Positions 1-64,000 of a DNA stretch of 64,000 nucleotides are shown here, piece after piece (within the stretch, counting starts at the first letter, position 1; each line of letters opens with the position of its first letter). Origin of the DNA: an uncultured Maribacter sp. (GTDB lineage: Bacteria > Bacteroidota > Bacteroidia > Flavobacteriales > Flavobacteriaceae). Below the pieces are notes generated by a model. The model was not told the DNA's origin and made no database searches. It worked only from the letters and a program-made list of their open reading frames with translations. The stretch spans positions 620,001 to 684,000 of the forward strand of contig NZ_CANMDU010000001.1 in assembly GCF_947496775.1 (NCBI RefSeq), read 5' to 3'. Made by a program: the position numbers and the translations under genes.

Positions 1-1178
1 TTAATAAACCCGGCAATTCTATTTTATCTACATCTTGGGCATATAGCTTATACCGCTGTGTATTGGGGTCAAAGTTTTTAAAATGCAGCACGTTATACGT
101 TGGTCTAACATCAAAATCTTTAACAATACTTGGTGGCGTATTTTTTTCTATTAAAACCGATGCAAAATGGGTTCTCTTTCCGGGTGTATCACTAATACCG
201 AAGGTAAGTCCATAGGTACTAATATCATTCTGGTCAAAACTACGCACCAAGAATTTTTTAAGCTCTAGAGCTTCCTTATCATCTACAGGCAAATGCCAAT
301 TCATTTCCAATTGCGAATGTCGAACATTAATTCCCCACTGTCCTAAGAAACGTTCTAATTGCGGCCTACTTTCTGTTTTAATTCCTTTTACGATAAAAGA
401 TTTCCAAGGTGTAATGCATATTCTACCAATACTATTGTCTAGACAGAATTCGCAAAAATGTTTTAAAAAATCTAAATCGTACTTATTATTACGCCAATAT
501 AAACCCAGCCAATACTCATCTAGGCCCATACGGTTCATCCCCTCATAGTACGGAAAAGTAATATACGGAATGTCTAATTCCTTCTCCATTACCTTATTAT
601 TGGTTTCTAACTTTTTGTTTAGGATAAAAAAGATATCGTCCACAGATGCTACCTCTTCGTAAATATCTTCAATAGCCTGCGCAATCTTTGTAATATCCCA
701 ACTGTATACTAGTACTGGGTAATAAGCCCCTTCTTGCCAACCTGGTAATTTTATATACAAATACCAATAGTCTTCACTCTCTGATGCTATAAAATTTAGA
801 TTTCCACTAAAAACGGGAACCAATCTTTGCTTAGGGTCGGTAATATTTATTTTTAGTTTGGGCAAAAAATTAAATCCCTCTAAAATATAGAGATAGGTAG
901 AACCTTTTAACCAATGCGTCATATCAAAAATATCGGCTGCGACATAGGAACATACTATATTTTGATACGCTCTTTCTGACGCTATATCGGTATTAAACAT
1001 AGATAAATTCTCCAACTGTTTTTCGGATACATCATCCAGAGGAAAAAGTAAATCTTGTCGCGAACCAAAGTAAACTTCCTTTAATCCGGCTGCTTCTAAC
1101 ATGGTGATGCTATCTTTTAATTCTCCTGGAGAAGTAATTCCACCTTTTATTAAAATTCTATGCAAATCGTCGTTCATA
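1..1178 (-). CDS. Nitrite/sulphite-reductase-like protein (partial, C-terminus outside window)
   Basis: The frame is open from the ATG at 1178 to the window edge (392 codons) with no stop, so the C-terminus is missing. The stretch around residues 250-266, ICITPWKSFIVKGI, resembles the ITPWR/RLTPW strand of the ferredoxin-like half-domains of nitrite/sulphite reductases and CobG. No siroheme or Fe-S cysteine motif is visible in the part seen. It starts 10 nt after the nitrate reductase stop codon, so the two are one operon. Related proteins in flavobacterial nitrate clusters, as I remember them, end in a rubredoxin domain; that would make it an electron carrier for nitrate or nitrite reduction, but the relevant part lies outside the window. 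Confidence 0.6.
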
Positions 1179-1188
1179 CTTCTTCTTT

Positions 1189-4100
1189 TTAAACTGTTGC
1201 CAATTGGGAATTTAAAATTTCTTTTATTTCTGGTTTACAGCTACCACAACCTAATCCGCCCCCTGTTTGGGAACATAATTTAGTAAATTCTGTACACCCT
1301 CCTTGAATAGCTTCTATAATATTCCCTTCGCCTACTTGGCTACAAGAACATACAAGCTTGCCTTTTAAGGGCTCTGTATTACTAGCCCCACGGAGCAGTT
1401 CATTTCTTTTTTCGGAGAGTTCTATTTCTTCTTCTATCAGCCTTTTAAATTCGGCAAACTCATTCTTATCGCCCATTAAAATAGCACCTTTTAGCATATC
1501 GTCTTTTACAATACATTTTTTATAAAAACGCTTACTCACATCCATCAGAATAATTTCTTCATAGCTATCATCATTGCTGGGCGTGTAAGCCATACCAATA
1601 CTACAAAGGTCTAGATTCTCGAACTTTAGAATATTCATTAATACAGAACCGTTGTACATGCTACCATAATCGCCCAACATATAATTAGCTGCAATATCTG
1701 CTTGTTGTTCAGCTGCCGATGTTATTCCGAAAAGCATATTATTAAACTCTGCAATTTCTCCTAATGCAAAAATAGAAGGGTCACTGGTTTGCAAATACGA
1801 GTTTACAACTACTCCACGACGGGTTTCTATATTGGACTGTTTTGCTAGCTCTATATTCGGCCGGGTACCAATAGCATATACTATAGCATTACATTTTACG
1901 GTACGGCCTGTTTTTAAATTCACCAAGAGAGAATGTTCACTTTCTCTTTCTTTAAATACAGTGCTTACTTCATTATCAAAATAAATGGTAATACCCCGTT
2001 CTTTAACGTCTTCAGCAAGCAAACGACTCGCTACACGATCTAACTGGCGCTCCATTAATCTTGGGGCACGTTGTACAATACTAATATTTACATCTATCTT
2101 TTTAAGTGCAGCAGCCAGTTCTAATCCTAGCAATCCGCCACCTACAATAACTACGTGTTGTTCTTCTGCGGACAAGCCCGTTTCGTCTAAGTACTTTTTA
2201 AGTTTATCGGCATCGCCACGCTCACGCATGGTAAAACGTCCTGGTAATTTCATTTGGGCATCGTCTGGAACAAAAGCTCTACTACCCGTTGCCATAATAA
2301 GCCGATCATAGGAATGCTGAACGCCTTTTTCATCGGTTACCGTTTTTCCTTCGGTATTTACCGCTACAATACCGTTTCCGGAATGTAGGTTTACCTCTAA
2401 CTTTTCTAGTTCGCCTTTCTTTAGTTTTTCTAAAGCCTCCCAACCCAACTCATCACTAACATACTCAGGTAAAAGAACACGATTATAAAACGGGTCTTTT
2501 TCTTTAGAAAATACGTGTATCTGATCTACTTCGTTCTTTTCTCTGTACGATTGAATAAAACGATAGGCAGCAGCTCCTGCTCCTATTACCACCACTTTTT
2601 CCTCTTTCTTACTGAATTTTTCTACTTGTACCGCACAGTATTTAAAATCGGGTTCTTTGGAAACGGGATCTACTAAATCGTTGGTTAGGTTATTGGCTCT
2701 ACCAAAATCGTTATTTAACATTTTTCCCCAATGCATGGGTAAGAAAACCACACTCTCACGAATATCAAAATTAATTTGAACCTTTACCTGTACCTCTCCC
2801 CTACGACTTTTAATTACTGCAATATCGCCATCTTTTAAATTACGTAAATAGGCATCGACCTTATTCATTTCTAAATAAGGTTGCGGAATATGGGTAAGCA
2901 AACGCTTTACTTTTCCGGTTTTTGTACGGGTATGCCATTGATCGCGTACCCTTCCTGTATTTAGGATTAAAGGAAACTCTTCGTTCGTAGTTTCGGACTG
3001 ATTATATATTTGCCTTGGCGCATTAAAATGTGCCATCTTATCTTGAGTAAAAAATTCCTTGTCCTGAAAAAGTCTTGGAGTTCCTGGGTGCGTACTATGT
3101 GGTACAGGCCATTGGAAACTCCCTTCGTCCTTTAATCTATCATAAGAAAGTCCGGAAACATCTATTTTAGTGCCTTTGGTAAGTCTACAATGTTCATCAT
3201 ACACTTCGCTAGCATTTGTATAATCGAACCCAGTAAAATCCATTGCTTGGGCAAATTTCCAAAGAATTTCTGCATCTGGCAGTGCTTCTCCGGGAGCATC
3301 AATAACCTTTGGTAAATAACTAACCCTACGCTCGGAGTTGGTCATTGTACCCTCCTTTTCTAACCAGCCAGCGGCTGGCAACAACAAATCGGCATATTTA
3401 GTTGTTTCCGAGTTGTGCGATATATCTTGTACTACCACAAAACTAGCCTTCTCTAAAGCCCTTTCTATTTGCTTAGCATTGGGCATACTCACTACAGGAT
3501 TGGTACAAATAACCCAAATAGCTTTTAAATCGCCTTTTTCCAAGGCTTTAAACATTTCTGTGGCCGTATAACCTGGTTTTCCTTGTATTTCTTTGCCTCC
3601 CCAAAAATCGGACACCTCTTTACGGTGTTCAGGATTGCTTAAATCTTTATGTGCTGCTAGTAAATTTGCCATACCACCAACTTCGCGACCACCCATAGCA
3701 TTAGGCTGCCCAGTAAGGGAAAATGGCCCAGAACCAGGTTTCCCAATCTGACCCGTTAATAAGGATAGGTTGAGTAACGAAACATTTTTATCTACCCCAA
3801 TAACACTTTGGTTAAGGCCCATGGTCCACATACTAATAAAACCAGAAGCATCGCCAATATATTTTGCTGCCTTACGAATGTCTTCCGCAGGAATACCACA
3901 TTTCTCTGCTGCTTGGCGAACCGATAATTGAAAGGCACTCTCGCGACATGCATCGAAATTTATGGTGTGTTTTTTTATGAATTTTTTGTCTATTTTTTTC
4001 TTCTCTATTAAGCAACGTGCTATAGCATTAAACAAAATAACATCAGTACCAGGAAGAATTTGCAAATGCAAATCTGCCGATGCACAGGTTTGTGTTTTTC

Positions 4101-4716
4101 TTGGATCTACAACGATTATCTTAATATCTGGGTTTTCTTCTTTATGCTTTTCTATACGTCTAAAAAGTATAGGATGGCACCAAGCTGGGTTTGCTCCTGC
4201 AACTAAAAAACAATCCGCCAATTCTATATCTGCATAAGCAATAGGAACCGAATCGTCTCCCACGGTTTTTTTATACCCAACCACGGCAGAACTCATACAT
4301 AAACGAGAATTGGTATCAATATTATTAGTACCAATAAAACCTTTGGTTAATTTATTTACCAAATAATATTCCTCTGTTAAACATTGCCCAGAAACGTAAA
4401 ACCCGACACTATTAGGGCCATGTTTATCTATAATAGTTTTAAAAACACCAGCAGCTCTTTGAAAAGCAGTATCCCAAGAAACTCTTTGCATGGGGTGATT
4501 TCTACTATAGCGCATTTCTGGATGTAAAATACGGTCTGTAGTATCTTGAGCTACGTAATTAAGATTCATACCCTTGGAACATAACATTCCTTTGTTTACC
4601 GGATAATTTTCATCGCCTTCTACGCTAATAGTTCCTTTGTTATCTACCGAAACATCTATGCCGCAACCAACTCCGCAGTAGCTACATGTTGTTTTATGAA
4701 TCTTATTTTTTTGCAT
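1189..4716 (-). CDS. nasA: Assimilatory nitrate reductase fused to NirB-like FAD/BFD reductase
   Basis: Cytoplasmic molybdenum enzyme that reduces nitrate to nitrite. From the ATG at 4716 it has 1175 residues. Order: N-terminal [4Fe-4S] motif CSYCGVGCG plus a fourth Cys in GMLCSKG; molybdopterin oxidoreductase and dinucleotide-binding domains to about residue 740 (LNTGRVRDQWHT near 655); a NirB-like FAD/NAD(P)H domain with VVVIGAGAAA and VVIVGGGLLGLE; a C-terminal BFD-type [2Fe-2S] domain (CSCSQVG, then GGGLGCGSCKPE). The fusion supplies its own electron-input module. A GTG at 4737 would add seven residues; I prefer the ATG because the motif then begins at residue 11, as usual, and the GTG crowds the promoter. 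A TACGTA dyad lies at 4767-4782. Confidence 0.93.
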   Translation of the reverse strand: MQKNKIHKTTCSYCGVGCGIDVSVDNKGTISVEGDENYPVNKGMLCSKGMNLNYVAQDTTDRILHPEMRYSRNHPMQRVSWDTAFQRAAGVFKTIIDKHGPNSVGFYVSGQCLTEEYYLVNKLTKGFIGTNNIDTNSRLCMSSAVVGYKKTVGDDSVPIAYADIELADCFLVAGANPAWCHPILFRRIEKHKEENPDIKIIVVDPRKTQTCASADLHLQILPGTDVILFNAIARCLIEKKKIDKKFIKKHTINFDACRESAFQLSVRQAAEKCGIPAEDIRKAAKYIGDASGFISMWTMGLNQSVIGVDKNVSLLNLSLLTGQIGKPGSGPFSLTGQPNAMGGREVGGMANLLAAHKDLSNPEHRKEVSDFWGGKEIQGKPGYTATEMFKALEKGDLKAIWVICTNPVVSMPNAKQIERALEKASFVVVQDISHNSETTKYADLLLPAAGWLEKEGTMTNSERRVSYLPKVIDAPGEALPDAEILWKFAQAMDFTGFDYTNASEVYDEHCRLTKGTKIDVSGLSYDRLKDEGSFQWPVPHSTHPGTPRLFQDKEFFTQDKMAHFNAPRQIYNQSETTNEEFPLILNTGRVRDQWHTRTKTGKVKRLLTHIPQPYLEMNKVDAYLRNLKDGDIAVIKSRRGEVQVKVQINFDIRESVVFLPMHWGKMLNNDFGRANNLTNDLVDPVSKEPDFKYCAVQVEKFSKKEEKVVVIGAGAAAYRFIQSYREKNEVDQIHVFSKEKDPFYNRVLLPEYVSDELGWEALEKLKKGELEKLEVNLHSGNGIVAVNTEGKTVTDEKGVQHSYDRLIMATGSRAFVPDDAQMKLPGRFTMRERGDADKLKKYLDETGLSAEEQHVVIVGGGLLGLELAAALKKIDVNISIVQRAPRLMERQLDRVASRLLAEDVKERGITIYFDNEVSTVFKERESEHSLLVNLKTGRTVKCNAIVYAIGTRPNIELAKQSNIETRRGVVVNSYLQTSDPSIFALGEIAEFNNMLFGITSAAEQQADIAANYMLGDYGSMYNGSVLMNILKFENLDLCSIGMAYTPSNDDSYEEIILMDVSKRFYKKCIVKDDMLKGAILMGDKNEFAEFKRLIEEEIELSEKRNELLRGASNTEPLKGKLVCSCSQVGEGNIIEAIQGGCTEFTKLCSQTGGGLGCGSCKPEIKEILNSQLATV

Positions 4717-5055
4717 TGTTCTTGTATTATGGGGCACTTATATTCTAGGTATGCAAGGTATTAAATTACGTATTAATACGTAGTAATTAATCCGTAATAG
4801 TTTGCGGTATAAAAAACAGATTTCTCAAAAACAAGAACTAAAAAAAGAGATATTTATAGTACACTTGGGTGTTTGCAGGCATCCAAGAAAAAGGTTAAAT
4901 GGAAAAACCCTCCATATTATGCCGTATATCTTAACGTTTCTTGAAATTAACTTATTTTAACGTAGGAAAATTACTCAAAATGCTAGTGATTACGTAAAGA
5001 ATATAACCGTATGTTTACGGTTATTTGTATGTTGCAAATTATTTGAATTAGTCAT
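4717..5055. other. Intergenic region between nasA and the 202-aa gene
   Basis: No gene seen. Besides the dyad at 4767-4782 it holds a hairpin-like inverted repeat at 5003-5024 (ATAACCGTA, loop TGTT, TACGGTTAT) 32 bp before the next start codon, a TTACGTAA palindrome just upstream of it, and a weak CTTGGGTG/CATCCAAG repeat near 4865-4890. None is followed by a convincing T-tract. Confidence 0.5.
4767..4782. promoter_or_regulatory. 16-bp dyad TACGTATTAATACGTA upstream of nasA
   Basis: Perfect 16-bp palindrome, readable as 7-2-7 heptamers (TACGTAT, TA, ATACGTA). This is the geometry of NarL sites (consensus heptamer TACYYMT), with G instead of C/T at position 4; it also fits a 5-6-5 Crp-type dyad. 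Reading toward nasA the last TA begins TAATTTAA, a weak match to TAnnTTTG. Related dyads occur before nrtA, narK and nirB. Confidence 0.7.
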
Positions 5056-5664
5056 ATGGAAACTTCAAACACCTTTATAAAAAATGCAACTATTGATAGT
5101 CCACAAATTCTAATGGAAAATATAAAGCAATGGCTGATAAACCAACAAATTATATCATCAAAAGCACAACCATTAGTATTTGAAGCACCCAATACCTATT
5201 ATGGGGATATAGGTTGCAAAAAAATAATAGCAGACCAAGACTTTTACGGTAAAGTTGAGTTCATTACCCAAAAAATAGAAATAATGCATACCGTAGGTTG
5301 GGACTGGGGGGTAGATTTTTTATTACCAGATGTTGTTTTCTGCCCCCAATGCAAAATTGACTTAATCAAAGGGATTGACCCTGCAACTTTTTACGGAGAA
5401 AGTAGTTTAGAACAAGATCCCGATGGAACTAAGTTTTTACAAGAATTAAGGGACGGTATTGCATTGTGGAAATCTGGTAAAAATATAAATCTTCAGTGTC
5501 ATAATTGTCTTACCAAAAGTCCAATTGAAAAGTATGATTATAATAACAGTTTAATTTTTACAAATTTTGCAATTATTTTTTGGAATTGGCCCGAATTGAA
5601 AAGTGAATTCAAAAATGCATTAATGGTTAAATTAGGTAAAGACGCACTATTTCTGGATTTATAA
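5056..5664 (+). CDS. Hypothetical protein with two CxxC pairs
   Basis: I do not recognise the family. The 202-residue protein has no signal peptide or membrane segment. Two cysteine pairs, FCPQCK near residue 97 and LQCHNCL near 150, are spaced as in a zinc ribbon interrupted by about 50 residues, so a structural zinc site is likely. The gene is first in a run of plus-strand accessory genes separated by repeat-like spacers; an ACAACAAT-type spacer begins 8 bp after its stop. Start ATG follows an AT-rich region without a clear ribosome binding site. Confidence 0.6.
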   Translation: METSNTFIKNATIDSPQILMENIKQWLINQQIISSKAQPLVFEAPNTYYGDIGCKKIIADQDFYGKVEFITQKIEIMHTVGWDWGVDFLLPDVVFCPQCKIDLIKGIDPATFYGESSLEQDPDGTKFLQELRDGIALWKSGKNINLQCHNCLTKSPIEKYDYNNSLIFTNFAIIFWNWPELKSEFKNALMVKLGKDALFLDL

Positions 5665-5773
5665 ACAATTTACAACAATAGCTATAAGTAATTGCTTGTT
5701 CTCCCATACTCATGAAAATCCTGGCAACTACTCATAGCCCAGACCGTTGCAGCCAATTTAAGCAAGTGCCTAA
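5665..5773 (+). repeat. Cassette-boundary-like spacer
   Basis: The spacer opens with ACAACAAT (5672-5679) plus AGCTATAAGTAAT and ends near 5750 with CCGTTGCAG; TACAAC and GTTGCA are near-inverted ends. Its opening is similar (about 19 of 29 positions) to that of the spacer at 7050. This is like an integron attC or the dispersed cassette-type repeats of flavobacteria, but no integrase is in the window and the fold was not computed. Confidence 0.35.
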
Positions 5774-6617
5774 ATGAAAGATATAGAGATATTTTGTACA
5801 GATAGTTCTTTAAAAATAAATGGAAAAGAATTGTTGTTTCCTGTTTCGTATGAAACACTTGAAAATCTTTTTGGGGAACCAATTTTTCCTGAAGATAGTA
5901 CTTTTGTAGTTTGGAATGATTTAGGCATATCTGCATTTTCTCATACTTGTGGAGAAGATTATGATGAGATTTATCTACATTTATCGAAATACCCGTCTAA
6001 ATTTCTACCAGAACTAACTAACTCTTTTCAAGGTGAGTTATTCATAAACCAAAAAGCCTTTCTGAATGAGATTCAAATGGATTATTTTGAATCACAAGAA
6101 TATGCTGTTTTTAAACTAGAAGAAACAAACTATTTCTTTGCCGTTCTTATATCAAATCTCTATAAAGAAAAAGAAATACCAAAAGATAAATATGTTATTG
6201 AGCAGCCAAGTGAAAATGTTCTTGAATTTAAAGATTTTGGCTTTAAGTTGTCCGTTATTCAGGAATTAATGTATAACAAAGAACTTTTGGAACCCAAGTT
6301 TGATTTACATGAATTTGTAGAGTGGTACGGTAAAAGGAAAATAGATATTGAAAAAGAAGGTCATGAACCCATACCAGAAGTAACTCAATATTTTAAAGAA
6401 TTGCCAATTCCTATGAAATATGCATCTGAAATAACCGAGATTTATCAAGATGGGGGAAATGAAATTTATATGCAACTTTTAAGGTTCGGAGAAGGTTGGG
6501 AAGACTATTGAAGATGCAAAGCAATTTCCAAACTTAAAAAGAGCTATATTATGTTTTGCAAAAGACGAGATTATTGACCAAATGAATGGCATTGGAATTA
6601 AAGCAGAGTGGATATAA
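5774..6617 (+). pseudogene. DUF7738/DUF6892-like hypothetical protein, frameshifted near its end
   Basis: The first frame runs 5774-6511 (245 residues, beginning MKDIEIFCTDSS) and stops just after GEGWEDY. The reading frame shifted by +1 then continues without a stop from 6507 to 6617 with IEDAKQFPNLKRAILCF, which reads as the natural C-terminus of this kind of protein. A single extra base around 6506-6509 would explain both. It is either a decayed gene, a sequencing error, or a protein with a shortened tail. N-terminal half resembles the small DUF7738 domain; function unknown. No signal peptide or membrane segment is present. Confidence 0.55.
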
Positions 6618-6624
6618 AAACAGA

Positions 6625-7038
6625 ATGAAAAGAATAACACTTCTTATTACCTTACTGATTTTACTCAATTGCAAATCTAAAAATGAGTTCGAAGGACAAT
6701 TTCTTTCTGCAATTGAAACGACTACTCTCGACGTTAATGGAAATGAAATTGAATTTAACGTTGCATATACCGTAGAATTTGAACAAACGGAAAAACAAGA
6801 CTGTTTGGTGGAATCGAAAGATGAATTGAACTCAATGCTAATAGAACCGCTTATTAGAAGTGTAATTCGGGGTTTCGTTGGTAGGTTGGATAAAAATGAA
6901 ATTGAAACAATCGACAAAGAAGATGTAAAAGATGAAATTAATAAGGAATTGTCGGAAGGGGATATTTCTTTAAACTCGAATAAATTTGTCTCTTGCCCAG
7001 TGAGAGTTTCAACGTTCGCAATAACCAAAAGAAATTAA
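6625..7038 (+). CDS. Small lipoprotein, unknown function
   Basis: From the ATG at 6625 the protein has 137 residues and starts with a short lipoprotein signal: KR, hydrophobic ITLLITLLILL, then lipobox LLNC with Cys at residue 16. An upstream ATG at 6586 would add 13 residues that spoil the signal, so 6625 is preferred. The mature part is acidic and rich in Glu, Asn and Asp. It starts 8 bp after the frameshifted tail of the preceding gene. I recognise no family. It is likely anchored in the inner or outer membrane facing the periplasm. Confidence 0.6.
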   Translation: MKRITLLITLLILLNCKSKNEFEGQFLSAIETTTLDVNGNEIEFNVAYTVEFEQTEKQDCLVESKDELNSMLIEPLIRSVIRGFVGRLDKNEIETIDKEDVKDEINKELSEGDISLNSNKFVSCPVRVSTFAITKRN

Positions 7039-7275
7039 AAAAACGTGCTATAACAATGCCTAAACGTAATATGGGGTTTTGGGCTAAATCAAAGGGGTTG
7101 TATATATTTACAACAATTTTAGAACACATTGGTGTCTCAATATAGGCACACTTAACAAATGTTTACTTCAAACAAAATATAAACTACAAATTGTATCTAA
7201 AAAAATAAAAAAATCTGGAATTCCTAACCTTTTAAACCGCACAAAAAAAAGGTAACCTACTTCAGAACAAGACGT
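7039..7275 (+). repeat. Second cassette-boundary-like spacer
   Basis: Begins with ATAACAAT at 7050-7057 followed by GCCTAAACGTAATATGG, resembling the opening of the spacer at 5672. It contains no gene. A shorter echo, ACAACAAT, lies at 8593-8600 over the stop codon of a gene remnant. The 3' end before the GNAT gene is not clearly conserved. Confidence 0.3.
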
Positions 7276-7800
7276 ATGAAACTGATAAGACTAAAAAATA
7301 TTTCAGATAAATATTTTCAAAAGGCGTGGAAACTTTACGAAAATGCTTTTCCTATGGAAGAGCGAAGACTATTAAATGACCAATCATATATTTTACAAAA
7401 TGACAGTTATCATTTTGATGTTTTAATAGACAAGGATCAATTTATAGGATTTATCTTATGGTGGGATTTTGACACGTATAGATACATAGACCACTTTGCC
7501 ACGGTTTTAGAACAAAGAAATAAAGGAATTGGAAAGTTAATTCTAAATAAATTTATTAATCGTGATGCCAAATCGATTATACTAGAGGTTGAACTACCTA
7601 CATCCAAAATTAATGACCGTAGAATACAATTTTATGAAAGAGTAGGATTTAAACTAAATAAACATCATTACGAAATACCTCCTATAAAAGAAGATCAATC
7701 TCCATTACAATTATTACTAATGTCATATCCTAATTTTATATCTGAAAAAGATGTTGACTTATTTGTTCAAAAATATCACCCTATTATTTTCAACAAATAA
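7276..7800 (+). CDS. GNAT family N-acetyltransferase
   Basis: The 174-residue protein has the acetyl-CoA-binding motif A of the GNAT fold, QRNKGIGKLIL (around residues 99-109), preceded by strand FATVLEQ and followed by the YERVGFKL segment typical of motif B (about 134-141). It would transfer an acetyl group to an amine of an unknown small molecule or protein in the cytoplasm. The C-terminal 30 residues extend past the usual fold. It stands alone among accessory genes, with no operon partner. Substrate cannot be read from the sequence. Confidence 0.8.
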   Translation: MKLIRLKNISDKYFQKAWKLYENAFPMEERRLLNDQSYILQNDSYHFDVLIDKDQFIGFILWWDFDTYRYIDHFATVLEQRNKGIGKLILNKFINRDAKSIILEVELPTSKINDRRIQFYERVGFKLNKHHYEIPPIKEDQSPLQLLLMSYPNFISEKDVDLFVQKYHPIIFNK

Positions 7801-8062
7801 ATTGTTATAAATTGGATATAAAACCGGTTGTCAACAAAGAACTAAGGTAAAAAACAAATAGATTCTTTATTAATTTAAAACAGTATTATTTTAAGCTCAA
7901 AAATTCAATACCCTGATTCTTTGAGTTTTTTTGTAAGTATTTACTTTTATCTTTGGAGTGTAAAACACCTAATTATGAGCATCAACGTGCCACATGTAAA
8001 TAAGTGGTAATCTGTAGCTGTATGTTAGGACGTGACTTTCAAAAAAACGTTATAGATTTAAA
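7801..8062 (+). other. Intergenic spacer with partial repeat ends
   Basis: No gene seen. It contains GTCAACAAAGAACTAAGG shortly after the GNAT stop codon and AACGTTATAG 10 bp before the DUF4180 start, which echo the beginnings and ends of the other accessory spacers. No clear terminator or promoter was identified. Confidence 0.3.
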
Positions 8063-8413
8063 ATGAAGACAAAGACACACGAAATAGATAATATAAAAAT
8101 TGTTGAAATATCGTCAGAACAGAACATTATAAATAATGTCGAAGACGGACTAAATTTATTAGGGAACATCTATTATCAAGGGTTTGATAAAATCATTATT
8201 CATCAAAAAAATATTATTCCAGATTTTTTTGAACTCAAAAATAGAATGGCAGGTGAAATTCTTCAAAAATTTTCTACTTACCGTATTCAATTAGCTATTG
8301 TTGGAGATTTCTCGATATATAAGAGTAAAAGCCTGGAAGATTTTATCTTTGAAAGCAATAAGGGGAACCAAGTTAATTTTGTTTCTTCAACGACCGAAGC
8401 ATTAAAAAAATAA
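8063..8413 (+). CDS. DUF4180 domain protein
   Basis: The 116-residue protein matches the DUF4180 pattern from end to end: DFFELKNRMAGEILQKF, then YRIQLAIVGDFS, SKSLEDFIFESNKG and a final region that aligns with the VNFVSS-EALKKL type ending. The biochemical role of the family is not known; it is often found in mobile or stress contexts. It is a soluble cytoplasmic protein with no signal peptide. It stops at a double TAA and is followed in the same frame by a short orphan reading frame. Confidence 0.75.
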   Translation: MKTKTHEIDNIKIVEISSEQNIINNVEDGLNLLGNIYYQGFDKIIIHQKNIIPDFFELKNRMAGEILQKFSTYRIQLAIVGDFSIYKSKSLEDFIFESNKGNQVNFVSSTTEALKK

Positions 8414-8416
8414 TAA

Positions 8417-8602
8417 GAAAAGAATGTTTCGAAAATCGACTTAAAAACAATTGTTTCAAAGCAAATGGTTCATATTCCTGAAATAACTATTGAATTATGT
8501 GATGGTAGCCAAAAAGAAAAATGGATAATTAAATTCAAACCGTTTTTCGATTTAAATTATCCAAGTAAACAAAATTTATATTTTACAACCCCACAACAAT
8601 AA
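8417..8602 (+). pseudogene. Gene remnant, unknown (61 codons, no start)
   Basis: Directly after the two stop codons of the DUF4180 gene the same frame stays open for 61 codons (NVSKIDLKTIVSK ... NLYFTTPQQ). The composition looks protein-like, with PEITIELCDGSQKEKW in the middle, but there is no convincing start: the only internal ATG is one third of the way in. I read it as the 3' end of a lost gene. Its stop overlaps an ACAACAAT spacer opening. Confidence 0.35.
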
Positions 8603-8795
8603 ACTACAGGTTGAAACAGTTTCTTGGATTAAGAATTGTACGACACAAATAAAAACGACCCGCCAAAAATGATTATAAAATATAAGCCAAACAATAATAA
8701 AGCCATAACTTTTTGTTCCTAGTTCGGTGCATCCTAATCGCCTACTTTTCATATCCTAACCATTGCGTATAACTAATACATTATAAATAAAACAA
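8603..8795 (+). other. Intergenic region before the repeat lipoprotein
   Basis: No gene seen. It ends with CCATTGCGTATAAC about 20 bp before the next start codon, similar to the CCGTTGCAG end of the spacer at 5665-5773, which supports the idea that genes here are bordered by related boundary sequences. Confidence 0.3.
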
Positions 8796-9572
8796 ATGAG
8801 TAATTCAATTAAATTATTTTTATTAAGCCAGTTTTTCGTTATCACTAGTTGTAAATATTTAAATAGTAATACGACTAGTAAATATAACGTCACCGAAACT
8901 GATAAATTCATAGCATTAAGATGGGGTACACTTGGAGCTATTAAAAATGATAAGATTAAATTCTATGAAATTAATAAAAATAATACATGGGAAATTACCA
9001 AGATTCCAGAGTTTAGTATCCCGAAAAATGAAGGTCTTATACCTATTGGTCTAAGTACAATTGGAATCATTAGTAAAGGCACCATCAAATTTCATGAGTA
9101 TTCCAGTAATGATGGAATTTGGAAAACAGGTGAATATCCTGATTTTAGCCTTTCAAAAAATGAAAAAATAATTTCCATTACCTTAGGAATTATAGGGATT
9201 TTAAAAGAAGGTAAAATAACATTTTATAGGGCGAAAGACGATAAATGGATTTTAGATACTAGGATATCCAATTTTAGTGTTCCCAATGAAGGAAGGCTTG
9301 TAACACTTATGTTAAATCCCATGGGAATAGCTTCTATCGGAGTAATAGTTAATGATAAATTACAGATTTATAATTATGATGATGATACTTGGACATCTCG
9401 TGAGTTTAATTTGCCAGTATTACTTAATAATAGAATAGTATCGATTGGATTTGGTTCAATAGGAATAATAAAAGGAGAAAAAATTGAATTTTATCCAATA
9501 GGAGCACGTATTAATGGACGTTGGTATACGAACAATATTCCCGATATTCCCGATTTTCATCTCAATGAATAA
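8796..9572 (+). CDS. Lipoprotein built of five ~44-residue repeats
   Basis: The 258-residue protein begins with a lipoprotein signal (KLFLLSQFFVITSC, Cys at residue 19). The rest consists of five tandem units of about 44 residues starting near residues 37, 81, 125, 168 and 214. Each has the pattern R/G-I-V-S-I-x-x-G-x-x-GI-IK-x-x-KI-x-FY, a Trp near the middle, then F-x-x-P-x-N. This looks like a five-bladed beta-propeller or beta-solenoid displayed from a membrane. No known family was recognised and no enzyme motif is visible. It stands alone, with spacers on both sides. Confidence 0.65.
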   Translation: MSNSIKLFLLSQFFVITSCKYLNSNTTSKYNVTETDKFIALRWGTLGAIKNDKIKFYEINKNNTWEITKIPEFSIPKNEGLIPIGLSTIGIISKGTIKFHEYSSNDGIWKTGEYPDFSLSKNEKIISITLGIIGILKEGKITFYRAKDDKWILDTRISNFSVPNEGRLVTLMLNPMGIASIGVIVNDKLQIYNYDDDTWTSREFNLPVLLNNRIVSIGFGSIGIIKGEKIEFYPIGARINGRWYTNNIPDIPDFHLNE

Positions 9573-9693
9573 CAGTACCCAACATTCTGTATAGTTAATG
9601 CTCTAAAGAATAATAAATGTAAAACTTGGACTAAGCTATTAAATTGACTTGAACAATCTAAAATCCAATAATTAAAAGGTTAAATTTAAATAG

Positions 9694-9924
9694 CCTTCGA
9701 AGTTTCCAAAAGGAAGTGAATTTTGGAGAACCAAAAATGACTATTTCATTGCTGCAAATATTGATTTTAGTAAAATCATTTTTAGCCAAACTAAATCTAA
9801 CGGAGATGTGACCGGAAGATATACGATGGGAATTCTGAACGGAAGTGGGTATAGAAATTATACCAAAAAACACGAGAGTGGTAAACGGATATTAGATGAA
9901 ATTGTTGGAACATGGATTTCGTAA
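9694..9924 (+). pseudogene. Gene remnant, unknown (76 codons, no start)
   Basis: After a TAG at 9691 the frame is open for 76 codons (PSKFPKGSEFWRTKNDYF ... RILDEIVGTWIS). The sequence looks like the C-terminal part of a protein with a lipocalin-like or stress-domain ending (EIVGTWIS), but there is no start codon in a suitable place and the region upstream is closed by stops. It lies inside a 570-bp gap otherwise without genes. I take it as the eroded end of a lost gene. Confidence 0.35.
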
Positions 9925-10142
9925 AAAAATACTTGCTTGTGGTGCCACCTATGGAAACAATACATGAAAAGAATTGGAAAAACAAAAGCCAAGCTATATA
10001 ATTAATAGCTTTAAAGACCGCAAGAAAATTGTTTAAAAGTAAAAGAGGAAAAACACATTCCTTAAAATCTATTTATTATATCCTTCAAAAAAAATGTCAC
10101 GTTTTTAATGACTAAATTGTCTGTTTCTATAAAATAGCAAAA
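9925..10142. other. Intergenic region before ECF sigma gene
   Basis: No coding region or hairpin terminator recognised. The last 60 bp precede a TTG start and should contain the promoter of the sigma-azoreductase-cupin group; no exact TAnnTTTG box was identified. Confidence 0.3.
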
Positions 10143-10973
10143 TTGAATAATTATCAAGAAAAATTGTTTCCGTACGCATATAATATTTTAGGCACTGTAG
10201 ATAATGCTAAAGATATTGTGCAAGAGGTAATCTATAAGCACATTGCGCATAACAATAAAGAGGTTAAAAACGAAACTGGATATTTAGTTAAATCGGTAAT
10301 TAATGCCGCTATTAACTTAAAAAAGCGTAACCAAAAAATTAGAAATACAGGCATGTGGTTACCCGAACCTATTGCCACCGAAACTTCAGATAATGGCATT
10401 GATAGTAAAGAAATTATTAGCTATTCTATGTTAGTGCTTTTAGAAAAATTATCTGCAAAAGAAAGAGCTGTTTTTATCTTAAAAAATGGTTTTGATTATT
10501 CGCATAAAGAAATCTCAGAGGTTATTGATTCTACAGTGGAAAATTCCAGAAAACTACTAAGTAGAGCTAAAGCTAAAATAGTAGAACACAAACCAAGGGT
10601 CAACAAAACTCCATTACAAAATATTTTGCCCATAGAAAATTATATTCAGGTCATAAAAAATGGAGACGTTACTGCTTTAGAAATGCTATTATCCAAAGAC
10701 ATTTTATTGGCTGCAGATGGCGGAAGAAACATTAAAGTGGTCAGAGAATTAACCACGGGAATAACTGCTACATCTAAATTACTAATATATGTATATCGAG
10801 CATTTTTAACTGGATTAAAATTTAAAATTAGTTCGGTAAACCACCAACCCGCTGTTTTATTTTATCAAAAGGATTCTTTATATAATTGCCAAGTCTTGGA
10901 GCTAGAAAAAATGAAAATTAAAAGTATTTATTCTATAGTTGATCCAAAGAAATTAAAATCGCTTTGCGTGTAA
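10143..10973 (+). CDS. ECF41-like (SigJ-type) RNA polymerase sigma factor
   Basis: The 276-residue protein has a sigma region 2 near the N-terminus (YNILGTVDNAKDIVQE), region 4 around residues 95-145 (LSAKERAVFILKNGFDYSHK), and a C-terminal SnoaL-like domain with ALEMLLSKDILLAADGGR, the hallmark of ECF41 sigma factors, whose C-terminal domain controls activity in place of an anti-sigma factor. The likely start is TTG at 10143 since no ATG lies upstream in frame and the protein then begins exactly at region 2. An azoreductase and a cupin follow at once and are probable targets. Confidence 0.82.
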   Translation: MNNYQEKLFPYAYNILGTVDNAKDIVQEVIYKHIAHNNKEVKNETGYLVKSVINAAINLKKRNQKIRNTGMWLPEPIATETSDNGIDSKEIISYSMLVLLEKLSAKERAVFILKNGFDYSHKEISEVIDSTVENSRKLLSRAKAKIVEHKPRVNKTPLQNILPIENYIQVIKNGDVTALEMLLSKDILLAADGGRNIKVVRELTTGITATSKLLIYVYRAFLTGLKFKISSVNHQPAVLFYQKDSLYNCQVLELEKMKIKSIYSIVDPKKLKSLCV

Positions 10974-11030
10974 ACCTGTCACGTTTTTTCTTGTGTTCTT
11001 GTCTTTCTATTGAACATAAAAAATCAACAG

Positions 11031-11642
11031 ATGAAAAAATTATTAAGAATAGATTGTAGTTCCAGAATTACTGGTTCTCATTCCAGGGAATTAGCAAATT
11101 ACTTCGAAAAAAAGTGGCATTTAAATAACCCTAACGGAATTGTTATTCGTAGAGATTTAGCGAAACATCAAGTGCCACACATTCAAAACAATACTATTGA
11201 AGGGTTTTATACGCCGGTAGCACATATGACCCCTGAAAGTAAAAAAGCTACTTCTTTATCCGACGAATTAATTACGGAATTAAAATCTGTAGATGAAATC
11301 TTAATCAGTAGTCCATTATATAATCTAAATATTCCATCGAACCTTAAAGCATATCTAGATCAAATTGTTAGAATAGGGCACACTTTTAGTTTAAATGAAA
11401 GTAATTATTACGGTCTAATAGAAGATAAAACAGCATATATAATAACTTCCAAGGGCGGCGTATACAAAGGCTCTCCTATGGAACAGTACGATTTTCAGGA
11501 ACCTTACCTACAGGCAATTCTAGGGCATATGGGAATTAAAACTGAAAAAATATTTTCATTAGAAGGCACAAGTGATAGTAAAATAACAGCCCAAAATAAA
11601 ATTGCATTACAAAACAGCATTACCAAAATATTTAAGAACTAA
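11031..11642 (+). CDS. azoR: FMN-dependent NADH:quinone oxidoreductase / azoreductase
   Basis: The 203-residue flavodoxin-fold protein begins MKKLLRIDCSSR, followed by the FMN-phosphate loop (SRITGSHSREL). Region ISSPLYNLNIPSNLKAYLDQ (about residues 91-110) is the conserved AzoR signature, and IITSKGGVY (about 138-146) is the second FMN contact. It would reduce quinones and azo compounds with NADH by two electrons, protecting against electrophile or thiol stress. An upstream in-frame TTG is less likely than the ATG at 11031. It lies between the sigma gene and a cupin gene, with the cupin start 4 bp after its stop. Confidence 0.85.
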   Translation: MKKLLRIDCSSRITGSHSRELANYFEKKWHLNNPNGIVIRRDLAKHQVPHIQNNTIEGFYTPVAHMTPESKKATSLSDELITELKSVDEILISSPLYNLNIPSNLKAYLDQIVRIGHTFSLNESNYYGLIEDKTAYIITSKGGVYKGSPMEQYDFQEPYLQAILGHMGIKTEKIFSLEGTSDSKITAQNKIALQNSITKIFKN

Positions 11643-11646
11643 AATT

Positions 11647-12162
11647 ATGAACTCCATTAAAGAAGATTATTTTGAAGACCATTTAGAAGATAATGCTACT
11701 ATAATTAAACCCAATGAAGGTGAAAAATTAGACCTTAATTCTATATCTATTACATTTAAAGTAACTAGTGAAATGTCTAAAGACCAATTAGGAGTTTACG
11801 AGATATCTCTACCACCTATGTCTATAGGCGCAAAGTTACATTATCATAGATTTATGGATGAAACCTTTATTGTAAACCAAGGAATTTTAACCATACAAGC
11901 AGCAAATAAAGAATATCAAGCTGCCCCTGGCTCTGTTGCTTATATTCCTAAATTTACACCTCACGGATTTAAAAACGACACTAATGAAACTGTAAAATTA
12001 ACCTTGATTTTTAACCCATCGCAAAAGAGAGAAGGTTTTTTTAGAGGTCTAAAAGATACTTTAAGTGAAGTCCCTATTAATGCAGAAAAGTATTTAAAAC
12101 TATACAACAAATATGATAGTTTTCCTGTGGACACCTCTAATATGATTCCTATTAGAGAATAA
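11647..12162 (+). CDS. Cupin-domain protein
   Basis: The 171-residue protein has a single cupin barrel: motif 1 KLHYHRFMDETFIVNQG (about residues 59-75) with the metal-binding His-x-His and Glu, and motif 2 PGSVAYIPKFTPHGFKN (about 94-110) with the third His. It likely binds a divalent metal; quercetinase-like or isomerase activity is possible but cannot be told. Start ATG at 11647 sits 4 bp after the azoreductase stop, so it is the last gene of the sigma-azoR-cupin group, perhaps acting on quinone or flavonoid-type compounds. Confidence 0.75.
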   Translation: MNSIKEDYFEDHLEDNATIIKPNEGEKLDLNSISITFKVTSEMSKDQLGVYEISLPPMSIGAKLHYHRFMDETFIVNQGILTIQAANKEYQAAPGSVAYIPKFTPHGFKNDTNETVKLTLIFNPSQKREGFFRGLKDTLSEVPINAEKYLKLYNKYDSFPVDTSNMIPIRE

Positions 12163-12320
12163 AACAAGGAACTAAAATACACTCACTTCATTTTTTTTAG
12201 AAGAGAGTATAACATAAACACCTGATGAAATACTATAACTTTGGGCAAGGTCCAAAGGTTTATTTATATTGCTCCAATATCCTCTTTGATTTTACTCTTA
12301 GAGAAAAAATATAAAAAAGA

Positions 12321-12851
12321 ATGATTAAAACTATTGATTTTCCATCACCTAAGGAGTATCCTCCCTACGCAGAAATGTATATGAAACTAGTAAAGAAAGA
12401 TGGTAGTCTTTTAGAGCAGCTACAATCTAGCTTAAAGAAAACAAAAAGGTTAATTAACAATCTATCTCAGGAAGAATTAGACTATAAATACGCAAAAAAC
12501 AAATGGTCTATTAAAGAAGTTTTAGTTCACATTATTGATGATGAAAGAATATACGGATATAGAGCGCTTTCTTTTGCCAGAAATGACAAGACGAATTTTC
12601 CAGGATTTGAACAAGAAGATTACAACCTCTATTCGGACACATCAGAAAGGACAATTAACAATATAATGGAAGAATATGAAGCTATAAGACTCTCTACTAT
12701 TACGTTATTTAATGGCCTTTCGGATAGATCTTTAAAGCGCATAGGAATTGCAAATGGACACGAAGCAAGTGCAAGAGCTTTGGGGTATCATATTCTTGGG
12801 CATGAATTACATCATATTCAATTAATAAAAAAACTATATTTAAAGAGGTAA
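12321..12851 (+). CDS. DinB family protein (metal-dependent, four-helix)
   Basis: The 176-residue protein has the DinB_2 fold: KNKWSIKEVLVHIIDDE (around residues 62-78) with the first metal His, and near the end LGYHILGHELHHIQLIKK with the two further His residues of the nickel/zinc triad. The family includes thiol-dependent transferases (mycothiol, bacillithiol) and proteins induced by damage. The specific thiol or substrate is unknown. It is separated from the cupin by 158 bp and followed 10 bp later by a membrane protein gene, so the two probably share a transcript. Confidence 0.8.
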   Translation: MIKTIDFPSPKEYPPYAEMYMKLVKKDGSLLEQLQSSLKKTKRLINNLSQEELDYKYAKNKWSIKEVLVHIIDDERIYGYRALSFARNDKTNFPGFEQEDYNLYSDTSERTINNIMEEYEAIRLSTITLFNGLSDRSLKRIGIANGHEASARALGYHILGHELHHIQLIKKLYLKR

Positions 12852-12861
12852 GAAAATAATA

Positions 12862-13404
12862 ATGGAGAAATCAAAACATTGTGAATTATGTGATTTGCAA
12901 TCCTCTAATTTAAAAGAAGGTATTATCTGTAGCCTAACGAATAAGAAAGGAGAATTTAATATACAATGCTCCAAAATAAAATTAGGCAAAAAACTGAAAG
13001 AAAAGCTTTTTGAAATAAATGGAGAATACGAAGATACCAGATACACTAAAAAATTAGCCCTAATGCACTGTGCTCTTTATTCGTTAATTGGTGTACTTGT
13101 AATTTATTTAGCCTATTACATTAGTATTCAACTTTTAAAAAATGGTTTTTTCTCTACACTTACTATAACTATACTCGTAATAGGTCTTTCTATTATTTGT
13201 ATAGGAATAGGTTCCTTAAACTTTTACAAAAGAAAACTAGACATTATTGTTCCTAGGAAGAAGGTTTTAGATAAACTAACCAATATATACCGTATTAAGT
13301 ATAGTTTCAAATCTGTCATTTCCACAGATATTATGGGAATAAAAGAAACTACAAATCAATTACATATAGAAGGGCAAGTAATTGAAAAAAAGAAGCGTTA
13401 TTAA
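12862..13404 (+). CDS. Membrane protein with N-terminal cysteine cluster, unknown
   Basis: The 180-residue protein starts with a Cys-rich segment, CELCDLQ plus Cys at about residues 23 and 36, spaced like a small zinc-binding module that may face the cytoplasm. Two hydrophobic helices follow (about 72-92 and 98-116), then a 60-residue soluble tail rich in Lys. I recognise no family. It starts 10 bp after the DinB gene. Confidence 0.6.
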   Translation: MEKSKHCELCDLQSSNLKEGIICSLTNKKGEFNIQCSKIKLGKKLKEKLFEINGEYEDTRYTKKLALMHCALYSLIGVLVIYLAYYISIQLLKNGFFSTLTITILVIGLSIICIGIGSLNFYKRKLDIIVPRKKVLDKLTNIYRIKYSFKSVISTDIMGIKETTNQLHIEGQVIEKKKRY

Positions 13405-13407
13405 TGA

Positions 13408-13548
13408 TTTGAATTAAAAAACTGCACTATAGAAATTACTGAAACTTTTACCACCTACCTAAACAACCCTGTTGTTTTTAATTCTAGATGTGATAAGATT
13501 CCCAATCGTTATAATTTAGAAGATACCTTAGATTTTTTTAGACCGTAA
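13408..13548 (+). pseudogene. Gene remnant (46 codons, no start)
   Basis: Right after the membrane protein gene a frame with protein-like content is open for 46 codons (FELKNCTIEITETFTTYL ... LEDTLDFFRP) and ends in TAA. It has no start codon and is preceded by stops, so it is probably the tail of a deleted gene. The remaining 190 bp up to the tetR gene hold nothing recognised. Confidence 0.3.
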
Positions 13549-13735
13549 ATCTAAGAGAAACTTGGTACAAGAAAATTAATTTATTGGAACAATTAGTTTG
13601 TTTTAGAAATTGACGTTAAGGTCCTAGATGATATTTTTAGATGAAGCGAAGAGATAAGTCATTTTTATTGCAGAGCCATTTAGCAGAAACTATATATGAT
13701 CATACATAGGTTAATCTACAATAGCGAAGAAACAT

Positions 13736-14317
13736 TTATACTAACAAAGACAAACCTACCTCCACAGATTTTAGTAGTTTTTCTTTATCTACATCTGCCT
13801 TAGAAACTATTTTAATTCCTGCCTGAATGGTATATAATAAATACGCTAAGGATTTTAAATCTTGGGTTGTTTTTAACTGCCCGTTTTCTTTCCCTTTCTT
13901 AAGGTATTCGAAAAAGGTAACCTCCATAAATTCCTGATTTTCTTGAATTAATCTAACCATATGGTCATCCCCTGGAATAAGTTCGGCTATACTATTTACA
14001 ACAAAACAACCTTTACAATCTATATCCGAAACCGCTTCGTTTATAGATGCATTAAACAAAGCCGTAAAACCTTCTTTAACATTGGGGTATTTTTTTAGAA
14101 ACGCAACTAAGGCGTCATTGTTTATTTTCCTATAATACGCAAATGCCTTTTTAAAAAGTTTTTCTTTATCGCCAAAAGTATCATACAGGCTAGCCCTATT
14201 AATACCCAAAGAATTTACCAAATCTTGTACAGAAGTAGCAGCATAACCTTGCTTCCAAAACAAATGCATTGCTTTGATTAGGACTTCTTTTTCATCAAAT
14301 AATTTAACTCTTGGCAT
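13736..14317 (-). CDS. TetR/AcrR family repressor
   Basis: The 193-residue protein begins MPRVKLFDEKEVL. Its helix-turn-helix spans about residues 25-46 (AATSVQDLVNSLGINRASLYDTFGDKE), the typical TetR N-terminal domain, followed by a helical ligand-binding part with CKGCFVVNS. A longer start at 14353 adds 12 residues not seen in the family, so the ATG at 14317 is chosen. The gene follows an SDR oxidoreductase on the same strand. Dyads with a TTGGAA half-element lie before both genes, so it probably represses the pair in response to an electrophile or quinone. Confidence 0.88.
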   Translation of the reverse strand: MPRVKLFDEKEVLIKAMHLFWKQGYAATSVQDLVNSLGINRASLYDTFGDKEKLFKKAFAYYRKINNDALVAFLKKYPNVKEGFTALFNASINEAVSDIDCKGCFVVNSIAELIPGDDHMVRLIQENQEFMEVTFFEYLKKGKENGQLKTTQDLKSLAYLLYTIQAGIKIVSKADVDKEKLLKSVEVGLSLLV

Positions 14318-14365
14318 ACTAAATAAAAAAGTGGAAGCGAAAAACGCTCCCACAAATATAAAATA

Positions 14366-14384
14366 TTGGAATTTTCTATTCCAA
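14366..14384. promoter_or_regulatory. Dyad TTGGAAT-N5-ATTCCAA between SDR and tetR
   Basis: Perfect 7-5-7 inverted repeat 49 bp before the tetR start codon. It shares the TTGGAA half-element with the operators at 15186-15234, so it may be an autoregulatory site; a weak hairpin role cannot be excluded. Confidence 0.45.
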
Positions 14385-14397
14385 ATATAATTAAAAA

Positions 14398-15153
14398 TTA
14401 CCCTAATAAAGGGTTAATATTAGTGCCTCCATCTATATTATATTCACCACCAGTAATGAAAGAAGCATTATCGGACGCTAAAAAAGAAACTAATTTAGCT
14501 ATCTCCTGAGACTCTCCAAATCTCCTCAAAGGAATGCGGTTTTGCATAGCTTCTGTAATTTCACTTAATTGGGTTTCATCCATTCCTGTTTTCCCAAAAA
14601 TTGGAGTAGCAACTGGCCCAGGATTCACAGAGTTAATTCTAATTTTTCTTGGCGCTAATTCTGTTGCAGCAGTACGAGTATAAGAATTTAATGCCGCTTT
14701 AGTCGCTGCATAAACTGCCGTATTAGGCATACCTGTATATGCATTTATAGACGATAAGTTTATAATAGAAGCACCATCATTTAAAATTGGAAGAAACTTT
14801 TCCGTAGTAAACAATGCCCCTTTAAAATTAATCCCTACCTGATGGTCAAACATTTCCTCACTTATTTGACCTACTGGAGCTGGTTGAAAGATACCCGCAT
14901 TTACAAATAATACATCTACTTTTCCAAAATCACTCCCTACTTGCGCTACCAAATCATCTATAGCAGATAGGTTCTTTACATCTGCAACAATTCCTTTAAC
15001 ATCTAATTCCTGTGCTGCAGATTGCACTTTATCCAAATTTCTTCCCGTAATTACAACGGTTGCCCCTTGGCTTTTAAACTCTTTAGCGGTTGCAAATCCG
15101 ATACCACTATTCCCACCGGTAACAACGGCAATTTTTCCTCTTAATGTACTCAT
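14398..15153 (-). CDS. SDR family NAD(P)-dependent oxidoreductase
   Basis: The 251-residue protein is a classical short-chain dehydrogenase: cofactor motif TGGNSGIG (residues 12-19), NAG near 87-89 (LFVNAG), catalytic Ser in LSSINAYTG and YxxxK in YAATK (about residues 149-153), and a C-terminal GGEYNIDGG. ITGRN after strand 2 suggests NADP. Substrate unknown. A TetR gene lies downstream and two operator-like dyads flank its minus-7 box, so it is likely substrate-inducible. Confidence 0.88.
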   Translation of the reverse strand: MSTLRGKIAVVTGGNSGIGFATAKEFKSQGATVVITGRNLDKVQSAAQELDVKGIVADVKNLSAIDDLVAQVGSDFGKVDVLFVNAGIFQPAPVGQISEEMFDHQVGINFKGALFTTEKFLPILNDGASIINLSSINAYTGMPNTAVYAATKAALNSYTRTAATELAPRKIRINSVNPGPVATPIFGKTGMDETQLSEITEAMQNRIPLRRFGESQEIAKLVSFLASDNASFITGGEYNIDGGTNINPLLG

Positions 15154-15185
15154 TTAATACTTGTTTTTTTAATTATTAAAATATT

Positions 15186-15234
15186 GGAACGTTTGTTCTG
15201 AATACAAACATACAAATAACAGAACGATTGTTCC
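15186..15234 (-). promoter_or_regulatory. SDR promoter with twin TetR-type operators
   Basis: Two 14-bp dyads, GGAACGTTTGTTCT (15186-15199) and AGAACGATTGTTCC (15221-15234), share the core GAAC-N4-GTTC, centres 35 bp apart. Between them on the minus strand is an exact minus-7 box TATGTTTG (15205-15212). Repressor bound at either dyad would block RNA polymerase. Confidence 0.65.
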
Positions 15235-15808
15235 AAATAAATATTTCATTTTTATTTTAGAAGGAAATCAATTACTTAAAGGAGTACCCGTTGAAGGCGA
15301 AAGAGCTAATAAATTCTCTAGAACGAAAAATGCTTATGTTTCCAAAATGTCCATAAAAACATAGAGAACTCTTAGGTATAATATACAATTACAAGTCAGC
15401 TATTAATATCGCAATCTGTTAATACTTTTGAAAGATGCATTATAAGCAAGAATCTTTTTATTTCTGAAAAAAAGAAGAAGACCTAACAGAAAGTATTATA
15501 TTAAAAAAGAAATTCAGCTACGTTTCCCCAGGAAAATCTTTTAACAAATTAATTTTTATAGTATTATAGAAATGTCAGAAGTCATAGTAAAATGAATAAA
15601 CTTATTCCGTTTTCTATACCGCAAAAACATTAACTTTATATAGAACTATACCTAAACCTAATGATTTGTAAATACGAATAAAATGTTTACAATTTTTTTA
15701 GTTGTGATTCTTAATAAAACTAATATGGGAAAATATTTTTCTATTATTTCAATGTCCTATTTATAGAAAAGTAATCGTCATAATAATACGAACACAAAAC
15801 AAATAATT
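15235..15808. other. Intergenic region upstream of the YciI gene
   Basis: About 570 bp with no reading frame that looks coding, no RNA gene and no strong hairpin. It is very AT-rich, and short runs of protein-like text are all broken by stops, so it may be eroded sequence. Confidence 0.4.
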
Positions 15809-16150
15809 ATGAAAGAATTTATGATGATTTTTAGAAATGAAAAAAGTGATGAACCAAAACCATCCCCGGAGCAAATGCAGCAAATGGTAACCTTGTGGAA
15901 CGATTGGATTGGCGGCATTGCAGCCCAAGACAAATTTGTGAGTACCAATGCTTTAGGTTTTGAAGGAAAAACAGTAACCAAAAATTCTGTTGTGTCAGAC
16001 GGGCCATATACAGAAATCAAAGAATACATTAGTGGCTACACCATTGTCAAAGCTAAAACATTAGAAGAAGCTGTTAAATTAGCGGAAGGCTGTCCAATTT
16101 TTTTGAGAGGCGGAACTATTGAAGTACGAGATGTTATGGTTTTTAATTAG
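15809..16150 (+). CDS. YciI-like (DGPF domain) protein
   Basis: The 113-residue protein has the YCII/DGPF pattern: MKEFMMIFRNE, then PSPEQMQQMVTLWNDWIG, the VSDGPYTEIKEYISGYTIV segment that carries the DGP-F motif (here DGPY), and AVKLAEGCPIF. Such proteins are dimeric alpha-beta barrels, sometimes enzyme-like. It lies 50 bp before an ECF42-like sigma factor; that pairing is well established for ECF42, where DGPF proteins are the regulon or partner. Confidence 0.85.
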   Translation: MKEFMMIFRNEKSDEPKPSPEQMQQMVTLWNDWIGGIAAQDKFVSTNALGFEGKTVTKNSVVSDGPYTEIKEYISGYTIVKAKTLEEAVKLAEGCPIFLRGGTIEVRDVMVFN

Positions 16151-16200
16151 ACAAAAAGGTTGGATGTTTTTTTAAAAGAAACATCCAACTATCTATAACA

Positions 16201-17433
16201 ATGAAGGAAAACAAACTTATACCTCATTTATTCCGAACCGAATACAGCAAAATTGTTTCTGTACTCTGTAAAACTTTTGGTTTAGAAAATATAGAAGTAG
16301 CTCAAGACTTTGTTAGTGATTCTTTTTTAAAAGCAGCAGAAACATGGAAACTTCATGGTATACCAGATAACCCTAAAGCGTGGTTATATACGGTATCTAA
16401 AAACAACGCCAAAGATTACTTTAAAAGAGATTTCATTTTTAAAACGAAAATAACCCCCGAACTTTCGAAAAAAAAAGGGAGTCAAGAAATAGAAATTGAC
16501 CTTTCCGATAGAAACATTAAAGACAGTCAATTACAAATGCTCTTTGCCATTTGCAACCCCATAATATCTAGTGAATCTCAAATAGCGCTAGCCCTACGAA
16601 TTCTATGTGGATTTGGAATTGAAGAAATTGCAAATGCTCTTTTAAGCACCAAACAAACTATAAACAAAAGACTTTATAGAGCTAAAGAAAAATTAAGGGC
16701 TAACCAAATTAGTCTTTCCTTTCCTCCTACCAAGGAATTAGAATTAAGACTAGATAATGTCCTATCCATTTTATATTTACTTTTTAATGAAGGTTATTAT
16801 TCTTCCACAGCGGACAAAACTATAAGTAAAGAACTGTGTTTAGAAGCTATGCGCATGCTACACCTATTAACAGAAAATAAAGGCACAAGCATACCAAAGG
16901 TAAATGCTTTAATGAGTTTATTTTGTTTTCAAGCCTCTAGATTAGATGCCAGGACAAATGCAAAAGGGGAACAAATTTTGTATAACGAACAAGATAAAAA
17001 AAAATGGAACTTTGAACTGATTGCTCAAGGTGAAATCTACCTCAACAAATCAGCCAAAGAAAACCTAATAACAAAATACCATTTAGAAGCATTAATTGCG
17101 TATTGGCACACGCGTACTACATACCATTTTAAAGAAAAATGGCAAAATATTTTACAACTCTACAATAGACTTTTACAAATTGAATATTCTCCCGTAACAG
17201 CATTAAATAGAACTTACGCCTTGGCTATGGCAGAAGGTAAAACACCTGCTTTAAAAGAAGCTTTAAAAATAGATTTAACAGGTAATCATTTATACCAAGC
17301 TTTATTAGCGGAGTTATACGAAGGTTTAGATACTGCCAAGCATATAGAGCACCTTAATCTGGCCATACAACAAACCAAAAACAAGGAAGATATTCTCCTT
17401 CTAAAAAAGAAACTAAATCTTGCCAAAAAATGA
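16201..17433 (+). CDS. ECF42-like RNA polymerase sigma factor (DUF6596)
   Basis: The 410-residue protein has sigma region 2 (VAQDFVSDSFLKAAETW; AWLYTVSKNNAKDYFKRD near residue 61-78), region 4 around 130-175 (ALRILCGFGIEEIANALL, then TKQTINKRLYRAKEKLR), and a long C-terminal helical domain (from about 185) with NEGYYSSTADKTIS and ALNRTYALAMAEGKTPAL, characteristic of the ECF42 TPR-like extension that is needed for activity. No anti-sigma gene is seen. It forms a pair with the YciI gene, and its stop overlaps the next start by 4 bp. Confidence 0.9.
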   Translation: MKENKLIPHLFRTEYSKIVSVLCKTFGLENIEVAQDFVSDSFLKAAETWKLHGIPDNPKAWLYTVSKNNAKDYFKRDFIFKTKITPELSKKKGSQEIEIDLSDRNIKDSQLQMLFAICNPIISSESQIALALRILCGFGIEEIANALLSTKQTINKRLYRAKEKLRANQISLSFPPTKELELRLDNVLSILYLLFNEGYYSSTADKTISKELCLEAMRMLHLLTENKGTSIPKVNALMSLFCFQASRLDARTNAKGEQILYNEQDKKKWNFELIAQGEIYLNKSAKENLITKYHLEALIAYWHTRTTYHFKEKWQNILQLYNRLLQIEYSPVTALNRTYALAMAEGKTPALKEALKIDLTGNHLYQALLAELYEGLDTAKHIEHLNLAIQQTKNKEDILLLKKKLNLAKK

Positions 17434-17917
17434 TACACTTAATAGTAGGTAACACGGGTTCTGGAAAAACAACCTATGCCTATGAATTAAAAACACAAAC
17501 GAATGGCATTATTTTTTCGATAGATACATGGAACAACATCTTATTTCTTGCAGATAAAAAGCCTTCAAATGGTCTAGAGTGGTTTTTAGAAAGAATTGAA
17601 AGAACTAAAAAATGATTATCCATCTAATTGAACAATTAGAACAAACAAACACAGATGCCATTCTAGATTTAGGGTTTTCTAAATTGAGACATCATGAGAC
17701 ATTCAGAAAATTTGCTTCGAAAAATGGATATGAACTTATTGCTCATTTTTTAGACATTCCGAAAGAAACTAGGTTACAAAGAATTCTAAAACGAAATACC
17801 AAAAAAAGAGTTACTCTTGAATTTGAAGTTAGTAAAGAAAATTTTAACTTTATGGAAGCTTGGTTCAAAAAACCGCTAGCTTCTGAAATGCATGGTGGTA
17901 TACTAATAACGAAATAA
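17430..17917 (+). pseudogene. P-loop ATPase / kinase-like protein, frameshifted at an A6 run
   Basis: Frame one, 17430-17615, encodes a Walker A motif GNTGSGKTT near the N-terminus and ends TKK. Frame two, beginning with ATG at 17612, carries the rest: DAILDLGFSKLRH and HFLDIPKETRLQRILKRN, matching the AAA_33/zeta-type small-molecule kinase fold. The two frames join at a run of six A residues (17607-17612); one more A would give a continuous protein of about 162 residues. It may be a decayed gene, slippage during transcription or translation, or a sequencing error. It overlaps the sigma factor stop by 4 bp. Confidence 0.7.
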
Positions 17918-17986
17918 ATTTCTTAACTTTCCATTACATATTCTTCCCCCAAAAAAGAACCTAACGAATTATTAAAGTCAATTGTT

Positions 17987-18358
17987 ATGAAACTAGGAGC
18001 ATTTTCAATTAGCCTTACAGTCAAAGATTTGGAACTATCTAAAGCGTTTTACCAGAATATCGGATTTTCTGTATTCGCTGGAGATTTGGATAAAAAATAT
18101 CTTATTATGAAAAGTAACAATTCTCTAATTGGGCTTTTTCAAGGAATGTTTGATAAAAACATAATTACTTTTAACCCTGGCTGGGATGAAAATGCTCAAA
18201 AGCCATCTTCGTATACCGACATTAGAGATATTCAAAATAAAATTAAAGAAAACGGAATTTCTATCCCCAATGAAATTCATGAAAATACGAGTGGTCCTGC
18301 TAGCTTTATAATCACCGATCCAGACGGCAATCCCATTTTGTTTGACCAACATATATAG
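17987..18358 (+). CDS. VOC (glyoxalase/bleomycin-resistance) family protein
   Basis: The 123-residue protein has one pair of VOC beta-alpha-beta-beta-beta modules: LTVKDLELSKAFYQNIGF at the N-terminus and ASFIITDPDGNPILFDQH at the C-terminus. Metal ligands common in the family are partly present (Glu/His at the end). It could be a lyase, an isomerase or a resistance binding protein; the substrate is unknown. It stands 69 bp after the frameshifted ATPase and 19 bp before DUF5995. Confidence 0.82.
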   Translation: MKLGAFSISLTVKDLELSKAFYQNIGFSVFAGDLDKKYLIMKSNNSLIGLFQGMFDKNIITFNPGWDENAQKPSSYTDIRDIQNKIKENGISIPNEIHENTSGPASFIITDPDGNPILFDQHI

Positions 18359-18377
18359 TACAGATTAAATATAAAGC

Positions 18378-19133
18378 ATGCCAAAACCTACTACAATATC
18401 AGAGGTACTAGTAGAACTAGACCTTATAATAGAACACTCTATAGCTACCAATGATCGTTTAGGGTTATTCGCATATATTTATAGGAGAACTACTGCTGAA
18501 ATATTAAAGGAAGTAGAACTGGGCAATTTTGAAAATAATGCACAATTAGAACAAATGGATGTTGCTTTTGCAAATCTATATTTAAAAGCCTATCACGATT
18601 TTAAAAATGGAAAACCTGTAAGTCAATGCTGGGAGTTTTCTTTTCGTTGCAAAGAAGAACCACTAACTATCTTACAACATATAATGCTAGGTATTAATGC
18701 GCATATAAATCTGGATTTAGGTATTGCTACTAGCGAAACGATGAAAGGCAAAGAAATTAAAGGCATTGAAAAAGATTTTAATGCCGTAAATACTGTTCTC
18801 TTTCAGATTACTAATGAAATGCAAAAACGTTTAGGAAGAGTGTCTCCCCTACTTTTTTTATTAGATGTTGTTGGCCTAAAATCCGATGAAAAAATAATAG
18901 ATTTTAGCATGCGTAAAGCTAGAGAACAATCTTGGCATAGCGCTTCTTTCTTACATTCTATACCTGTAACAGAAAAGAAAGATGCAATAAAAGATATTGA
19001 CGATGTTGTTGTAGCACTAAGCATTATAATAAAAGATCCAAAATCCTTTCTAATACGAACCGGTTTAAAGTTTATTCGCTTTTTTGAAGAAAAAAATGTG
19101 GGTAAAATTATTACTAAATTAAAAGAAAACTAA
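18378..19133 (+). CDS. DUF5995 family protein
   Basis: The 251-residue protein matches DUF5995: the conserved RLGLFAYIYRRTTAEILK near residue 27-44, LYLKAYHDFKNGKPVSQCW, and the ILQHIMLGINAHINLDLG segment (about 97-114) which is the family signature; near the end AREQSWHSASFL. The family has a helical fold with conserved His residues, function unknown. It is the last plus-strand gene before the convergent response-regulator gene, 7 bp away. Confidence 0.78.
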   Translation: MPKPTTISEVLVELDLIIEHSIATNDRLGLFAYIYRRTTAEILKEVELGNFENNAQLEQMDVAFANLYLKAYHDFKNGKPVSQCWEFSFRCKEEPLTILQHIMLGINAHINLDLGIATSETMKGKEIKGIEKDFNAVNTVLFQITNEMQKRLGRVSPLLFLLDVVGLKSDEKIIDFSMRKAREQSWHSASFLHSIPVTEKKDAIKDIDDVVVALSIIIKDPKSFLIRTGLKFIRFFEEKNVGKIITKLKEN

Positions 19134-19140
19134 TAATCCG

Positions 19141-19815
19141 TTAAAACAAATTATTCTCTTGCGCTTTTTTCGAAAGCTCAATTAAGTTTTTTACTTGCAT
19201 TTTACGCATTAAATTAAAACGATGCGTTTCTACGGTACGTTTACTATTTTGAAGCTTTTCTGAAATTTCTTTATTAGTTAAACCAGATAAAACCAACCCC
19301 AATACTTTTAGCTCTTTATTAGTAAGATTAAATGGAATTTCTTTTTCTTCTTTTTTAATAGATTCTTCGTTTGCTTCTTTAGAAGGATTTAGTAAATTAT
19401 TTACAAGAACATTTGATATTGCTCCGCTAAAATATTTACCCCCTTCTTGCACGGTATGTATAGCTTTTAAAAATTCTTCTTTTCCGGTATCTTTAAGCAA
19501 ATAACCTTTGGCCCCAGCGCTTACCGATTTTAAAATATATTCTTCAGAATCGTGCATAGAAAGGATTATACTATTAATTAATATTCCTTGAGCATTTAAT
19601 TCTGCCACAGCTTCTATACCGTTCATTACAGGCATACGTATATCTATGATAAGTAAATCTGGTTTTAAATCCTTAACCATAGCAATAGCTTCTTCCCCAT
19701 TAGAGGCTTCTCCTATTACAATTAAATTAGATTCCGATTCTAATAAAGCCCTTATACCATCTCTTACTAAAGAATGATCATCAGCTAAAACAATACGTAT
19801 TTTTGTTGAAGACAT
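19141..19815 (-). CDS. NarL/FixJ-type response regulator
   Basis: The 224-residue protein has a receiver domain (DDH at 12-14, phospho-acceptor Asp58 in LLIIDIRMP, Lys in YLLKD near 108) and a LuxR/NarL helix-turn-helix at about 160-215 (LTNKELKVLGLVLSGLTN, SKRTVETHRFNLMRK). Its likely partner is the HisKA_3 kinase with a NarX-like sensor at 36647. An acidic linker lies between the domains. The promoter at 19833-19840 carries an exact TATATTTG box with TACGTAT beside it. It is plausibly the regulator of the surrounding nitrate genes, but partner and target are inferred from context. Confidence 0.88.
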   Translation of the reverse strand: MSSTKIRIVLADDHSLVRDGIRALLESESNLIVIGEASNGEEAIAMVKDLKPDLLIIDIRMPVMNGIEAVAELNAQGILINSIILSMHDSEEYILKSVSAGAKGYLLKDTGKEEFLKAIHTVQEGGKYFSGAISNVLVNNLLNPSKEANEESIKKEEKEIPFNLTNKELKVLGLVLSGLTNKEISEKLQNSKRTVETHRFNLMRKMQVKNLIELSKKAQENNLF

Positions 19816-19832
19816 GCAGTTATTTATACGTA

Positions 19833-19840
19833 CAAATATA
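19833..19840 (-). promoter_or_regulatory. Minus-7 box TATATTTG of the narL-like gene
   Basis: Exact match to the Bacteroidota minus-7 element TAnnTTTG, on the minus strand 18 bp before the start codon. TACGTAT follows it and TACGTAC lies about 20 bp upstream; both are only half-sites of the nitrate dyad. Confidence 0.5.
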
Positions 19841-19980
19841 TTAAAATTAACAGGAGTACGTAGTTTTAGAAATTATTCTAATAACTTGCTGTAAAACAAG
19901 CTCAAGAAAGATTTGCGAACCATTAAAAAGAAACAATTTCACTATTTTAATAAAAATATTAGGATATTAAATTCACTAAA

Positions 19981-20025
19981 AAGAATAAAAAAACCGCCGC
20001 AACAAAAAATAAGATATGTTGCGGC
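19981..20025 (-). terminator. Rho-independent terminator after the porin gene
   Basis: Nine-base stem GCCGCAACA/TGTTGCGGC (19996-20004 with 20017-20025) followed on the minus strand by GG and seven T. It ends the nitrate porin transcript 35 bp after its stop codon. Confidence 0.85.
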
Positions 20026-20059
20026 AGTCCTACATCGAAGCAAAGATGTATAAATAATT

Positions 20060-21340
20060 TTATTTAGCTGTATTTAAGAATTTAGGCTTAATTGTTAACA
20101 TTGCCCAAGCCCAGTTCTGGCTATCTGCTGCATTAGCTTTTGTTACTCCCTTAAGCTCGTACATACCATCACTAGCAAATAATTGAGAATACCCTATACT
20201 TAAACCATACCCTTTAAACTTCTTAGAAAAAACTAAATCTATTTCTGTTCCTAAAGCTTTTTCTCCACTTGGTAATTCTTGTTCTCCACTAAAGTTTAAT
20301 GCTTTTACTAATAAACTAGATGTTTTTCCTAATTTAAACTTTGCACTTGCATGAACATCAAACAAACCAACAGAATTTGCATGGTTCCCTACGTAGAAAT
20401 AATCCATAAACCCATTAAACTTGTGGTTGGTACCATATAATGGAAAAAAAGCGCCCGTTTCTCCTGCATCAGCATCATTTCCACTTATAATCTCTAGACC
20501 CGCGCCTAAGGTTACTTTGTCTGATGTTTTATAAGTTACATCTAATCCTAATAAGTAAGCTCCTTTAACTTTAACTTCTCCTTGACGCTCTCCCGTTTGA
20601 ATAAATGCATTAGCCGCGGCACCAAACTTTCCTGCTTTATAGCCTAAGTGTGTTCCTATGGTTTGCAAATTACTTATTCCATCTTGATCACTTGTTGTTG
20701 CATCGAAATTCTGGAATCCATTATTCATTAACAATAAGCTTCCTGAAAATTTATCCCAAGATTGTTTTAAATATGCCATTTGCATAGTTTTATACGAGAA
20801 AAACCCAGTAACATCATAGGTGTTTCCTACAGATTGAAATCCTGTTGGTTGTTGGTTACTTTGATTAAATGCATAAGCAAAATCAAAAATAAATTTTCCT
20901 TTTTTATACTTAAGCATTGCTGCATCATGGTTACGACCTTGTTGTGCCCAATCTAAACCTCCTAATATACGTTGGTCATCATAAGATAATACTTGACGCC
21001 CAAGTTTAGTAGACCAACCAGTACCAAGATTAAGTTCTGCCCATGCTTGGAATACTGCAAATGAGTTATTCTGGTCAAACGGTAAAATCTGTCTGTTCTC
21101 TCCCCAAACCATAATATCTTGCAAACTCATGTATAAAGTATATGCGTCGGTTTTATAGCCTGTATTTAAACGTATTCTTGTTGAAATACCAAAACCAGGT
21201 TCTGCAGCATCTGGTATTATAGAACCGAAACCATTTCTATATTCTGTTCTTGGACGAAGTTCACCATCTAGGGTAAATTGAGAGTACCCTAAATGAATAC
21301 TAAATAAGGCTAATGTTAAAATTAAAAGTTGCTTTTTCAT
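20060..21340 (-). CDS. Outer-membrane beta-barrel porin, alginate-export family
   Basis: The 426-residue protein has a cleavable signal peptide (KKQLLILTLALFSIHLGYS, cleavage near residue 20), then FTLDGELRPRTEYRNGFG typical of the alginate_exp family, and a series of amphipathic strands to the end. It ends with a hydrophobic strand (WAWAMLTIKPKF) as expected for barrel insertion. It sits downstream of a nitrate ABC transporter on the same strand and 185 bp after its last gene, so it is a good candidate for the outer-membrane nitrate/nitrite channel; alginate transport is unlikely here. A minus-strand TACATTTA box is just upstream, so it may have its own promoter. Confidence 0.8.
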   Translation of the reverse strand: MKKQLLILTLALFSIHLGYSQFTLDGELRPRTEYRNGFGSIIPDAAEPGFGISTRIRLNTGYKTDAYTLYMSLQDIMVWGENRQILPFDQNNSFAVFQAWAELNLGTGWSTKLGRQVLSYDDQRILGGLDWAQQGRNHDAAMLKYKKGKFIFDFAYAFNQSNQQPTGFQSVGNTYDVTGFFSYKTMQMAYLKQSWDKFSGSLLLMNNGFQNFDATTSDQDGISNLQTIGTHLGYKAGKFGAAANAFIQTGERQGEVKVKGAYLLGLDVTYKTSDKVTLGAGLEIISGNDADAGETGAFFPLYGTNHKFNGFMDYFYVGNHANSVGLFDVHASAKFKLGKTSSLLVKALNFSGEQELPSGEKALGTEIDLVFSKKFKGYGLSIGYSQLFASDGMYELKGVTKANAADSQNWAWAMLTIKPKFLNTAK

Positions 21341-21525
21341 AATAGTTTGTTTGATGTGATAAATGTAAGACCCGAAAGTCCTTTTTAATTAAGGGGTAAA
21401 AATATTTTATTTATTTCCTTGCTTTTATGATACTTGTCATGTTTGTTTACACCTTTATTAGGCATTACTAAAACACTTTTTTTTGTTTCTATTTTCTTTT
21501 TTTAGGTTATTTTATACTTGTTTTA

Positions 21526-22359
21526 TTAGTGTTCTAAAAAATCTATTAAGTGTTTTCTATAGGTGTAATAATCGTTATGCTCTAAAACCGATTTACGAGT
21601 TCTTGGTCTTTCAAAATCTATATTCAAAATATCTCCAATTTTTGCTCTTGGACCACTAGTCATCATAACTACTCTATCTGCCAAGAAAATAGCCTCATCT
21701 ACATCATGTGTTATCATCACTGCGGTAATCTTTTCTTTATTCCAGATTTCAATAAGTATATCTTGTAATTCACCACGTGTTAAAGAATCTAGCATTCCAA
21801 AAGGCTCATCTAAGAGCAATACTTTTGGTTTTATAGCAAATGCTCTTGCAATACCAACACGTTGCTGCATCCCTTGTGAAAGGGCTATTGCTTTTTTATC
21901 AAAAGACCCTTCTAAACCTACTTTATGCAAATAGTACTTTGCTATATCAGAACGTTCCTTTTTCGAGGCATGAGGAAAAACTTGATTTACACCAAGCATA
22001 ACATTCTCTAAAGCAGTCATCCAAGGCATAAGACTGGGCGCTTGAAAAATTACTCCTCTATCTGGTCCAGGACCTTTTACAGGGTTTCCTAATACAGCTA
22101 TGTTTCCTCCAGAAATTGGATTTAAACCAGCTATCATGGAAAGCATGGTAGTTTTTCCACAACCAGAATGACCAATAATAGTCACAAATTCCTCCTTCAT
22201 TATCTGAAGATTTAAATCTTCTAACACTACATAATCTCCCTTTGGTGTCGGATATACTTTTTTAAGATTGTGTAAATCTAACATAACCTTTGAAGGATAT
22301 TGAATCCCGTTTTCCGTTATTGTATCCGCTCCTTTTGTATTTATAGTTGCTGTACTCAT
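21526..22359 (-). CDS. nrtD: Nitrate ABC transporter ATP-binding protein (NrtD-like)
   Basis: The 277-residue ABC ATPase has Walker [11 protein letters not shown]-loop FQAPSLMPW, signature [10 protein letters not shown] (Q in place of the second G), Walker [12 protein letters not shown] and H-loop MITHDVDEA. This LSQGMQQR variant is typical of NrtD/CmpD. It powers uptake together with a second ATPase encoded 19 bp upstream. Last gene of nrtABCD-like operon. Confidence 0.88.
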
Positions 22360-22378
22360 GCTTTCTTTTTAATATTAA

Positions 22379-23206
22379 TTAAGCGACAAAACTTTTAGGG
22401 CTCACTTCTGGCAGCACATAAGTCTCCTGTGAAACTGACTTTCTCTGTTCCCCAATATCCATTAAGTACTCTATAATTGCATTACGTGTTTCTTTATACG
22501 TATCGTTATCATTCAGAGCTGTTTTATCTCTTGGTCTATCAATGTTTATCTTAAATTCTGGCCCTAATGTTGCTTTTGGGCCTGGTTTTAAAGGAATAAT
22601 ACGATCAGCCATATAAATACCTTCATCTACATCATTCGTAATAAGAAGTGCTGTACGCTTATCTTTAGACCATATTTTTAAAATTTCATCTTGTAAATTC
22701 CCTCTAGTTAAAGCATCTAAAGCCCCCAAAGGTTCATCCATAATTATCATCTCTGGATTCATAGCTAAAGCCCTAGCCACTGCAACTCGTTGCCGCATAC
22801 CCCCAGACAATTCTTTAGGTCTTTTATTAATCGCAGGAGTTAAACTTACCATTTCTACATATTCTGCTACGCGCTGCTGTAATACAGTTTTATTTTCTTT
22901 TGGAAAGGCTTCTTTAACAGCCATAAAAACATTTTGGCCCACCGTTAACCAAGGTAATAAAGAGTAATTCTGAAAAATAACACCTCGTTCATGACTAGTA
23001 TCTGTTACGGGTTGTCCTTTAAACAAAACCTCGCCACTCGTAGGTTTAATTAGGCCATTAATTAAATTTACTAAGGTTGTTTTTCCACTCCCTGTAAACC
23101 CAACTATAGCTACAAATTCCCCTTCTTCTATCGTTAAATTAATATTAGATAGCACCTCTGTATCTCCATAAGTTTTGCATACATTCTTTAATTCTAAATA
23201 CGCCAT
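22379..23206 (-). CDS. nrtC: Nitrate ABC transporter ATP-binding protein (NrtC-like, no SBP domain)
   Basis: The 275-residue ATPase has Walker [11 protein letters not shown]-loop FQNYSLLPW, signature LSGGMRQRV, Walker [12 protein letters not shown], and [10 protein letters not shown] where the usual H-loop His is Asn. Cyanobacterial NrtC carries a large C-terminal substrate-binding-like regulatory domain; it is absent here. The replaced H-loop His suggests one catalytically weak site in the NrtC/NrtD heterodimer. Confidence 0.85.
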
Positions 23207-23225
23207 AGTTTTTCGATTTTTGGAA

Positions 23226-24332
23226 TTAAACTCCTTCGTTTTTATTAAAGGATACCATATTTTGGATGGTAAGCATTATTCGGTCTAATAAGAATCCAAT
23301 AATTCCTATGATAAACATCGCTACAATAATCTTAGAGTTAGAGTCTATTGCTCCATTCTGAAATTCTTCCCAAACAAAGGACCCTAAACCTGGGCTTTGT
23401 GCTAATAACTCAATAGCAATAAGTACCATCCATGCTACAGAAAGCGTAATACGAAGTCCTGTGAAAATTAACGGCAACGAGGAAGGTAATATAACTTTAA
23501 ACACTTTTTGCATTGGTCCTAATTTTAGAACCTTTGCAACATTTATATAATCTTTATCCACGGATGAAACCCCCATTGCCGTATTTACTAGAGTTGCCCA
23601 CATAGAACACAGCCCTACACTTATAAAAGAAATTATAAATGCACTGTCTGAGTTAGAGTCCTTTGTTAGTGTTTTTACAATCATAAAAACTAACAATAAC
23701 CACACTACAGGGGATACTGGTTTAAATATTTGAATAAGCCAATTAAAAGAACTTCGTAACGTTTCGCTTAACCCTATTACTATACCTATTGGTACTGCTA
23801 TTAATAATGCTAAGACAAATCCTGCAAAAACAGTTTTAAGACTTGTTATTATTTGATCTACAAAAGAAGGACGCCCTGTATAAGTTATTGGGTCTTTCCC
23901 CGCCGCAACACGTTTCTCATTCATCACAGCAGTTTTTTGCTTAAATGCCAATTTATCTGCAGTAATAACTTTATGATCTTCTAGTAACGTCTTAAAAGAA
24001 ACCCATACTTGCGAAGGAGATGGTAATGTATTAGGCTGACAACTAACTTCACCGGAAGCAATACATGCTTTCATCTCATCTGCTGCGGCCTGACCTTGAT
24101 CCGCTAGAGCTTTTTCAATTTTAAAATTTGCTTCTTTATTAAAAAGAGCTGTAGAACCACCTTGCCAAACTCCTAAAAACAACAGGATAGATAATAATGG
24201 TACTACAATCTTTTTTAAAAAGTTAACTATATCTTCTTTTTGAGGTTTTCCTGTAAACAGCGCTGTAATGGGTTTTAAAAAACCAAAACCCATTAACTGC
24301 GTTACTTTATTTAAAGTGATACTTTGCTTCAT
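23226..24332 (-). CDS. nrtB: Nitrate ABC transporter permease (NrtB-like)
   Basis: The 368-residue membrane protein has one N-terminal helix (about 48-64), a periplasmic insert of about 100 residues with two Cys ([10 protein letters not shown]), then five or six helices with the EAA-type loop ([22 protein letters not shown]-like [12 protein letters not shown]). It forms the channel for nitrate. ATG 24332 is preferred over GTG 24350. The insert is larger than in cyanobacterial NrtB. It lies between the ATPase genes and the binding lipoprotein, 25 bp after the latter. Confidence 0.87.
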
Positions 24333-24357
24333 TGTACTTTTTTTTAACACATTAGTA

Positions 24358-25728
24358 TTAATCTTTATTCCCTATAGAAAAACTATTGATATATCCTATT
24401 GGATCTTTTGCATCGAACTTAGTGCCATCTATAAAATCTGTTGTAGCAGGTTTATACCCGTCTGTTACTGGTATATCCGCTGCTGGAATATGACCTTCTG
24501 CCACTAATAATTTTGCTGCTTTTTCCCAGATATCTGGTCTATAAATGTCTTTTATGGTTTTAGCATACCATTCTACAGGTTTTGCTTCTGGAATTTGCCC
24601 CCAACGTCTCATTTGTGTTAAAAACCAAGTACCATCTGAATAAAATGGATAAGTAGCATTATACTTATAGAATACATTAAAATCTGGCATAGAACGCTTA
24701 TCTCCTTTTTCGAACTCAAAAGTTCCTGTCATAGAGTTAGCCAAAACTGCTTCATCTGCCCCTACGTATTGCGACATAGATAATATTTTTACAGCTTCTG
24801 CTCTATTGCTTGGCTCATCTAACCATTTACCAGCTCTGATAAGTGCTTTAGTTACAGCTATGGCAGTGTTAGGATTTTCTTCTACAAACTGTTTGGTCAT
24901 TACAAATACTTTTTCTGGATTGTTTTTCCAGATATCATAGTTGGTTACTACTGGTACTCCAATCCCTTTAAATACTGCTTGTTGGTTCCATGGCTCTCCT
25001 ACGCAATACCCATAAATAGTTCCTGCTTCTAAGGTTGCCGGCATTTGTGGTGGTGGAGTAACAGACAATAATACTTCTGCATCTATCTGCCCTTGTACAT
25101 TATCTTTTGTATACATTCCTGGATGAATACCGGCTGCTGCCAACCAATAGCGTATTTCATAATTGTGTGTTGATACAGGAAATACCATACCCATTTTAAA
25201 AGCTTTTCCTGAGTTTTTGTATTCTGATATCACAGGTTTTAAAGCATCCGCTTTAATTGGGTGAACTGGTTTTCCATCTGCCCCTTTAGGCACATTGACT
25301 TTCATTTTGGACCAAACATCATTGGATACTGTTATACCATTTCCATTCAAATCCATAGAAAAAGGAGTTACTAATTCCGCCTGTCTACCAAAACCTGCAC
25401 CTGCTGCAATTGGTTGCCCTGCTAGCATATGCGAACCATCTAATTGACCATCTATTACACGATCTAAAATATTTTTCCAGTTCGATTGTGCTTCTACAGA
25501 AACAAAAAGTCCTTCCTCTTCAAAAAAGCCTTTTTCTTTAGCAATCGCCAAAGGAGCCATATCGGTTAATTTTATAAATCCGAAAGTTAATTGTGGCTTT
25601 TCTATTTCTAGAGTTGCAACTTTTGCTTCTTCTGTTGCTTCAGTAGTAGCTTTTTTAGTTTTACCTCCGCAAGAAGCTATTAGCAGAGCAAATAACATAA
25701 TGGAAGCTTTTTTCAAAATTGTTCTCAT
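24358..25728 (-). CDS. nrtA: Nitrate-binding lipoprotein (NrtA/CmpA family)
   Basis: The 456-residue substrate-binding protein has a lipoprotein signal with lipobox LLIASC (Cys20), an acidic/Lys linker, and the NrtA/CmpA fold: [42 protein letters not shown], and [17 protein letters not shown], all characteristic of nitrate/bicarbonate binders. The neighbourhood of nitrate reductase genes makes nitrate (or nitrite) the likely ligand. First gene of the ABC operon; a TACGTA-type dyad is 21-36 bp before its ATG. Confidence 0.9.
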
Positions 25729-25748
25729 ATTTAATAATTTAAAATTTC

Positions 25749-25764
25749 TACGTATTAGTACTTA
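25749..25764. promoter_or_regulatory. 16-bp dyad TACGTATTAGTACTTA upstream of nrtA
   Basis: Imperfect copy of the nasA dyad (14 of 16 positions). Toward nrtA the final TA leads into TAGAAATT, a poor match to TAnnTTTG. A further half-site pair, TACTTAT and ATAAGTA, extends upstream to about 25786. Confidence 0.55.
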
Positions 25765-25905
25765 TTTTTAAACAAATGTATAAGTACTACTCTTTACTTT
25801 CTATGAAATACAATAGGATTAAACCTCTTTTTAATACATACTAAAAACTGCAAAAACACATAAAAAACCTATAAATAACTAGTTATCAAATTACTAGATG
25901 CATAA

Positions 25906-25933
25906 AAAAACCAAGTATTACTACTTGGTTTTT
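25906..25933 (-). terminator. Terminator after the globin/cytochrome operon
   Basis: Hairpin CCAAGTA/TACTTGG with flanking A5 and T5, giving a 12-bp stem with a 4-nt loop; T-run on both strands. It lies 54 bp after the pentahaem cytochrome stop codon and before the nrtA promoter. Confidence 0.85.
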
Positions 25934-25986
25934 GTTGAAAAATGAAACATACTAACTATCTAAAAAAATAAATACGATCTAAATTT

Positions 25987-26697
25987 TTAATCTTGTAGCT
26001 TTAATTTTATCCATTCTGGTTCCGACAGTCCTATATGTTTTTTGCTATCTCCATAAGGGTCCCTACCCCCGTTTAGATAATCTCGAATGACTGCCATTGG
26101 TATAGTGTCATTGAGTTTAACAGGAACTTCATAGGCATGATTCCCATGAAAATCATGACATTGTATACAGGTGGACCATTGCTCATTTGCTATTAGTCTA
26201 ATATGAGGTACGTCTATCGGGTCATCTTCTACTTCTAAATCTCTATGACAATTCATGCAATAATTTAATGAAGCAACAGTAACACGTTCTCCATTATGTT
26301 CCGAATGGCATGTAATACAAGTTGTTGCATCAATCTTTTTTATTGCTTTTTTAAATCTTGGTTCTGAAAATCGATGCGGCGGATGCCTATCGTTTGGCCT
26401 ATCGTGACATTCTAAGCAATTTTTAACTGTAACATCTTGGGTTCCAAAATCAACACTTTTTTCTCTAAGTCCAATCGCGAATTCTACATTAGATTGTAAT
26501 TGTTGTGCTAAATTTCCTTTTGCATCTGCATGGCATGTAACACAAGATAAATCATCATGCCCCGCATTCATTGGACCTAAAGAAATATATTCTTCTGAAG
26601 ATTTTAAATTAAAAAAAACTATCGCTAAAACACCAATAGCCAATCCTATGATACCTCCATAAAGTTGCCTTTTACGTAACGGGCTAGTTTTAAACAT
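25987..26697 (-). CDS. Membrane-anchored pentahaem c-type cytochrome
   Basis: The 236-residue protein has an N-terminal membrane helix (about residues 13-30) and five CxxCH haem sites: CVTCH (52), CLECH (94), CITCH (127), CMNCH (147) and CIQCH (177). Extra His residues between them can serve as distal ligands. The arrangement resembles the NapC/NirT-type or cytochrome c3-type electron relays. It is last in a five-gene operon that begins with a globin, 5 bp after the FNR-like reductase. It would face the periplasm and pass electrons to or from the membrane partner. Terminal acceptor unknown. Confidence 0.85.
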   Translation of the reverse strand: MFKTSPLRKRQLYGGIIGLAIGVLAIVFFNLKSSEEYISLGPMNAGHDDLSCVTCHADAKGNLAQQLQSNVEFAIGLREKSVDFGTQDVTVKNCLECHDRPNDRHPPHRFSEPRFKKAIKKIDATTCITCHSEHNGERVTVASLNYCMNCHRDLEVEDDPIDVPHIRLIANEQWSTCIQCHDFHGNHAYEVPVKLNDTIPMAVIRDYLNGGRDPYGDSKKHIGLSEPEWIKLKLQD

Positions 26698-26702
26698 ACC
26701 TT

Positions 26703-27731
26703 CTATAAATTAATTACCACATTCTCACTTGCAGGATAACTAATACAAGTTAATATTTGCCCCTGATCTACTTCTTTTTGAGGCATAAAATGCCCTTCCG
26801 TCATTACAATATTGCCCTGAGAACATGATGCCTTACAAGTGGAACACATACCTGATCTACATGAGTAGGGTAACGCAATATTGTTTGCCATAGCAATTTG
26901 CAAAATCGACTTGTTTTTTGGAACTTTAATTTTATAAGATTCCTTATTAAAGTTAATCTCTACATTACATTCTTCATTCTCTCCTACTACTGTTAATTTT
27001 GGGCTTTTAAAGACTTCTACTTTAATTTTAGAAAGCGCAACAGCATTGTCTAACAAAATACTTTTTACACATTCCATATAACCGAAAGGCCCACAAATCA
27101 TATAATTACAAGCTCCTAATATTAAATTATGCTTATTCATAATAGCCAGTAACACTTTTTCTGTAAGAAGTCCTGAATGGTAATTTGGTTTTTCCTGATT
27201 ATTCTCCGAAAGAACATGCTCTACATTAAAGGAATTTTGATACTCTTTTTCTAACCTTTCTATTTCTTCTCTAAAAATTATTCCTTCGAAATTTTGATTG
27301 GCATACACCAAAACGATTTTAGAATTTGACTCTTTTACTAAAACTGATTTTATAATCGAAAAAATTGGAGTTATACCACTTCCTCCAGCAAAAAAAACGT
27401 ACTGTTTTTCTTTATTTTTACTAGGTTCAACAAAAAAACTACCAGTAGGCTGATCTACAATTAATTTATCTCCAACTTTTAAATAATCATGTATATAATT
27501 TGAAATAAGACCTTGGTCTACCCTTTTAATTGTTATTCTTAAATCTTTATCTGTAAAAGGGTTACTACTAAAAGAATATGCTCTTTTATGAATAACGTTC
27601 TCTACAGGAACATGAATTGTCATAAACTGACCCGGCTTATAGGATAACTTTTTAAAAAAACTTCCATTTTTAAAACAAACCGTTACTGCATCTGCAGTTT
27701 CCTTTATAATATCTTTTACTAATAGCTTCAT
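26703..27731 (-). CDS. FAD/NAD(P)H oxidoreductase with C-terminal plant-type [2Fe-2S] domain
   Basis: The 342-residue protein has the FNR fold: FAD-binding RAYSFSS (about 51-57), phosphate loop, NAD-binding FAGGSGITPI (about 112-121), ICGPFGYMECV, then a C-terminal ferredoxin domain with CRSGMCSTCK plus a fourth Cys (LTCISYP). This is the PaaE/Hmp-reductase architecture. It lies in one operon with a single-domain globin, so the two may form a split flavohaemoglobin, or the enzyme may feed the b- and c-type haem proteins. Cytoplasmic; 8 bp after the membrane protein gene. Confidence 0.85.
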   Translation of the reverse strand: MKLLVKDIIKETADAVTVCFKNGSFFKKLSYKPGQFMTIHVPVENVIHKRAYSFSSNPFTDKDLRITIKRVDQGLISNYIHDYLKVGDKLIVDQPTGSFFVEPSKNKEKQYVFFAGGSGITPIFSIIKSVLVKESNSKIVLVYANQNFEGIIFREEIERLEKEYQNSFNVEHVLSENNQEKPNYHSGLLTEKVLLAIMNKHNLILGACNYMICGPFGYMECVKSILLDNAVALSKIKVEVFKSPKLTVVGENEECNVEINFNKESYKIKVPKNKSILQIAMANNIALPYSCRSGMCSTCKASCSQGNIVMTEGHFMPQKEVDQGQILTCISYPASENVVINL

Positions 27732-27739
27732 TCTTAAGA

Positions 27740-28219
27740 TTATTTATAATAAAACACCATAGTAATATGAAAACACATTAAAATGGAAATAATAATTGAA
27801 AATGCCACGTGAAAAATCATCCATCCCTTAAATAACAAATCACCTTTACTTTTTATAACATCTAGATTTATATAACCCAATAAAGCATTTGCAAAAAATA
27901 AATAAGAAAGAAGTGCCAAATAACCGAATCCAAGTTTTGTGCTATGAATATAAAAAAGCACAGGACTTAAAGCTCCCATCCATTTATGAAGTACTACCAT
28001 TTTCATAGCACTTTGGCGGAATTTCTTTACCACTCTACTTAGGGTTAGCAACCACTGAAATACAATCAGTAACGCCACTCCTAAACCAGACCATCTTTTG
28101 TAATTTTCCTGTAACTGAAGTTCCTGCAATGCCAACCACTCTATTTTCAAAAAATATTGAACAAAGTATGCCGCTAACAATACCACCCCTAAAGTAGTAG
28201 TGTAATTTTTGATTTTCAC
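27740..28219 (-). CDS. Four-helix membrane protein, possible haem b carrier
   Basis: The 159-residue protein has four predicted helices (about 9-27, 46-62, 82-110, 131-155). Four His residues lie in or beside the helices (LHKWMG near 79, YIHST near 92, FHVAF near 137, CFHITM near 149), the pairing expected for one or two b haems as in cytochrome b561 or ferric-reductase-like proteins. No family was firmly recognised. Its place between a periplasmic c-type protein and a cytoplasmic FNR-type reductase suggests transmembrane electron transfer. Confidence 0.6.
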   Translation of the reverse strand: MKIKNYTTTLGVVLLAAYFVQYFLKIEWLALQELQLQENYKRWSGLGVALLIVFQWLLTLSRVVKKFRQSAMKMVVLHKWMGALSPVLFYIHSTKLGFGYLALLSYLFFANALLGYINLDVIKSKGDLLFKGWMIFHVAFSIIISILMCFHITMVFYYK

Positions 28220-28263
28220 TAATACAATTGCTTTTTAGATTATAAATTAAGAGATGAAAATAA

Positions 28264-29094
28264 TTAGTCTTTCGCTGCGATTAATTTTTTCATGGTTTCA
28301 TAAGAAGACAATTTCCTTACACTATCTAGAAAAACTTCAGGTGTAGGCAAGTATTTACCTTCTGCTGGCCATTTGTCGCCTATACTTGGTTTTTCACTTT
28401 CTTTAAAAGCTTTAATTTCCTCTAAGTACTGCACATAGATATCTACTGTTCCTTTTGCATATGAATTTAACACATCTACAGTTTCTTTATAAGACAAAGA
28501 ATCTTTAGGATATTGCCATGTTGTAGCCCCCATTACATCTCCCAGTACCCAGTCGTCTTTTGTAGTTTGGGGATGCTTATTATGGCAAGTAACACAGGCT
28601 GCTGCACTTGCTAAATCTGCAAACATTGCTGTATGCAACTCTTGATCTTCATCATAAAAAAATTGCGGTTCCTGGTCCTTTTTTATTTTCTTAAAAAGGT
28701 CTGCTTGTTTTCCTTCGAATTTATTAGCCGCATTTACAGGAAAATCTGAACCTAAATATAATCCTAGCGGTACTGGTCCTTTTTTTATACTTGTGGCTAC
28801 ACCTCTTAAAAATAATGCAGGAAGTGGGCCTGCCTCTACGTCATCTTTTCTCCAGTCTTCATCAAATTTCATACCCTGCGCTTTTCCTTTTCCAACAATA
28901 GCTTTTGTATACAATGTTCTAGTAACATCATTTTCTTTAGACACCATTTCTAACACTTCAGAAACAGAAAACACATTATTAGAGCTCATTTCTTTTGTAG
29001 ATTCTTCTGGAACACCTCCACAACTCTGCAAAAGCATAAAACTGAATAACAAGACGGCAATTATTAACAGGGGATTTTCTTCAATTCTCTTCAT
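28264..29094 (-). CDS. c-haem lipoprotein, DUF3365/Tll0287-like
   Basis: From ATG 29094 the protein has 276 residues: lipobox FMLLQSC (Cys25), then a sensory-type alpha/beta domain of the Tll0287/DUF3365 kind and one haem site CVTCH (Cys167) in SAAACVTCHNKHP, the signature of that family. A TTG at 29121 would add nine residues and destroy the signal. It is likely a periplasmic membrane-anchored haem protein that binds NO or passes electrons. It follows the globin gene by 27 bp. Confidence 0.82.
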   Translation of the reverse strand: MKRIEENPLLIIAVLLFSFMLLQSCGGVPEESTKEMSSNNVFSVSEVLEMVSKENDVTRTLYTKAIVGKGKAQGMKFDEDWRKDDVEAGPLPALFLRGVATSIKKGPVPLGLYLGSDFPVNAANKFEGKQADLFKKIKKDQEPQFFYDEDQELHTAMFADLASAAACVTCHNKHPQTTKDDWVLGDVMGATTWQYPKDSLSYKETVDVLNSYAKGTVDIYVQYLEEIKAFKESEKPSIGDKWPAEGKYLPTPEVFLDSVRKLSSYETMKKLIAAKD

Positions 29095-29121
29095 AGTTAC
29101 ATTTTTTAATATTAACACCAA

Positions 29122-29535
29122 TTAATAAGAAGCTTTAATCATTACATCGGACATGGTTCCATATACAGCTGTCCAAGCGTCCTTGACATCTGGAGTAAAA
29201 TCATCCCCCAATCCAACGGAAAGAGTATCTAACAATGCCGCACCAACCGTATTATAATGCGACGGCTCTACTTTATATTCTACATGTTTTTTTCCAAGAT
29301 TTTCTAATACAGGAACTAACATTTCGAGATTACTTAAACCGGCCACTGCACTACCCAACATAGTCATTAACTTATTACCTTGAGAAGCCATTGCCTCTGT
29401 ATTCGATGGAAATAAAGGTTTTAAAGCAGGATCTAATTCAAACAATTTTTTATAAAATATTTCGGCTGCTGTAGAAGCTATTGGTTTTACTTTTTCAAAA
29501 GATTCTTGAACAAGTGTAATTGTTTTTTGTTCCAT
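29122..29535 (-). CDS. Single-domain globin (flavohaemoglobin-like)
   Basis: The 137-residue protein covers just the globin fold: LVQESFEKVKPIASTAAEIFYKKLFELDPALKPLF at the start, proximal-type His in LGKKHVEYKVEPSHYNTVG (about residues 83-96). Length and motif match the haem domain of Hmp without its reductase. Such proteins detoxify NO to nitrate using oxygen, or carry O2. It is first in the operon with an FNR-like reductase, consistent with protection during nitrite reduction. The upstream region contains two TACGTA half-sites but no clear full dyad. Confidence 0.88.
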   Translation of the reverse strand: MEQKTITLVQESFEKVKPIASTAAEIFYKKLFELDPALKPLFPSNTEAMASQGNKLMTMLGSAVAGLSNLEMLVPVLENLGKKHVEYKVEPSHYNTVGAALLDTLSVGLGDDFTPDVKDAWTAVYGTMSDVMIKASY

Positions 29536-29714
29536 AATAAGAGTTTTAGTTTTGATGGTTAATACGTATATTGAAAGCTACTTTTACGTAGTTTTACTGA
29601 AGACAAATTTATATCCTAGGAATGATATTAATTATGATTAAAGACAGTGCAAAGCCAGTTTTTTGCACACTAAATGAGATGATAAAATATAGGAGAAAAA
29701 CTGTTTTATAGCAT

Positions 29715-29741
29715 AAAAAAAGCTGCACGTATGCAGCTTTT
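29715..29741 (-). terminator. Terminator after the FNR-type regulator gene
   Basis: Hairpin AAAGCTGCA, loop CGTA, TGCAGCTTT with a 9-10 bp stem; on the minus strand it is followed by a run of seven T. It ends the narK-fnr transcript 48 bp after the regulator stop codon. Confidence 0.85.
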
Positions 29742-29788
29742 CGTAATGTTTGAAAATAAAATAAACAACTAACTAACAACAAACACTA

Positions 29789-30541
29789 CTAAGTGTCTAA
29801 ATAAAAATTATGCTCGGATATTTCCTTTTTAAGCAAATTAATATCCGGAATACCAATGCGCTTTCCTTTTGCAATAATTAAATTTTCTTTTTTCAAAGCA
29901 GATAAAACACGTATAACTTGTTCTTCAGTAGTTCCCGCATAATCGGCATATTCCTTTCTACTTAAAAAAATATTTATTACCCCATTAACTTGTCCAAATT
30001 TTCTAATCACGTACAAAAGAGTATCAATTACTCTTTCTCTTACTGTCATTTGCGATATAGATTTTACTTTAGCCTCGCTTTTATTTAATTCATTGGCATA
30101 AAAAAGCATTAAATCATAAGTAAATTTAGCATCCTTCTTTAACACCTTTTGCAATAAGTTTTTTGAAAAGTAGCACAAAATAGTATCCTCTAGGGCTATT
30201 GCCGAAATGGAATAGTACTCGGCAGTACCAAAACCCCTATGTCCAATAATTTCGCCTTCTTTTGCAAACCTTACGATTTGCTCTCTACCATTAATCCCCG
30301 TTCTAAAGACCTTTACTTTTCCCTTTAAAATAAAGAAAAGACCATTTACAGGAGCGCCCTCCATAATAAACTGCTGCCCTTTTTTACAATTTAAATCTGT
30401 TTTTTCATGAGTAAACTCAGAAACTACATCGGAAGCAATATTTTTTTTCATCAAACACCCTAAATTTTCACAAGTATGACAAGAAATACCAGACATAGAT
30501 TTCTTTTGTACTCTGTGTTCTCTTTGGGTATTATACTGCAT
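29789..30541 (-). CDS. FNR-type regulator with four candidate [4Fe-4S] cysteines
   Basis: The 250-residue Crp/Fnr protein has Cys21, Cys24 and Cys29 (CHTCENLGC) at the N-terminus and Cys123 (ILCYF), matching the spacing of E. coli FNR Cys20, 23, 29 and 122. A cyclic-nucleotide-like beta roll spans about 50-140, and the C-terminal winged helix has TTEEQVIRVLSALKK as recognition helix. The first Glu and the Arg match FNR, while the FNR Ser is Ile. It likely senses oxygen or NO and controls genes of this island. It lies 28 bp after narK on the same transcript. Confidence 0.85.
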   Translation of the reverse strand: MQYNTQREHRVQKKSMSGISCHTCENLGCLMKKNIASDVVSEFTHEKTDLNCKKGQQFIMEGAPVNGLFFILKGKVKVFRTGINGREQIVRFAKEGEIIGHRGFGTAEYYSISAIALEDTILCYFSKNLLQKVLKKDAKFTYDLMLFYANELNKSEAKVKSISQMTVRERVIDTLLYVIRKFGQVNGVINIFLSRKEYADYAGTTEEQVIRVLSALKKENLIIAKGKRIGIPDINLLKKEISEHNFYLDT

Positions 30542-30568
30542 TTTCTAAGGTATTTTTTCTTCCAACAA

Positions 30569-31969
30569 TTATTTATCTACATTTAAAGCCAATTCTGAAG
30601 CTTCCTCCGTCGCTGGAGCAAATTTAATAGTCAATACTAAAGCTGCTGCAAGAACCACAAATCCACCAATAATAAAATAACCACTTGAAACTGCAGTTGC
30701 AGATGCCGCCATTTGTGCTGATTTTACTGCTTGCTCCCCTAGCTGACTATTGGAAGCTATAGCTGCACTCTCTGCTACTGCCGATTTAGATTTTAAAACC
30801 ATCGCTGCAATAAAAGCTCCTACATTACCTCCAGCCCCAACTATACCAGATATAGATCCAATGGCCTTCTTATTAATGAAAGGCACTACGGAAAATGTTG
30901 CCCCTTCTGCCATTTGTACACTTAAACTAAAAGCAATTAAAAACACCATTCCTACTGCCAGACTAGTTGCTGTAGAAAAAGTAGATAGCACAATTCCTTC
31001 TACAGCAAGAATTGCAGCTAAGAATAATACTCTACCTTTTAACCCTTTACTTTTTCCAAACATATCTCCGAAATAACCCCCTAAGGTTCTTGCGAAAATA
31101 TTCATCAAAGCAAAAGATAAAACTAAGTTCCCTGCAAAAGTTCTACTAAGTCCAAATCTATTTTGCAAATAATCATCCATGGTACCATAAACAGTAAGTT
31201 CCATTCCAAAACAAGCTGCATATACCAAAAACAATATCCAAACTCTATAATCTTTTAGCACCTCTAAAAAACCAATTTCATCTTTTTTATTAGTTGGTAA
31301 TTCTCCGCTTTCTTTAAGCTCTTTAAAATTTCCATTCGGAGTATCTTGCGTAAAAAAGTAGTACACAATCCCCATTAAAAAACAAATTGAACCAGCTATT
31401 ATCATGGAATATCTCCAAGCATTCTCAGCTTCTGCAATTCCCATACTAACAACTGCAGCAGCAATAATAGGCATACCCAATCTATTAGCTCCCCCGCCAA
31501 GATTACCCCAACCTGCTGATGTTGCATTAGCGGTACCAACGACATTAGAAGCATACATTATAGAGGTATGGACCTGAGTGATTACAAAAGACGCCCCTAT
31601 AAAACCAATAAAAAGTCTACAGATTAAAAATTGCTCTGGAGTTTGTACAAACCCTATAAGTATAACGGGTATAGATCCAACTATTAGCATCCAAGTATAA
31701 CATAAACGTGGCCCATATTTATCACAAAGTTTACCTATTGCCAATCTTGCAAATACAGTTCCAGAAACAGCCAGAATAATAGAATTCCATTTTTGCTCTG
31801 GTGTTAATCCCAAATCTCTAACAACATCGGGCATAAAGGGTACTATCCCAAACCAAGAGAAAAAGCATAAGAAAAATGCTATAGAAGTTATCCAAAAGGT
31901 TCTTGTTGAAATACTTTTAAAGTTAAGTAACTCTAATTTTGTGGCTTTTTTAGATGTTGAATTTTCCAT
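30569..31969 (-). CDS. narK: NarK-type nitrate/nitrite MFS transporter
   Basis: The 466-residue protein has about twelve transmembrane helices and the two nitrate signatures of the NNP family: GWGNLGGGANRLGMP (about residues 155-170) and GIVGAGGNVGAFIAA. ATG 31969 is preferred over TTG 31978. With the ABC system it gives two uptake routes, perhaps of high affinity and high capacity, or NarK exports nitrite. It is co-transcribed with the FNR-type gene and preceded by its own dyad and TAGTTTTG promoter. Confidence 0.92.
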   Translation of the reverse strand: MENSTSKKATKLELLNFKSISTRTFWITSIAFFLCFFSWFGIVPFMPDVVRDLGLTPEQKWNSIILAVSGTVFARLAIGKLCDKYGPRLCYTWMLIVGSIPVILIGFVQTPEQFLICRLFIGFIGASFVITQVHTSIMYASNVVGTANATSAGWGNLGGGANRLGMPIIAAAVVSMGIAEAENAWRYSMIIAGSICFLMGIVYYFFTQDTPNGNFKELKESGELPTNKKDEIGFLEVLKDYRVWILFLVYAACFGMELTVYGTMDDYLQNRFGLSRTFAGNLVLSFALMNIFARTLGGYFGDMFGKSKGLKGRVLFLAAILAVEGIVLSTFSTATSLAVGMVFLIAFSLSVQMAEGATFSVVPFINKKAIGSISGIVGAGGNVGAFIAAMVLKSKSAVAESAAIASNSQLGEQAVKSAQMAASATAVSSGYFIIGGFVVLAAALVLTIKFAPATEEASELALNVDK

Positions 31970-32000
31970 GATACGCAATTACATACTTAGATTATAAATT

Positions 32001-32022
32001 CAAAACTACGTATTAATACTTA
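32001..32022 (-). promoter_or_regulatory. narK promoter: dyad fused to minus-7 box
   Basis: Plus-strand TACGTATTAATACTTA at 32007-32022 (15 of 16 match to the nasA dyad). On the minus strand its last TA is the start of TAGTTTTG (32008-32001), an exact minus-7 box. The dyad centre is 13.5 bp from the last base of the box, exactly as at nirB. Confidence 0.65.
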
Positions 32023-32176
32023 TTAAATAAGTGTAAAAAAGAAAAAAAGAAAACGATTTACGAAAAAACAAAAAAGGGAGTATAAAAATTATAATATTAA
32101 AAAAAGCATTAGGCAAAAATTGTAATATGCATGATAATTCCAAGAAAACGGATAACTGCAATATGTGAAAGTTATA

Positions 32177-32950
32177 CTATATATACGTATGTAAAACACG
32201 TTGCAATTCTTCCTCAAAAAAAGAAGGATGTTCGGATACTACATCACCAACTACTATTATACCTGGTTGCGAGATATCTATACCTCTATACTTTTCTGAG
32301 ACATCTTTTAAAGTCCCAAGAATAAAAGATTCGTTAGATAGAGTACCATTCTGAATCAGTGCTATTGGAGTAGACCTTCCTCTGTACTTGGCTATTACCT
32401 CTGCAATCTCCAAAAACTTACGAACTCCCATTAATATTACCATAGTAGCAGATGATTGTGCTGCTAAACGTAAATCTTCTGAAAAAGAACCATCCTTTTT
32501 AGTTGCAGTCATAACCCAGAAACTACTGCTCACACCTCGTTTTGTTACTGGAATTCCTTGACTCTGTGGAACAGCAACTGCACTAGTAATCCCTGGAACT
32601 ACAGCCACAGGAATTCCAAAATTTTCAGCATACTCTATTTCCTCACTAGCTCGCCCAAAAACAAAAGGATCCCCCCCTTTTAATCGCACTACATGGCCAT
32701 ATTCATATGCCTTTTCAACTATTAAAGCATTAATATCTTTTTGAACTAAAGAATGAGAGCTACACCTTTTTCCTACGTAGATTTTGGGAATAGTATCATC
32801 TACCTCTCCCAATAATTCTTCGCTAATTAAAGCATCGTATAATATAACATCCGCAGATTGTAAAACATTAAAACCTCTACGTGTAATAAGGTCACTGCTA
32901 CCGGGGCCTGCTCCTACTAAAGTTACTCTTGGGCTAAGGTCTACACTCAT
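32177..32950 (-). CDS. cobA: Uroporphyrinogen-III C-methyltransferase
   Basis: The 257-residue SUMT has VTLVGAGPGSSDLITRRG at the start, RLKGGDPFVFGRASEEIEYA (about residues 80-100), VPGITSAVAVP, and PTPIALIQNGT-type SAM-binding segments. It makes precorrin-2, the first step of siroheme synthesis, for NirB encoded on the opposite strand. The dehydrogenase/chelatase is separate at 38486. A TAGTTTTG box at 32992-32999 with TACGTGT beside it is its probable promoter. Confidence 0.93.
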   Translation of the reverse strand: MSVDLSPRVTLVGAGPGSSDLITRRGFNVLQSADVILYDALISEELLGEVDDTIPKIYVGKRCSSHSLVQKDINALIVEKAYEYGHVVRLKGGDPFVFGRASEEIEYAENFGIPVAVVPGITSAVAVPQSQGIPVTKRGVSSSFWVMTATKKDGSFSEDLRLAAQSSATMVILMGVRKFLEIAEVIAKYRGRSTPIALIQNGTLSNESFILGTLKDVSEKYRGIDISQPGIIVVGDVVSEHPSFFEEELQRVLHTYI

Positions 32951-32991
32951 GATTTCTAATTTTTTAGGACAAACTATTATGAATTCGACAA

Positions 32992-33004
32992 CAAAACTAC
33001 GTGT
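32992..33004 (-). promoter_or_regulatory. cobA promoter, TAGTTTTG with half-dyad
   Basis: Exact minus-7 box TAGTTTTG on the minus strand (32999-32992), overlapped by ACACGTA (33004-32998), one arm of the nitrate dyad in the same register as at narK and nirB. The other arm is not conserved. Confidence 0.5.
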
Positions 33005-33030
33005 TTATTTTGATAAAAACACATATAAAA

Positions 33031-33052
33031 TACGTAATAGTACGTATTTTTG
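33031..33052 (+). promoter_or_regulatory. nirB promoter: dyad fused to minus-7 box
   Basis: TACGTAATAGTACGTA (33031-33046) followed directly by TTTTTG, so that its last TA starts the exact minus-7 box TATTTTTG (33045-33052). The dyad centre is 13.5 bp from the final G. The start codon follows 26 bp later, and TACGTAT recurs over the start itself (33073-33079). Confidence 0.7.
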
Positions 33053-33077
33053 TATCGTAATAACAAAAACAGTACGT

Positions 33078-35594
33078 ATGAAAACCGTAATAGTTGTTGG
33101 AAATGGAATGGTAGGTTATAAGTTTTGCGAAAAATTTGTAGCGAAAGAAGGAAGTAAAAATTTTAAACTGATTGTTTTTGGTGAAGAACCAAGACCTGCA
33201 TATGACAGAGTGCATTTAAGCGAATTCTTTGAAAACCAAGATGCAAAAGCTTTAGAAATGGCTCCTGCTGAATGGTATGCTGAAAATAACATTGAGTTAA
33301 TTATAGATGAACGCGTTTCTGATATACATAGATCTAGCAAAAAAATAACCACAGCAAAAAATCGTGAATTTTCATACGATTATTTAGTGCTTGCTACAGG
33401 TTCCTCAGCATTTGTGCCTCCTATTAAAGGGGTAGAAAAGAAAGGGGTGTTTGTATACAGAACAATAGAAGATTTAGAAGGCATGCTAGATTATGCCGCT
33501 AAATTAAAAGAAAAAAATCCTGGTGCTAGAGCTGCAGTTCTTGGAGGAGGTTTATTAGGCTTGGAGGCTGGAAAAGCAGTTATGGATATGGGGTTAGAAC
33601 CGCATATTGTAGAATTTGCGCCTAAACTTATGCCTAGACAATTAGACTCTAGAAGCAGCCAAGTTCTGCAATTAAAATTAGAGTCTATAGGATTAAATAT
33701 ACATTTAAGTAAAGCTACTAATCAAATCCTAGGAGAAGATGCTATTACCGGAATGGAATTCGGAGAGGACGATATTCTTGATGTTGAAATGTTAGTTGTT
33801 TCAGCTGGTATTCGACCTAGAGATGAACTTGGAAAAACCTGTGATTTAGAAATGGGGGTTCGTGGCGGTATTGTAGTTAATAATCAAATGCAAACATCTG
33901 ACGAAAGCATATACGCCATTGGAGAGGTTGCTCTTTACAATCAGATGATTTACGGATTAGTTGCTCCAGGTTACGACATGGCGGAAGTAGCCGCAAGTCA
34001 AATTTTAGGAGATACTAATTCTTTAATGGCTAGCACTATAGATATGTCTACCAAATTAAAACTAATTGGTGTAGATGTGGCTAGTTTTGGGGAGCCATTT
34101 ATGCCAGCATCTAAAGGGCATTCTGTAATTTTCGAAAACAAAACGCAACACTTATATAAAAGAATAAATGTAAGCCTAGACGGCAAAAAACTATTAGGTG
34201 GAATTTTGGTTGGCGATGCTTCCGATTACAGTATGTTGCATCAAATGTTTCTAAATGAAATGGCAATCCCAGAAGACCCTGCACAATTAATATTACCAGC
34301 TGGTGATGGTGGTGCGTCTTTTGGCGATGTAATGGATTTACCAGACGAAGCCCAAGTATGTTCTTGTGAAAGTGTTACCAAAGGACAAATTTGTGGCGCC
34401 ATAGAAAGTGGTGAGGCCACAGACTTAGCTGGTGTAGTAAGCTGTACAAAAGCTGGTACAGGTTGCGGAGGTTGTAAACCAATGGTTAAAGACCTTACCG
34501 AAGCCACCTTAAAATCTTTAGGTATCGAAGTTAAAGAAGGTGTTTGCGAACACTTTGATTTAAGTAGACAAGATTTATATCAAATCATTCAAGTAAAAGA
34601 ATACACTAGTTTTAATGAAGTATTAGATAATCATGGAAACGGTGGACACGGTTGTGAATTATGTAAACCCCTTGTAGCATCCTTAATGGCTACTATTCAT
34701 GCAGATACCGCCAATAAAGAATACGCTATTCAAGATTCAAACGATAGATATTTAGCCAATATTCAAAGAAATGGCACCTATTCTGTAGTGCCCCGTATTC
34801 CAGGTGGAGAAATTACACCAGATAAATTAATAGCTCTTGGCGAAATTGCGAAAAAATATGATTTATATACTAAGGTTACTGGTGGTGTTCGTATAGATTT
34901 ATTTGGTGCTACCCTAAACCAATTACCTCTAATATGGAAAGAACTCATTTCTCACGGCTTTGAAAGTGGACATGCTTATGGCAAATCTTTACGTACCGTA
35001 AAAACCTGTGTCGGTTCTACTTGGTGTCGTTACGGAATGGACGAAAGTATAAGTTTTGGTATTGAACTCGAAAACAGATATAGAGGAATCCGCGCACCAC
35101 ATAAAATAAAAGGGGGAGTCTCTGGTTGTATCCGTGAATGTGCAGAAGCTCGTGGAAAAGATTTTGGTTTAATCGCTGTTGAAGGTGGATGGAACTTATA
35201 CCTTGGTGGAAATGGTGGAGCAACGCCACGTCATGCAGAGTTATTCGCAGAACAGATAGATAATGAAACTGTAATTAAATATCTGGACCGTTATCTAATG
35301 TTTTACATGCGTACTGCGAAACCATTACAACGTACGGCGGCATGGCAAGAAAGATTAGAAGGTGGCCTTGATTATTTAAAGGAAGTAATTATTGATGATA
35401 AACTAGGTATAGTAGCCGATTTAGAACAAGAAATGGAAACATTAGTCAACAGATTTGAGTGCGAATGGACACAAGCTGTTAATGATCCAGAAAAAATGAA
35501 GCGTTTTAATCACTTCGTAAATAGTGAAGAAGAGGATGACAATTTAGTTTTTGTTCCAATGCGAGATCAAAAAATGCCAGAACCTTGGAACTAA
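33078..35594 (+). CDS. nirB: Nitrite reductase [NAD(P)H] large subunit
   Basis: The 838-residue cytoplasmic enzyme reduces nitrite to ammonia. Order: FAD/NAD(P)H domain starting MKTVIVVGNGMVGYKF with AAVLGGGLLGLEAGKA; a BFD-type [2Fe-2S] domain (CSCESVTKGQ, CTKAGTGCGGCKP) and a second BFD-like segment (HGCELCKP); sulphite-reductase domain with siroheme/[4Fe-4S] cysteines in TCVGSTWCRYG and SGCIRECAEARG. ATG 33078 gives the family length; the open frame extends 98 codons upstream but that part overlaps the promoter. It leads the operon nirB-nirD-DUF4202-sensor kinase-siroheme synthase. Confidence 0.96.
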   Translation: MKTVIVVGNGMVGYKFCEKFVAKEGSKNFKLIVFGEEPRPAYDRVHLSEFFENQDAKALEMAPAEWYAENNIELIIDERVSDIHRSSKKITTAKNREFSYDYLVLATGSSAFVPPIKGVEKKGVFVYRTIEDLEGMLDYAAKLKEKNPGARAAVLGGGLLGLEAGKAVMDMGLEPHIVEFAPKLMPRQLDSRSSQVLQLKLESIGLNIHLSKATNQILGEDAITGMEFGEDDILDVEMLVVSAGIRPRDELGKTCDLEMGVRGGIVVNNQMQTSDESIYAIGEVALYNQMIYGLVAPGYDMAEVAASQILGDTNSLMASTIDMSTKLKLIGVDVASFGEPFMPASKGHSVIFENKTQHLYKRINVSLDGKKLLGGILVGDASDYSMLHQMFLNEMAIPEDPAQLILPAGDGGASFGDVMDLPDEAQVCSCESVTKGQICGAIESGEATDLAGVVSCTKAGTGCGGCKPMVKDLTEATLKSLGIEVKEGVCEHFDLSRQDLYQIIQVKEYTSFNEVLDNHGNGGHGCELCKPLVASLMATIHADTANKEYAIQDSNDRYLANIQRNGTYSVVPRIPGGEITPDKLIALGEIAKKYDLYTKVTGGVRIDLFGATLNQLPLIWKELISHGFESGHAYGKSLRTVKTCVGSTWCRYGMDESISFGIELENRYRGIRAPHKIKGGVSGCIRECAEARGKDFGLIAVEGGWNLYLGGNGGATPRHAELFAEQIDNETVIKYLDRYLMFYMRTAKPLQRTAAWQERLEGGLDYLKEVIIDDKLGIVADLEQEMETLVNRFECEWTQAVNDPEKMKRFNHFVNSEEEDDNLVFVPMRDQKMPEPWN

Positions 35595-35624
35595 AAAAAG
35601 TGTTAATTTTTTAAACTAAACAGT

Positions 35625-36002
35625 ATGCAAGAAATTCTAAAAAAATATAAAACTACCAAACCTGAAGATGTGCAGGTTTGGTTTAAAGCAGCGCACACTT
35701 CTTCTTTCCCTAAGGATGGTGGGGCTTGTGTTAAATATAAAGACTTACAAATTGCTGTATTCAATTTTGATAGATTACAAAAATGGTACGCCTGTCAAAA
35801 TTTATCCCCAGAAAAACAAGAAATGGTTCTTAGCAGAGGAATGATTGGGGATCATAACGGTATTCCAAAAGTAGCCTGCCCATTGCACAAAAAAACTTTC
35901 TCTCTTGAAAATGGAGAAAACTTAAATGGGGATTTAGAGCCAATTGCAACTTATCCTGTAAAAATAGAAGATGATTTTGTGTATATTGGTTTTTCTGAAT
36001 AG
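35625..36002 (+). CDS. nirD: Nitrite reductase small subunit
   Basis: The 125-residue Rieske-fold protein has VQVWFKAAHTSSFPKDGG at the start and VACPLHKKTFSLENGE (about residues 84-99) in place of the second Rieske motif. The first CxH motif is missing (GGACVKYKD), so a cluster is probably absent, as in other NirD proteins. It is 30 bp after nirB and needed for NirB activity. Confidence 0.9.
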   Translation: MQEILKKYKTTKPEDVQVWFKAAHTSSFPKDGGACVKYKDLQIAVFNFDRLQKWYACQNLSPEKQEMVLSRGMIGDHNGIPKVACPLHKKTFSLENGENLNGDLEPIATYPVKIEDDFVYIGFSE

Positions 36003-36026
36003 CTTTGACGCTAATCCCAAAACTAT

Positions 36027-36617
36027 ATGGCAACTCTAAATAAATTACAAAAGGCTTTTTCTCTTTTTGATGCGGCCAACGAAAAAGATCCAAATAAAGA
36101 AACCTATCAAGGAAAAACTTACGCTAAAGAAGTTCTTTATGCGAAAAGAATGACCGATAAATTAAATGCATTTTCTCCTAATGCTTCGGAAGCTTTACAA
36201 CTAACAGCTCGTTGCCAACACATATGCAGATGGGAGATAGCCCGAGATTCTTATGAAATGAATCGTACCGGGTATTTAAAATGGAGACAAGATTTAAAAA
36301 AACATCATGCTATAAAAGCAACGAATATTTTAAAAGAAATAGACTACGATACAGAGATTATAGAACAAGTTGCTTTTCTTTTAGAAAAAAAGCAACTTAA
36401 AAAAAACCAAGAAACGCAGACACTAGAAGATGTTATTTGCCTAGTGTTCCTAGAGTTCTATTTTGAGCCATTTGCTACAAAATATACCGAAGAAAAGCTA
36501 ATAGACATTTTACAAAAAACATGGCGAAAAATGTCTAACAAAGGACATGAAGCAGCATTAAAACTACCTTTATCGGATTCTTCTTTGCAATTAGTTACAA
36601 AAGCTTTAAGCCAATAA
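36027..36617 (+). CDS. DUF4202 protein in the nitrite reductase operon
   Basis: The 196-residue helical protein matches DUF4202: LQKAFSLFDAANEKDPN at the start, then ARCQHICRWEIARDSYEMNRTGYLKWR (about 62-88, with His, Arg and Trp conserved) and a second helical half with LVFLEFYFEPFA. The HICRWEIAR segment recalls HD-type metal sites. Biochemical function is unknown. Its position between nirD and the sensor kinase ties it to nitrite reduction or nitrate signalling. 24 bp after nirD. Confidence 0.8.
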   Translation: MATLNKLQKAFSLFDAANEKDPNKETYQGKTYAKEVLYAKRMTDKLNAFSPNASEALQLTARCQHICRWEIARDSYEMNRTGYLKWRQDLKKHHAIKATNILKEIDYDTEIIEQVAFLLEKKQLKKNQETQTLEDVICLVFLEFYFEPFATKYTEEKLIDILQKTWRKMSNKGHEAALKLPLSDSSLQLVTKALSQ

Positions 36618-36646
36618 GATATATACGTAAGGGTTAACCCTAAAAA

Positions 36647-38482
36647 ATGAGCAAGGACAAATCTCAACGACCATTAGATATCGAAGCCTTTCAAAGGATT
36701 CGAAAATGGTACTTGTTTGCTCTAGCCGGAATTGCAATCACCATAATTCTTGCTCAAGTTTTAATTCAAAACCACCTGAACAATCAGTTAGATGATTTTA
36801 GAATCATCAATGTTGCAGGTAGGCAACGTGCTCTAAGTCAAAAATTAGTAAAGGAAATTCTTCTACTTAAGGATAGTAAGAATACCCATGAGGGGCAAAC
36901 CCTCCATACAGAAATTAAAAAAGCATTATCCAAATGGACCACTTCTCATGATGCACTACAATTTGGCAATGATTCCATGGGGCTTTTTCCAAAAAACAAT
37001 GTAGAAATAAAGGAACTCTTTCATAAAATTACACCCCACCATACTACTATGGTAACAGCAGTAAACAACATCCTTAAAAAAACAGGAGAGTTAAACTATT
37101 TTACAACAAGTGAATACAGAGAAAACAGCTCTATTTTATTGTACAACGAACGTATTTTCCTTGTGCAAATGGATGCCATCGTAAATGCATATGACCAACA
37201 AAGCAAAAGAGATCTTCAAAACCTTAAAAACAAAGAATATTTATTGTTGGCTTTTTCTTTATTGATACTGGTATTAGAAATCTTGTTTATTTTTAAACCC
37301 CTTTCTCTTCAAATAAGAAATACCATTTCTAAGTTAATTAAACACAAATCAGAATCGGATGAGACGGCCAAAAAGATTAAGGAACTATACTCCGAGAAAG
37401 AAAAATCATTACAGGAATTACAAGAACTTAATTTTGTAATTGACAATGCGGCATTATTTGCAAGTGCAAGAGAAGATGGAAGCATTGTATTTATTAGCAA
37501 AAAATTTATACAACTATTAAACAGCACCTCAAAGGATTTAAAAAAACCATTACAAGAAGTTTTAACAAAAGACGGAGGACAACAAAAATATTTAGCAGAA
37601 ATATTAAAAGGAAACAGACGTAATAGTATTCGTAATGAAGAAATAGCAATAACTACGAGAGAAAATAAAACCATTTGGTTGGCAATGTCCATTGTTCCAA
37701 TGCACCAATCTAGTCAACAACAGAGTATCTTAATCTTATGTTCCGATATTACTGAACGTAAAAAACATGCCTTACAAGTTGATAAGTTGACAAAAGAAAA
37801 GTTCGAAGAAAAAATTCTGCAAAAGAAAAGACAAGCTAGCCAAATAGTAGAAGGGCAAGAAGAAGAACGCAAGCGTATTGCTAAAGATATACATGACGGT
37901 ATTGGACAAATGCTTACAGCATTAAAGTTTAACATAGAGTCTATAGACATTGAGAACAAGGATAAAACCATAGAAAAAATAGCTTATCTAAAAGAGCTCA
38001 CTAGAGACCTAATAAAAGGGGTACGTACAGCTACATTTAACTTAACTCCTCCAGAGCTTAGCGACCACGGAATATTACCCGCTTTACAAAAAATGACTTC
38101 CGAGCTATCTAAATTAACGGGGAAAAATATTTTGTTCGATAGTAAAGTAGAAAATAATCTTAGATTTGATTCTCTTGCAGAAACCAATATTTATCGTGTA
38201 ACACAAGAAGCTATTAATAATGCCATAAAATATGCAGAATCCAATTATATTCTACTGACCATTAACTATACAGATAATATTCTTAGTGTGGTTATTGATG
38301 ATGATGGTAAAGGCTTTAACCCTGCCATATTAAAAGAGGCTCCAAAAAACTCTAGTGAAGGCGGAATGGGGTTATTTTTTATGAAAGAAAGAATAAGTTA
38401 TATTAACGGACGTCTATTTATAAATTCTATTCCAGAAGAAGGCACAAGGGTAACTATAAATTATAATACTGATAAAGAATAA
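36647..38482 (+). CDS. NarX-like sensor histidine kinase (nitrate sensor)
   Basis: The 611-residue membrane kinase has a first helix (about 21-42), a PilJ/NarX-type periplasmic four-helix domain beginning with the P-box-like INVAGRQRALSQK (about 54-66; NarX nitrate-binding P-box), a second helix (about 195-215), a coiled coil, a PAS domain (about 255-375), HisKA_3 with EEERKRIAKDIHDGIGQ (phospho-acceptor His416) and a HATPase (NNAIKYA near 523, DDDGKGFN near 555). Its natural partner is the NarL-like regulator at 19141. It is in the nitrite reductase operon, so nitrate would control its own sensor. Confidence 0.9.
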   Translation: MSKDKSQRPLDIEAFQRIRKWYLFALAGIAITIILAQVLIQNHLNNQLDDFRIINVAGRQRALSQKLVKEILLLKDSKNTHEGQTLHTEIKKALSKWTTSHDALQFGNDSMGLFPKNNVEIKELFHKITPHHTTMVTAVNNILKKTGELNYFTTSEYRENSSILLYNERIFLVQMDAIVNAYDQQSKRDLQNLKNKEYLLLAFSLLILVLEILFIFKPLSLQIRNTISKLIKHKSESDETAKKIKELYSEKEKSLQELQELNFVIDNAALFASAREDGSIVFISKKFIQLLNSTSKDLKKPLQEVLTKDGGQQKYLAEILKGNRRNSIRNEEIAITTRENKTIWLAMSIVPMHQSSQQQSILILCSDITERKKHALQVDKLTKEKFEEKILQKKRQASQIVEGQEEERKRIAKDIHDGIGQMLTALKFNIESIDIENKDKTIEKIAYLKELTRDLIKGVRTATFNLTPPELSDHGILPALQKMTSELSKLTGKNILFDSKVENNLRFDSLAETNIYRVTQEAINNAIKYAESNYILLTINYTDNILSVVIDDDGKGFNPAILKEAPKNSSEGGMGLFFMKERISYINGRLFINSIPEEGTRVTINYNTDKE

Positions 38483-38485
38483 TCT

Positions 38486-39079
38486 ATGGAACGAAACGAA
38501 TTATACCCCATTTTTTTAAAAGTTTCACAACTTAATATCTTGGTTGTTGGCGGTGGTAATGTAGGTTTAGAGAAACTAACCTTTTTATTAAAGTCTAGCC
38601 CCAATGCACAAGTAGAAATGGTATCCATAGATTTTTTAGAAGAGACCTTAAACCTTGCTAAAAAGCACAACGTTACAATAATTCATGATGCGTATTCTGA
38701 GCAGTATTTAGAAGGAAAACATATGGTTATTGCCACCACAGATAATGTTGAGGTAAATGAACAAGTATATCATGATTGCAGAAAAAGAAACACACTTGTA
38801 AATGTTGCAGACAACCCTCCTTTTTGTGATTTTTATATGGGTGGAATAGTTACAAAAGGAAATGTAAAAGTGGCTATTTCTACTAATGGAAAATCTCCTA
38901 CTACGGCGAAAAGGCTAAGGCAATTCTTTGAAGATGTTATCCCAGAAAATATTGATGATTTAGTAAAAAACCTCAACGAATTTAGAAAAACCATCAAAGG
39001 TGATTTTGAAGAAAAAGTAGAAACGCTAAATGAATTTACAAAAGGATTAGTTAGTAAAAAAGCTAAGGATAATAACTAA
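38486..39079 (+). CDS. Precorrin-2 dehydrogenase / sirohydrochlorin ferrochelatase
   Basis: The 197-residue protein is the N-terminal half of CysG (Met8-like): NAD-binding ILVVGGGNVGLEKL (about residues 18-31), VIATTDNVEVNE, NVADNPPFCDFYMGGIV (about 108-124) and AISTNGKSPTTAKRLRQ. It turns precorrin-2 into siroheme in two steps. With SUMT encoded at 32177 it gives the whole branch. Three bp after the sensor kinase gene, the last gene of the operon. Confidence 0.92.
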   Translation: MERNELYPIFLKVSQLNILVVGGGNVGLEKLTFLLKSSPNAQVEMVSIDFLEETLNLAKKHNVTIIHDAYSEQYLEGKHMVIATTDNVEVNEQVYHDCRKRNTLVNVADNPPFCDFYMGGIVTKGNVKVAISTNGKSPTTAKRLRQFFEDVIPENIDDLVKNLNEFRKTIKGDFEEKVETLNEFTKGLVSKKAKDNN

Positions 39080-39484
39080 AACAAGTGCAAAAGAAATATA
39101 GTCCAGAATAACAAAATTCTCAACAAAATATCTCTAGGTAAGGTAATCATAATTTTAAGGCTAATTTCTAAAGATTTTACAAATAAATATACCTATTTAA
39201 CAACGGAAGAAAGGAAAACAATCATTCTTTATATATACTACATCGTTTTCAAATAACTACAGGTGAATTCTAAAAACTGACATATGTCATAAAAGGAATG
39301 TAATTCCAGATTTACTTTTGCTGCATTATAAAAAACGAGTTTAATATTTTTAATATAGATATGTATGTGATGGCTCTATTTAGTTTCCCGTAAATAAAAC
39401 AATAGCAACACTAAACACATTATTCTAAAATCTGACGATAAACTTGTAACTTCAACAAACTATTTAAAAGGTAAATACTAAAAA
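39080..39484. other. Intergenic region before pta
   Basis: No gene seen. The promoter of pta-ackA lies here: a dyad at 39277-39290 and exact minus-7 box TACTTTTG at 39313-39320, so a transcript start near 39326 and a leader of about 160 nt. No riboswitch-like fold was recognised in the leader. Confidence 0.5.
39277..39320 (+). promoter_or_regulatory. pta promoter with FNR-type dyad at about -42
   Basis: CTGACATATGTCAT (39277-39290) is a 5-4-5 dyad; its centre is 36.5 bp before the last base of the exact minus-7 box TACTTTTG (39313-39320). The same spacing recurs at 48774, 49187, 50461 and 51564. Confidence 0.75.
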
Positions 39485-41578
39485 ATGAGTAAAGCAATAT
39501 ATATTGCCACAACAGAACCAAATAGCGGAAAATCTTTAATTTCTATCGGCCTAATGCATATGTTATTGGGAAAAGCTGCCAAAGTAGGTTATTTTAGACC
39601 TATTATCAATGACCACGCTGCTGGAGAAAAAGACAATCATATAAACACCATTTTATCATACTTTAATTTACCAATAGAGTACAAGGACTCTTTTGCTTTT
39701 ACAAGAAGTGAGGTTGTTGAAAAAAACAACCAGAATAAAGAAGATGAAGTTCTAGATACTATTATTAAAAAATACAAATCTCTAGAAGAAAAATTCGATT
39801 TTGTTCTAGTAGAAGGAACAGATTTTACCGGCGAAGGAGCAATCATAGAATGGGATATTAACGTCTTAACCGCAAAAAACTTAGGAATACCTACTATACT
39901 AGTTTCCAGTGGTGTTGGTAAAACTTTAAAAGAATTATTAGGAAACCTTAATTTAGCGTACGACTCTTTTAAAGAAAATGGAGTTAATGTACTAATGGCA
40001 GTTGCTAACAAAGTACAACCAGAAAATATTGACGTGGTTGCCACTTCTTTACAAGAGGAATTACCAGATTCTATTTTAACTGGTGTAATTCCCCTTAATC
40101 CAGTTCTTGGAAATCCAAGTATAAAAGAGATTGTAGAACAATTAGAAGGTAAGGTTCTTTTCGGAGAAAAATATATAAATAACCAAGTTGGAAATTTTGG
40201 TGTAGGCGCCATGCAACTAAGAAATTATCTTACGCATTTAAAAGAAGACGGATTAGTTATAACTCCCGGAGATAGAGCAGATATAATATTAGGCGCATTG
40301 CAAGCTAATTTATCTGTTAACTACCCTACAGTTTCGGGTATTGTTCTTACTGGTGGCTTAATGCCCGAAGATTCTATAATTAAACTTATTGAAGGCCTGT
40401 CTGATGTTGTTCCTATTATTTCTGTAAACCAAGGTACTTTTGCAATAACGAATAAGATAGGTTCCATAAAACCAAAAATATATGCAGAAAATGAACAGAA
40501 AATAACCACTTCCATTCAAAATTTTTCTAAATACATTCCTGTTAATCAATTAGAGGAAAGACTTATAACTGCAGAAGCAACTGGAATAACCCCCAGAATG
40601 TTTCAATATAACCTACTTAAAAAAGCGCAACAAGGCAAAAAGCATATTGTTTTACCAGAAGGCACAGATGAACGCGTATTAAGAGCAACAAAAGAATTAA
40701 TTGATGCTAATGTTGTTAACATCACACTTTTGGGCAATAAAGAACAAATAACAGAAAAAGTTACCAATTTAGATTTAGATCTGGATCTTTCTAAAATAAA
40801 TATAGAAGACCCAACCTTATCTATTCATTTCGAAGATTATGTGGAAACACTCTATGAGTTAAGAAAACACAAGAACTTAAACCACACCATGGCTAGAGAT
40901 TTAATGGAAGATGTTTCCTATTTTGGCACAATGATGGTTTACAAAGGGCATGCAGATGGTATGGTTTCTGGGGCGGTACATACAACACAACATACTATAA
41001 GACCAGCTTTACAATTTGTAAAAACTAGACCAGATGCACCAATTGTATCCTCTGTATTTTTTATGTGTCTTCCAGACCGTGTTACTATTTTTGGAGATTG
41101 TGCTATAAATCCTAACCCAACCGCTGAAGAATTAGCGGAAATTGCCATTTCATCCGCTACCACCAGTGCTGCTTTTGGCATAGAACCAAGAATTGCCATG
41201 TTATCTTACTCCTCTGGTTCTTCTGGAATGGGAGAAGATGTAGACCGAGTAAGGAAAGCAACAGAGATAGTAAAAGCAAAACGACCAGATTTAAAAGTGG
41301 AAGGCCCTATACAATACGATGCCGCTGTAGATATGAAAGTTGGAAAAAGTAAGCTTCCAGATTCTGAAGTTGCCGGCCAAGCAACCGTATTTATTTTCCC
41401 TGATTTAAATACTGGTAACAATACATACAAAGCCGTGCAAAGAGAAACTGGAGCTTTGGCCATTGGTCCAATGCTGCAAGGATTAAACAAACCAGTAAAT
41501 GACCTAAGTCGAGGGTGTACTGTCGATGATATTTTTAATACTGTAATAATTACTGCTATTCAATCTAATGGCATTTAA
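39485..41578 (+). CDS. pta: Phosphate acetyltransferase, three-domain type
   Basis: The 697-residue protein has an N-terminal P-loop-like domain (ATTEPNSGKSLISIGL), a central DRTGG domain (about 210-320) and the catalytic PTA_PTB domain from about residue 370 (KHIVLPEGTDERVLRA, SSGSSGMGEDVDRV, EGPIQYDAAVDMKVG). It converts acetyl-CoA to acetyl phosphate. AckA begins 15 bp after it. The FNR-type dyad upstream suggests induction at low oxygen. Confidence 0.95.
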   Translation: MSKAIYIATTEPNSGKSLISIGLMHMLLGKAAKVGYFRPIINDHAAGEKDNHINTILSYFNLPIEYKDSFAFTRSEVVEKNNQNKEDEVLDTIIKKYKSLEEKFDFVLVEGTDFTGEGAIIEWDINVLTAKNLGIPTILVSSGVGKTLKELLGNLNLAYDSFKENGVNVLMAVANKVQPENIDVVATSLQEELPDSILTGVIPLNPVLGNPSIKEIVEQLEGKVLFGEKYINNQVGNFGVGAMQLRNYLTHLKEDGLVITPGDRADIILGALQANLSVNYPTVSGIVLTGGLMPEDSIIKLIEGLSDVVPIISVNQGTFAITNKIGSIKPKIYAENEQKITTSIQNFSKYIPVNQLEERLITAEATGITPRMFQYNLLKKAQQGKKHIVLPEGTDERVLRATKELIDANVVNITLLGNKEQITEKVTNLDLDLDLSKINIEDPTLSIHFEDYVETLYELRKHKNLNHTMARDLMEDVSYFGTMMVYKGHADGMVSGAVHTTQHTIRPALQFVKTRPDAPIVSSVFFMCLPDRVTIFGDCAINPNPTAEELAEIAISSATTSAAFGIEPRIAMLSYSSGSSGMGEDVDRVRKATEIVKAKRPDLKVEGPIQYDAAVDMKVGKSKLPDSEVAGQATVFIFPDLNTGNNTYKAVQRETGALAIGPMLQGLNKPVNDLSRGCTVDDIFNTVIITAIQSNGI

Positions 41579-41593
41579 AAAACTCTTTTCCAT

Positions 41594-42787
41594 ATGAATG
41601 TTTTTATACTTAACGCTGGTAGTTCTTCTATTAAATACCAACTAATACGCATGCCGTCTGAAGATGTAATATGCCAAGGTATTGTAGAACGTATCGGAGA
41701 AAATGATGCTATACTAAAATACAAAACAGATAAGGTTTCTTTAGAAGATATTATCGAAATTAAGAACCATAAGGATGGGCTTAAAATGGTAGCTAACTTA
41801 TTAATGGATAAGCAGAACGGAGTTATTAAAAATACTTCTGACATTACTGTTGTTGGTCATAGAGTTGTACATGGCGGAAACACTTTTTCTGATACTACAT
41901 TAATAACAGATGAAGTAAAAGCAAAAATTGAAGAGCTTTCTAAACTAGCTCCATTACATAATCCTGCAAATTTACAAGGCATTGTTTTAGCAGAACAAAT
42001 TTTCACAGAAGCTAAACAGGTAGCGATTTTCGATACAGCGTTTCATCAAACTCTGCCCATTATAGCTCGTAAATACGCTATTCCTAATAAACTCTTCGAT
42101 GAGCACGGAATTCAAACCTACGGTTTTCATGGAACAAGTCATAAATATGTTTCGGAAGAAGCTAATGCATTTTTAAGGAAAGAAAATTCCAAAATAATTA
42201 CCATACACTTAGGAAATGGATGTAGCATTACAGCTGTAGATAATGGAAAAAGCGTAGATACCAGTTTAGGGTTTACACCAGGCAATGGTCTTATCATGGG
42301 AACCAGAAGTGGCGATATAGACCACAGCCTTATCTTTTATTTAGTAGATACTTTGGGCTACACAATGGAACATGTAAATAAAATGCTATTAAAAGAAAGT
42401 GGCATGATAGGACTTACAGGTTATAGTGACTTAAGAGATATTGAAAGAGAGGCTAATAATGGCAACGCAGATTGCCAGTTAGCATTGGAAATGAATACCT
42501 ATAGAATAAAAAAATACATAGGAGCATACGTCGCAGTTATGAACGGATTAGATGCTATAGTATTTACAGCTGGTATAGGAGAAAACTCAAATACCATTCG
42601 AAAAATGGTTTGTTCTAATATGGATTTCTTAGGCATACAGTTAGATATAGAAAAGAACAATATTCGTCCAAAAAAGCTAGAAGAAATTAATACGAATACT
42701 TCTAAGGTGAAAATTTTTATTATTCCGACTAACGAAGAATTAGAGATTGCCAAACAAGCACATGTATTAATAAAAAAAACGAATTAA
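41594..42787 (+). CDS. ackA: Acetate kinase
   Basis: The 397-residue protein has NAGSSSIKYQLI at the start, VVGHRVVHGGNTF (about 86-98), FDTAFHQTLP, TYGFHGTSHKYV, IHLGNGCSITA and VFTAGIGENS, all conserved in acetate kinases. It makes ATP and acetate from acetyl phosphate, completing overflow or fermentation energy conservation with Pta. The pair shares the promoter at 39277-39320. Confidence 0.96.
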   Translation: MNVFILNAGSSSIKYQLIRMPSEDVICQGIVERIGENDAILKYKTDKVSLEDIIEIKNHKDGLKMVANLLMDKQNGVIKNTSDITVVGHRVVHGGNTFSDTTLITDEVKAKIEELSKLAPLHNPANLQGIVLAEQIFTEAKQVAIFDTAFHQTLPIIARKYAIPNKLFDEHGIQTYGFHGTSHKYVSEEANAFLRKENSKIITIHLGNGCSITAVDNGKSVDTSLGFTPGNGLIMGTRSGDIDHSLIFYLVDTLGYTMEHVNKMLLKESGMIGLTGYSDLRDIEREANNGNADCQLALEMNTYRIKKYIGAYVAVMNGLDAIVFTAGIGENSNTIRKMVCSNMDFLGIQLDIEKNNIRPKKLEEINTNTSKVKIFIIPTNEELEIAKQAHVLIKKTN

Positions 42788-43103
42788 TGATTTATATAAA
42801 ACATTAATTATGACTTTTTAAAAAAGTGAGGTTATTTTTTGCACAATTTTTGCGCATTTTTAACTTTTAGATGATGGTTTTACCTTCTTTTTTTGCCAAA
42901 AAGGTCGTTTTTTCTTAATTAGTAAGAAGTTACCTACGCAAAATAAAATCTTCTCCATAAGTAATTTTTATATTGCACTTTATTAAATACTAAACCTAAT
43001 GTCACGTTCGTTGAACTGTAATAATTACGCTTTAATAAAGTTACATATTACATTTCTTGGTGTGGTTACTTAAACTTTCTGGCTTTAAACTAGAGCATCT
43101 ATT
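42788..43103. other. Intergenic region between ackA and response regulator
   Basis: About 316 bp with no gene. It has T-rich runs shortly after ackA (near 42830 and 42900) that may end the transcript but no perfect hairpin. A GTAATAATTAC palindrome lies near 43018. Confidence 0.35.
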
Positions 43104-43766
43104 TTGAAACTTATACTAAAGATTTTAATGGTCGATGACCATCCCCTAACCCTTCGCGGTTACGAGCTATCATTAAATGAATATAGTGATAGGTATATTT
43201 TTGAATTCCATAAGGCAAATGATAGTGCTCAAGCGCTTAAACTAATAGAACAAAATGAACCCAATTTTTTTCATATCATATTTCTAGATATAAGATTACC
43301 TGTTAGCAATAAAAACTCTTTAATAAATGGAGAAGAGCTTGGTGTTAAAATTAAAAAAACAATTACTTCGAAAATTATTGTTTTAAGTTCTATAAGCGAT
43401 ACCCAACGAATATATAGTATCCTTAGTAATCTAGAACCAAATGCTTTTATTATAAAGACAGAAGCAACGCCAGAGCTTTTGTTAGAAGCCATAGACCATG
43501 TGTTATTCGATAAAGAATATTATAGTCCAAAAATTAAAAAGCTCATTAGTATTCAAAACTCAGAACACCCTGCTCTAGATATATATGACATTAAAATTTT
43601 ATATTTTTTATCCGTTGGAGAGAAAATGAAGAACTTACCAGATTACGTACACCTATCTATTGCCAGCATAGAGAGAAGAAAAAAGAAAATAAAGGCCTAT
43701 TTTGGTAATAATTACGCCACGGATAGAGAGCTTATAGAAACTGCAATAAAAAAAGGATATATTTAG
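43104..43766 (+). CDS. Orphan response regulator with atypical C-terminal helix-turn-helix
   Basis: The 220-residue protein has a receiver domain: KILMVDDHPLTLRGYELSLN, phospho-acceptor Asp62 in IIFLDIRLP, IIVLSSI and FIIKTEA with the conserved Lys. The C-terminal domain (about 155-220, KILYFLSVGEKMKNLPDYV, SIASIERRKKKIKAYFG) resembles a LuxR-type HTH but diverges in the turn. Start is TTG 43104; the next ATG (43128) would cut the first strand. No kinase gene is adjacent. Such regulators occur widely in Flavobacteriia; target unknown. Confidence 0.72.
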   Translation: MKLILKILMVDDHPLTLRGYELSLNEYSDRYIFEFHKANDSAQALKLIEQNEPNFFHIIFLDIRLPVSNKNSLINGEELGVKIKKTITSKIIVLSSISDTQRIYSILSNLEPNAFIIKTEATPELLLEAIDHVLFDKEYYSPKIKKLISIQNSEHPALDIYDIKILYFLSVGEKMKNLPDYVHLSIASIERRKKKIKAYFGNNYATDRELIETAIKKGYI

Positions 43767-44011
43767 TTAAAACAACCTTACATTACTAATTATCTAGAAC
43801 AACTTTCTCCTCTTTTTTTACACCCAACTTCATTAAGATTATCTCTAATAAACACCATTTAGTAAAAGCAGATTATATTAAATTACCTCTGTAGTAACTA
43901 GAGTTGTTTTTTGAAAAACCCCAAATAAAGAAATTCCGAAAAGTGATAAAAATACGATATCGTAACCATTATTACCTATGAAAATAATCTTATAACCGGA
44001 GAATTACAGCA

Positions 44012-44665
44012 TTACAATTTACCGCCATAAGACAAATCTCCTGAATCCCCTAAACCTGGTATTATATAACCCTTATTATTAAGCTCAGCATCTATATCTG
44101 CAATCCAAAGATGCGTGTTTTCCGGAAATACATTCTTAATAAACTCAACACCTTCTTGGGAACCTATAACCGCGACAATATGAATTTGTTTTGGCACACC
44201 ATGAGATTCTAGTGCATTTAAAACATTTTCTAGAGTTCTTCCTGTTGCTAGCATAGGATCTGCTAAGATTAAGGTTTTCTTTTCTATAGAAGGTGCCGCT
44301 AAATACTTTACTATAACGTCAAAATTATCTTGCCCATTTGGGTGATGCCTATATGCCGAAATAAAGGCATTTTCTGCATCATCAAAATAATTTAATATGC
44401 CTTGATGCAATGGTAAGCCTGCACGCATAATGGAACAAAGAACCAATTTATCCATTATCTGAGTTGTCTTTTTGATTCCTAAAGGAGTTTCTACTTCAGC
44501 GGTATTAAAGTGCAATGTTTTACTAAGTTCGTAACTCAATATTTCTCCTATGCGCTCGATATTTCTTCGGAAACGCATACTATCTTTTTGAATTTTAATA
44601 TCTCTAATTTCAGCAATAAACCTTTTTAAAACCGAATTTTCAGATGCTAAATGGTGAATATTCAT
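44012..44665 (-). CDS. upp: Uracil phosphoribosyltransferase
   Basis: The 217-residue protein matches UPRTase: RNIERIGEILSYELSK, the PRPP loop ILADPMLATGRTLENVLNAL (about 133-152), VAVIGSQEGVEF and DAELNNKGYIIPGLGDSGD at the end (uracil site). It salvages uracil to UMP. A strong hairpin with a T-run stands 70-95 bp upstream on the same strand. Confidence 0.93.
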   Translation of the reverse strand: MNIHHLASENSVLKRFIAEIRDIKIQKDSMRFRRNIERIGEILSYELSKTLHFNTAEVETPLGIKKTTQIMDKLVLCSIMRAGLPLHQGILNYFDDAENAFISAYRHHPNGQDNFDVIVKYLAAPSIEKKTLILADPMLATGRTLENVLNALESHGVPKQIHIVAVIGSQEGVEFIKNVFPENTHLWIADIDAELNNKGYIIPGLGDSGDLSYGGKL

Positions 44666-44727
44666 AGAGTATAAAATTTCTTCTACTAATTTACAGTATT
44701 AAAACGGCACCAAATAAAAATCTACAC

Positions 44728-44760
44728 TAAAAAAAGGCACTTTTGTCCCCAAAAGTGCCT
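44728..44760 (-). terminator. Intrinsic terminator upstream of upp
   Basis: Perfect 11-bp stem AGGCACTTTTG/CAAAAGTGCCT with a 4-nt loop (44735-44760), followed on the minus strand by seven T. No annotated gene ends here; the nearest candidate transcript is the 18-codon frame at 44773-44829, or the upp leader itself. Confidence 0.8.
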
Positions 44761-44772
44761 AACATCTACCAA

Positions 44773-44829
44773 TCAATCAAAACTAATCAAATCACTAATT
44801 AGCTTACTTTTCTTAACCTTAAAAGCCAT
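44773..44829 (-). CDS. Possible 18-residue peptide gene before the upp hairpin
   Basis: ATG-to-TGA frame encoding MAFKVKKSKLISDLISFD, basic at its N-terminus, ending 13 bp before the terminator hairpin. The upstream sequence is A-rich, as is usual for ribosome binding in this phylum. A TAGTTTTG minus-7 box (44785-44778) lies inside it on the same strand, which could mean instead that upp is transcribed from there and the frame is accidental. Low certainty. Confidence 0.3.
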   Translation of the reverse strand: MAFKVKKSKLISDLISFD

Positions 44830-45032
44830 TGTATTTTACTATTGTTATTTAAAAATTTAAATTACCATAATACCAATTGAACAACAATGATAAATATCAT
44901 TTGGCAATTTGTTCTAGTCTCACAAGGACCACCTTAACACATTGTTTTACAGTTAATTTTGTAACGCAGTTCTTATGTCTAATAGAAATAGAAGTTTATT
45001 AACGTTATATAACTTATTTTTGAAAACAAACT
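44830..45032. other. Intergenic region before the YdjM-like gene
   Basis: No gene recognised. The 14-bp palindrome-like GTTAATTTTGTAAC is at 44952-44965; it has no minus-7 box at the spacing seen at the other dyads. Confidence 0.3.
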
Positions 45033-46031
45033 ATGGACTCACTTACCCAAATTGTATTAGGCGCAGCAGTTGGCGAAGCTGTTTTAGGAACAAAAATTGG
45101 AAATAAAGCTATGCTCTATGGAGCCATTGCTGGTACTATTCCAGATTTAGACGTATTTGCTTCTCATTTTACAGATACGGTATCGGCCTTAGAAATTCAT
45201 CGCGGATTTACACATTCCATAGTATTTTCTGTACTTTTTGCTCCCATTTTTGGCTGGTTGGTTTCTAGATATGAAAAATATAAAAACGTAAAAGGTTGGT
45301 CATGGCTATTCTTTTGGGCCTTTATTACCCATCCAATTTTAGATGCGCATACTACTTGGGGAACACAATTATTTTGGCCTTTAGATTTACGTTTAGCCTT
45401 TAAGAACATATTTGTAATTGACCCTCTATATACGCTGCCGTTTTTAATATTTTTAATACTAACCATGTGGCAAAAGCGTTCCACAAAAAAGCGCCGTTTT
45501 TATAATAAAATGGGGCTTTTGGTAAGTTCCGGCTATTTGTTACTTACTCTTGTATTAAAATGGATAGCATATAATCAATTTAAATCTGCCTTAGAGATTC
45601 AAAATATAGATTATCTACAATTAGACGCAAGACCTTCTGCACTCAACACTATTCTTTGGAGCGCTAATATTGAAACCGAAAACACTTATTTATTAGGCAA
45701 TTATTCCTTTTTTGATACCAAGCCAATAACTTTTGAAACCTATCCTAAAAACCATCATCTTGTAACAGGTTTTATTGATGACACTAATATGCAACGCATG
45801 ATAGCTATTTCTGAAGGATGGTATTCTATTAGTAAAAAAGAAGAAAATCTATATTTTAATGATTTAAGATTTGGGCTTTTAAGTTTAGAACCTAACTCTC
45901 AGGATTTTGTATTTAAATATCGAATACATTTGGCTAGTAACGGTACAATACAATTTACCGAAGTTCCTAAAGCCCCTAAAGATGGGAGAAAATTACTTCT
46001 AGATTTATGGTCGCGGCTAAAAGGAAACTAA
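45033..46031 (+). CDS. YdjM-type membrane metal-dependent hydrolase (DUF457)
   Basis: The 332-residue protein begins MDSLTQIVLGAAVGEAVLG, then GAIAGTIPDLDVF (about 30-42), IHRGFTHSIVF and FITHPILDAHTTWGTQLF (about 100-117). His and Asp residues in these segments form the metal site of the DUF457/YdjM family. Four to five hydrophobic helices anchor it to the inner membrane; a 130-residue soluble tail follows. Substrate unknown. It ends in a 4-bp overlap with the convergent next gene. Confidence 0.85.
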   Translation: MDSLTQIVLGAAVGEAVLGTKIGNKAMLYGAIAGTIPDLDVFASHFTDTVSALEIHRGFTHSIVFSVLFAPIFGWLVSRYEKYKNVKGWSWLFFWAFITHPILDAHTTWGTQLFWPLDLRLAFKNIFVIDPLYTLPFLIFLILTMWQKRSTKKRRFYNKMGLLVSSGYLLLTLVLKWIAYNQFKSALEIQNIDYLQLDARPSALNTILWSANIETENTYLLGNYSFFDTKPITFETYPKNHHLVTGFIDDTNMQRMIAISEGWYSISKKEENLYFNDLRFGLLSLEPNSQDFVFKYRIHLASNGTIQFTEVPKAPKDGRKLLLDLWSRLKGN

Positions 46032-46321
46032 TTCAATTTATTTTTAATCACTTTTGCCAAAACTAAACCTAAAGCCCCTCCAATTGCTGAGACCACTATA
46101 TTTATACAAAGAAGTAAGCCTTCAAAATCTCCGTTGTTCATTATATACCAAGGACTAAACCCTAATCTACCAAAAGATTTAATTAAAAACACACTACCAA
46201 AAACACCTACAATAGTATTACCGATCATTCCAAAGGAATATTTTTTATACATAAACCCAATACTATTTGCAGCAACTATCCCAATTAGAATACTGATTAG
46301 TGATATTAAGGTCCCTGTCAT
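46028..46321 (-). CDS. GlsB/YeaQ/YmgE-like small membrane protein
   Basis: The 97-residue protein has three hydrophobic helices (about 4-24, 31-47, 68-92) and the family's glycine-rich pattern GMIGNTIVGVFGSVF. The family is often stress-induced with unclear function. It is 14 bp downstream of cydB on the same strand and may be the third gene of the cyd transcript; its stop overlaps the convergent YdjM-like gene. Confidence 0.65.
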   Translation of the reverse strand: MTGTLISLISILIGIVAANSIGFMYKKYSFGMIGNTIVGVFGSVFLIKSFGRLGFSPWYIMNNGDFEGLLLCINIVVSAIGGALGLVLAKVIKNKLN

Positions 46322-46335
46322 ACTAGTGCCGTAAA

Positions 46336-47409
46336 CTAATGCCCGTAATCCATATTATCTATCTTCCCTCCCATTAGTCTTTTTTGAATAATCATGTAAA
46401 CAAAAAGAAGAACAAAGCCTATTATTCCCCAATTTAAAGCAACAGACAAACCGTACTCTGATGTTGCTGTATTATATATAGTTAAAGGTTCATTAATTGT
46501 ATTAATAGAGGGCAACAACACTGGAAATAAAGAGGCTAAAGAAGATGTAATTCCCCCCACTATTAGCAAGGTAGACAATATAAATCCATGTACGTCTTTT
46601 TTCATTTTTTTAATAAAAAACAATCCTATTAATCCTGTCACATAAACAATAGGGAATAGTATTAGATAAGGTTTTTCAGAAAAATTATCAAAACAATTTG
46701 GGTTTACTGTTTGCCATATCAGTAATGAAAATATGGTTAATGCGGCTAATACGATGTTTAAATTAAAAATGACTCTTTTAAGCTTTGCGTTTATCGACGA
46801 ATTTGTTTTTAAAATTATCCAATTAGCGCCGTGAATAGCCAAGGTTACTACAGATATTAAACCTATAATAATCGTAAACCAATCTATTACTCCAGGAGTT
46901 TTGCTTAAAGGACTAAAGCTACTATCCCATAGAGGTAAGAAAAAATAATGTGCTTCATATTCAGAAATTCCATTTTCAACACCGCCTAAATTTACTCCTC
47001 TAACAACATTACCCAAAGCAATACCAAAAAATAAGGCTAATAATAAACTAGAAACTCCAAAAGAGGCATCCCAAATATCTTTCCACATTTGAAACTTAAA
47101 TTGGCTTCTAAACTCTAATCCAATAGCTCTAAAAATAATTAACCACAATACGATTATTAACGGCAAGTAAAAGCCACTAAAAACAGATGCATAAAAGGTT
47201 GGAAAAGCCATAAAAAGCATTCCCCCTGCTGCCACAAGCCATACCTCATTAGAATCCCAAAATAACCCTGCAGATTTAGCAATTACTTCTTTGTCTTTTT
47301 CTTCTTTCGCCAAAAACAAATGAATTATTCCTGTGCCAAAATCATAACCATCCAAAATAAAAAAAACCGCTAGAACGATAGCAATTGATAGATACCAAAA
47401 TATTTCCAT
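46336..47409 (-). CDS. cydB: Cytochrome bd ubiquinol oxidase subunit II
   Basis: The 357-residue protein has eight to nine helices and the CydB landmarks FILDGYDFGTGIIHLF (about 17-32), GLFWDSNEVWLVAAGGMLFMAFP and FRAIGLEFR (about 90-102). With CydA it forms the high-affinity terminal oxidase. Three bp after cydA. Confidence 0.94.
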   Translation of the reverse strand: MEIFWYLSIAIVLAVFFILDGYDFGTGIIHLFLAKEEKDKEVIAKSAGLFWDSNEVWLVAAGGMLFMAFPTFYASVFSGFYLPLIIVLWLIIFRAIGLEFRSQFKFQMWKDIWDASFGVSSLLLALFFGIALGNVVRGVNLGGVENGISEYEAHYFFLPLWDSSFSPLSKTPGVIDWFTIIIGLISVVTLAIHGANWIILKTNSSINAKLKRVIFNLNIVLAALTIFSLLIWQTVNPNCFDNFSEKPYLILFPIVYVTGLIGLFFIKKMKKDVHGFILSTLLIVGGITSSLASLFPVLLPSINTINEPLTIYNTATSEYGLSVALNWGIIGFVLLFVYMIIQKRLMGGKIDNMDYGH

Positions 47410-47412
47410 AAT

Positions 47413-48744
47413 TTAATGCGTTTTATGTTTTGGGCCTTCGTTAATAGTTTTACCAACTAGGACTAAAAATAATAATCCTAGCAACATGTATAATGCAACA
47501 AAACCAAGTAAAGTAAATAAGGTGTTCCCAGAAGATACGGTTGGAGAAATTCCTTCACTGGTCCGTAGCAAACCATATACTAAATATGGCTGTCTTCCTA
47601 ATTCCGCTGTATACCATCCTGTAAGATTAGCTATATAAGGAAAAGGGACTAAAAACATTATAGTCCATAATAATGGTTTTAATGTGTATAATTTTTTTCT
47701 CCACAAAAAGAAAAGTGCCAATGCCATAACACCTATAAAAATCGTTCCTAAACCAACCATAATATGATAGGAGTAGTAGAGTGCAGGAATATTATCTGGT
47801 AGCTCTTCCTTTTTAAACTTATCCATTCCTGGAATTTGTCTATCCCATTCTTGATAGGTTAAAAAACTTAATATATTCGGAACTGCAATTTTGTTATCCA
47901 ATTTTTTTTCTACCATGTTTGGCTGACCGATGAGAACAATTTCTGCTCCAGCCTCTTCTGTTTCAAAAATTCCTTCCATAGCAGCAAAAGATGCTGGTTG
48001 GTATTTTGCCACATTTTTAGCGTTCCAATCTCCTGTTGGAAAAGCAACCAATAAACTAGAAACTAATCCGAATACTACCCCCGTTTTTAAAAACAGTTTT
48101 CCGTATTCTATTTGTTTATTTCGTAAAATATAAAAAGCACCAATACTGGCAACAACAAAAGAAGATGTTACCACAGATGCTAACTGGTTATGTAAAAAAG
48201 CAGGTAAAAGCCATGGGTTACTGAATAATGCCGAAAAATTCTCTAATACATATTTACCATTATCCAAAATTTCGTATCCCACCGGATGCTGCATCCAAGC
48301 ATTGGTTGACAAAATAAACCAGCCACTTGCCCAAGAACCTAAAAACACTAAAAAGCCAGTTAAAAAGTGTAGTTTTTGCCCCATTAGTTTTTCTCCAAAA
48401 ATAAACAGTGCTAAAAAAGACGATTCTAAAAAGAAAGAGAACATACCTTCCATGGCTAGGGTCTGACCAATAATTCCGCCCGTAAGCTCCGAATATTTAG
48501 CCCAATTGGTTCCAAATTGAAATTCCATTGGAATTCCCGTAACCACGCCCATAGTAAAATTAACTGCAAAAATTTTCATGAAAAACTTTGCTGCGTCGTT
48601 ATATTTTTCAATTTTATTTAGTAAATATTTCCCTTTAAAATAGACTATCAGAAGGGATAATCCCATGGTTAATTGCGGGAATATATAATGAAATGTGATA
48701 GTAAAAGCAAATTGCAATCTATCATAAAAAAGCATGTCTTCCAT
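47413..48744 (-). CDS. cydA: Cytochrome bd ubiquinol oxidase subunit I
   Basis: The 443-residue protein has nine helices with haem ligands: His in FTITFHYIFPQLTMG (near residue 19), AVNFTMGVVTGIPMEFQFGTNW, and Met/His further on; the GRQPYLVYGLLRT sequence after a short Q-loop. The short Q-loop class fits other Bacteroidota. Start ATG 48744 is preferred over an unlikely TTG 48789. A degenerate dyad GTAAGAAGGCTGAC (48804-48817) lies 36.5 bp from the last base of TACTTTTA (48781-48774). Confidence 0.94.
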   Translation of the reverse strand: MEDMLFYDRLQFAFTITFHYIFPQLTMGLSLLIVYFKGKYLLNKIEKYNDAAKFFMKIFAVNFTMGVVTGIPMEFQFGTNWAKYSELTGGIIGQTLAMEGMFSFFLESSFLALFIFGEKLMGQKLHFLTGFLVFLGSWASGWFILSTNAWMQHPVGYEILDNGKYVLENFSALFSNPWLLPAFLHNQLASVVTSSFVVASIGAFYILRNKQIEYGKLFLKTGVVFGLVSSLLVAFPTGDWNAKNVAKYQPASFAAMEGIFETEEAGAEIVLIGQPNMVEKKLDNKIAVPNILSFLTYQEWDRQIPGMDKFKKEELPDNIPALYYSYHIMVGLGTIFIGVMALALFFLWRKKLYTLKPLLWTIMFLVPFPYIANLTGWYTAELGRQPYLVYGLLRTSEGISPTVSSGNTLFTLLGFVALYMLLGLLFLVLVGKTINEGPKHKTH

Positions 48745-48773
48745 ACTAAAGAAATTTATATAAAAATCATTCT

Positions 48774-48817
48774 TAAAAGTAGTACGCAAGTTAGTTCATA
48801 ATTGTAAGAAGGCTGAC
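48774..48817 (-). promoter_or_regulatory. cydA promoter with degenerate FNR-type dyad
   Basis: GTAAGAAGGCTGAC (48804-48817) fits GTRAC-N4-GTYAC at seven of ten positions, and the minus-7 box TACTTTTA fits at seven of eight. The spacing is identical (36.5) to the four clearer promoters, which is why it is reported. Confidence 0.45.
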
Positions 48818-48823
48818 TTTAGA

Positions 48824-48858
48824 ACTAAAAAAAAGAGGAAACATTTTGTTACCTCTTT
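48824..48858 (-). terminator. Terminator after the YgaP-like gene
   Basis: Stem AAAGAGG/CCTCTTT extended by AACA/TGTT across one mismatch, followed on the minus strand by eight T. It separates the DUF2892 gene from cydAB. Confidence 0.8.
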
Positions 48859-48916
48859 AACAATTAAAATTCATTACTTAATAGAAATTCTAAAAATGAG
48901 AACAACTTATTAGTTC

Positions 48917-49129
48917 TTATTTTTTACCTCCTATTTTACAACTATTTATACCCAATATACTGTATATAGGACAAAAACTTATAAAGCTTGTAAAAACAAA
49001 AATTACAGCTAATCCTAAAAGGATATATGCCAAAGTACCACCAATGACATCTGTTAAATACAGTGTTAAAACAATTCCTGCGATAATAAAACGAATAATA
49101 CGATCTGAGCCGCCCATATTTTTTTCCAT
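48917..49129 (-). CDS. DUF2892 (YgaP-like) membrane protein
   Basis: The 70-residue protein has KNMGGSDRIIRFIIAGIVL at its start and two helices, then FISFCPIYSILGINSCK; this is the DUF2892 membrane half of YgaP without the rhodanese domain. A rhodanese is encoded separately at 49966, so the two together may rebuild YgaP. It is preceded by a dyad at 49217-49230. Confidence 0.82.
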   Translation of the reverse strand: MEKNMGGSDRIIRFIIAGIVLTLYLTDVIGGTLAYILLGLAVIFVFTSFISFCPIYSILGINSCKIGGKK

Positions 49130-49186
49130 ATTATAGAATTTAAATAACGTCTTTTAAAAAGACATTCATTATACATTTTTCTACAG

Positions 49187-49230
49187 CAAAACTAGCTTTC
49201 CTGTTTACAAAAAGCTGTGACATATGTTAC
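49187..49230 (-). promoter_or_regulatory. DUF2892 gene promoter with FNR-type dyad
   Basis: GTGACATATGTTAC (49217-49230) with the exact minus-7 box TAGTTTTG on the minus strand (49194-49187); centre-to-box distance 36.5 bp, as at pta. Confidence 0.75.
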
Positions 49231-49250
49231 AAGGCACTGTATTAAAAAAA

Positions 49251-49886
49251 CTAATCTACTAGTTGAATTAATCCTTGCTTTAAAAGCAAATATCCTTCTC
49301 TTTCTAATTTCTTTAATAATCTGGAAATAACTTCACGAGAAGAACCCAATTCTTTTGCAATTTGCTGATGGGTACTTTGTATTTTTTTGGATTTATGAAG
49401 CGTTGCTTCTTTCTGGAGATATTCTAGCAAAAGACGATCTTTATTGGAAAAAGTTAATACTTCTACCATATGTAAAAGCTCATCGAACTTTAAATTAAAC
49501 AGGTCATAAAAAAATTCATTCCACTTAGGATAGTTCCTTGCCATTTTCAAGGCTCTTTCTGCTGGTATAATTACTATTTCAGCATCTTTTTCTACAATTG
49601 CCTTTACCTTACTAATTTCATCCTTTACTAAAGTGGTCATAGACATTACGCAACTCTCCCCTGGTTCTATATAATAAAGAAGTACTTCTCCTCCAGTTTC
49701 ATCTTCTTTAAAAATTTTAACCAAGCCCGAAACCAAAAATGGAATAACTTTGATATAGGTGCCAGATTTAAGAATTACATCACCCTTTTTTATTTGTACT
49801 AGCTCGCTACTCCGTACTATTTCTTCTTTTAACTGAGGATTCTTTGCTAAGTGAGGAAAATGGTGTTCTATAATTGTTTGAAGCAT
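49251..49886 (-). CDS. Crp/Fnr family regulator
   Basis: The 211-residue protein has a cyclic-nucleotide-like beta roll (KGDVILKSGTYIKVIPFLVSGLVKIF, about 33-58) with a long dimer helix and a C-terminal winged helix: STHQQIAKELGSSREVISRLLKKLEREG. The recognition helix keeps the Glu, Ser and Arg of FNR (E-V-I-S-R). There is no N-terminal Cys cluster. It lies 79 bp after the rhodanese gene and may be in the same transcript. Confidence 0.85.
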   Translation of the reverse strand: MLQTIIEHHFPHLAKNPQLKEEIVRSSELVQIKKGDVILKSGTYIKVIPFLVSGLVKIFKEDETGGEVLLYYIEPGESCVMSMTTLVKDEISKVKAIVEKDAEIVIIPAERALKMARNYPKWNEFFYDLFNLKFDELLHMVEVLTFSNKDRLLLEYLQKEATLHKSKKIQSTHQQIAKELGSSREVISRLLKKLEREGYLLLKQGLIQLVD

Positions 49887-49965
49887 TCGTCTTTTTTATA
49901 AAAATAAAAAAAGGTTATTCAAAAATCTTAATTTTTAGAAAGGAAAATTATCTAAAACTTTAAGT

Positions 49966-50307
49966 CTACCACTTGGAATACCCTCCTTGTAAATCATATA
50001 TTTCCTTAAAGCCCATGTCTACTAACTTATGTGCCGCTTTTCTACTACGAGCACCAGAGCGACAATACAGGTAAACAGGTTTAGATATGTCCAATTTTTC
50101 AAAATAAGATACAAAAGTATCAGATTTAAAAAAATCGACATTAACTGCATTTCCAATATGTCCATTGGTAAACTCATTAGGGGTACGAACATCTATCAAT
50201 TGCACTTTTTTATTAGAAATAGCAGATGAAAAAGCAGATTTGTTTAAAACTTTTATACTATCCGAATAATCTTTTTTTCGTCCAAATATGTTAGTTAAAA
50301 ATGACAT
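49966..50307 (-). CDS. Rhodanese-domain protein
   Basis: The 113-residue protein has the rhodanese fold: VQLIDVRTPNEFTNGHIGNAVNV, then active site loop CRSGARSRKAAH (Cys at about residue 83) and LQGGYSKW at the end. It transfers sulfane sulphur. It is flanked by regulators and a YgaP-like gene and is preceded by a dyad at 50491-50504. Confidence 0.88.
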   Translation of the reverse strand: MSFLTNIFGRKKDYSDSIKVLNKSAFSSAISNKKVQLIDVRTPNEFTNGHIGNAVNVDFFKSDTFVSYFEKLDISKPVYLYCRSGARSRKAAHKLVDMGFKEIYDLQGGYSKW

Positions 50308-50460
50308 ATATTTTTATTTAAGAGTAAAAACCAAAGTACATTACTTCGGCTCTAAAGTATTTAAATTTCAATTCTTTAGTAAAGGAAACGGTTATTAAGT
50401 GTCACAACCGCTTCCTTAAACAACCAACCGTAAAAATATAGTAACACTATATCCTTATAA

Positions 50461-50504
50461 CAAAAATAATCTGGGTTATTCTAAGAAACAGTAACTAATG
50501 TTAC
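50461..50504 (-). promoter_or_regulatory. Rhodanese gene promoter with FNR-type dyad
   Basis: GTAACTAATGTTAC (50491-50504) with the exact minus-7 box TATTTTTG on the minus strand (50468-50461), distance 36.5 bp. The leader to the start codon is about 150 nt. Confidence 0.75.
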
Positions 50505-50516
50505 ATAGAGCGAATA

Positions 50517-51149
50517 TTATAAATCTATAAGGCGAATATTATTTCTATTCAGTTCTATTTTACCCATATTTTCTAGTTTTTTAAGAAGTCTAGAGACTAC
50601 AACTCTAGAAGTATGAAGTTCATATGCAATTTCTTGATGGGTATTATGAATAGTATTATTATGAGTTACTCTTGCCTTGTCATTAAGGTATTTAAGCAAA
50701 CGCTCATCCATTTTAAAAAAAGCAATACTATCCACTGTTTCCATGACCTCATTTAAACGATTATGGTAACTATCTAATACGAAACCTCGCCAACTAGAAT
50801 AGTTAGACATCCATTCTTCCATTTTTTGAACAGGTATCATTATGAGCTTTGTATTAGTTTCTGCAATTGCACGAATTTGACTCTTAGACTGTCCTACACA
50901 ACAGCTTAATGTCATGGCACAGGTGTCTCCGTTTTCTAAAAAATATAGTAGTAATTCATCGCCATCTTTATCTTCTCTTAAAATCTTAACCACCCCTGAG
51001 ACTAAAAGCGGCATAGATTTAATATAATCACCTATCTCTATTATTTTAAATCCTTCTGGAATTTCCTTAAAGGTAGCTACTTGATTTATCTCATTGATTA
51101 AATCTTCCTCAAAAACATGTCCGTAGCTTTCCTTTAATTCTTGAATCAT
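50517..51149 (-). CDS. Crp/Fnr family regulator
   Basis: The 210-residue protein is related to the one at 49251 (both have IPVQKMEEWM or similar and end with ISRLL/VSRLLKKLE). Beta roll about 20-110; recognition helix HTSRVVVSRLLKKLENMG, where the FNR Glu is Val while Ser-Arg remain. There is a CCVG pair near residue 83 but no FNR-type cluster. Its ATG directly abuts the stop of the DUF983 gene (51150), so it is co-transcribed with it from the promoter at 51564. Confidence 0.85.
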   Translation of the reverse strand: MIQELKESYGHVFEEDLINEINQVATFKEIPEGFKIIEIGDYIKSMPLLVSGVVKILREDKDGDELLLYFLENGDTCAMTLSCCVGQSKSQIRAIAETNTKLIMIPVQKMEEWMSNYSSWRGFVLDSYHNRLNEVMETVDSIAFFKMDERLLKYLNDKARVTHNNTIHNTHQEIAYELHTSRVVVSRLLKKLENMGKIELNRNNIRLIDL

Positions 51150-51548
51150 TTAGGTTCTTATTTTTACTTTACGAGCCATACTCTTATCAAATTTAAAAAA
51201 AATATTAGCCCAAATAGATTTTGAAACTGCTCCAATGTATGGCATAGATATAACTAACCCTACAATAATGCTTATAAAAATTTCGAAAAGGCTGAACCCT
51301 AGTCCTAATAGTTGAGTTAAAGCATAAACAGCTACAGCCACAGCAATACCAACTCCGTAAGAAACATACATAGAACCGTAATAAAAGCTAGGTTCAATAC
51401 TATATTTTAAATTACAACTCGGGCAATTCTTTTTTACTTTGTTAAACTTATTAAGTTTATAAGGATTTGCTTCTAAAAAAGCTCCCTCATGACACCTAGG
51501 ACATTTTAAAAATAAAATACTATACAATTTTGTTTCCCTAAAAGACAT
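51150..51548 (-). CDS. DUF983 membrane protein
   Basis: The protein starts MSFRETKLYSILFLKCPRCHEGAF with a CPRC zinc-ribbon pair followed by CPSC near residue 43, then three helices (about 60-80, 84-108, 115-130). The DUF983 family is found near cytochrome oxidase genes, function unclear. An upstream in-frame TTG (51566) is less likely than ATG 51548. Operon with the Crp/Fnr gene. Confidence 0.82.
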   Translation of the reverse strand: MSFRETKLYSILFLKCPRCHEGAFLEANPYKLNKFNKVKKNCPSCNLKYSIEPSFYYGSMYVSYGVGIAVAVAVYALTQLLGLGFSLFEIFISIIVGLVISMPYIGAVSKSIWANIFFKFDKSMARKVKIRT

Positions 51549-51563
51549 GCCATTTTTTATATG

Positions 51564-51607
51564 CAAAAGTAATAGAATGATTAAAGGGTATCAGTAACAA
51601 AAGTTAC
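51564..51607 (-). promoter_or_regulatory. DUF983-crp promoter with FNR-type dyad
   Basis: GTAACAAAAGTTAC (51594-51607), a perfect dyad, with the exact minus-7 box TACTTTTG on the minus strand (51571-51564), distance 36.5 bp. Expected start about 51558, placing the dyad centre near -42.5, the class II position of Crp/Fnr activators. Confidence 0.8.
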
Positions 51608-51648
51608 AATCCTATTTACCCTTAAATACTTCTATTATCTACGGATAC

Positions 51649-52554
51649 TTACTTTTTAGTTTGACTACTAAAAGTACTTTCGAAAATTTTATCTGCATTG
51701 GCAGATTCGAACCCTTCTCTTCGTTGTTGTCTTGTAAGCTTAGAAGTTTCTATCTCCTCAAATTCTGGCAAAGGTAAGCGCTCCGCAAATTCTACATAAC
51801 TGCCAGATATTTGCGTTTTTTTCTTGTCAAAAAATTCGGCATCTATCATTTCTGCTACGGTGCTACTTTGCTTCAAAAGTCCATCCGCGCTGGTTTTTAT
51901 TTTTCCTCCTGCTGTATTTAATCGGATACCTATAGACTCTAAAAAGGTATTAAATTTGGCAACCGAATTGTAAGCTTCTGGAAGCTCATGAACACTAATA
52001 GTATAATGGTTTAAATAATATCTATTATAGATAACCCAAGAAGCATATTCGCTCTCCTTCAATAAAGTCTGATAATCTTCTAAAGATGGTAATTGCCATA
52101 ACGATTTATAAAAGAAATTCCCTACTTCCTCTGCACTATCTAAATCTAAAGCATCTACAGGATCTGTTAGAATATCCTCTGTATATTTAGCAATAATACT
52201 TTGCGCATTTTCAGACAAATCCTTTACTCTTAGCTCACTAATAAATATACGAGGAAACTCTGGTTCTGGCGGTGCATACCAATAAGCATCTAATTTTTTT
52301 CCTTCAAAAAAGAAATAATCTTTCTTGGTATACCCATAGTGCAAGAATATTTTTTCAAAGGAAGCTATTCCTAAATTCGAAACTCCTAAAGTTCTAAAAG
52401 CAATATGATCATTAACAATATCATCCTGTGTAGAAATAAGTCCGTTACTAATCATCGCATCGCTTATTTTCTGTACATCTGGTACTCTTTCTAGATACGG
52501 TGTAAATAAAGATTTTAATATAGCTTCTAAACCCTCTTTCTTTTGAATATTCAT
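51649..52554 (-). CDS. DUF1338 protein (2-oxoadipate dioxygenase/decarboxylase-like)
   Basis: The 301-residue protein matches the DUF1338/HglS family: VNDHIAFRTLG (first metal His, about residue 49), YYLNHYTISVHEL (second His, about 180), and SGSYVEFAERLPLPEFEE (metal Glu). HglS enzymes use iron to turn 2-oxoadipate into 2-hydroxyglutarate in lysine catabolism. A LysR gene is divergent 79 bp away and probably regulates it. Confidence 0.83.
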   Translation of the reverse strand: MNIQKKEGLEAILKSLFTPYLERVPDVQKISDAMISNGLISTQDDIVNDHIAFRTLGVSNLGIASFEKIFLHYGYTKKDYFFFEGKKLDAYWYAPPEPEFPRIFISELRVKDLSENAQSIIAKYTEDILTDPVDALDLDSAEEVGNFFYKSLWQLPSLEDYQTLLKESEYASWVIYNRYYLNHYTISVHELPEAYNSVAKFNTFLESIGIRLNTAGGKIKTSADGLLKQSSTVAEMIDAEFFDKKKTQISGSYVEFAERLPLPEFEEIETSKLTRQQRREGFESANADKIFESTFSSQTKK

Positions 52555-52633
52555 AATTCTAGTGCTTTATTCGAAATTAACTCTACAAAATTAATAGTAC
52601 TTTTGATTATAAACAATTCTTATTAAACATCAA

Positions 52634-53521
52634 ATGATAAGTATAACTAATCAAATAGAATTAAGACAGCTTCGCTATTTTATTGCTGTTGCCACCACTT
52701 TACATTTTAGAAAAGCTGCAGAAGAATTGGGTATATCGCAATCTGCTTTGAGCCAACAAATACAATTACTCGAAGCTATGCTTAATGTAAAACTATTAAA
52801 CAGGACCAATAGAAAAGTATCTCTTAATCGTTCTGGAAAATTATTCTTAGAGGAAGCCGTAAGGATTACCAAACAAGTAGACGATTCTATTACTAATTGG
52901 AAGTTAAAACAAGATGGTTCCGAGGGTCTATTAAAAATAGCTTTTGTTGCCTCTGCTATGCAGCATATTTTGCCGCCAATCCTAAAAATTTATGATGAAA
53001 AATATCCGAATACAAAATTACAGTTAGAAGAGTTAACCAATAAAGAGCAGATAATAGCATTACAAGAAAAATCGATAGACATAGCTTTTGTTAGAACAAA
53101 TAAAGTGCATTCTAAAATACAATTACAACTTGTTTTTGAAGAATACTTAACTTTAGTTCTACCAGAAAATCACTTCATTACAGAAAATAACTTTAAAGAT
53201 ATGAGTTCTTTTTCTGAATCCTCTTTTATTCTTTTTCCTAATGAAAATAGCCCCATGTATTTTCAACAAATTTTAAACCTTTGTTCGGATTATGGGTTTA
53301 GTCCTAAAATCGCTCATAAATCCATTCATGCTCCTACTATTTTTAAATTGGTAGAAAATGGTATGGGAATTTCTATTATCCCAAAATCTTTACGAGATAA
53401 TTTCAACTATAAAGTTCGATACATAGACCTAAAAAACATTCCTCAAAAAACAACATTATATGCCGCTTGGCATAAAGAAAATGACAACCCAGTCTTACAA
53501 CAACTTTTAGATTTAATATAA
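52634..53521 (+). CDS. LysR family transcriptional regulator
   Basis: The 295-residue protein has the LysR helix-turn-helix: LRQLRYFIAVATTLHFRKAAEELGISQSALSQQI (about 10-43), then an effector domain. It is divergent from the DUF1338 gene, so it probably controls it and responds to a lysine-pathway metabolite. A convergent deoD gene follows 1 bp after its stop. Confidence 0.9.
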   Translation: MISITNQIELRQLRYFIAVATTLHFRKAAEELGISQSALSQQIQLLEAMLNVKLLNRTNRKVSLNRSGKLFLEEAVRITKQVDDSITNWKLKQDGSEGLLKIAFVASAMQHILPPILKIYDEKYPNTKLQLEELTNKEQIIALQEKSIDIAFVRTNKVHSKIQLQLVFEEYLTLVLPENHFITENNFKDMSSFSESSFILFPNENSPMYFQQILNLCSDYGFSPKIAHKSIHAPTIFKLVENGMGISIIPKSLRDNFNYKVRYIDLKNIPQKTTLYAAWHKENDNPVLQQLLDLI

Positions 53522-53522
53522 G

Positions 53523-54221
53523 TTATACTATATTTAAAGCAATTTCTATCATTTCGGAAAAAGAAGTTTCTCTATCTGATGAGGAGGAGCTCTCCCCAGT
53601 AACTAAAGAGTCGGAAATAGTTAAAATCGCAAGTGCCTGAATATTGAATTTTGCTGCCAAAGTGTATAACCCAGCCGCCTCCATTTCTACACAAAGAACG
53701 CCATAATCTGCCCATTTTTTGTAGTCGTCAGGATTATCTCCATAAAATTCATCTGAAGAAAGTACATTCCCAGCTTTTACCTCAATGCCATTTGCTTTTG
53801 CATAATTTACGGCATTTAACAAAAGTTCAAAACTAGCGGTTGGCGAAAAATCGGCATTTACAAATCGCGTATTATTTATTCCAGATGTAGTAGATGCAGA
53901 CATAGCTATAACAATATCTCTCAGTTTTACTTCTTTTTGATACGATCCCGCGGACCCTACCCTAATTATATTTTTAACATTATAATTAGTTATCAGTTCA
54001 TGATAATATATCATGGCAGAAGGGATACCCATACCACTACCTTGTACAGATATTCTTTTACCCTTATATGTTCCTGTAAAACCAAGCATACCGCGAACCT
54101 GATTATAACACATTACATCTTCTAAATAAGTCTCTGCTATCCATTTTGCTCTTAAGGGATCCCCTGGCATTAATACGGTTTCTGCAATTTGTCCTTTCTC
54201 TGCCGAAATATGTACGCTCAT
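53523..54221 (-). CDS. deoD: Purine-nucleoside phosphorylase (DeoD type)
   Basis: The 232-residue protein has [29 protein letters not shown] at the start (phosphate site), [10 protein letters not shown] (about 83-92), [14 protein letters not shown] (ribose contact) and [10 protein letters not shown]. It splits purine nucleosides and deoxynucleosides. 6 bp after deoC, with which it forms a deoxyribonucleoside salvage operon. Confidence 0.94.
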
Positions 54222-54227
54222 AATTTA

Positions 54228-54884
54228 TTATTTAGTAGAAACTATTGCTATTCCAGAGGAAGTACCTATTCTAGAAACCCCTAATTTTATATACTCTAAA
54301 GCTGTTTCTTTATCCCTAACACCACCAGAAGCTTTGATCTTAACGGTATCACCAACAATAGACTTCATTAATTGAACATCCTCTAAGGTAGCACCTCCCG
54401 AACCAAATCCTGTTGACGTTTTTACAAAATCTGCCCCTGCATCCATTGCCAAATTGGTAGCTTCCTTTTTTTCTACCGTAGTTAAAAAGCAGGTTTCAAT
54501 AATTACTTTCAATACAGTATCACCAATAGCTTGTTTTATTCGCTCAATTTCCGCCCTAACAAAATCTGTATTTCCTGATTTTAATTGACCAACATTAATA
54601 ACCATATCTATTTCATCCGCACCAGAAGCCACACACTCTTTAGCTTCATATACTTTTGCTTTCGTAGACATTGCCCCTAATGGAAAACCAATAACTGCCG
54701 CTAATTTAACTCTGCTATTTTGCAATTCTTTTTTAGCAATGGCTACAAAACTTCCATTAATACAGACGGCATAAAAATTATAATCTATTGCTTCTTTACA
54801 GAGGTTTTTAATATCTAAAACCGTAGCCATTGGTTTTAAATTGGTATGATCTATATAATCTTGAAGTTGTAACTTGTCTGTCAA
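54228..54884 (-). CDS. deoC: Deoxyribose-phosphate aldolase
   Basis: The 218-residue protein has YIDHTNLKPMAT at the start, VIGFPLGAM (about 65-73), EIDMVINVG, the Schiff-base Lys in DFVKTSTGFG (about 152), and KASGGVRD. It splits 2-deoxyribose 5-phosphate to glyceraldehyde 3-phosphate and acetaldehyde. Operon with deoD. Confidence 0.95.
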   Translation of the reverse strand: MTDKLQLQDYIDHTNLKPMATVLDIKNLCKEAIDYNFYAVCINGSFVAIAKKELQNSRVKLAAVIGFPLGAMSTKAKVYEAKECVASGADEIDMVINVGQLKSGNTDFVRAEIERIKQAIGDTVLKVIIETCFLTTVEKKEATNLAMDAGADFVKTSTGFGSGGATLEDVQLMKSIVGDTVKIKASGGVRDKETALEYIKLGVSRIGTSSGIAIVSTK

Positions 54885-55003
54885 ACCGAATTATTTTAAT
54901 AGTTATTTTAAAAAAAATACTATCAAAGATAACAGGAGTAAGGATAAATTTATATGACAACAGTCATTAAACTAATATAGGTCTTCTTACCCAATCTTAA
55001 TTA

Positions 55004-55048
55004 AAGAAAAAAAGCCACAGAGAAATAATTAAACTTTCTTTATGGCTT
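55004..55048 (-). terminator. Terminator after the lactonase gene
   Basis: Outer stem AAGCCA/TGGCTT with inner AGAGAAA/TTTCTTT pairing, followed on the minus strand by TTTTTTTC. Placed 19 bp after the lactonase stop. Confidence 0.65.
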
Positions 55049-55066
55049 GCAACTTTGGTTGGTTGA

Positions 55067-55894
55067 TTATAAATTATAGAATGTTATTGCATTTTTACCC
55101 AAAATAGCCTCTTGTTCTATTCTACTTAGATTTTGGATAAAATCAAATACTAATTTTTTTACAGATTTGTATTCTCCCGCTACCAAACATACAGGCCAAT
55201 CGGAACCAAAAAGTATTCTTCCCGCTCCAAAAGCTTTTAGAACCAAATCCATATACGGAGTAATTTGTTTGGGAGTCCAGTCCTTATAATCGGCTTCAGT
55301 TATCATTCCCGATAGCTTGCAAAAAACGTTTTCTTGTTTTCCAATCTCTAGCATCAAAGCTGCCCAACCATCATAAAAACCATCCTTTATATATGGCTTT
55401 GCGATATGGTCTATCACAAATTTTTGATTAGGAAAACGTTTTACAAATTCTAATACCGACCCTAACTGATGCGGGAATACTAAAATATCATAGGTATAAT
55501 TATATTTCTCTAATAGAGATATACCTCTTAGAAAGTCTGGACGAAGTAAGAAATTATGATCTGCTTCTCCCTGCACGACATGGCGAAATCCTTTCATTTT
55601 AGAAAAGTCATTGTATTTTTCTAAATCCGACTCTACCGCACTATTTTTTAAATCGACCCAACCGACAATTCCTTTAATAAAGTTATGTTGTTCTGCTAAT
55701 TCTATAAGAAATTTATTTTCCTCTAAGGTTTGGTCTGCTTGTACAGCAACACAACCATCTATGCCATTATTTTTATATACTTTTTCTAAGTCGGATGGTA
55801 AAAAATTTTTCCTAATTACGGACATTTCATCATCTATCCAATCGTGTTTTTCAACTTCGTATTTCCAAAAATGTTGGTGAGAATCAATTATCAT
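55067..55894 (-). CDS. Amidohydrolase, L-fuconolactonase-like (COG3618)
   Basis: The 275-residue protein is a TIM-barrel hydrolase: IIDSHQHFWKY (metal HxH at residues 5-7), GIVGWVDL, FVIDHIAKP (about 160) and RILFGSDWPVC (catalytic Asp, about 230). These are the marks of L-fuconolactonase and related sugar-lactonases, which also open L-galactonolactone. It follows the GH29 gene by 4 bp, so the pair handles one sugar. Product would be L-fuconate or L-galactonate. Confidence 0.83.
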   Translation of the reverse strand: MIIDSHQHFWKYEVEKHDWIDDEMSVIRKNFLPSDLEKVYKNNGIDGCVAVQADQTLEENKFLIELAEQHNFIKGIVGWVDLKNSAVESDLEKYNDFSKMKGFRHVVQGEADHNFLLRPDFLRGISLLEKYNYTYDILVFPHQLGSVLEFVKRFPNQKFVIDHIAKPYIKDGFYDGWAALMLEIGKQENVFCKLSGMITEADYKDWTPKQITPYMDLVLKAFGAGRILFGSDWPVCLVAGEYKSVKKLVFDFIQNLSRIEQEAILGKNAITFYNL

Positions 55895-55898
55895 TTTT

Positions 55899-57437
55899 CT
55901 ATTGCGATATTGTTATTTTTATAACGGTAGCCATTTCTTCTATTTCCTTAGAAGGCGCAATAACTTGAAGACCTTTCTCCTCATTATAACTCCATTTAAT
56001 TTGCTCTTCACTTCCTAAAAAGCTTACATTTTCTATACTCGGAGCGTCTAAAATATTTTTTTTAGCAAAAGACTTTAAAAGTAATTCTTTTTCCGAAGAA
56101 ACAGCACCCATAACTATGGCATAAATTTCATAATCTTTGGTAGTATACCTAATATCTTTATTAGAGTATTCTAATTCTAAAAATGCTTTATGATTTTCAA
56201 AATGACCATCTGGTTCTTTGGTTGGCCCTTCCCCAAAAGTATACCATGCTTCTGTTCCGTAGATAGCCTCTCCATATTTCTCTAACCAATCTCCCATTTT
56301 CAAAAGCCCTTCTTTCTGGTTGTCCGGAATAGTACCATCTGCTTTTGGGGAAACATTTAATAATAGTACCCCATTTTTACTTACAATATCAATCAAAGTA
56401 TGCAGTACATCCTTAGATTTTTTTACCCCTAAATTATCCGTATAACACCAGCTACCATTACTTATTGTAGCATCTGTCATCCAAGTTTTTGTGCCTATAA
56501 CATTTTTACGAGATTGCTCTAAGTCTTCTACACTCATATTTAAAGGCAAATCATGCTGTTTACGAACAATAACAACCTCTTTTCCTTTGGCTTCTGCTGC
56601 GTTTAGGTAATATGCAGCAAATTCTTTTCTATATTTCTCCGGTATATCTCCTAAAACGTAATCGAACCAAACAATATCTGGATTATACTTATCTATTACT
56701 TCTTTTAGTTTACCTAGCCACATTTCTTTATACCACTTTTCATGTTCCATATTGCCATATAACATTTGTAATTTAGGATCATTAGATGTAGTTGGCATTC
56801 CTTCAAAATTTGGGAAGTGACTTATTCTTATATCTTCTCCCAATTTTGTTGCTCGCTGTAAATTTTTTGCATGATGAAAAGCTGTGATTAACTTCATTCC
56901 TTTACCACGTATTGCCTTTTCTATTTCCCCTGTAACATCTCTTTTTGGTCCCATGTCCATAACATTCCAAGGTGTTATTTCACTATCCCACATGGCAAAA
57001 CCATCATGATGTTCTGCAACTGGTCCGGAAAATTTTGCTCCAGAGTCATGAAAAAGTGTTGCCCACTCTTCCGCATCAAATTTTTCTGCCTTAAACATTG
57101 GGATAAAATCATGATACCCAAACTCAGACGGGTGCCCGTATTTTTCTACATGGTGTTTGTAAAACTTATTGTCTTTAAAATGCATCCATCTAGGGTACCA
57201 TTCATTACCATATGCAGGTACTGAATAAACACCCCAATGAAAATAAATTCCAAGCTTGGAATCTTTAAACCATTCCGGAGATTCTTTATGTTTTCCTAAT
57301 GAATTCCAATTTTCAGTAAACGGTTTTTCTAAATCTGTTTCAGTTGCTACAGTGTCTTTCTTTTCTTTTTTGTCTGAACATGATGCTATTAAAACAACTA
57401 GTATTAGAGCTAAAAAGCGAATATCTATTGGTTTCAT
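55899..57437 (-). CDS. GH29 alpha-L-fucosidase-type lipoprotein
   Basis: The 512-residue protein has a lipoprotein signal (RFLALILVVLIASC, Cys at about 18) and the GH29 catalytic domain: WFKDSKLGIYFHWGVYSVPAYGNEWYPRWM pieces near residues 58-86, AEHHDGFAMWDSEITPWN, and the nucleophile segment DIVWFDYVLGD (about 270). A start at 57503 would add 22 residues and hide the signal. Likely outer-membrane anchored; it would release terminal alpha-L-fucose, or possibly alpha-L-galactose, from algal polysaccharide fragments. Confidence 0.88.
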   Translation of the reverse strand: MKPIDIRFLALILVVLIASCSDKKEKKDTVATETDLEKPFTENWNSLGKHKESPEWFKDSKLGIYFHWGVYSVPAYGNEWYPRWMHFKDNKFYKHHVEKYGHPSEFGYHDFIPMFKAEKFDAEEWATLFHDSGAKFSGPVAEHHDGFAMWDSEITPWNVMDMGPKRDVTGEIEKAIRGKGMKLITAFHHAKNLQRATKLGEDIRISHFPNFEGMPTTSNDPKLQMLYGNMEHEKWYKEMWLGKLKEVIDKYNPDIVWFDYVLGDIPEKYRKEFAAYYLNAAEAKGKEVVIVRKQHDLPLNMSVEDLEQSRKNVIGTKTWMTDATISNGSWCYTDNLGVKKSKDVLHTLIDIVSKNGVLLLNVSPKADGTIPDNQKEGLLKMGDWLEKYGEAIYGTEAWYTFGEGPTKEPDGHFENHKAFLELEYSNKDIRYTTKDYEIYAIVMGAVSSEKELLLKSFAKKNILDAPSIENVSFLGSEEQIKWSYNEEKGLQVIAPSKEIEEMATVIKITISQ

Positions 57438-57501
57438 AAGTTGGTTTTTAATGATAACTAAATTTAATTGTATTAGTATGCAACTAAGAATAGTATTGGT
57501 C

Positions 57502-57518
57502 ATATGTATATAACATAT
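57502..57518. promoter_or_regulatory. Dyad ATATGT-N5-ACATAT upstream of the GH29 gene
   Basis: Perfect 6-5-6 inverted repeat 65-81 bp upstream of the GH29 start codon. It could be an operator for a sugar-responsive regulator, but it is short and AT-rich. Confidence 0.3.
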
Positions 57519-57539
57519 GGTTTGCTGTAGTGTTATTAT

Positions 57540-57587
57540 ACTAGAAAAAACCTTAACATTAGCAAAATTAGCTCTGTTAAGGTTTTT
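57540..57587 (-). terminator. Terminator of the hexuronate operon
   Basis: Stem AAAAACCTTAACA/TGTTAAGGTTTTT (57546-57558 with 57575-57587), 13 bp, followed by T-rich minus-strand sequence; 52 bp after the uxaB stop. Confidence 0.8.
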
Positions 57588-57638
57588 GATTCTATTTTTT
57601 TGGCTAAATTTTATTTGGCCAATACAATGAAAACAAAA

Positions 57639-59069
57639 TTATAAATTTTCTAATGTTTTTTGCATTCCTTGAGTTATAATAGCATTTAAATGTGCTTGCA
57701 CTTTTTCTTGTAAACCATTAATTTGAGTTAAATCTGTAGCCCAAAAATTTGAATTACTTAAAACGGCTTGCGTAATTTTTGCAATATCATTTGTTGCCCA
57801 CTGCGTTTTAAAGAACTCCAATACTTTTTCATCATCTTTTAAAGTAATTTCCTCTCCGTTACGTTCCCCTTTATAAAAAGCAATCAATGCTGCTAAAGAA
57901 AATAATAATCTATTAGGCAATTCATTCTTACGTTTTACGTACTCTAAAACAGATGGTAATACTCTTGTCTTATATTTAGATACAGAGTTTAATGAAATAC
58001 TCATTAACGCATGTTCTAAATACGGGTTTCTAAAACGGTCTAAAACATCATTAGAGAATTGATTTAGCTCCTCTTCAGACAAATCTAAGGTTGGGCAAAT
58101 TTCATTAAAAATAGCACCTTTTAAAAAGCCACCAACAACGGTATCTTCTAAAGATTCGCGCACTTTTTCTATTCCATATAAATAACCTACTGGCACTAAA
58201 CTAGTATGCGCTCCATTTAAAATACGAACTTTACGTGTTCTGTAGGGTTCCATGTCATCTGTAAAAACAACATTAAGGCCACAGGCTTCTGACGGAAACT
58301 CTTCTTTAACCTCTTTAGGACCTTCTATTACCCATAAGTGAAACTGCTCCCCCTCTACTACTAAATTATCTTTATACCCTAACTCTTTAGTAATAGCATC
58401 CATTTTATCTCTTGGATATCCTGGAACAATCCTATCTACTAAAGTATTACAGAAAATATTATCTTCATTAATCCAGTTTACAAACTCCTCTCCTAGTTTC
58501 CATTCTTTAGCGTATTGTAAAATAATTCTTTTTAAATTATCGCCATTACGATCTATTAACTCACATGGAATAACAATTAAACCTTTGTCTGAAGCTCCGC
58601 TAAATTCTTGAAATCTTTTATATAATAACGCAGTTAACTTTCCTGGAAAGCTCTTCTGTGGAGTATCTTCTAAAGTATCTTCTGCATTATACGCTATCCC
58701 TGCTTCTGTGGTATTAGAAATTACAAAACGTAAATCTGGGTTTTTTGCATTTGCTAAATAACCCGCAAAATTATCATACGGATTAATAGCTCTTTGAATA
58801 CAATCTATAATCTCGTGCTCACTAATTGCTTTCCCGTTTTTAATACCATTTAAATACAAAGTATATAATCCATCTTGATCGTTTAGGATTTTTACTAAAC
58901 CTTGATCAATTGGCTGTACAACTACAACACCAGCATCAAAATTTGCTTTTTTGTTCATTTCATGAATCATCCAATTGGCAAAGGCTCTTAAAAAATTACC
59001 TTCTCCAAACTGCAAAATTCTTTCTGCATACGTATTTACATTTGCCGTACTTCTATTTAGTGTACCCAT
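57639..59069 (-). CDS. uxaB: Tagaturonate reductase (altronate oxidoreductase)
   Basis: The 476-residue protein is a mannitol-dehydrogenase-family enzyme: ERILQFGEGNFLRAF at the start (NAD site), VISNTTEAGI, VIPCELIDRNGDNL, ILNGAHTSLVPVGYLYG (catalytic His region, about 280-296) and SKYKTRVLPS. It interconverts D-tagaturonate and D-altronate. Last gene of the operon, 59 bp after uxaA. Confidence 0.9.
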   Translation of the reverse strand: MGTLNRSTANVNTYAERILQFGEGNFLRAFANWMIHEMNKKANFDAGVVVVQPIDQGLVKILNDQDGLYTLYLNGIKNGKAISEHEIIDCIQRAINPYDNFAGYLANAKNPDLRFVISNTTEAGIAYNAEDTLEDTPQKSFPGKLTALLYKRFQEFSGASDKGLIVIPCELIDRNGDNLKRIILQYAKEWKLGEEFVNWINEDNIFCNTLVDRIVPGYPRDKMDAITKELGYKDNLVVEGEQFHLWVIEGPKEVKEEFPSEACGLNVVFTDDMEPYRTRKVRILNGAHTSLVPVGYLYGIEKVRESLEDTVVGGFLKGAIFNEICPTLDLSEEELNQFSNDVLDRFRNPYLEHALMSISLNSVSKYKTRVLPSVLEYVKRKNELPNRLLFSLAALIAFYKGERNGEEITLKDDEKVLEFFKTQWATNDIAKITQAVLSNSNFWATDLTQINGLQEKVQAHLNAIITQGMQKTLENL

Positions 59070-59128
59070 GTATTCTAAGCTTTTCTCTATTAGTTTTTAA
59101 CCTCTAGCTTTAATAATTTGTTATTGTT

Positions 59129-60781
59129 TTATAGTGATACTCCTCTTTTCCAAGGAATAAAATCATTATTCCCGTGTAAAACAGCTTTTGATGGTGTTTC
59201 TCCACTGGCAACTCTAATAATATAATCTAGTATTTTTTCTCCCATTGAGGCTATGGTATCTTCTCCTGTAATAACAGTACCTGCATTAATGTCTATGATG
59301 TCATACATCTTTTCATATAAATGTGTATTACTAGACATTTTTAAAACAGGTGCTACTGGATTACCTGTTGGGGTACCTAACCCTGTAGTAAATACTACAA
59401 CATTACAACCAGAACCTACCAAACCTGTTGTAGACTCCACATCATTACCTGGCGTACATAATAAATTTAGACCTGGCATGGTTACTTGTTCTGCATAATC
59501 TAAAACTTGAACAACAGGAGATGTTCCTCCTTTTTTTGCTGCTCCCGCAGATTTCATTGCATCGGTAATTAAACCATCTTTTATATTTCCTGGGGATGGA
59601 TTATTTTCAAACCCAGAACCAACAGCTACTGCTGCTGCAGAATAAGCTCGCATTAAGTCGTAGAATTTTTTAGAATCTTCTTCGGTATTACATCTGTTTA
59701 TTAACTCTTGCTCTACACCGTTTAATTCTGGAAATTCTGCCAATACAGGACTTCCTCCTAATGCTACTAGTAAATCAGATGCATACCCTAGTGCTGGGTT
59801 TGCAGATATTCCTGAAAAACCATCAGAACCACCGCATTCTAACCCTAAAACTAGTTTACTTAATGGTGCTGGTTGTCTTTCTATTTTATTAGCCTCTGTT
59901 AAACCAATAAATGTATGTTTAACAGCTTCTTCTATTAATGCACGTTCGCTTTCACTTTGTTGTTGCTCTAAATAATGTACTGGTTTCCCCATATTAGGGT
60001 CAATAGCATCTAAAGCATCTTGTAGCATACTAATTTGGGCATTCTGGCAACCTAAACTAAAAATAGTTGCTCCTGCTACATTAGGGTTTGCTATATACCC
60101 AGCTAAAAGTTGACATAAGACTTCTGAATCTTGACGTATACCACCACAACCACCATCGTGTTTTAAAAACTTAATGCCATCTACATTGGGAAATAACCTG
60201 TTTTTAGATAATTCTTCTTTTGTAGTTATAATTGGAGTATTAAAAATTTCCTCCTTAGAAGCACCTGCTTTATATTGATTAATTAAAGCATCTGTATCTA
60301 CAGCAAAGTCCTTTTTTGTTTCGTACCCTAATTTTTCAGAAAGTGCGCCTTCTAAAACATCTATATTTCTGTTTTCACAGAATGTCAACGGAATTACTAA
60401 CCAATAGTTTGCTGTACCTACCTTACCATCTTTTCTGTGGTAGCCATTAAATGTTCTTCCTTTAAAGTTAGAAGCATCGGGAGCTGTCCACGTAAATTTT
60501 TCTTTTGAGTCATTAAATTCTGCTGATGCATGCTTTACATTATCTATTGTAATTGCATAACCTGCCGGAATTGACTTAACTGCTTTACCAATTAATACAC
60601 CATACATGAATATTTCATCACCTACAGCAAAATCGTTTAAAGCAAATTTGTGCTTTTGTTTGATGTTTTCTTTTAAGATAATTTCGGTACCATTAATTGT
60701 GGTTACTCTCCCTTTTTCTAAAGGGTTAATAGCTACAATAATGTTGTCTCTTGGATCTATTTGAACGTAATTCTTAGACAT
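59129..60781 (-). CDS. uxaA: Altronate dehydratase
   Basis: The 550-residue protein has an N-terminal SAF domain (about 1-100) and the UxaA catalytic part: RTFNGYHRKDGKVGTANY, FLKHDGGCGGIRQDSE (about 203-218), FSLGCQNAQ, LGLECGGSDGFSGISANPALG and TPGNDVESTTGLVGSGCN. It dehydrates D-altronate to 2-keto-3-deoxy-D-gluconate; family members need iron. Preceded by an intercistronic hairpin. Confidence 0.93.
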   Translation of the reverse strand: MSKNYVQIDPRDNIIVAINPLEKGRVTTINGTEIILKENIKQKHKFALNDFAVGDEIFMYGVLIGKAVKSIPAGYAITIDNVKHASAEFNDSKEKFTWTAPDASNFKGRTFNGYHRKDGKVGTANYWLVIPLTFCENRNIDVLEGALSEKLGYETKKDFAVDTDALINQYKAGASKEEIFNTPIITTKEELSKNRLFPNVDGIKFLKHDGGCGGIRQDSEVLCQLLAGYIANPNVAGATIFSLGCQNAQISMLQDALDAIDPNMGKPVHYLEQQQSESERALIEEAVKHTFIGLTEANKIERQPAPLSKLVLGLECGGSDGFSGISANPALGYASDLLVALGGSPVLAEFPELNGVEQELINRCNTEEDSKKFYDLMRAYSAAAVAVGSGFENNPSPGNIKDGLITDAMKSAGAAKKGGTSPVVQVLDYAEQVTMPGLNLLCTPGNDVESTTGLVGSGCNVVVFTTGLGTPTGNPVAPVLKMSSNTHLYEKMYDIIDINAGTVITGEDTIASMGEKILDYIIRVASGETPSKAVLHGNNDFIPWKRGVSL

Positions 60782-60805
60782 AGGGCGTTTCTATAGTTGA
60801 AGAAT

Positions 60806-60840
60806 TAAAAGGAGATTCTTAAAATAAGCATCTCCTTTTA
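60806..60840 (-). other. Intercistronic hairpin between eda and uxaA
   Basis: Inverted repeat TAAAAGGAGAT/ATCTCCTTTTA (11 bp) with a 13-nt loop. Too few T follow for a strong terminator; it may slow decay or partly stop transcription. It may also bury a Shine-Dalgarno-like AGGAGAT. Confidence 0.55.
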
Positions 60841-60844
60841 AAAT

Positions 60845-61513
60845 TTATTTTCTAATGGACTTAATTATTGCTAAAGCAGACTTAACATCTTGTTCTAATT
60901 TAGCATAATCTTTATTAGCAATAATATCTTTACTAATAAGTTTAGAGCCCATACCAACACAAGTAACACCAGCGTCGAACCAACCTTTTAGGTTAGATTC
61001 TTCAGTACTTACTCCTCCAGTTGGCATAACACTTGTCCACGGTTGTGGGCCTTTTATTGCGGATACAAATCCTGGACCATATGTAGACCCTGGAAATAAT
61101 TTTACAATCTCGCATCCAAGCTCTTCAGCTCTATTAATTTCAGTTAAAGAACCACAACCTGGAGACCATAAAACTTTTTTACGGTTACAAGCAATAGCAA
61201 TATCTTCTCTTAAAGAAGGTGTTACTATAAAATTTGCTCCCATCTGCATAAATAACGATGCAGCTCCTGCGTCTGTTATAGAACCAACTCCCATAATCAT
61301 CCCAGGAAGTTCTTTTATCGCATATTTATTTAATTCATTAAAAACTTCAAAAGCGAAATCTCCACGAGCAGTAAACTCCATTAAACGAGCACCACCATCA
61401 TAACATGCTTTTAATACTTTTTTTCCTAACTCTATGTCCGGATTGTAAAATAAAGGAACCATACCGGTTTCCTTCATTACACTAGTTACTTCTATTCTTG
61501 AATATTGTGCCAT
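60845..61513 (-). CDS. eda: KDPG / 4-hydroxy-2-oxoglutarate aldolase
   Basis: The 222-residue class I aldolase has MEFTARGDFAFEVF (catalytic Glu), IMGVGSITDAGAA, VTPSLREDIAI, Schiff-base Lys in EIVKLFPGSTYGP (about residue 137) and SVMPTGGVS. It splits 2-keto-3-deoxy-6-phosphogluconate to pyruvate and glyceraldehyde 3-phosphate. It follows the KDG kinase by 63 bp with a strong hairpin between. Confidence 0.92.
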   Translation of the reverse strand: MAQYSRIEVTSVMKETGMVPLFYNPDIELGKKVLKACYDGGARLMEFTARGDFAFEVFNELNKYAIKELPGMIMGVGSITDAGAASLFMQMGANFIVTPSLREDIAIACNRKKVLWSPGCGSLTEINRAEELGCEIVKLFPGSTYGPGFVSAIKGPQPWTSVMPTGGVSTEESNLKGWFDAGVTCVGMGSKLISKDIIANKDYAKLEQDVKSALAIIKSIRK

Positions 61514-61526
61514 ATTTTTTATATAT

Positions 61527-61555
61527 AAATCCTCCTCTAAAAAAGAGGAGGATTT
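61527..61555 (-). other. Intercistronic hairpin between kdgK and eda
   Basis: Perfect 12-bp stem AAATCCTCCTCT/AGAGGAGGATTT with a 5-nt loop, ending 13 bp before the eda start. On the minus strand ATATATAAAAAAT follows, not a T-run, so processing or translation control is more likely than termination. Confidence 0.6.
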
Positions 61556-61576
61556 GTTATTTTGTTTTATTAAAAT

Positions 61577-62617
61577 CTATCTAGCAACACGGCCAGATGC
61601 GTCACCACCCATAAGTTTTTCAACTTCTGAAACTGTAACTAAGTTAGCATCTCCCTTAATTGTGTGCTTTAAACAGGATGCTGCTACCGCAAAATCAAGT
61701 GCGTTTTGATCATCTTCAGGGTACTTTAATAATCCGTAGATTAATCCTCCCATGAAAGAATCTCCACCACCTACTCTATCTACGATATCTGTAATTTGGT
61801 ATTGACGCGTTTCATACATTTTAGAACCATCCCATAAAACACCTGCCCATGTATTGTGCGATGCAGATATAGAACCTCTTAAAGTTGTAATTACTTTTTT
61901 AGCTTTTGGGAATTTTTTCATCATTTGTTTACACACAGATAAGAATGCTTCTGCTTTAACGTCATGACCATCTTTATGTACATCTAAACCTTCTGGATGA
62001 ATTCCAAAGTGCTTTTCAGCATCTTCTTCGTTTCCTAAGATAATATCACAATAAGATGTAAGTTCTGTCATAATAGCTTCTCTATCTCCACCATAATTCC
62101 AAAGCTTAGCTCTGTAATTTAAATCGGTAGAAATAGTAATTCCTTTTGCACTAGCAGCCTTCACTGCTTCTAAACATACATCTGCCGCTCCTTGAGAAAT
62201 AGCAGGTGTAATACCCGTCCAATGAAACCATTCTACGCCATCAAAAACAGCATCCCAATCTATCATTCCAGATTCAATTTCAGCTATAGCAGAATGTGCT
62301 CTATCGTAAACTACTTTACTTCCTCTACTTACTGCTCCTGTTTCTAAAAAATAGATACCTAAACGGTCTCCTCCGTAAACTATTTTATCTACGCCTACTC
62401 CTCGCTTGCGCATTTCCATCATTGCACACTCACCAATGTCATTTTTTGGTAAACGTGTAACAAAATCTACAGGCACACCATAATTGGCTAGTGATACTGC
62501 AACATTAGATTCTCCACCGCCATAAATAACATCAAAGTTATTTGCCTGCGAAAATCTTAAAAATCCTGGAGGTGCTAAACGAAGCATAATTTCTCCAAAG
62601 GTTACTACTTTTTTCAT
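61577..62617 (-). CDS. kdgK: 2-Keto-3-deoxygluconate kinase (PfkB family)
   Basis: The 346-residue sugar kinase has VTFGEIMLRLAPPG at the start, VIYGGGESNVAVSLANYG (about 30-47), and DRVGGGDSFMGGLIYGLL (about 285-302) with the catalytic Asp. It phosphorylates KDG to KDPG. Sits between the dehydrogenase and aldolase genes. Confidence 0.9.
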   Translation of the reverse strand: MKKVVTFGEIMLRLAPPGFLRFSQANNFDVIYGGGESNVAVSLANYGVPVDFVTRLPKNDIGECAMMEMRKRGVGVDKIVYGGDRLGIYFLETGAVSRGSKVVYDRAHSAIAEIESGMIDWDAVFDGVEWFHWTGITPAISQGAADVCLEAVKAASAKGITISTDLNYRAKLWNYGGDREAIMTELTSYCDIILGNEEDAEKHFGIHPEGLDVHKDGHDVKAEAFLSVCKQMMKKFPKAKKVITTLRGSISASHNTWAGVLWDGSKMYETRQYQITDIVDRVGGGDSFMGGLIYGLLKYPEDDQNALDFAVAASCLKHTIKGDANLVTVSEVEKLMGGDASGRVAR

Positions 62618-62675
62618 TTGATTTGAATTGATTAAAGTTTAAAAAAAATATTTAATGTTAATAGTCGAGTTCAAT

Positions 62676-63686
62676 TTAATTAAAATTCACTGTGGCTTTA
62701 ATTACCCCAGTTGCTGGATCCAGCCAGCTATCAAAATTCTGTATCATTTCAGAAGCATCAACATTATGAGTAATGAAAGATTCTGTTGGAAATTCATTCA
62801 ACACACTTATTACATGCTCAAAATCTTCTAGCGTTGCATTTCTGCTACACATTATTGTTGTTTCTTTAGCATGAATTGCTGGATGTGTAAAGGTTAGCTC
62901 TCCTTTTGACAAGCCGACCAAAACATATCTTCCTCCATGCGACATATAATTAGGTCCAGATTCTAATGCCCCTTTATGTCCTGTGGCATCATAAACTACA
63001 GTTGCCATATCGCCATTTGTTATTTCAGAAATAGTTTCAACTGCATCTTTTCCTCCTAAAACAATATGATCCACACCTATTTTTTCCTTAGCATAATCCA
63101 AACGTTGTTGGTTCATATCTATTGCTATTACTTTTGCTCCTTTTATTTGAGCCAGCTTCATAATCCCGATGCCTATTGGCCCACAACCTACAACTACTAC
63201 TGTTTCACCATCTTGCAACATAGACCTTCTAATAGCATGAGCACCAATAGCTAAAGGTTCTACTATTGCCATTTGATCATCGCTAAGATTATTTGCAGGT
63301 ATTAACAAATCTACCGGAACTGAAATTGTTTCCTGCATTCCTCCATCGGTATGCACCCCTAAAACTTTAATATTAGTACAACAGTTTGTTTTCCCATTTC
63401 TACATGCTATACATTTTTTACAGCTTACATATGGCATAACCACAACATTATCTCCTGCTTTTATACCCTGCTCATTTTCCTCTATTTCTATTACTTGCGT
63501 AGCTAACTCATGACCCAAGATTCTTGGATAAGAAAAAAATGCCTGATTACCCGCATAAGCATGTAAATCTGTCCCACAAATACCAACTTTAGTCACTCTC
63601 AATAGTGCTTCTCCAGCTGCCTTTTTTGGCGCTTCTTTTTCCTTTAAAAGAAATGTTCCTGGTGTTTCACAAACTATGTATTTCAT
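62676..63686 (-). CDS. Zinc-dependent dehydrogenase, L-galactonate 5-dehydrogenase (LgoD)-like
   Basis: The 336-residue medium-chain dehydrogenase has VGICGTDLHAYAGNQAFFSY (catalytic Zn site), PYVSCKKCIACRNGKTNCC (structural Zn with four Cys, about 86-104), VVVVGCGPIGIG (NAD) and LVGLSKGELTFTHPAIHAKE plus SRNATLEDFEH near the end. These segments match E. coli LgoD/YjjN, as I recall its sequence, better than threonine or sorbitol dehydrogenases. Product of L-galactonate oxidation is D-tagaturonate, the substrate of UxaB encoded downstream. First gene of the operon; TAACTTTG box at 63726-63733. Confidence 0.8.
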   Translation of the reverse strand: MKYIVCETPGTFLLKEKEAPKKAAGEALLRVTKVGICGTDLHAYAGNQAFFSYPRILGHELATQVIEIEENEQGIKAGDNVVVMPYVSCKKCIACRNGKTNCCTNIKVLGVHTDGGMQETISVPVDLLIPANNLSDDQMAIVEPLAIGAHAIRRSMLQDGETVVVVGCGPIGIGIMKLAQIKGAKVIAIDMNQQRLDYAKEKIGVDHIVLGGKDAVETISEITNGDMATVVYDATGHKGALESGPNYMSHGGRYVLVGLSKGELTFTHPAIHAKETTIMCSRNATLEDFEHVISVLNEFPTESFITHNVDASEMIQNFDSWLDPATGVIKATVNFN

Positions 63687-63725
63687 ATTTATAGGATACT
63701 TTTTATTTCAATTCATTAATAAATA

Positions 63726-63733
63726 CAAAGTTA
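63726..63733 (-). promoter_or_regulatory. Minus-7 box TAACTTTG of the hexuronate operon
   Basis: Exact TAnnTTTG match on the minus strand, 40 bp before the start of the LgoD-like gene. No clear minus-33 element at the usual distance, which fits a promoter that needs an activator such as the divergent AraC-type protein. Confidence 0.5.
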
Positions 63734-63783
63734 AATTGCTAAAAAAAGAATAGCTACCACAAATACGACTGATACTGATACTA

Positions 63784-63818
63784 TTTTTGCCTTAAATTAA
63801 ACTTAAACCTTAATTTTG
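63784..63818 (+). promoter_or_regulatory. Promoter of the AraC-type gene
   Basis: TTTTTG (63784-63789) and exact minus-7 box TAATTTTG (63811-63818) separated by 21 bp, the consensus arrangement for Bacteroidota housekeeping promoters. ATG follows at 63862. Confidence 0.55.
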
Positions 63819-63861
63819 TTTTATATTGCCAACATTCCTACAAAAAACATTAAAAAAAGCT

Positions 63862-64000
63862 ATGAAACTACATCTAATTAGCAGAGATAATCTAGAGAAT
63901 AATTCCTTTATGATAACGAAACACTCTGACCCTTCTTTTCTTAAAGTTTGGCATTATCATCCAGAATTAGAGCTAGTTTTAACTTTAAAAAGTACAGGTA
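63862..64000 (+). CDS. AraC-type regulator, N-terminal cupin part (partial)
   Basis: 46 codons are visible up to the window end: MKLHLISRDNLENNSF, then KVWHYHPELELVLTLKSTG. The HYHPELEL sequence is the start of the cupin effector domain seen in many Bacteroidota AraC regulators of sugar operons. The DNA-binding half lies outside the window. It is divergent from the LgoD-like gene, so it probably controls the hexuronate operon. Confidence 0.7.
   Translation, partial: MKLHLISRDNLENNSFMITKHSDPSFLKVWHYHPELELVLTLKSTG

Follow-up and report, generated by a model that had tools for sequence, protein, structure and literature searches.

Two regulators of the Crp/Fnr superfamily with a common class II promoter geometry probably account for the sites described here, a putatively sulfide-responsive Crp protein encoded at 50517 in the window (the whole 64-kb stretch of DNA that was analysed) and a ccoI-linked Fnr-like protein acting at TGAC-N4-GTCA dyads. 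The 50517 protein, which carries Arg-Val at its DNA-reading positions and Cys77, Cys83 and Cys84 at the ligand place of cAMP-type Crps, would bind GTAAC-N4-GTTAC, activate its own operon together with rhodanese, YgaP-like and persulfide-dioxygenase-like genes, and respond to sulfide, most likely via persulfide/polysulfide chemistry on its cysteines. The Fnr-like protein would bind (A/C)TGAC-N4-GTCAT at its own promoter and at those of pta-ackA, deoC-deoD and a universal-stress gene. The initial annotation had proposed a single low-oxygen regulon built on one dyad; the sites split instead into a GTAAC class that goes mainly with sulfur genes and a TGAC class of the Fnr type. The features of the window are:

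51594..51607, minus strand: dyad GTAACTTTTGTTAC, putative class II site of the DUF983-crp operon, likely autoregulatory
51564..51571, minus strand: -7 box TACTTTTG, 22 bp past the DUF983-crp dyad
51150..51548, minus strand: DUF983 gene (PF06170), first gene of the operon
50517..51149, minus strand: Crp-family regulator, candidate activator at GTAAC-N4-GTTAC; Cys77, Cys83, Cys84; Arg182-Val183 (CRP 180/181)
50491..50504, minus strand: dyad GTAACATTAGTTAC, class II site of the rhodanese gene
50461..50468, minus strand: -7 box TATTTTTG of the rhodanese promoter
49966..50307, minus strand: rhodanese, single-domain sulfurtransferase (PF00581)
49251..49886, minus strand: second Crp-family paralogue, probably downstream in the rhodanese operon; Arg-Glu at CRP 180/181; one cysteine (GESC)
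49217..49230, minus strand: hybrid dyad GTAACATATGTCAC with one GTAAC and one GTGAC half, class II site of the YgaP-like gene
49187..49194, minus strand: -7 box TAGTTTTG of the YgaP-like promoter
48917..49129, minus strand: YgaP-like transmembrane protein, 70 aa (PF11127)
48804..48817, minus strand: degenerate dyad GTCAGCCTTCTTAC 5' of cydA, three mismatches, doubtful in the window
48774-48781, minus strand: box TACTTTTA of the cydA promoter
47413..48744, minus strand: cydA (PF01654)
46336-47409, minus strand: cydB (PF02322)
39277..39290, plus strand: dyad CTGACATATGTCAT, TGAC-N4-GTCA (Fnr type), class II site of pta-ackA
39313..39320, plus strand: -7 box TACTTTTG of the pta promoter
39485-41578, plus strand: pta (PF01515)
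41594-42787, plus strand: ackA (PF00871)
54954..54967, minus strand: Fnr-type dyad ATGACTGTTGTCAT 5' of deoC-deoD, overlooked in the initial annotation
54924-54931, minus strand: exact box TATCTTTG of the deoC-deoD promoter, 22 bp after the dyad
54228-54884, minus strand: deoC, behind the Fnr-type site
53523-54221, minus strand: deoD, behind the Fnr-type site, after deoC

The shared architecture consists of a dyad, 22 bp and the Bacteroidota -7 box, with 36.5 bp between the dyad centre and the last base of the box. The five sites first annotated were all found where they had been placed, and the 36.5 bp spacing, with an exact TAnnTTTG after 22 bp, holds for four of them. The GTRAC-N4-GTYAC consensus claimed for these four is exact at 49217, 50491 and 51594, but the pta dyad at 39277 has two mismatches. 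The -7 box is reported to occupy -12 to -5 in Flavobacterium psychrophilum (excerpted text of PMC9723704), which together with the gap of 22 bp puts the dyad centre at -41.5, as for a class II Crp-dependent promoter. The good sites are read, in agreement with the initial annotation, as putative class II activator sites of Crp/Fnr-family dimers.

A chance or compositional coincidence would be consistent with the frequency of the dyads alone, which are not enriched genome-wide over their controls (GTAACN4GTTAC, 10 against 6 for the reversed control, and below control in many relatives; TGACN4GTCA, 14 against 15). As the bare dyad shows no excess over the reversed control, the dyad plus gap was used as the signal, and on this measure coincidence is exceedingly improbable. 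In the window, a dyad with at most two mismatches and an exact box gives five sites at gap 22, the fifth being the deoC-deoD site at 54954, and one at all other gaps from 0 to 79 combined; 200 dinucleotide shuffles gave a maximum of two sites at any gap and none reached four, so that the spacing is not equalled in shuffled sequence. Across the genome, 50 of the 53 RTRAC-N4-GTYAY sites were examined; six of these 50 are followed by an exact box at gap 22, none of the six lying within an open reading frame, and four other gaps have a single match each. There are 11 exact copies of GTRAC-N4-GTYAC, and TAnnTTTR stands at gap 22 in 5/5 of those outside open reading frames (at least 60 aa) and in 0/6 of those inside. 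The arrangement is also conserved far beyond the window, among marine flavobacteria. In 80 loci from relatives (1.54 Mb), an exact TAnnTTTG lies at gap 22 in 120 of 504 oriented GTAAC-N4-GTTAC dyads and at any other gap in two at most, while unrelated control dyads give none at gap 22 and TGAC-type dyads two to four. These 120 sites have 117 different spacers, which share on average 31% identity between pairs and form 101 clusters at ≥16/22 identical positions, so that it is the length of the spacer that is conserved and not its sequence. The 29 loci fetched by HMM and not by motif gave exact-box gaps of 22 (nine), 21 (two) and 76 (one). With the constant 22-bp gap to TAnnTTTR as a guide, it should be possible to predict the regulons of this group from sequence.

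As read from the loci of relatives, GTAAC-N4-GTTAC precedes mainly sulfur genes and accompanies a Crp protein of the 50517 type. All 80 loci hold at least one site, and a downstream gene could be assigned to 230 of the 258 sites with no more than one mismatch in the box. Named by Pfam or by sub-cut-off NCBIfam similarity, the largest target group is that of rhodanese-domain proteins (79, of which 54 have the MBL-rhodanese signature and 8 are single-domain), followed by TauE/SafE (44), DUF983 (14), Sulf_transp (13), Crp itself (11), SQR-like (11), FA-hydroxylase-like (9), Tll0287-like (8), peroxiredoxin (7), SulP (6) and YgaP-like proteins (6); smaller groups include sulfite-dehydrogenase-like proteins and SoxA/TsdA-like cytochrome c. 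Under the same naming, class II sites precede SQR, persulfide-dioxygenase and sulfur-transport genes. The window promoters have direct counterparts in loci L052-L056, where DUF983 has the exact dyad and the 22-bp gap in all five (box exact in three, one mismatch in two) and the rhodanese gene has the exact dyad at the same gap with a TAnnTTTA box in every locus. In the less selected sets, with loci of about 3.6 kb, 17 of 30 similarity-found and 14 of 29 HMM-fetched loci have a class II GTRAC site close to the Crp gene, so many loci are without a nearby site. Some targets have no obvious sulfur role, namely the FA hydroxylase, Tll0287-like, TolC and DUF983 genes.

The 50517 protein belongs to the Crp/Fnr superfamily, matching PF00027 (cNMP_binding, 39.6 bits) and PF13545 (HTH_Crp_2, 36.7 bits) above both cut-offs, and its model (pTM 0.62) gives as best Foldseek match the E. 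rectale Crp/Fnr entry 3dv8 (E 6e-15). It was considered as a cAMP-dependent CRP and rejected, since the CRP equivalog NF008732 scores 59.3 bits against a cut-off of 266, and an ungapped by-eye alignment places Met79 and Lys89 at the positions of Glu72 and Arg82 of the phosphate-binding cassette of cAMP-dependent CRP. It was likewise rejected as an FNR-type 4Fe-4S oxygen sensor, its only cysteines being Cys77, Cys83 and Cys84, with the N-terminal cluster absent. These three cysteines fall in the cAMP-cassette region. They are present in 80/80 loci and Arg-Val in 79/80, counts that are partly built in because the loci were fetched by peptide patterns including the Arg-Val helix and GDTC; among 30 similarity-found loci (own included) the first cysteine is present in all, all three in 26 and Arg-Val in 29. 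In L066, L073, L074, L076 and L314 the Cys pair is incomplete or absent. The profile is matched at 1e-40 by 104 of 296 sampled genomes, not necessarily all of the 50517 type. A neighbouring Crp protein had been put forward as controller, and 50517 is indeed the likely one for rhodanese, YgaP-like and DUF983-crp, but not for pta, which goes with the ccoI-linked protein; nothing was found that links the third candidate, 29789, to the sites, and it sits in a nitrate-assimilation cluster.

Persulfide-responsive regulators form di- to tetrasulfide bonds between cysteines with reactive sulfur. The genes controlled by SqrR/BigR, CstR and FisR are reportedly those of sulfide oxidation and sulfurtransferases. 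The 50517 protein as proposed would resemble SqrR/BigR (ArsR), CstR (CsoR) and FisR (sigma-54) in cysteine sensing and in such target genes (excerpted text of PMC9774590), whereas SqrR, BigR and CstR are repressors, FisR works with sigma-54, all are of unrelated families, and 50517 is a candidate Crp-family class II activator. The persulfide sensors covered by that review excerpt (SqrR/BigR, CstR, PigS and FisR) include none of the Crp family, and no description of such a regulon was found among the matches listed in the open-licence PMC literature. If the proposal is correct, flavobacteria would have a sulfide switch of their own, a Crp-family activator with target genes like those of persulfide sensors. 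Within the Crp family, cyanobacterial NtcA has the same Arg-Val at CRP 180/181 (by alignment), the same outer dyad bases and the class II position, reading GTA-N8-TAC at about -41.5 (as given in part of PMC3898017); however, it answers 2-oxoglutarate/nitrogen status, while 50517 has mainly sulfur targets and three cysteines in the ligand-cassette region. Cur/BT4338 of Bacteroides is also a Bacteroidota activator of the Crp family, as 50517 is a candidate to be, but is reported to have the motif wwwTATGTTnTAnAACATAwww and sugar genes as targets (excerpts of PMC3878776 and PMC6989115).

Two other effectors for the GTAAC class have to be weighed. A nitrosative-stress regulon of the HcpR type would explain why the HcpR2 consensus published in PMC1274295 (as excerpted), GTAACnnnnGTTAC, is identical to the dyad of the 50517 class. 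This reading is nonetheless highly improbable: HcpR2 is reported to have Pro at residue 181, where 50517 has Val, and has other target genes, no hcp was recognized among the target groups, and PF03063 (hybrid-cluster protein) has no match in the Maribacter genome (99.76% complete), a control search matching 5/14 genomes. That 50517 is a general thiol/redox (oxidant) sensor like Porphyromonas PgRsp, with the sulfur genes as part of a redox response, is unlikely. Its pocket is cysteine-rich, peroxiredoxin genes lie behind seven sites, and PgRsp, a redox-linked Crp/Fnr protein of the same phylum, had an E. rectale Crp homologue as its modelling template according to an excerpt of PMC6955866, the best fold match of 50517 being likewise from E. 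rectale. Nevertheless, PgRsp binds heme and is likened to 50517 by description rather than sequence, and the targets are dominated by sulfide, persulfide, sulfite and sulfur-transport genes.

The 5-4-5 dyad and class II geometry of the window sites are common to E. coli FNR and Bacteroidota Fnr-like proteins, and oxygen control of cydA and pta is common elsewhere. A single FNR-type protein that uses one dyad to run pta-ackA, cydAB, rhodanese and YgaP-like genes at low oxygen would fit the identical geometry of all sites, as well as the GTAAC-type site of cydA in G006, G021, G022 and L111. It is nevertheless improbable: the half-sites are class-specific, no GTAAC-N4-GTTAC dyad being found in any of the 30 Fnr loci scanned, the GTAAC-class targets are mainly sulfur genes, and 50517 lacks the N-terminal cysteine cluster. 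In the preferred two-regulator reading the TGAC class belongs not to 50517 but to the ccoI-linked protein (contig C1:601768-602454, about 18 kb outside the window), which has Thr-Glu as reading residues. The promoters of pta, deoC, fnr and the universal-stress gene carry TGAC half-sites, and the fnr locus has two TGAC-type class II sites (at most one mismatch), including that of fnr's own promoter, in 8/8 genomes of the genus. At pta the TGAC-type site with gap 22 recurs in G006, G024 and G026 (L199, L205 and L207), and class II sites with two mismatches occur in G001 and G003; such sites are absent from most of the 27 loci surveyed out of 28 (the partial match L225 was left out), including L220 and L222. 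As the TGAC-type site goes with the ccoI-linked Fnr-like protein, it is still plausible that pta and deoC-deoD have a role at low oxygen.

The cydA copy is present in the window with its box, as annotated, but is weak and better kept in G006, the nearest relative, where a one-mismatch GTAATAAAAGTTAC stands at gap 22 from TACTTTTA. The box there lies 18 bp from the ATG against 29 bp in the window, and positional equivalence is unclear by alignment. One-mismatch class II sites also occur in G021 and G022, and Cellulophaga baltica (L111) has the exact dyad; given these, it is quite possible that cydA belongs with the GTAAC class and not with the Fnr class. The survey took 25 of 29 loci, the four most distant (L194-L197) being left out; in it G008 and G033 have the exact dyad with no box at gap 22, and six of seven same-genus genomes have no class II site at cydA.

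Comparison of residues 180/181 with the dyads suggests that the former may predict the latter: Arg-Val for GTAAC, Thr-Glu for (A/C)TGAC and Pro-Glu for TTGAC. Among 25 Arg-Val loci 14 have a GTAAC-type and one a GTGAC-type dyad; the Arg-Glu loci, few in number (four), have none and one respectively, and no GTRAC dyad was found in Arg-Glu locus L078 (2.3 kb). GTGAC half-sites make up 5/16 sites in the five loci with an Arg-Glu paralogue against 19/242 elsewhere (Fisher p 0.0099; sites non-independent, paralogues sought only within fetched loci), and seven double-GTGAC sites lie in fetched loci where no Arg-Glu paralogue was seen; an association of GTGAC with the paralogue is suggestive only. 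It is possible, if rather less assured than the two-regulator reading, that a widespread Bacteroidota Crp branch has converted the cAMP pocket into a cysteine trap for persulfide/polysulfide and, acting from -41.5 at GTAAC-N4-GTTAC, switches on sulfide-oxidation genes, joined in some genomes by the bd oxidase, and that where an Arg-Glu paralogue like 49251 is present a heterodimer may read hybrid GTAAC/GTGAC dyads such as that of the YgaP-like gene. Among 60 genomes searched, only G006 has a close copy of 49251 (84% identical), the next best being 41% or less.

The initial annotation placed one dyad, GTRAC-N4-GTYAC, at a fixed distance from the -7 box of five promoters in the window. Its coordinates for all five dyads and boxes agree with the window sequence, and an exact TAnnTTTG lies precisely 22 bp past the dyads at 39277, 49217, 50491 and 51594; this 22 bp gap is subsequently referred to as the class II gap. 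The consensus fits exactly at 49217, 50491 and 51594, but the pta dyad at 39277 (CTGACATATGTCAT) has two mismatches, and the proposed fifth copy, at cydA, has three, with the box TACTTTTA. Allowing up to two dyad mismatches but requiring an exact box, the window has five sites at gap 22, and the remaining gaps between 0 and 79 together yield a single one; the maximum for any gap in 200 dinucleotide shuffles was two. The scan adds a fifth strict site, the sixth class II site overall, which the initial annotation lacked:

54954-54967, minus strand: ATGACTGTTGTCAT dyad, Fnr-type (TGAC-N4-GTCA) class II site before deoC-deoD, with box TATCTTTG

A possible weak Fnr-type dyad, ATGACAAGTATCAT (21427-21440, minus strand), lies upstream of an alginate-export-like gene with the box TATTTTTA at gap 22.

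As the motif was derived from the window sites themselves, the weight rests on tests in other DNA. A profile of the 50517-type Crp (50517 being the window's Crp/Fnr-family protein at that coordinate) was used to fetch 80 loci, each at most 20 kb long, from records titled as Bacteroidota genera or groups, mostly Flavobacteriaceae; in these loci GTAAC-N4-GTTAC has 504 oriented occurrences at 252 places. The arrangement recurs in these relatives: 120 of the 504 are followed by an exact box at gap 22, the count at any other gap is two at most, and unrelated control dyads of the same design gave no exact box at gap 22. The spacers of the 120 sites comprise 117 distinct sequences with a mean pairwise identity of 31%; spacer length is conserved and spacer sequence is drifting. 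In a second set of 29 HMM-fetched loci (13 from outside Flavobacteriaceae; one, L299, from an already sampled genome), exact boxes lie at gap 22 nine times, gap 21 twice and gap 76 once. Counting boxes with up to one mismatch, 14 of these 29 contain a class II site; among the similarity-fetched loci, 17/30 have a class II site. Excerpts of PMC9723704 place the TAnnTTTG box of F. psychrophilum at -12 to -5, which would centre the dyad at -41.5, the class II position. Among 258 GTAAC-type sites in the 80 loci, selected with one box mismatch allowed, the box ends in G 166 times and in A 91 times, so that a TAnnTTTA box, as found at cydA, can be accepted.

The window's own genome contains 53 RTRAC-N4-GTYAY sites; among the 50 listed, an exact TAnnTTTG occurs six times at gap 22 and has single occurrences at gaps 34, 35, 50 and 51. 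For exact GTRAC-N4-GTYAC, TAnnTTTR stands at gap 22 in 5/5 sites outside ORFs (≥60 aa) and 0/6 within them. The two extra-ORF sites beyond the three in the window (L001, L008) each precede an MBL-fold rhodanese gene, a family assigned via a homologue. No enrichment of the dyad by itself was found.

A downstream gene was assigned for 230 of the 258 GTAAC-type sites. Rhodanese-domain proteins follow 79 (at least 54 MBL-rhodanese, 8 single-domain) and TauE/SafE 44; DUF983 follows 14, Sulf_transp 13, and the Crp gene itself and an SQR-like flavoprotein 11 each. Smaller groups are SulP, YgaP-like, peroxiredoxin, sulfite-dehydrogenase-like and SoxA/TsdA-like cytochrome c proteins, and cydA falls in a two-member cluster. 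Families were read from one representative per group, DUF983 and YgaP-like from the window's own proteins; dioxygenase, SQR and sulfite-dehydrogenase names denote NCBIfam similarity under the cut-off. In L059, L060 and L062, GTAAC class II sites precede small Cys-x2-Cys-His proteins that look cytochrome c-like by eye. No description of a Crp-family sulfide/persulfide regulon in Bacteroidota was found in the excerpted open-licence literature (PMC9723704, PMC3878776, PMC6989115, PMC1274295, PMC9774590, PMC12040651, PMC6955866).

The place of cydA differs between genomes. Because cytochrome bd tolerates sulfide, cydAB would be a fitting member of a sulfide regulon. No class II site was found at cydA in 6/7 same-genus genomes; the nearest genome, G006, has GTAATAAAAGTTAC-N22-TACTTTTA, ending 18 bp upstream of cydA. 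One-mismatch cydA sites occur in two further genomes (G021, G022), and an exact dyad in L111 (Cellulophaga baltica). Set against the degenerate window site, these suggest that cydA is likely a regulon member in some genomes, and its membership here is doubtful.

Four proteins of this genome pass the HTH_Crp_2 cut-off: three window proteins (49251, 50517 and 29789) and C1:601768-602454, which adjoins a ccoI-like gene (named from sequence). By-eye alignment gives Arg-Glu, Arg-Val, Glu-Glu and Thr-Glu, respectively, at CRP positions 180/181. These positions are tied to dyad bases, Ser or Pro at 180 going with TTGAC, according to excerpts of PMC1274295. A Pro-Glu Crp-like protein, L087, adjoins one such site, in agreement with the 2005 recognition code prediction:

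L296, C5:150380-150493: TTGACAATAGTCAA site beside L087, with exact box TAAATTTG at the class II gap

NtcA resembles 50517 in having Arg-Val at 180/181 in the alignment, and reads GTA-N8-TAC at about -41.5 (excerpts of PMC3898017), which provides an independent fit of 50517 to GTAAC-N4-GTTAC. GTGAC half-sites are more frequent in loci with an Arg-Glu Crp paralogue, occurring in 5/16 sites vs 19/242 elsewhere (p 0.0099, the sites not being independent). Those at 49217-49230 of the window and in L126, L136, L149 and L157 are mostly hybrid GTAAC/GTGAC dyads, possibly read by a heterodimer. The protein at 29789-30541 (minus strand) has an N-terminal Cys-x2-Cys-x4-Cys and globin, MFS and nitrite-reductase-like neighbours; it may act as an Fnr-like regulator in its own right, for nitrate assimilation.

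Cys77, Cys83 and Cys84 of 50517 lie in the segment corresponding to the CRP phosphate-binding cassette. All three are kept in 80/80 pattern-fetched (partly by selection), 26/30 similarity-fetched and 28/29 HMM-fetched loci, and the first in every locus of the three sets. In place of CRP Glu72 and Arg82 stand Met and Lys. The AlphaFold single chain (pLDDT 86, pTM 0.62; pLDDT 68-75 near the cysteines) has 3dv8 as its best PDB match by E-value. Given sulfide and persulfide genes as targets, we infer a thiol/persulfide switch as the most probable mechanism.

Of the 14 TGAC-N4-GTCA dyads in this genome, seven have TAnnTTTR one class II gap away: those at pta, deoC, methylmalonyl-CoA-epimerase-like, universal-stress-like and NmrA-like genes, and in L294 and L296. 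Poorer boxes accompany nadA-like (one mismatch) and PEP-carboxykinase-like (two) genes; names other than pta and deoC were given by inspecting the protein sequences and not by family assignment. The promoters of the ccoI-linked Fnr and of the adjoining universal-stress-like gene (the latter gene identified in the window's genome, one of the eight) carry class II TGAC-type sites in 8/8 genus genomes, with at most one mismatch and, in many cases, TGAT as one half. Of 30 Fnr loci, 14 have one or more such sites, and none has a GTAAC-N4-GTTAC dyad. The L294 dyad (C2:84732-84743), flanked on both sides by exact TAATTTTG at the class II gap, could drive divergent genes. Finally, 12/210 oriented occurrences of TGAT-N4-ATCA in L089-L168 have an exact box at the class II distance, vs 0.13 on average for other gaps; this is perhaps a third dyad type of the same geometry.
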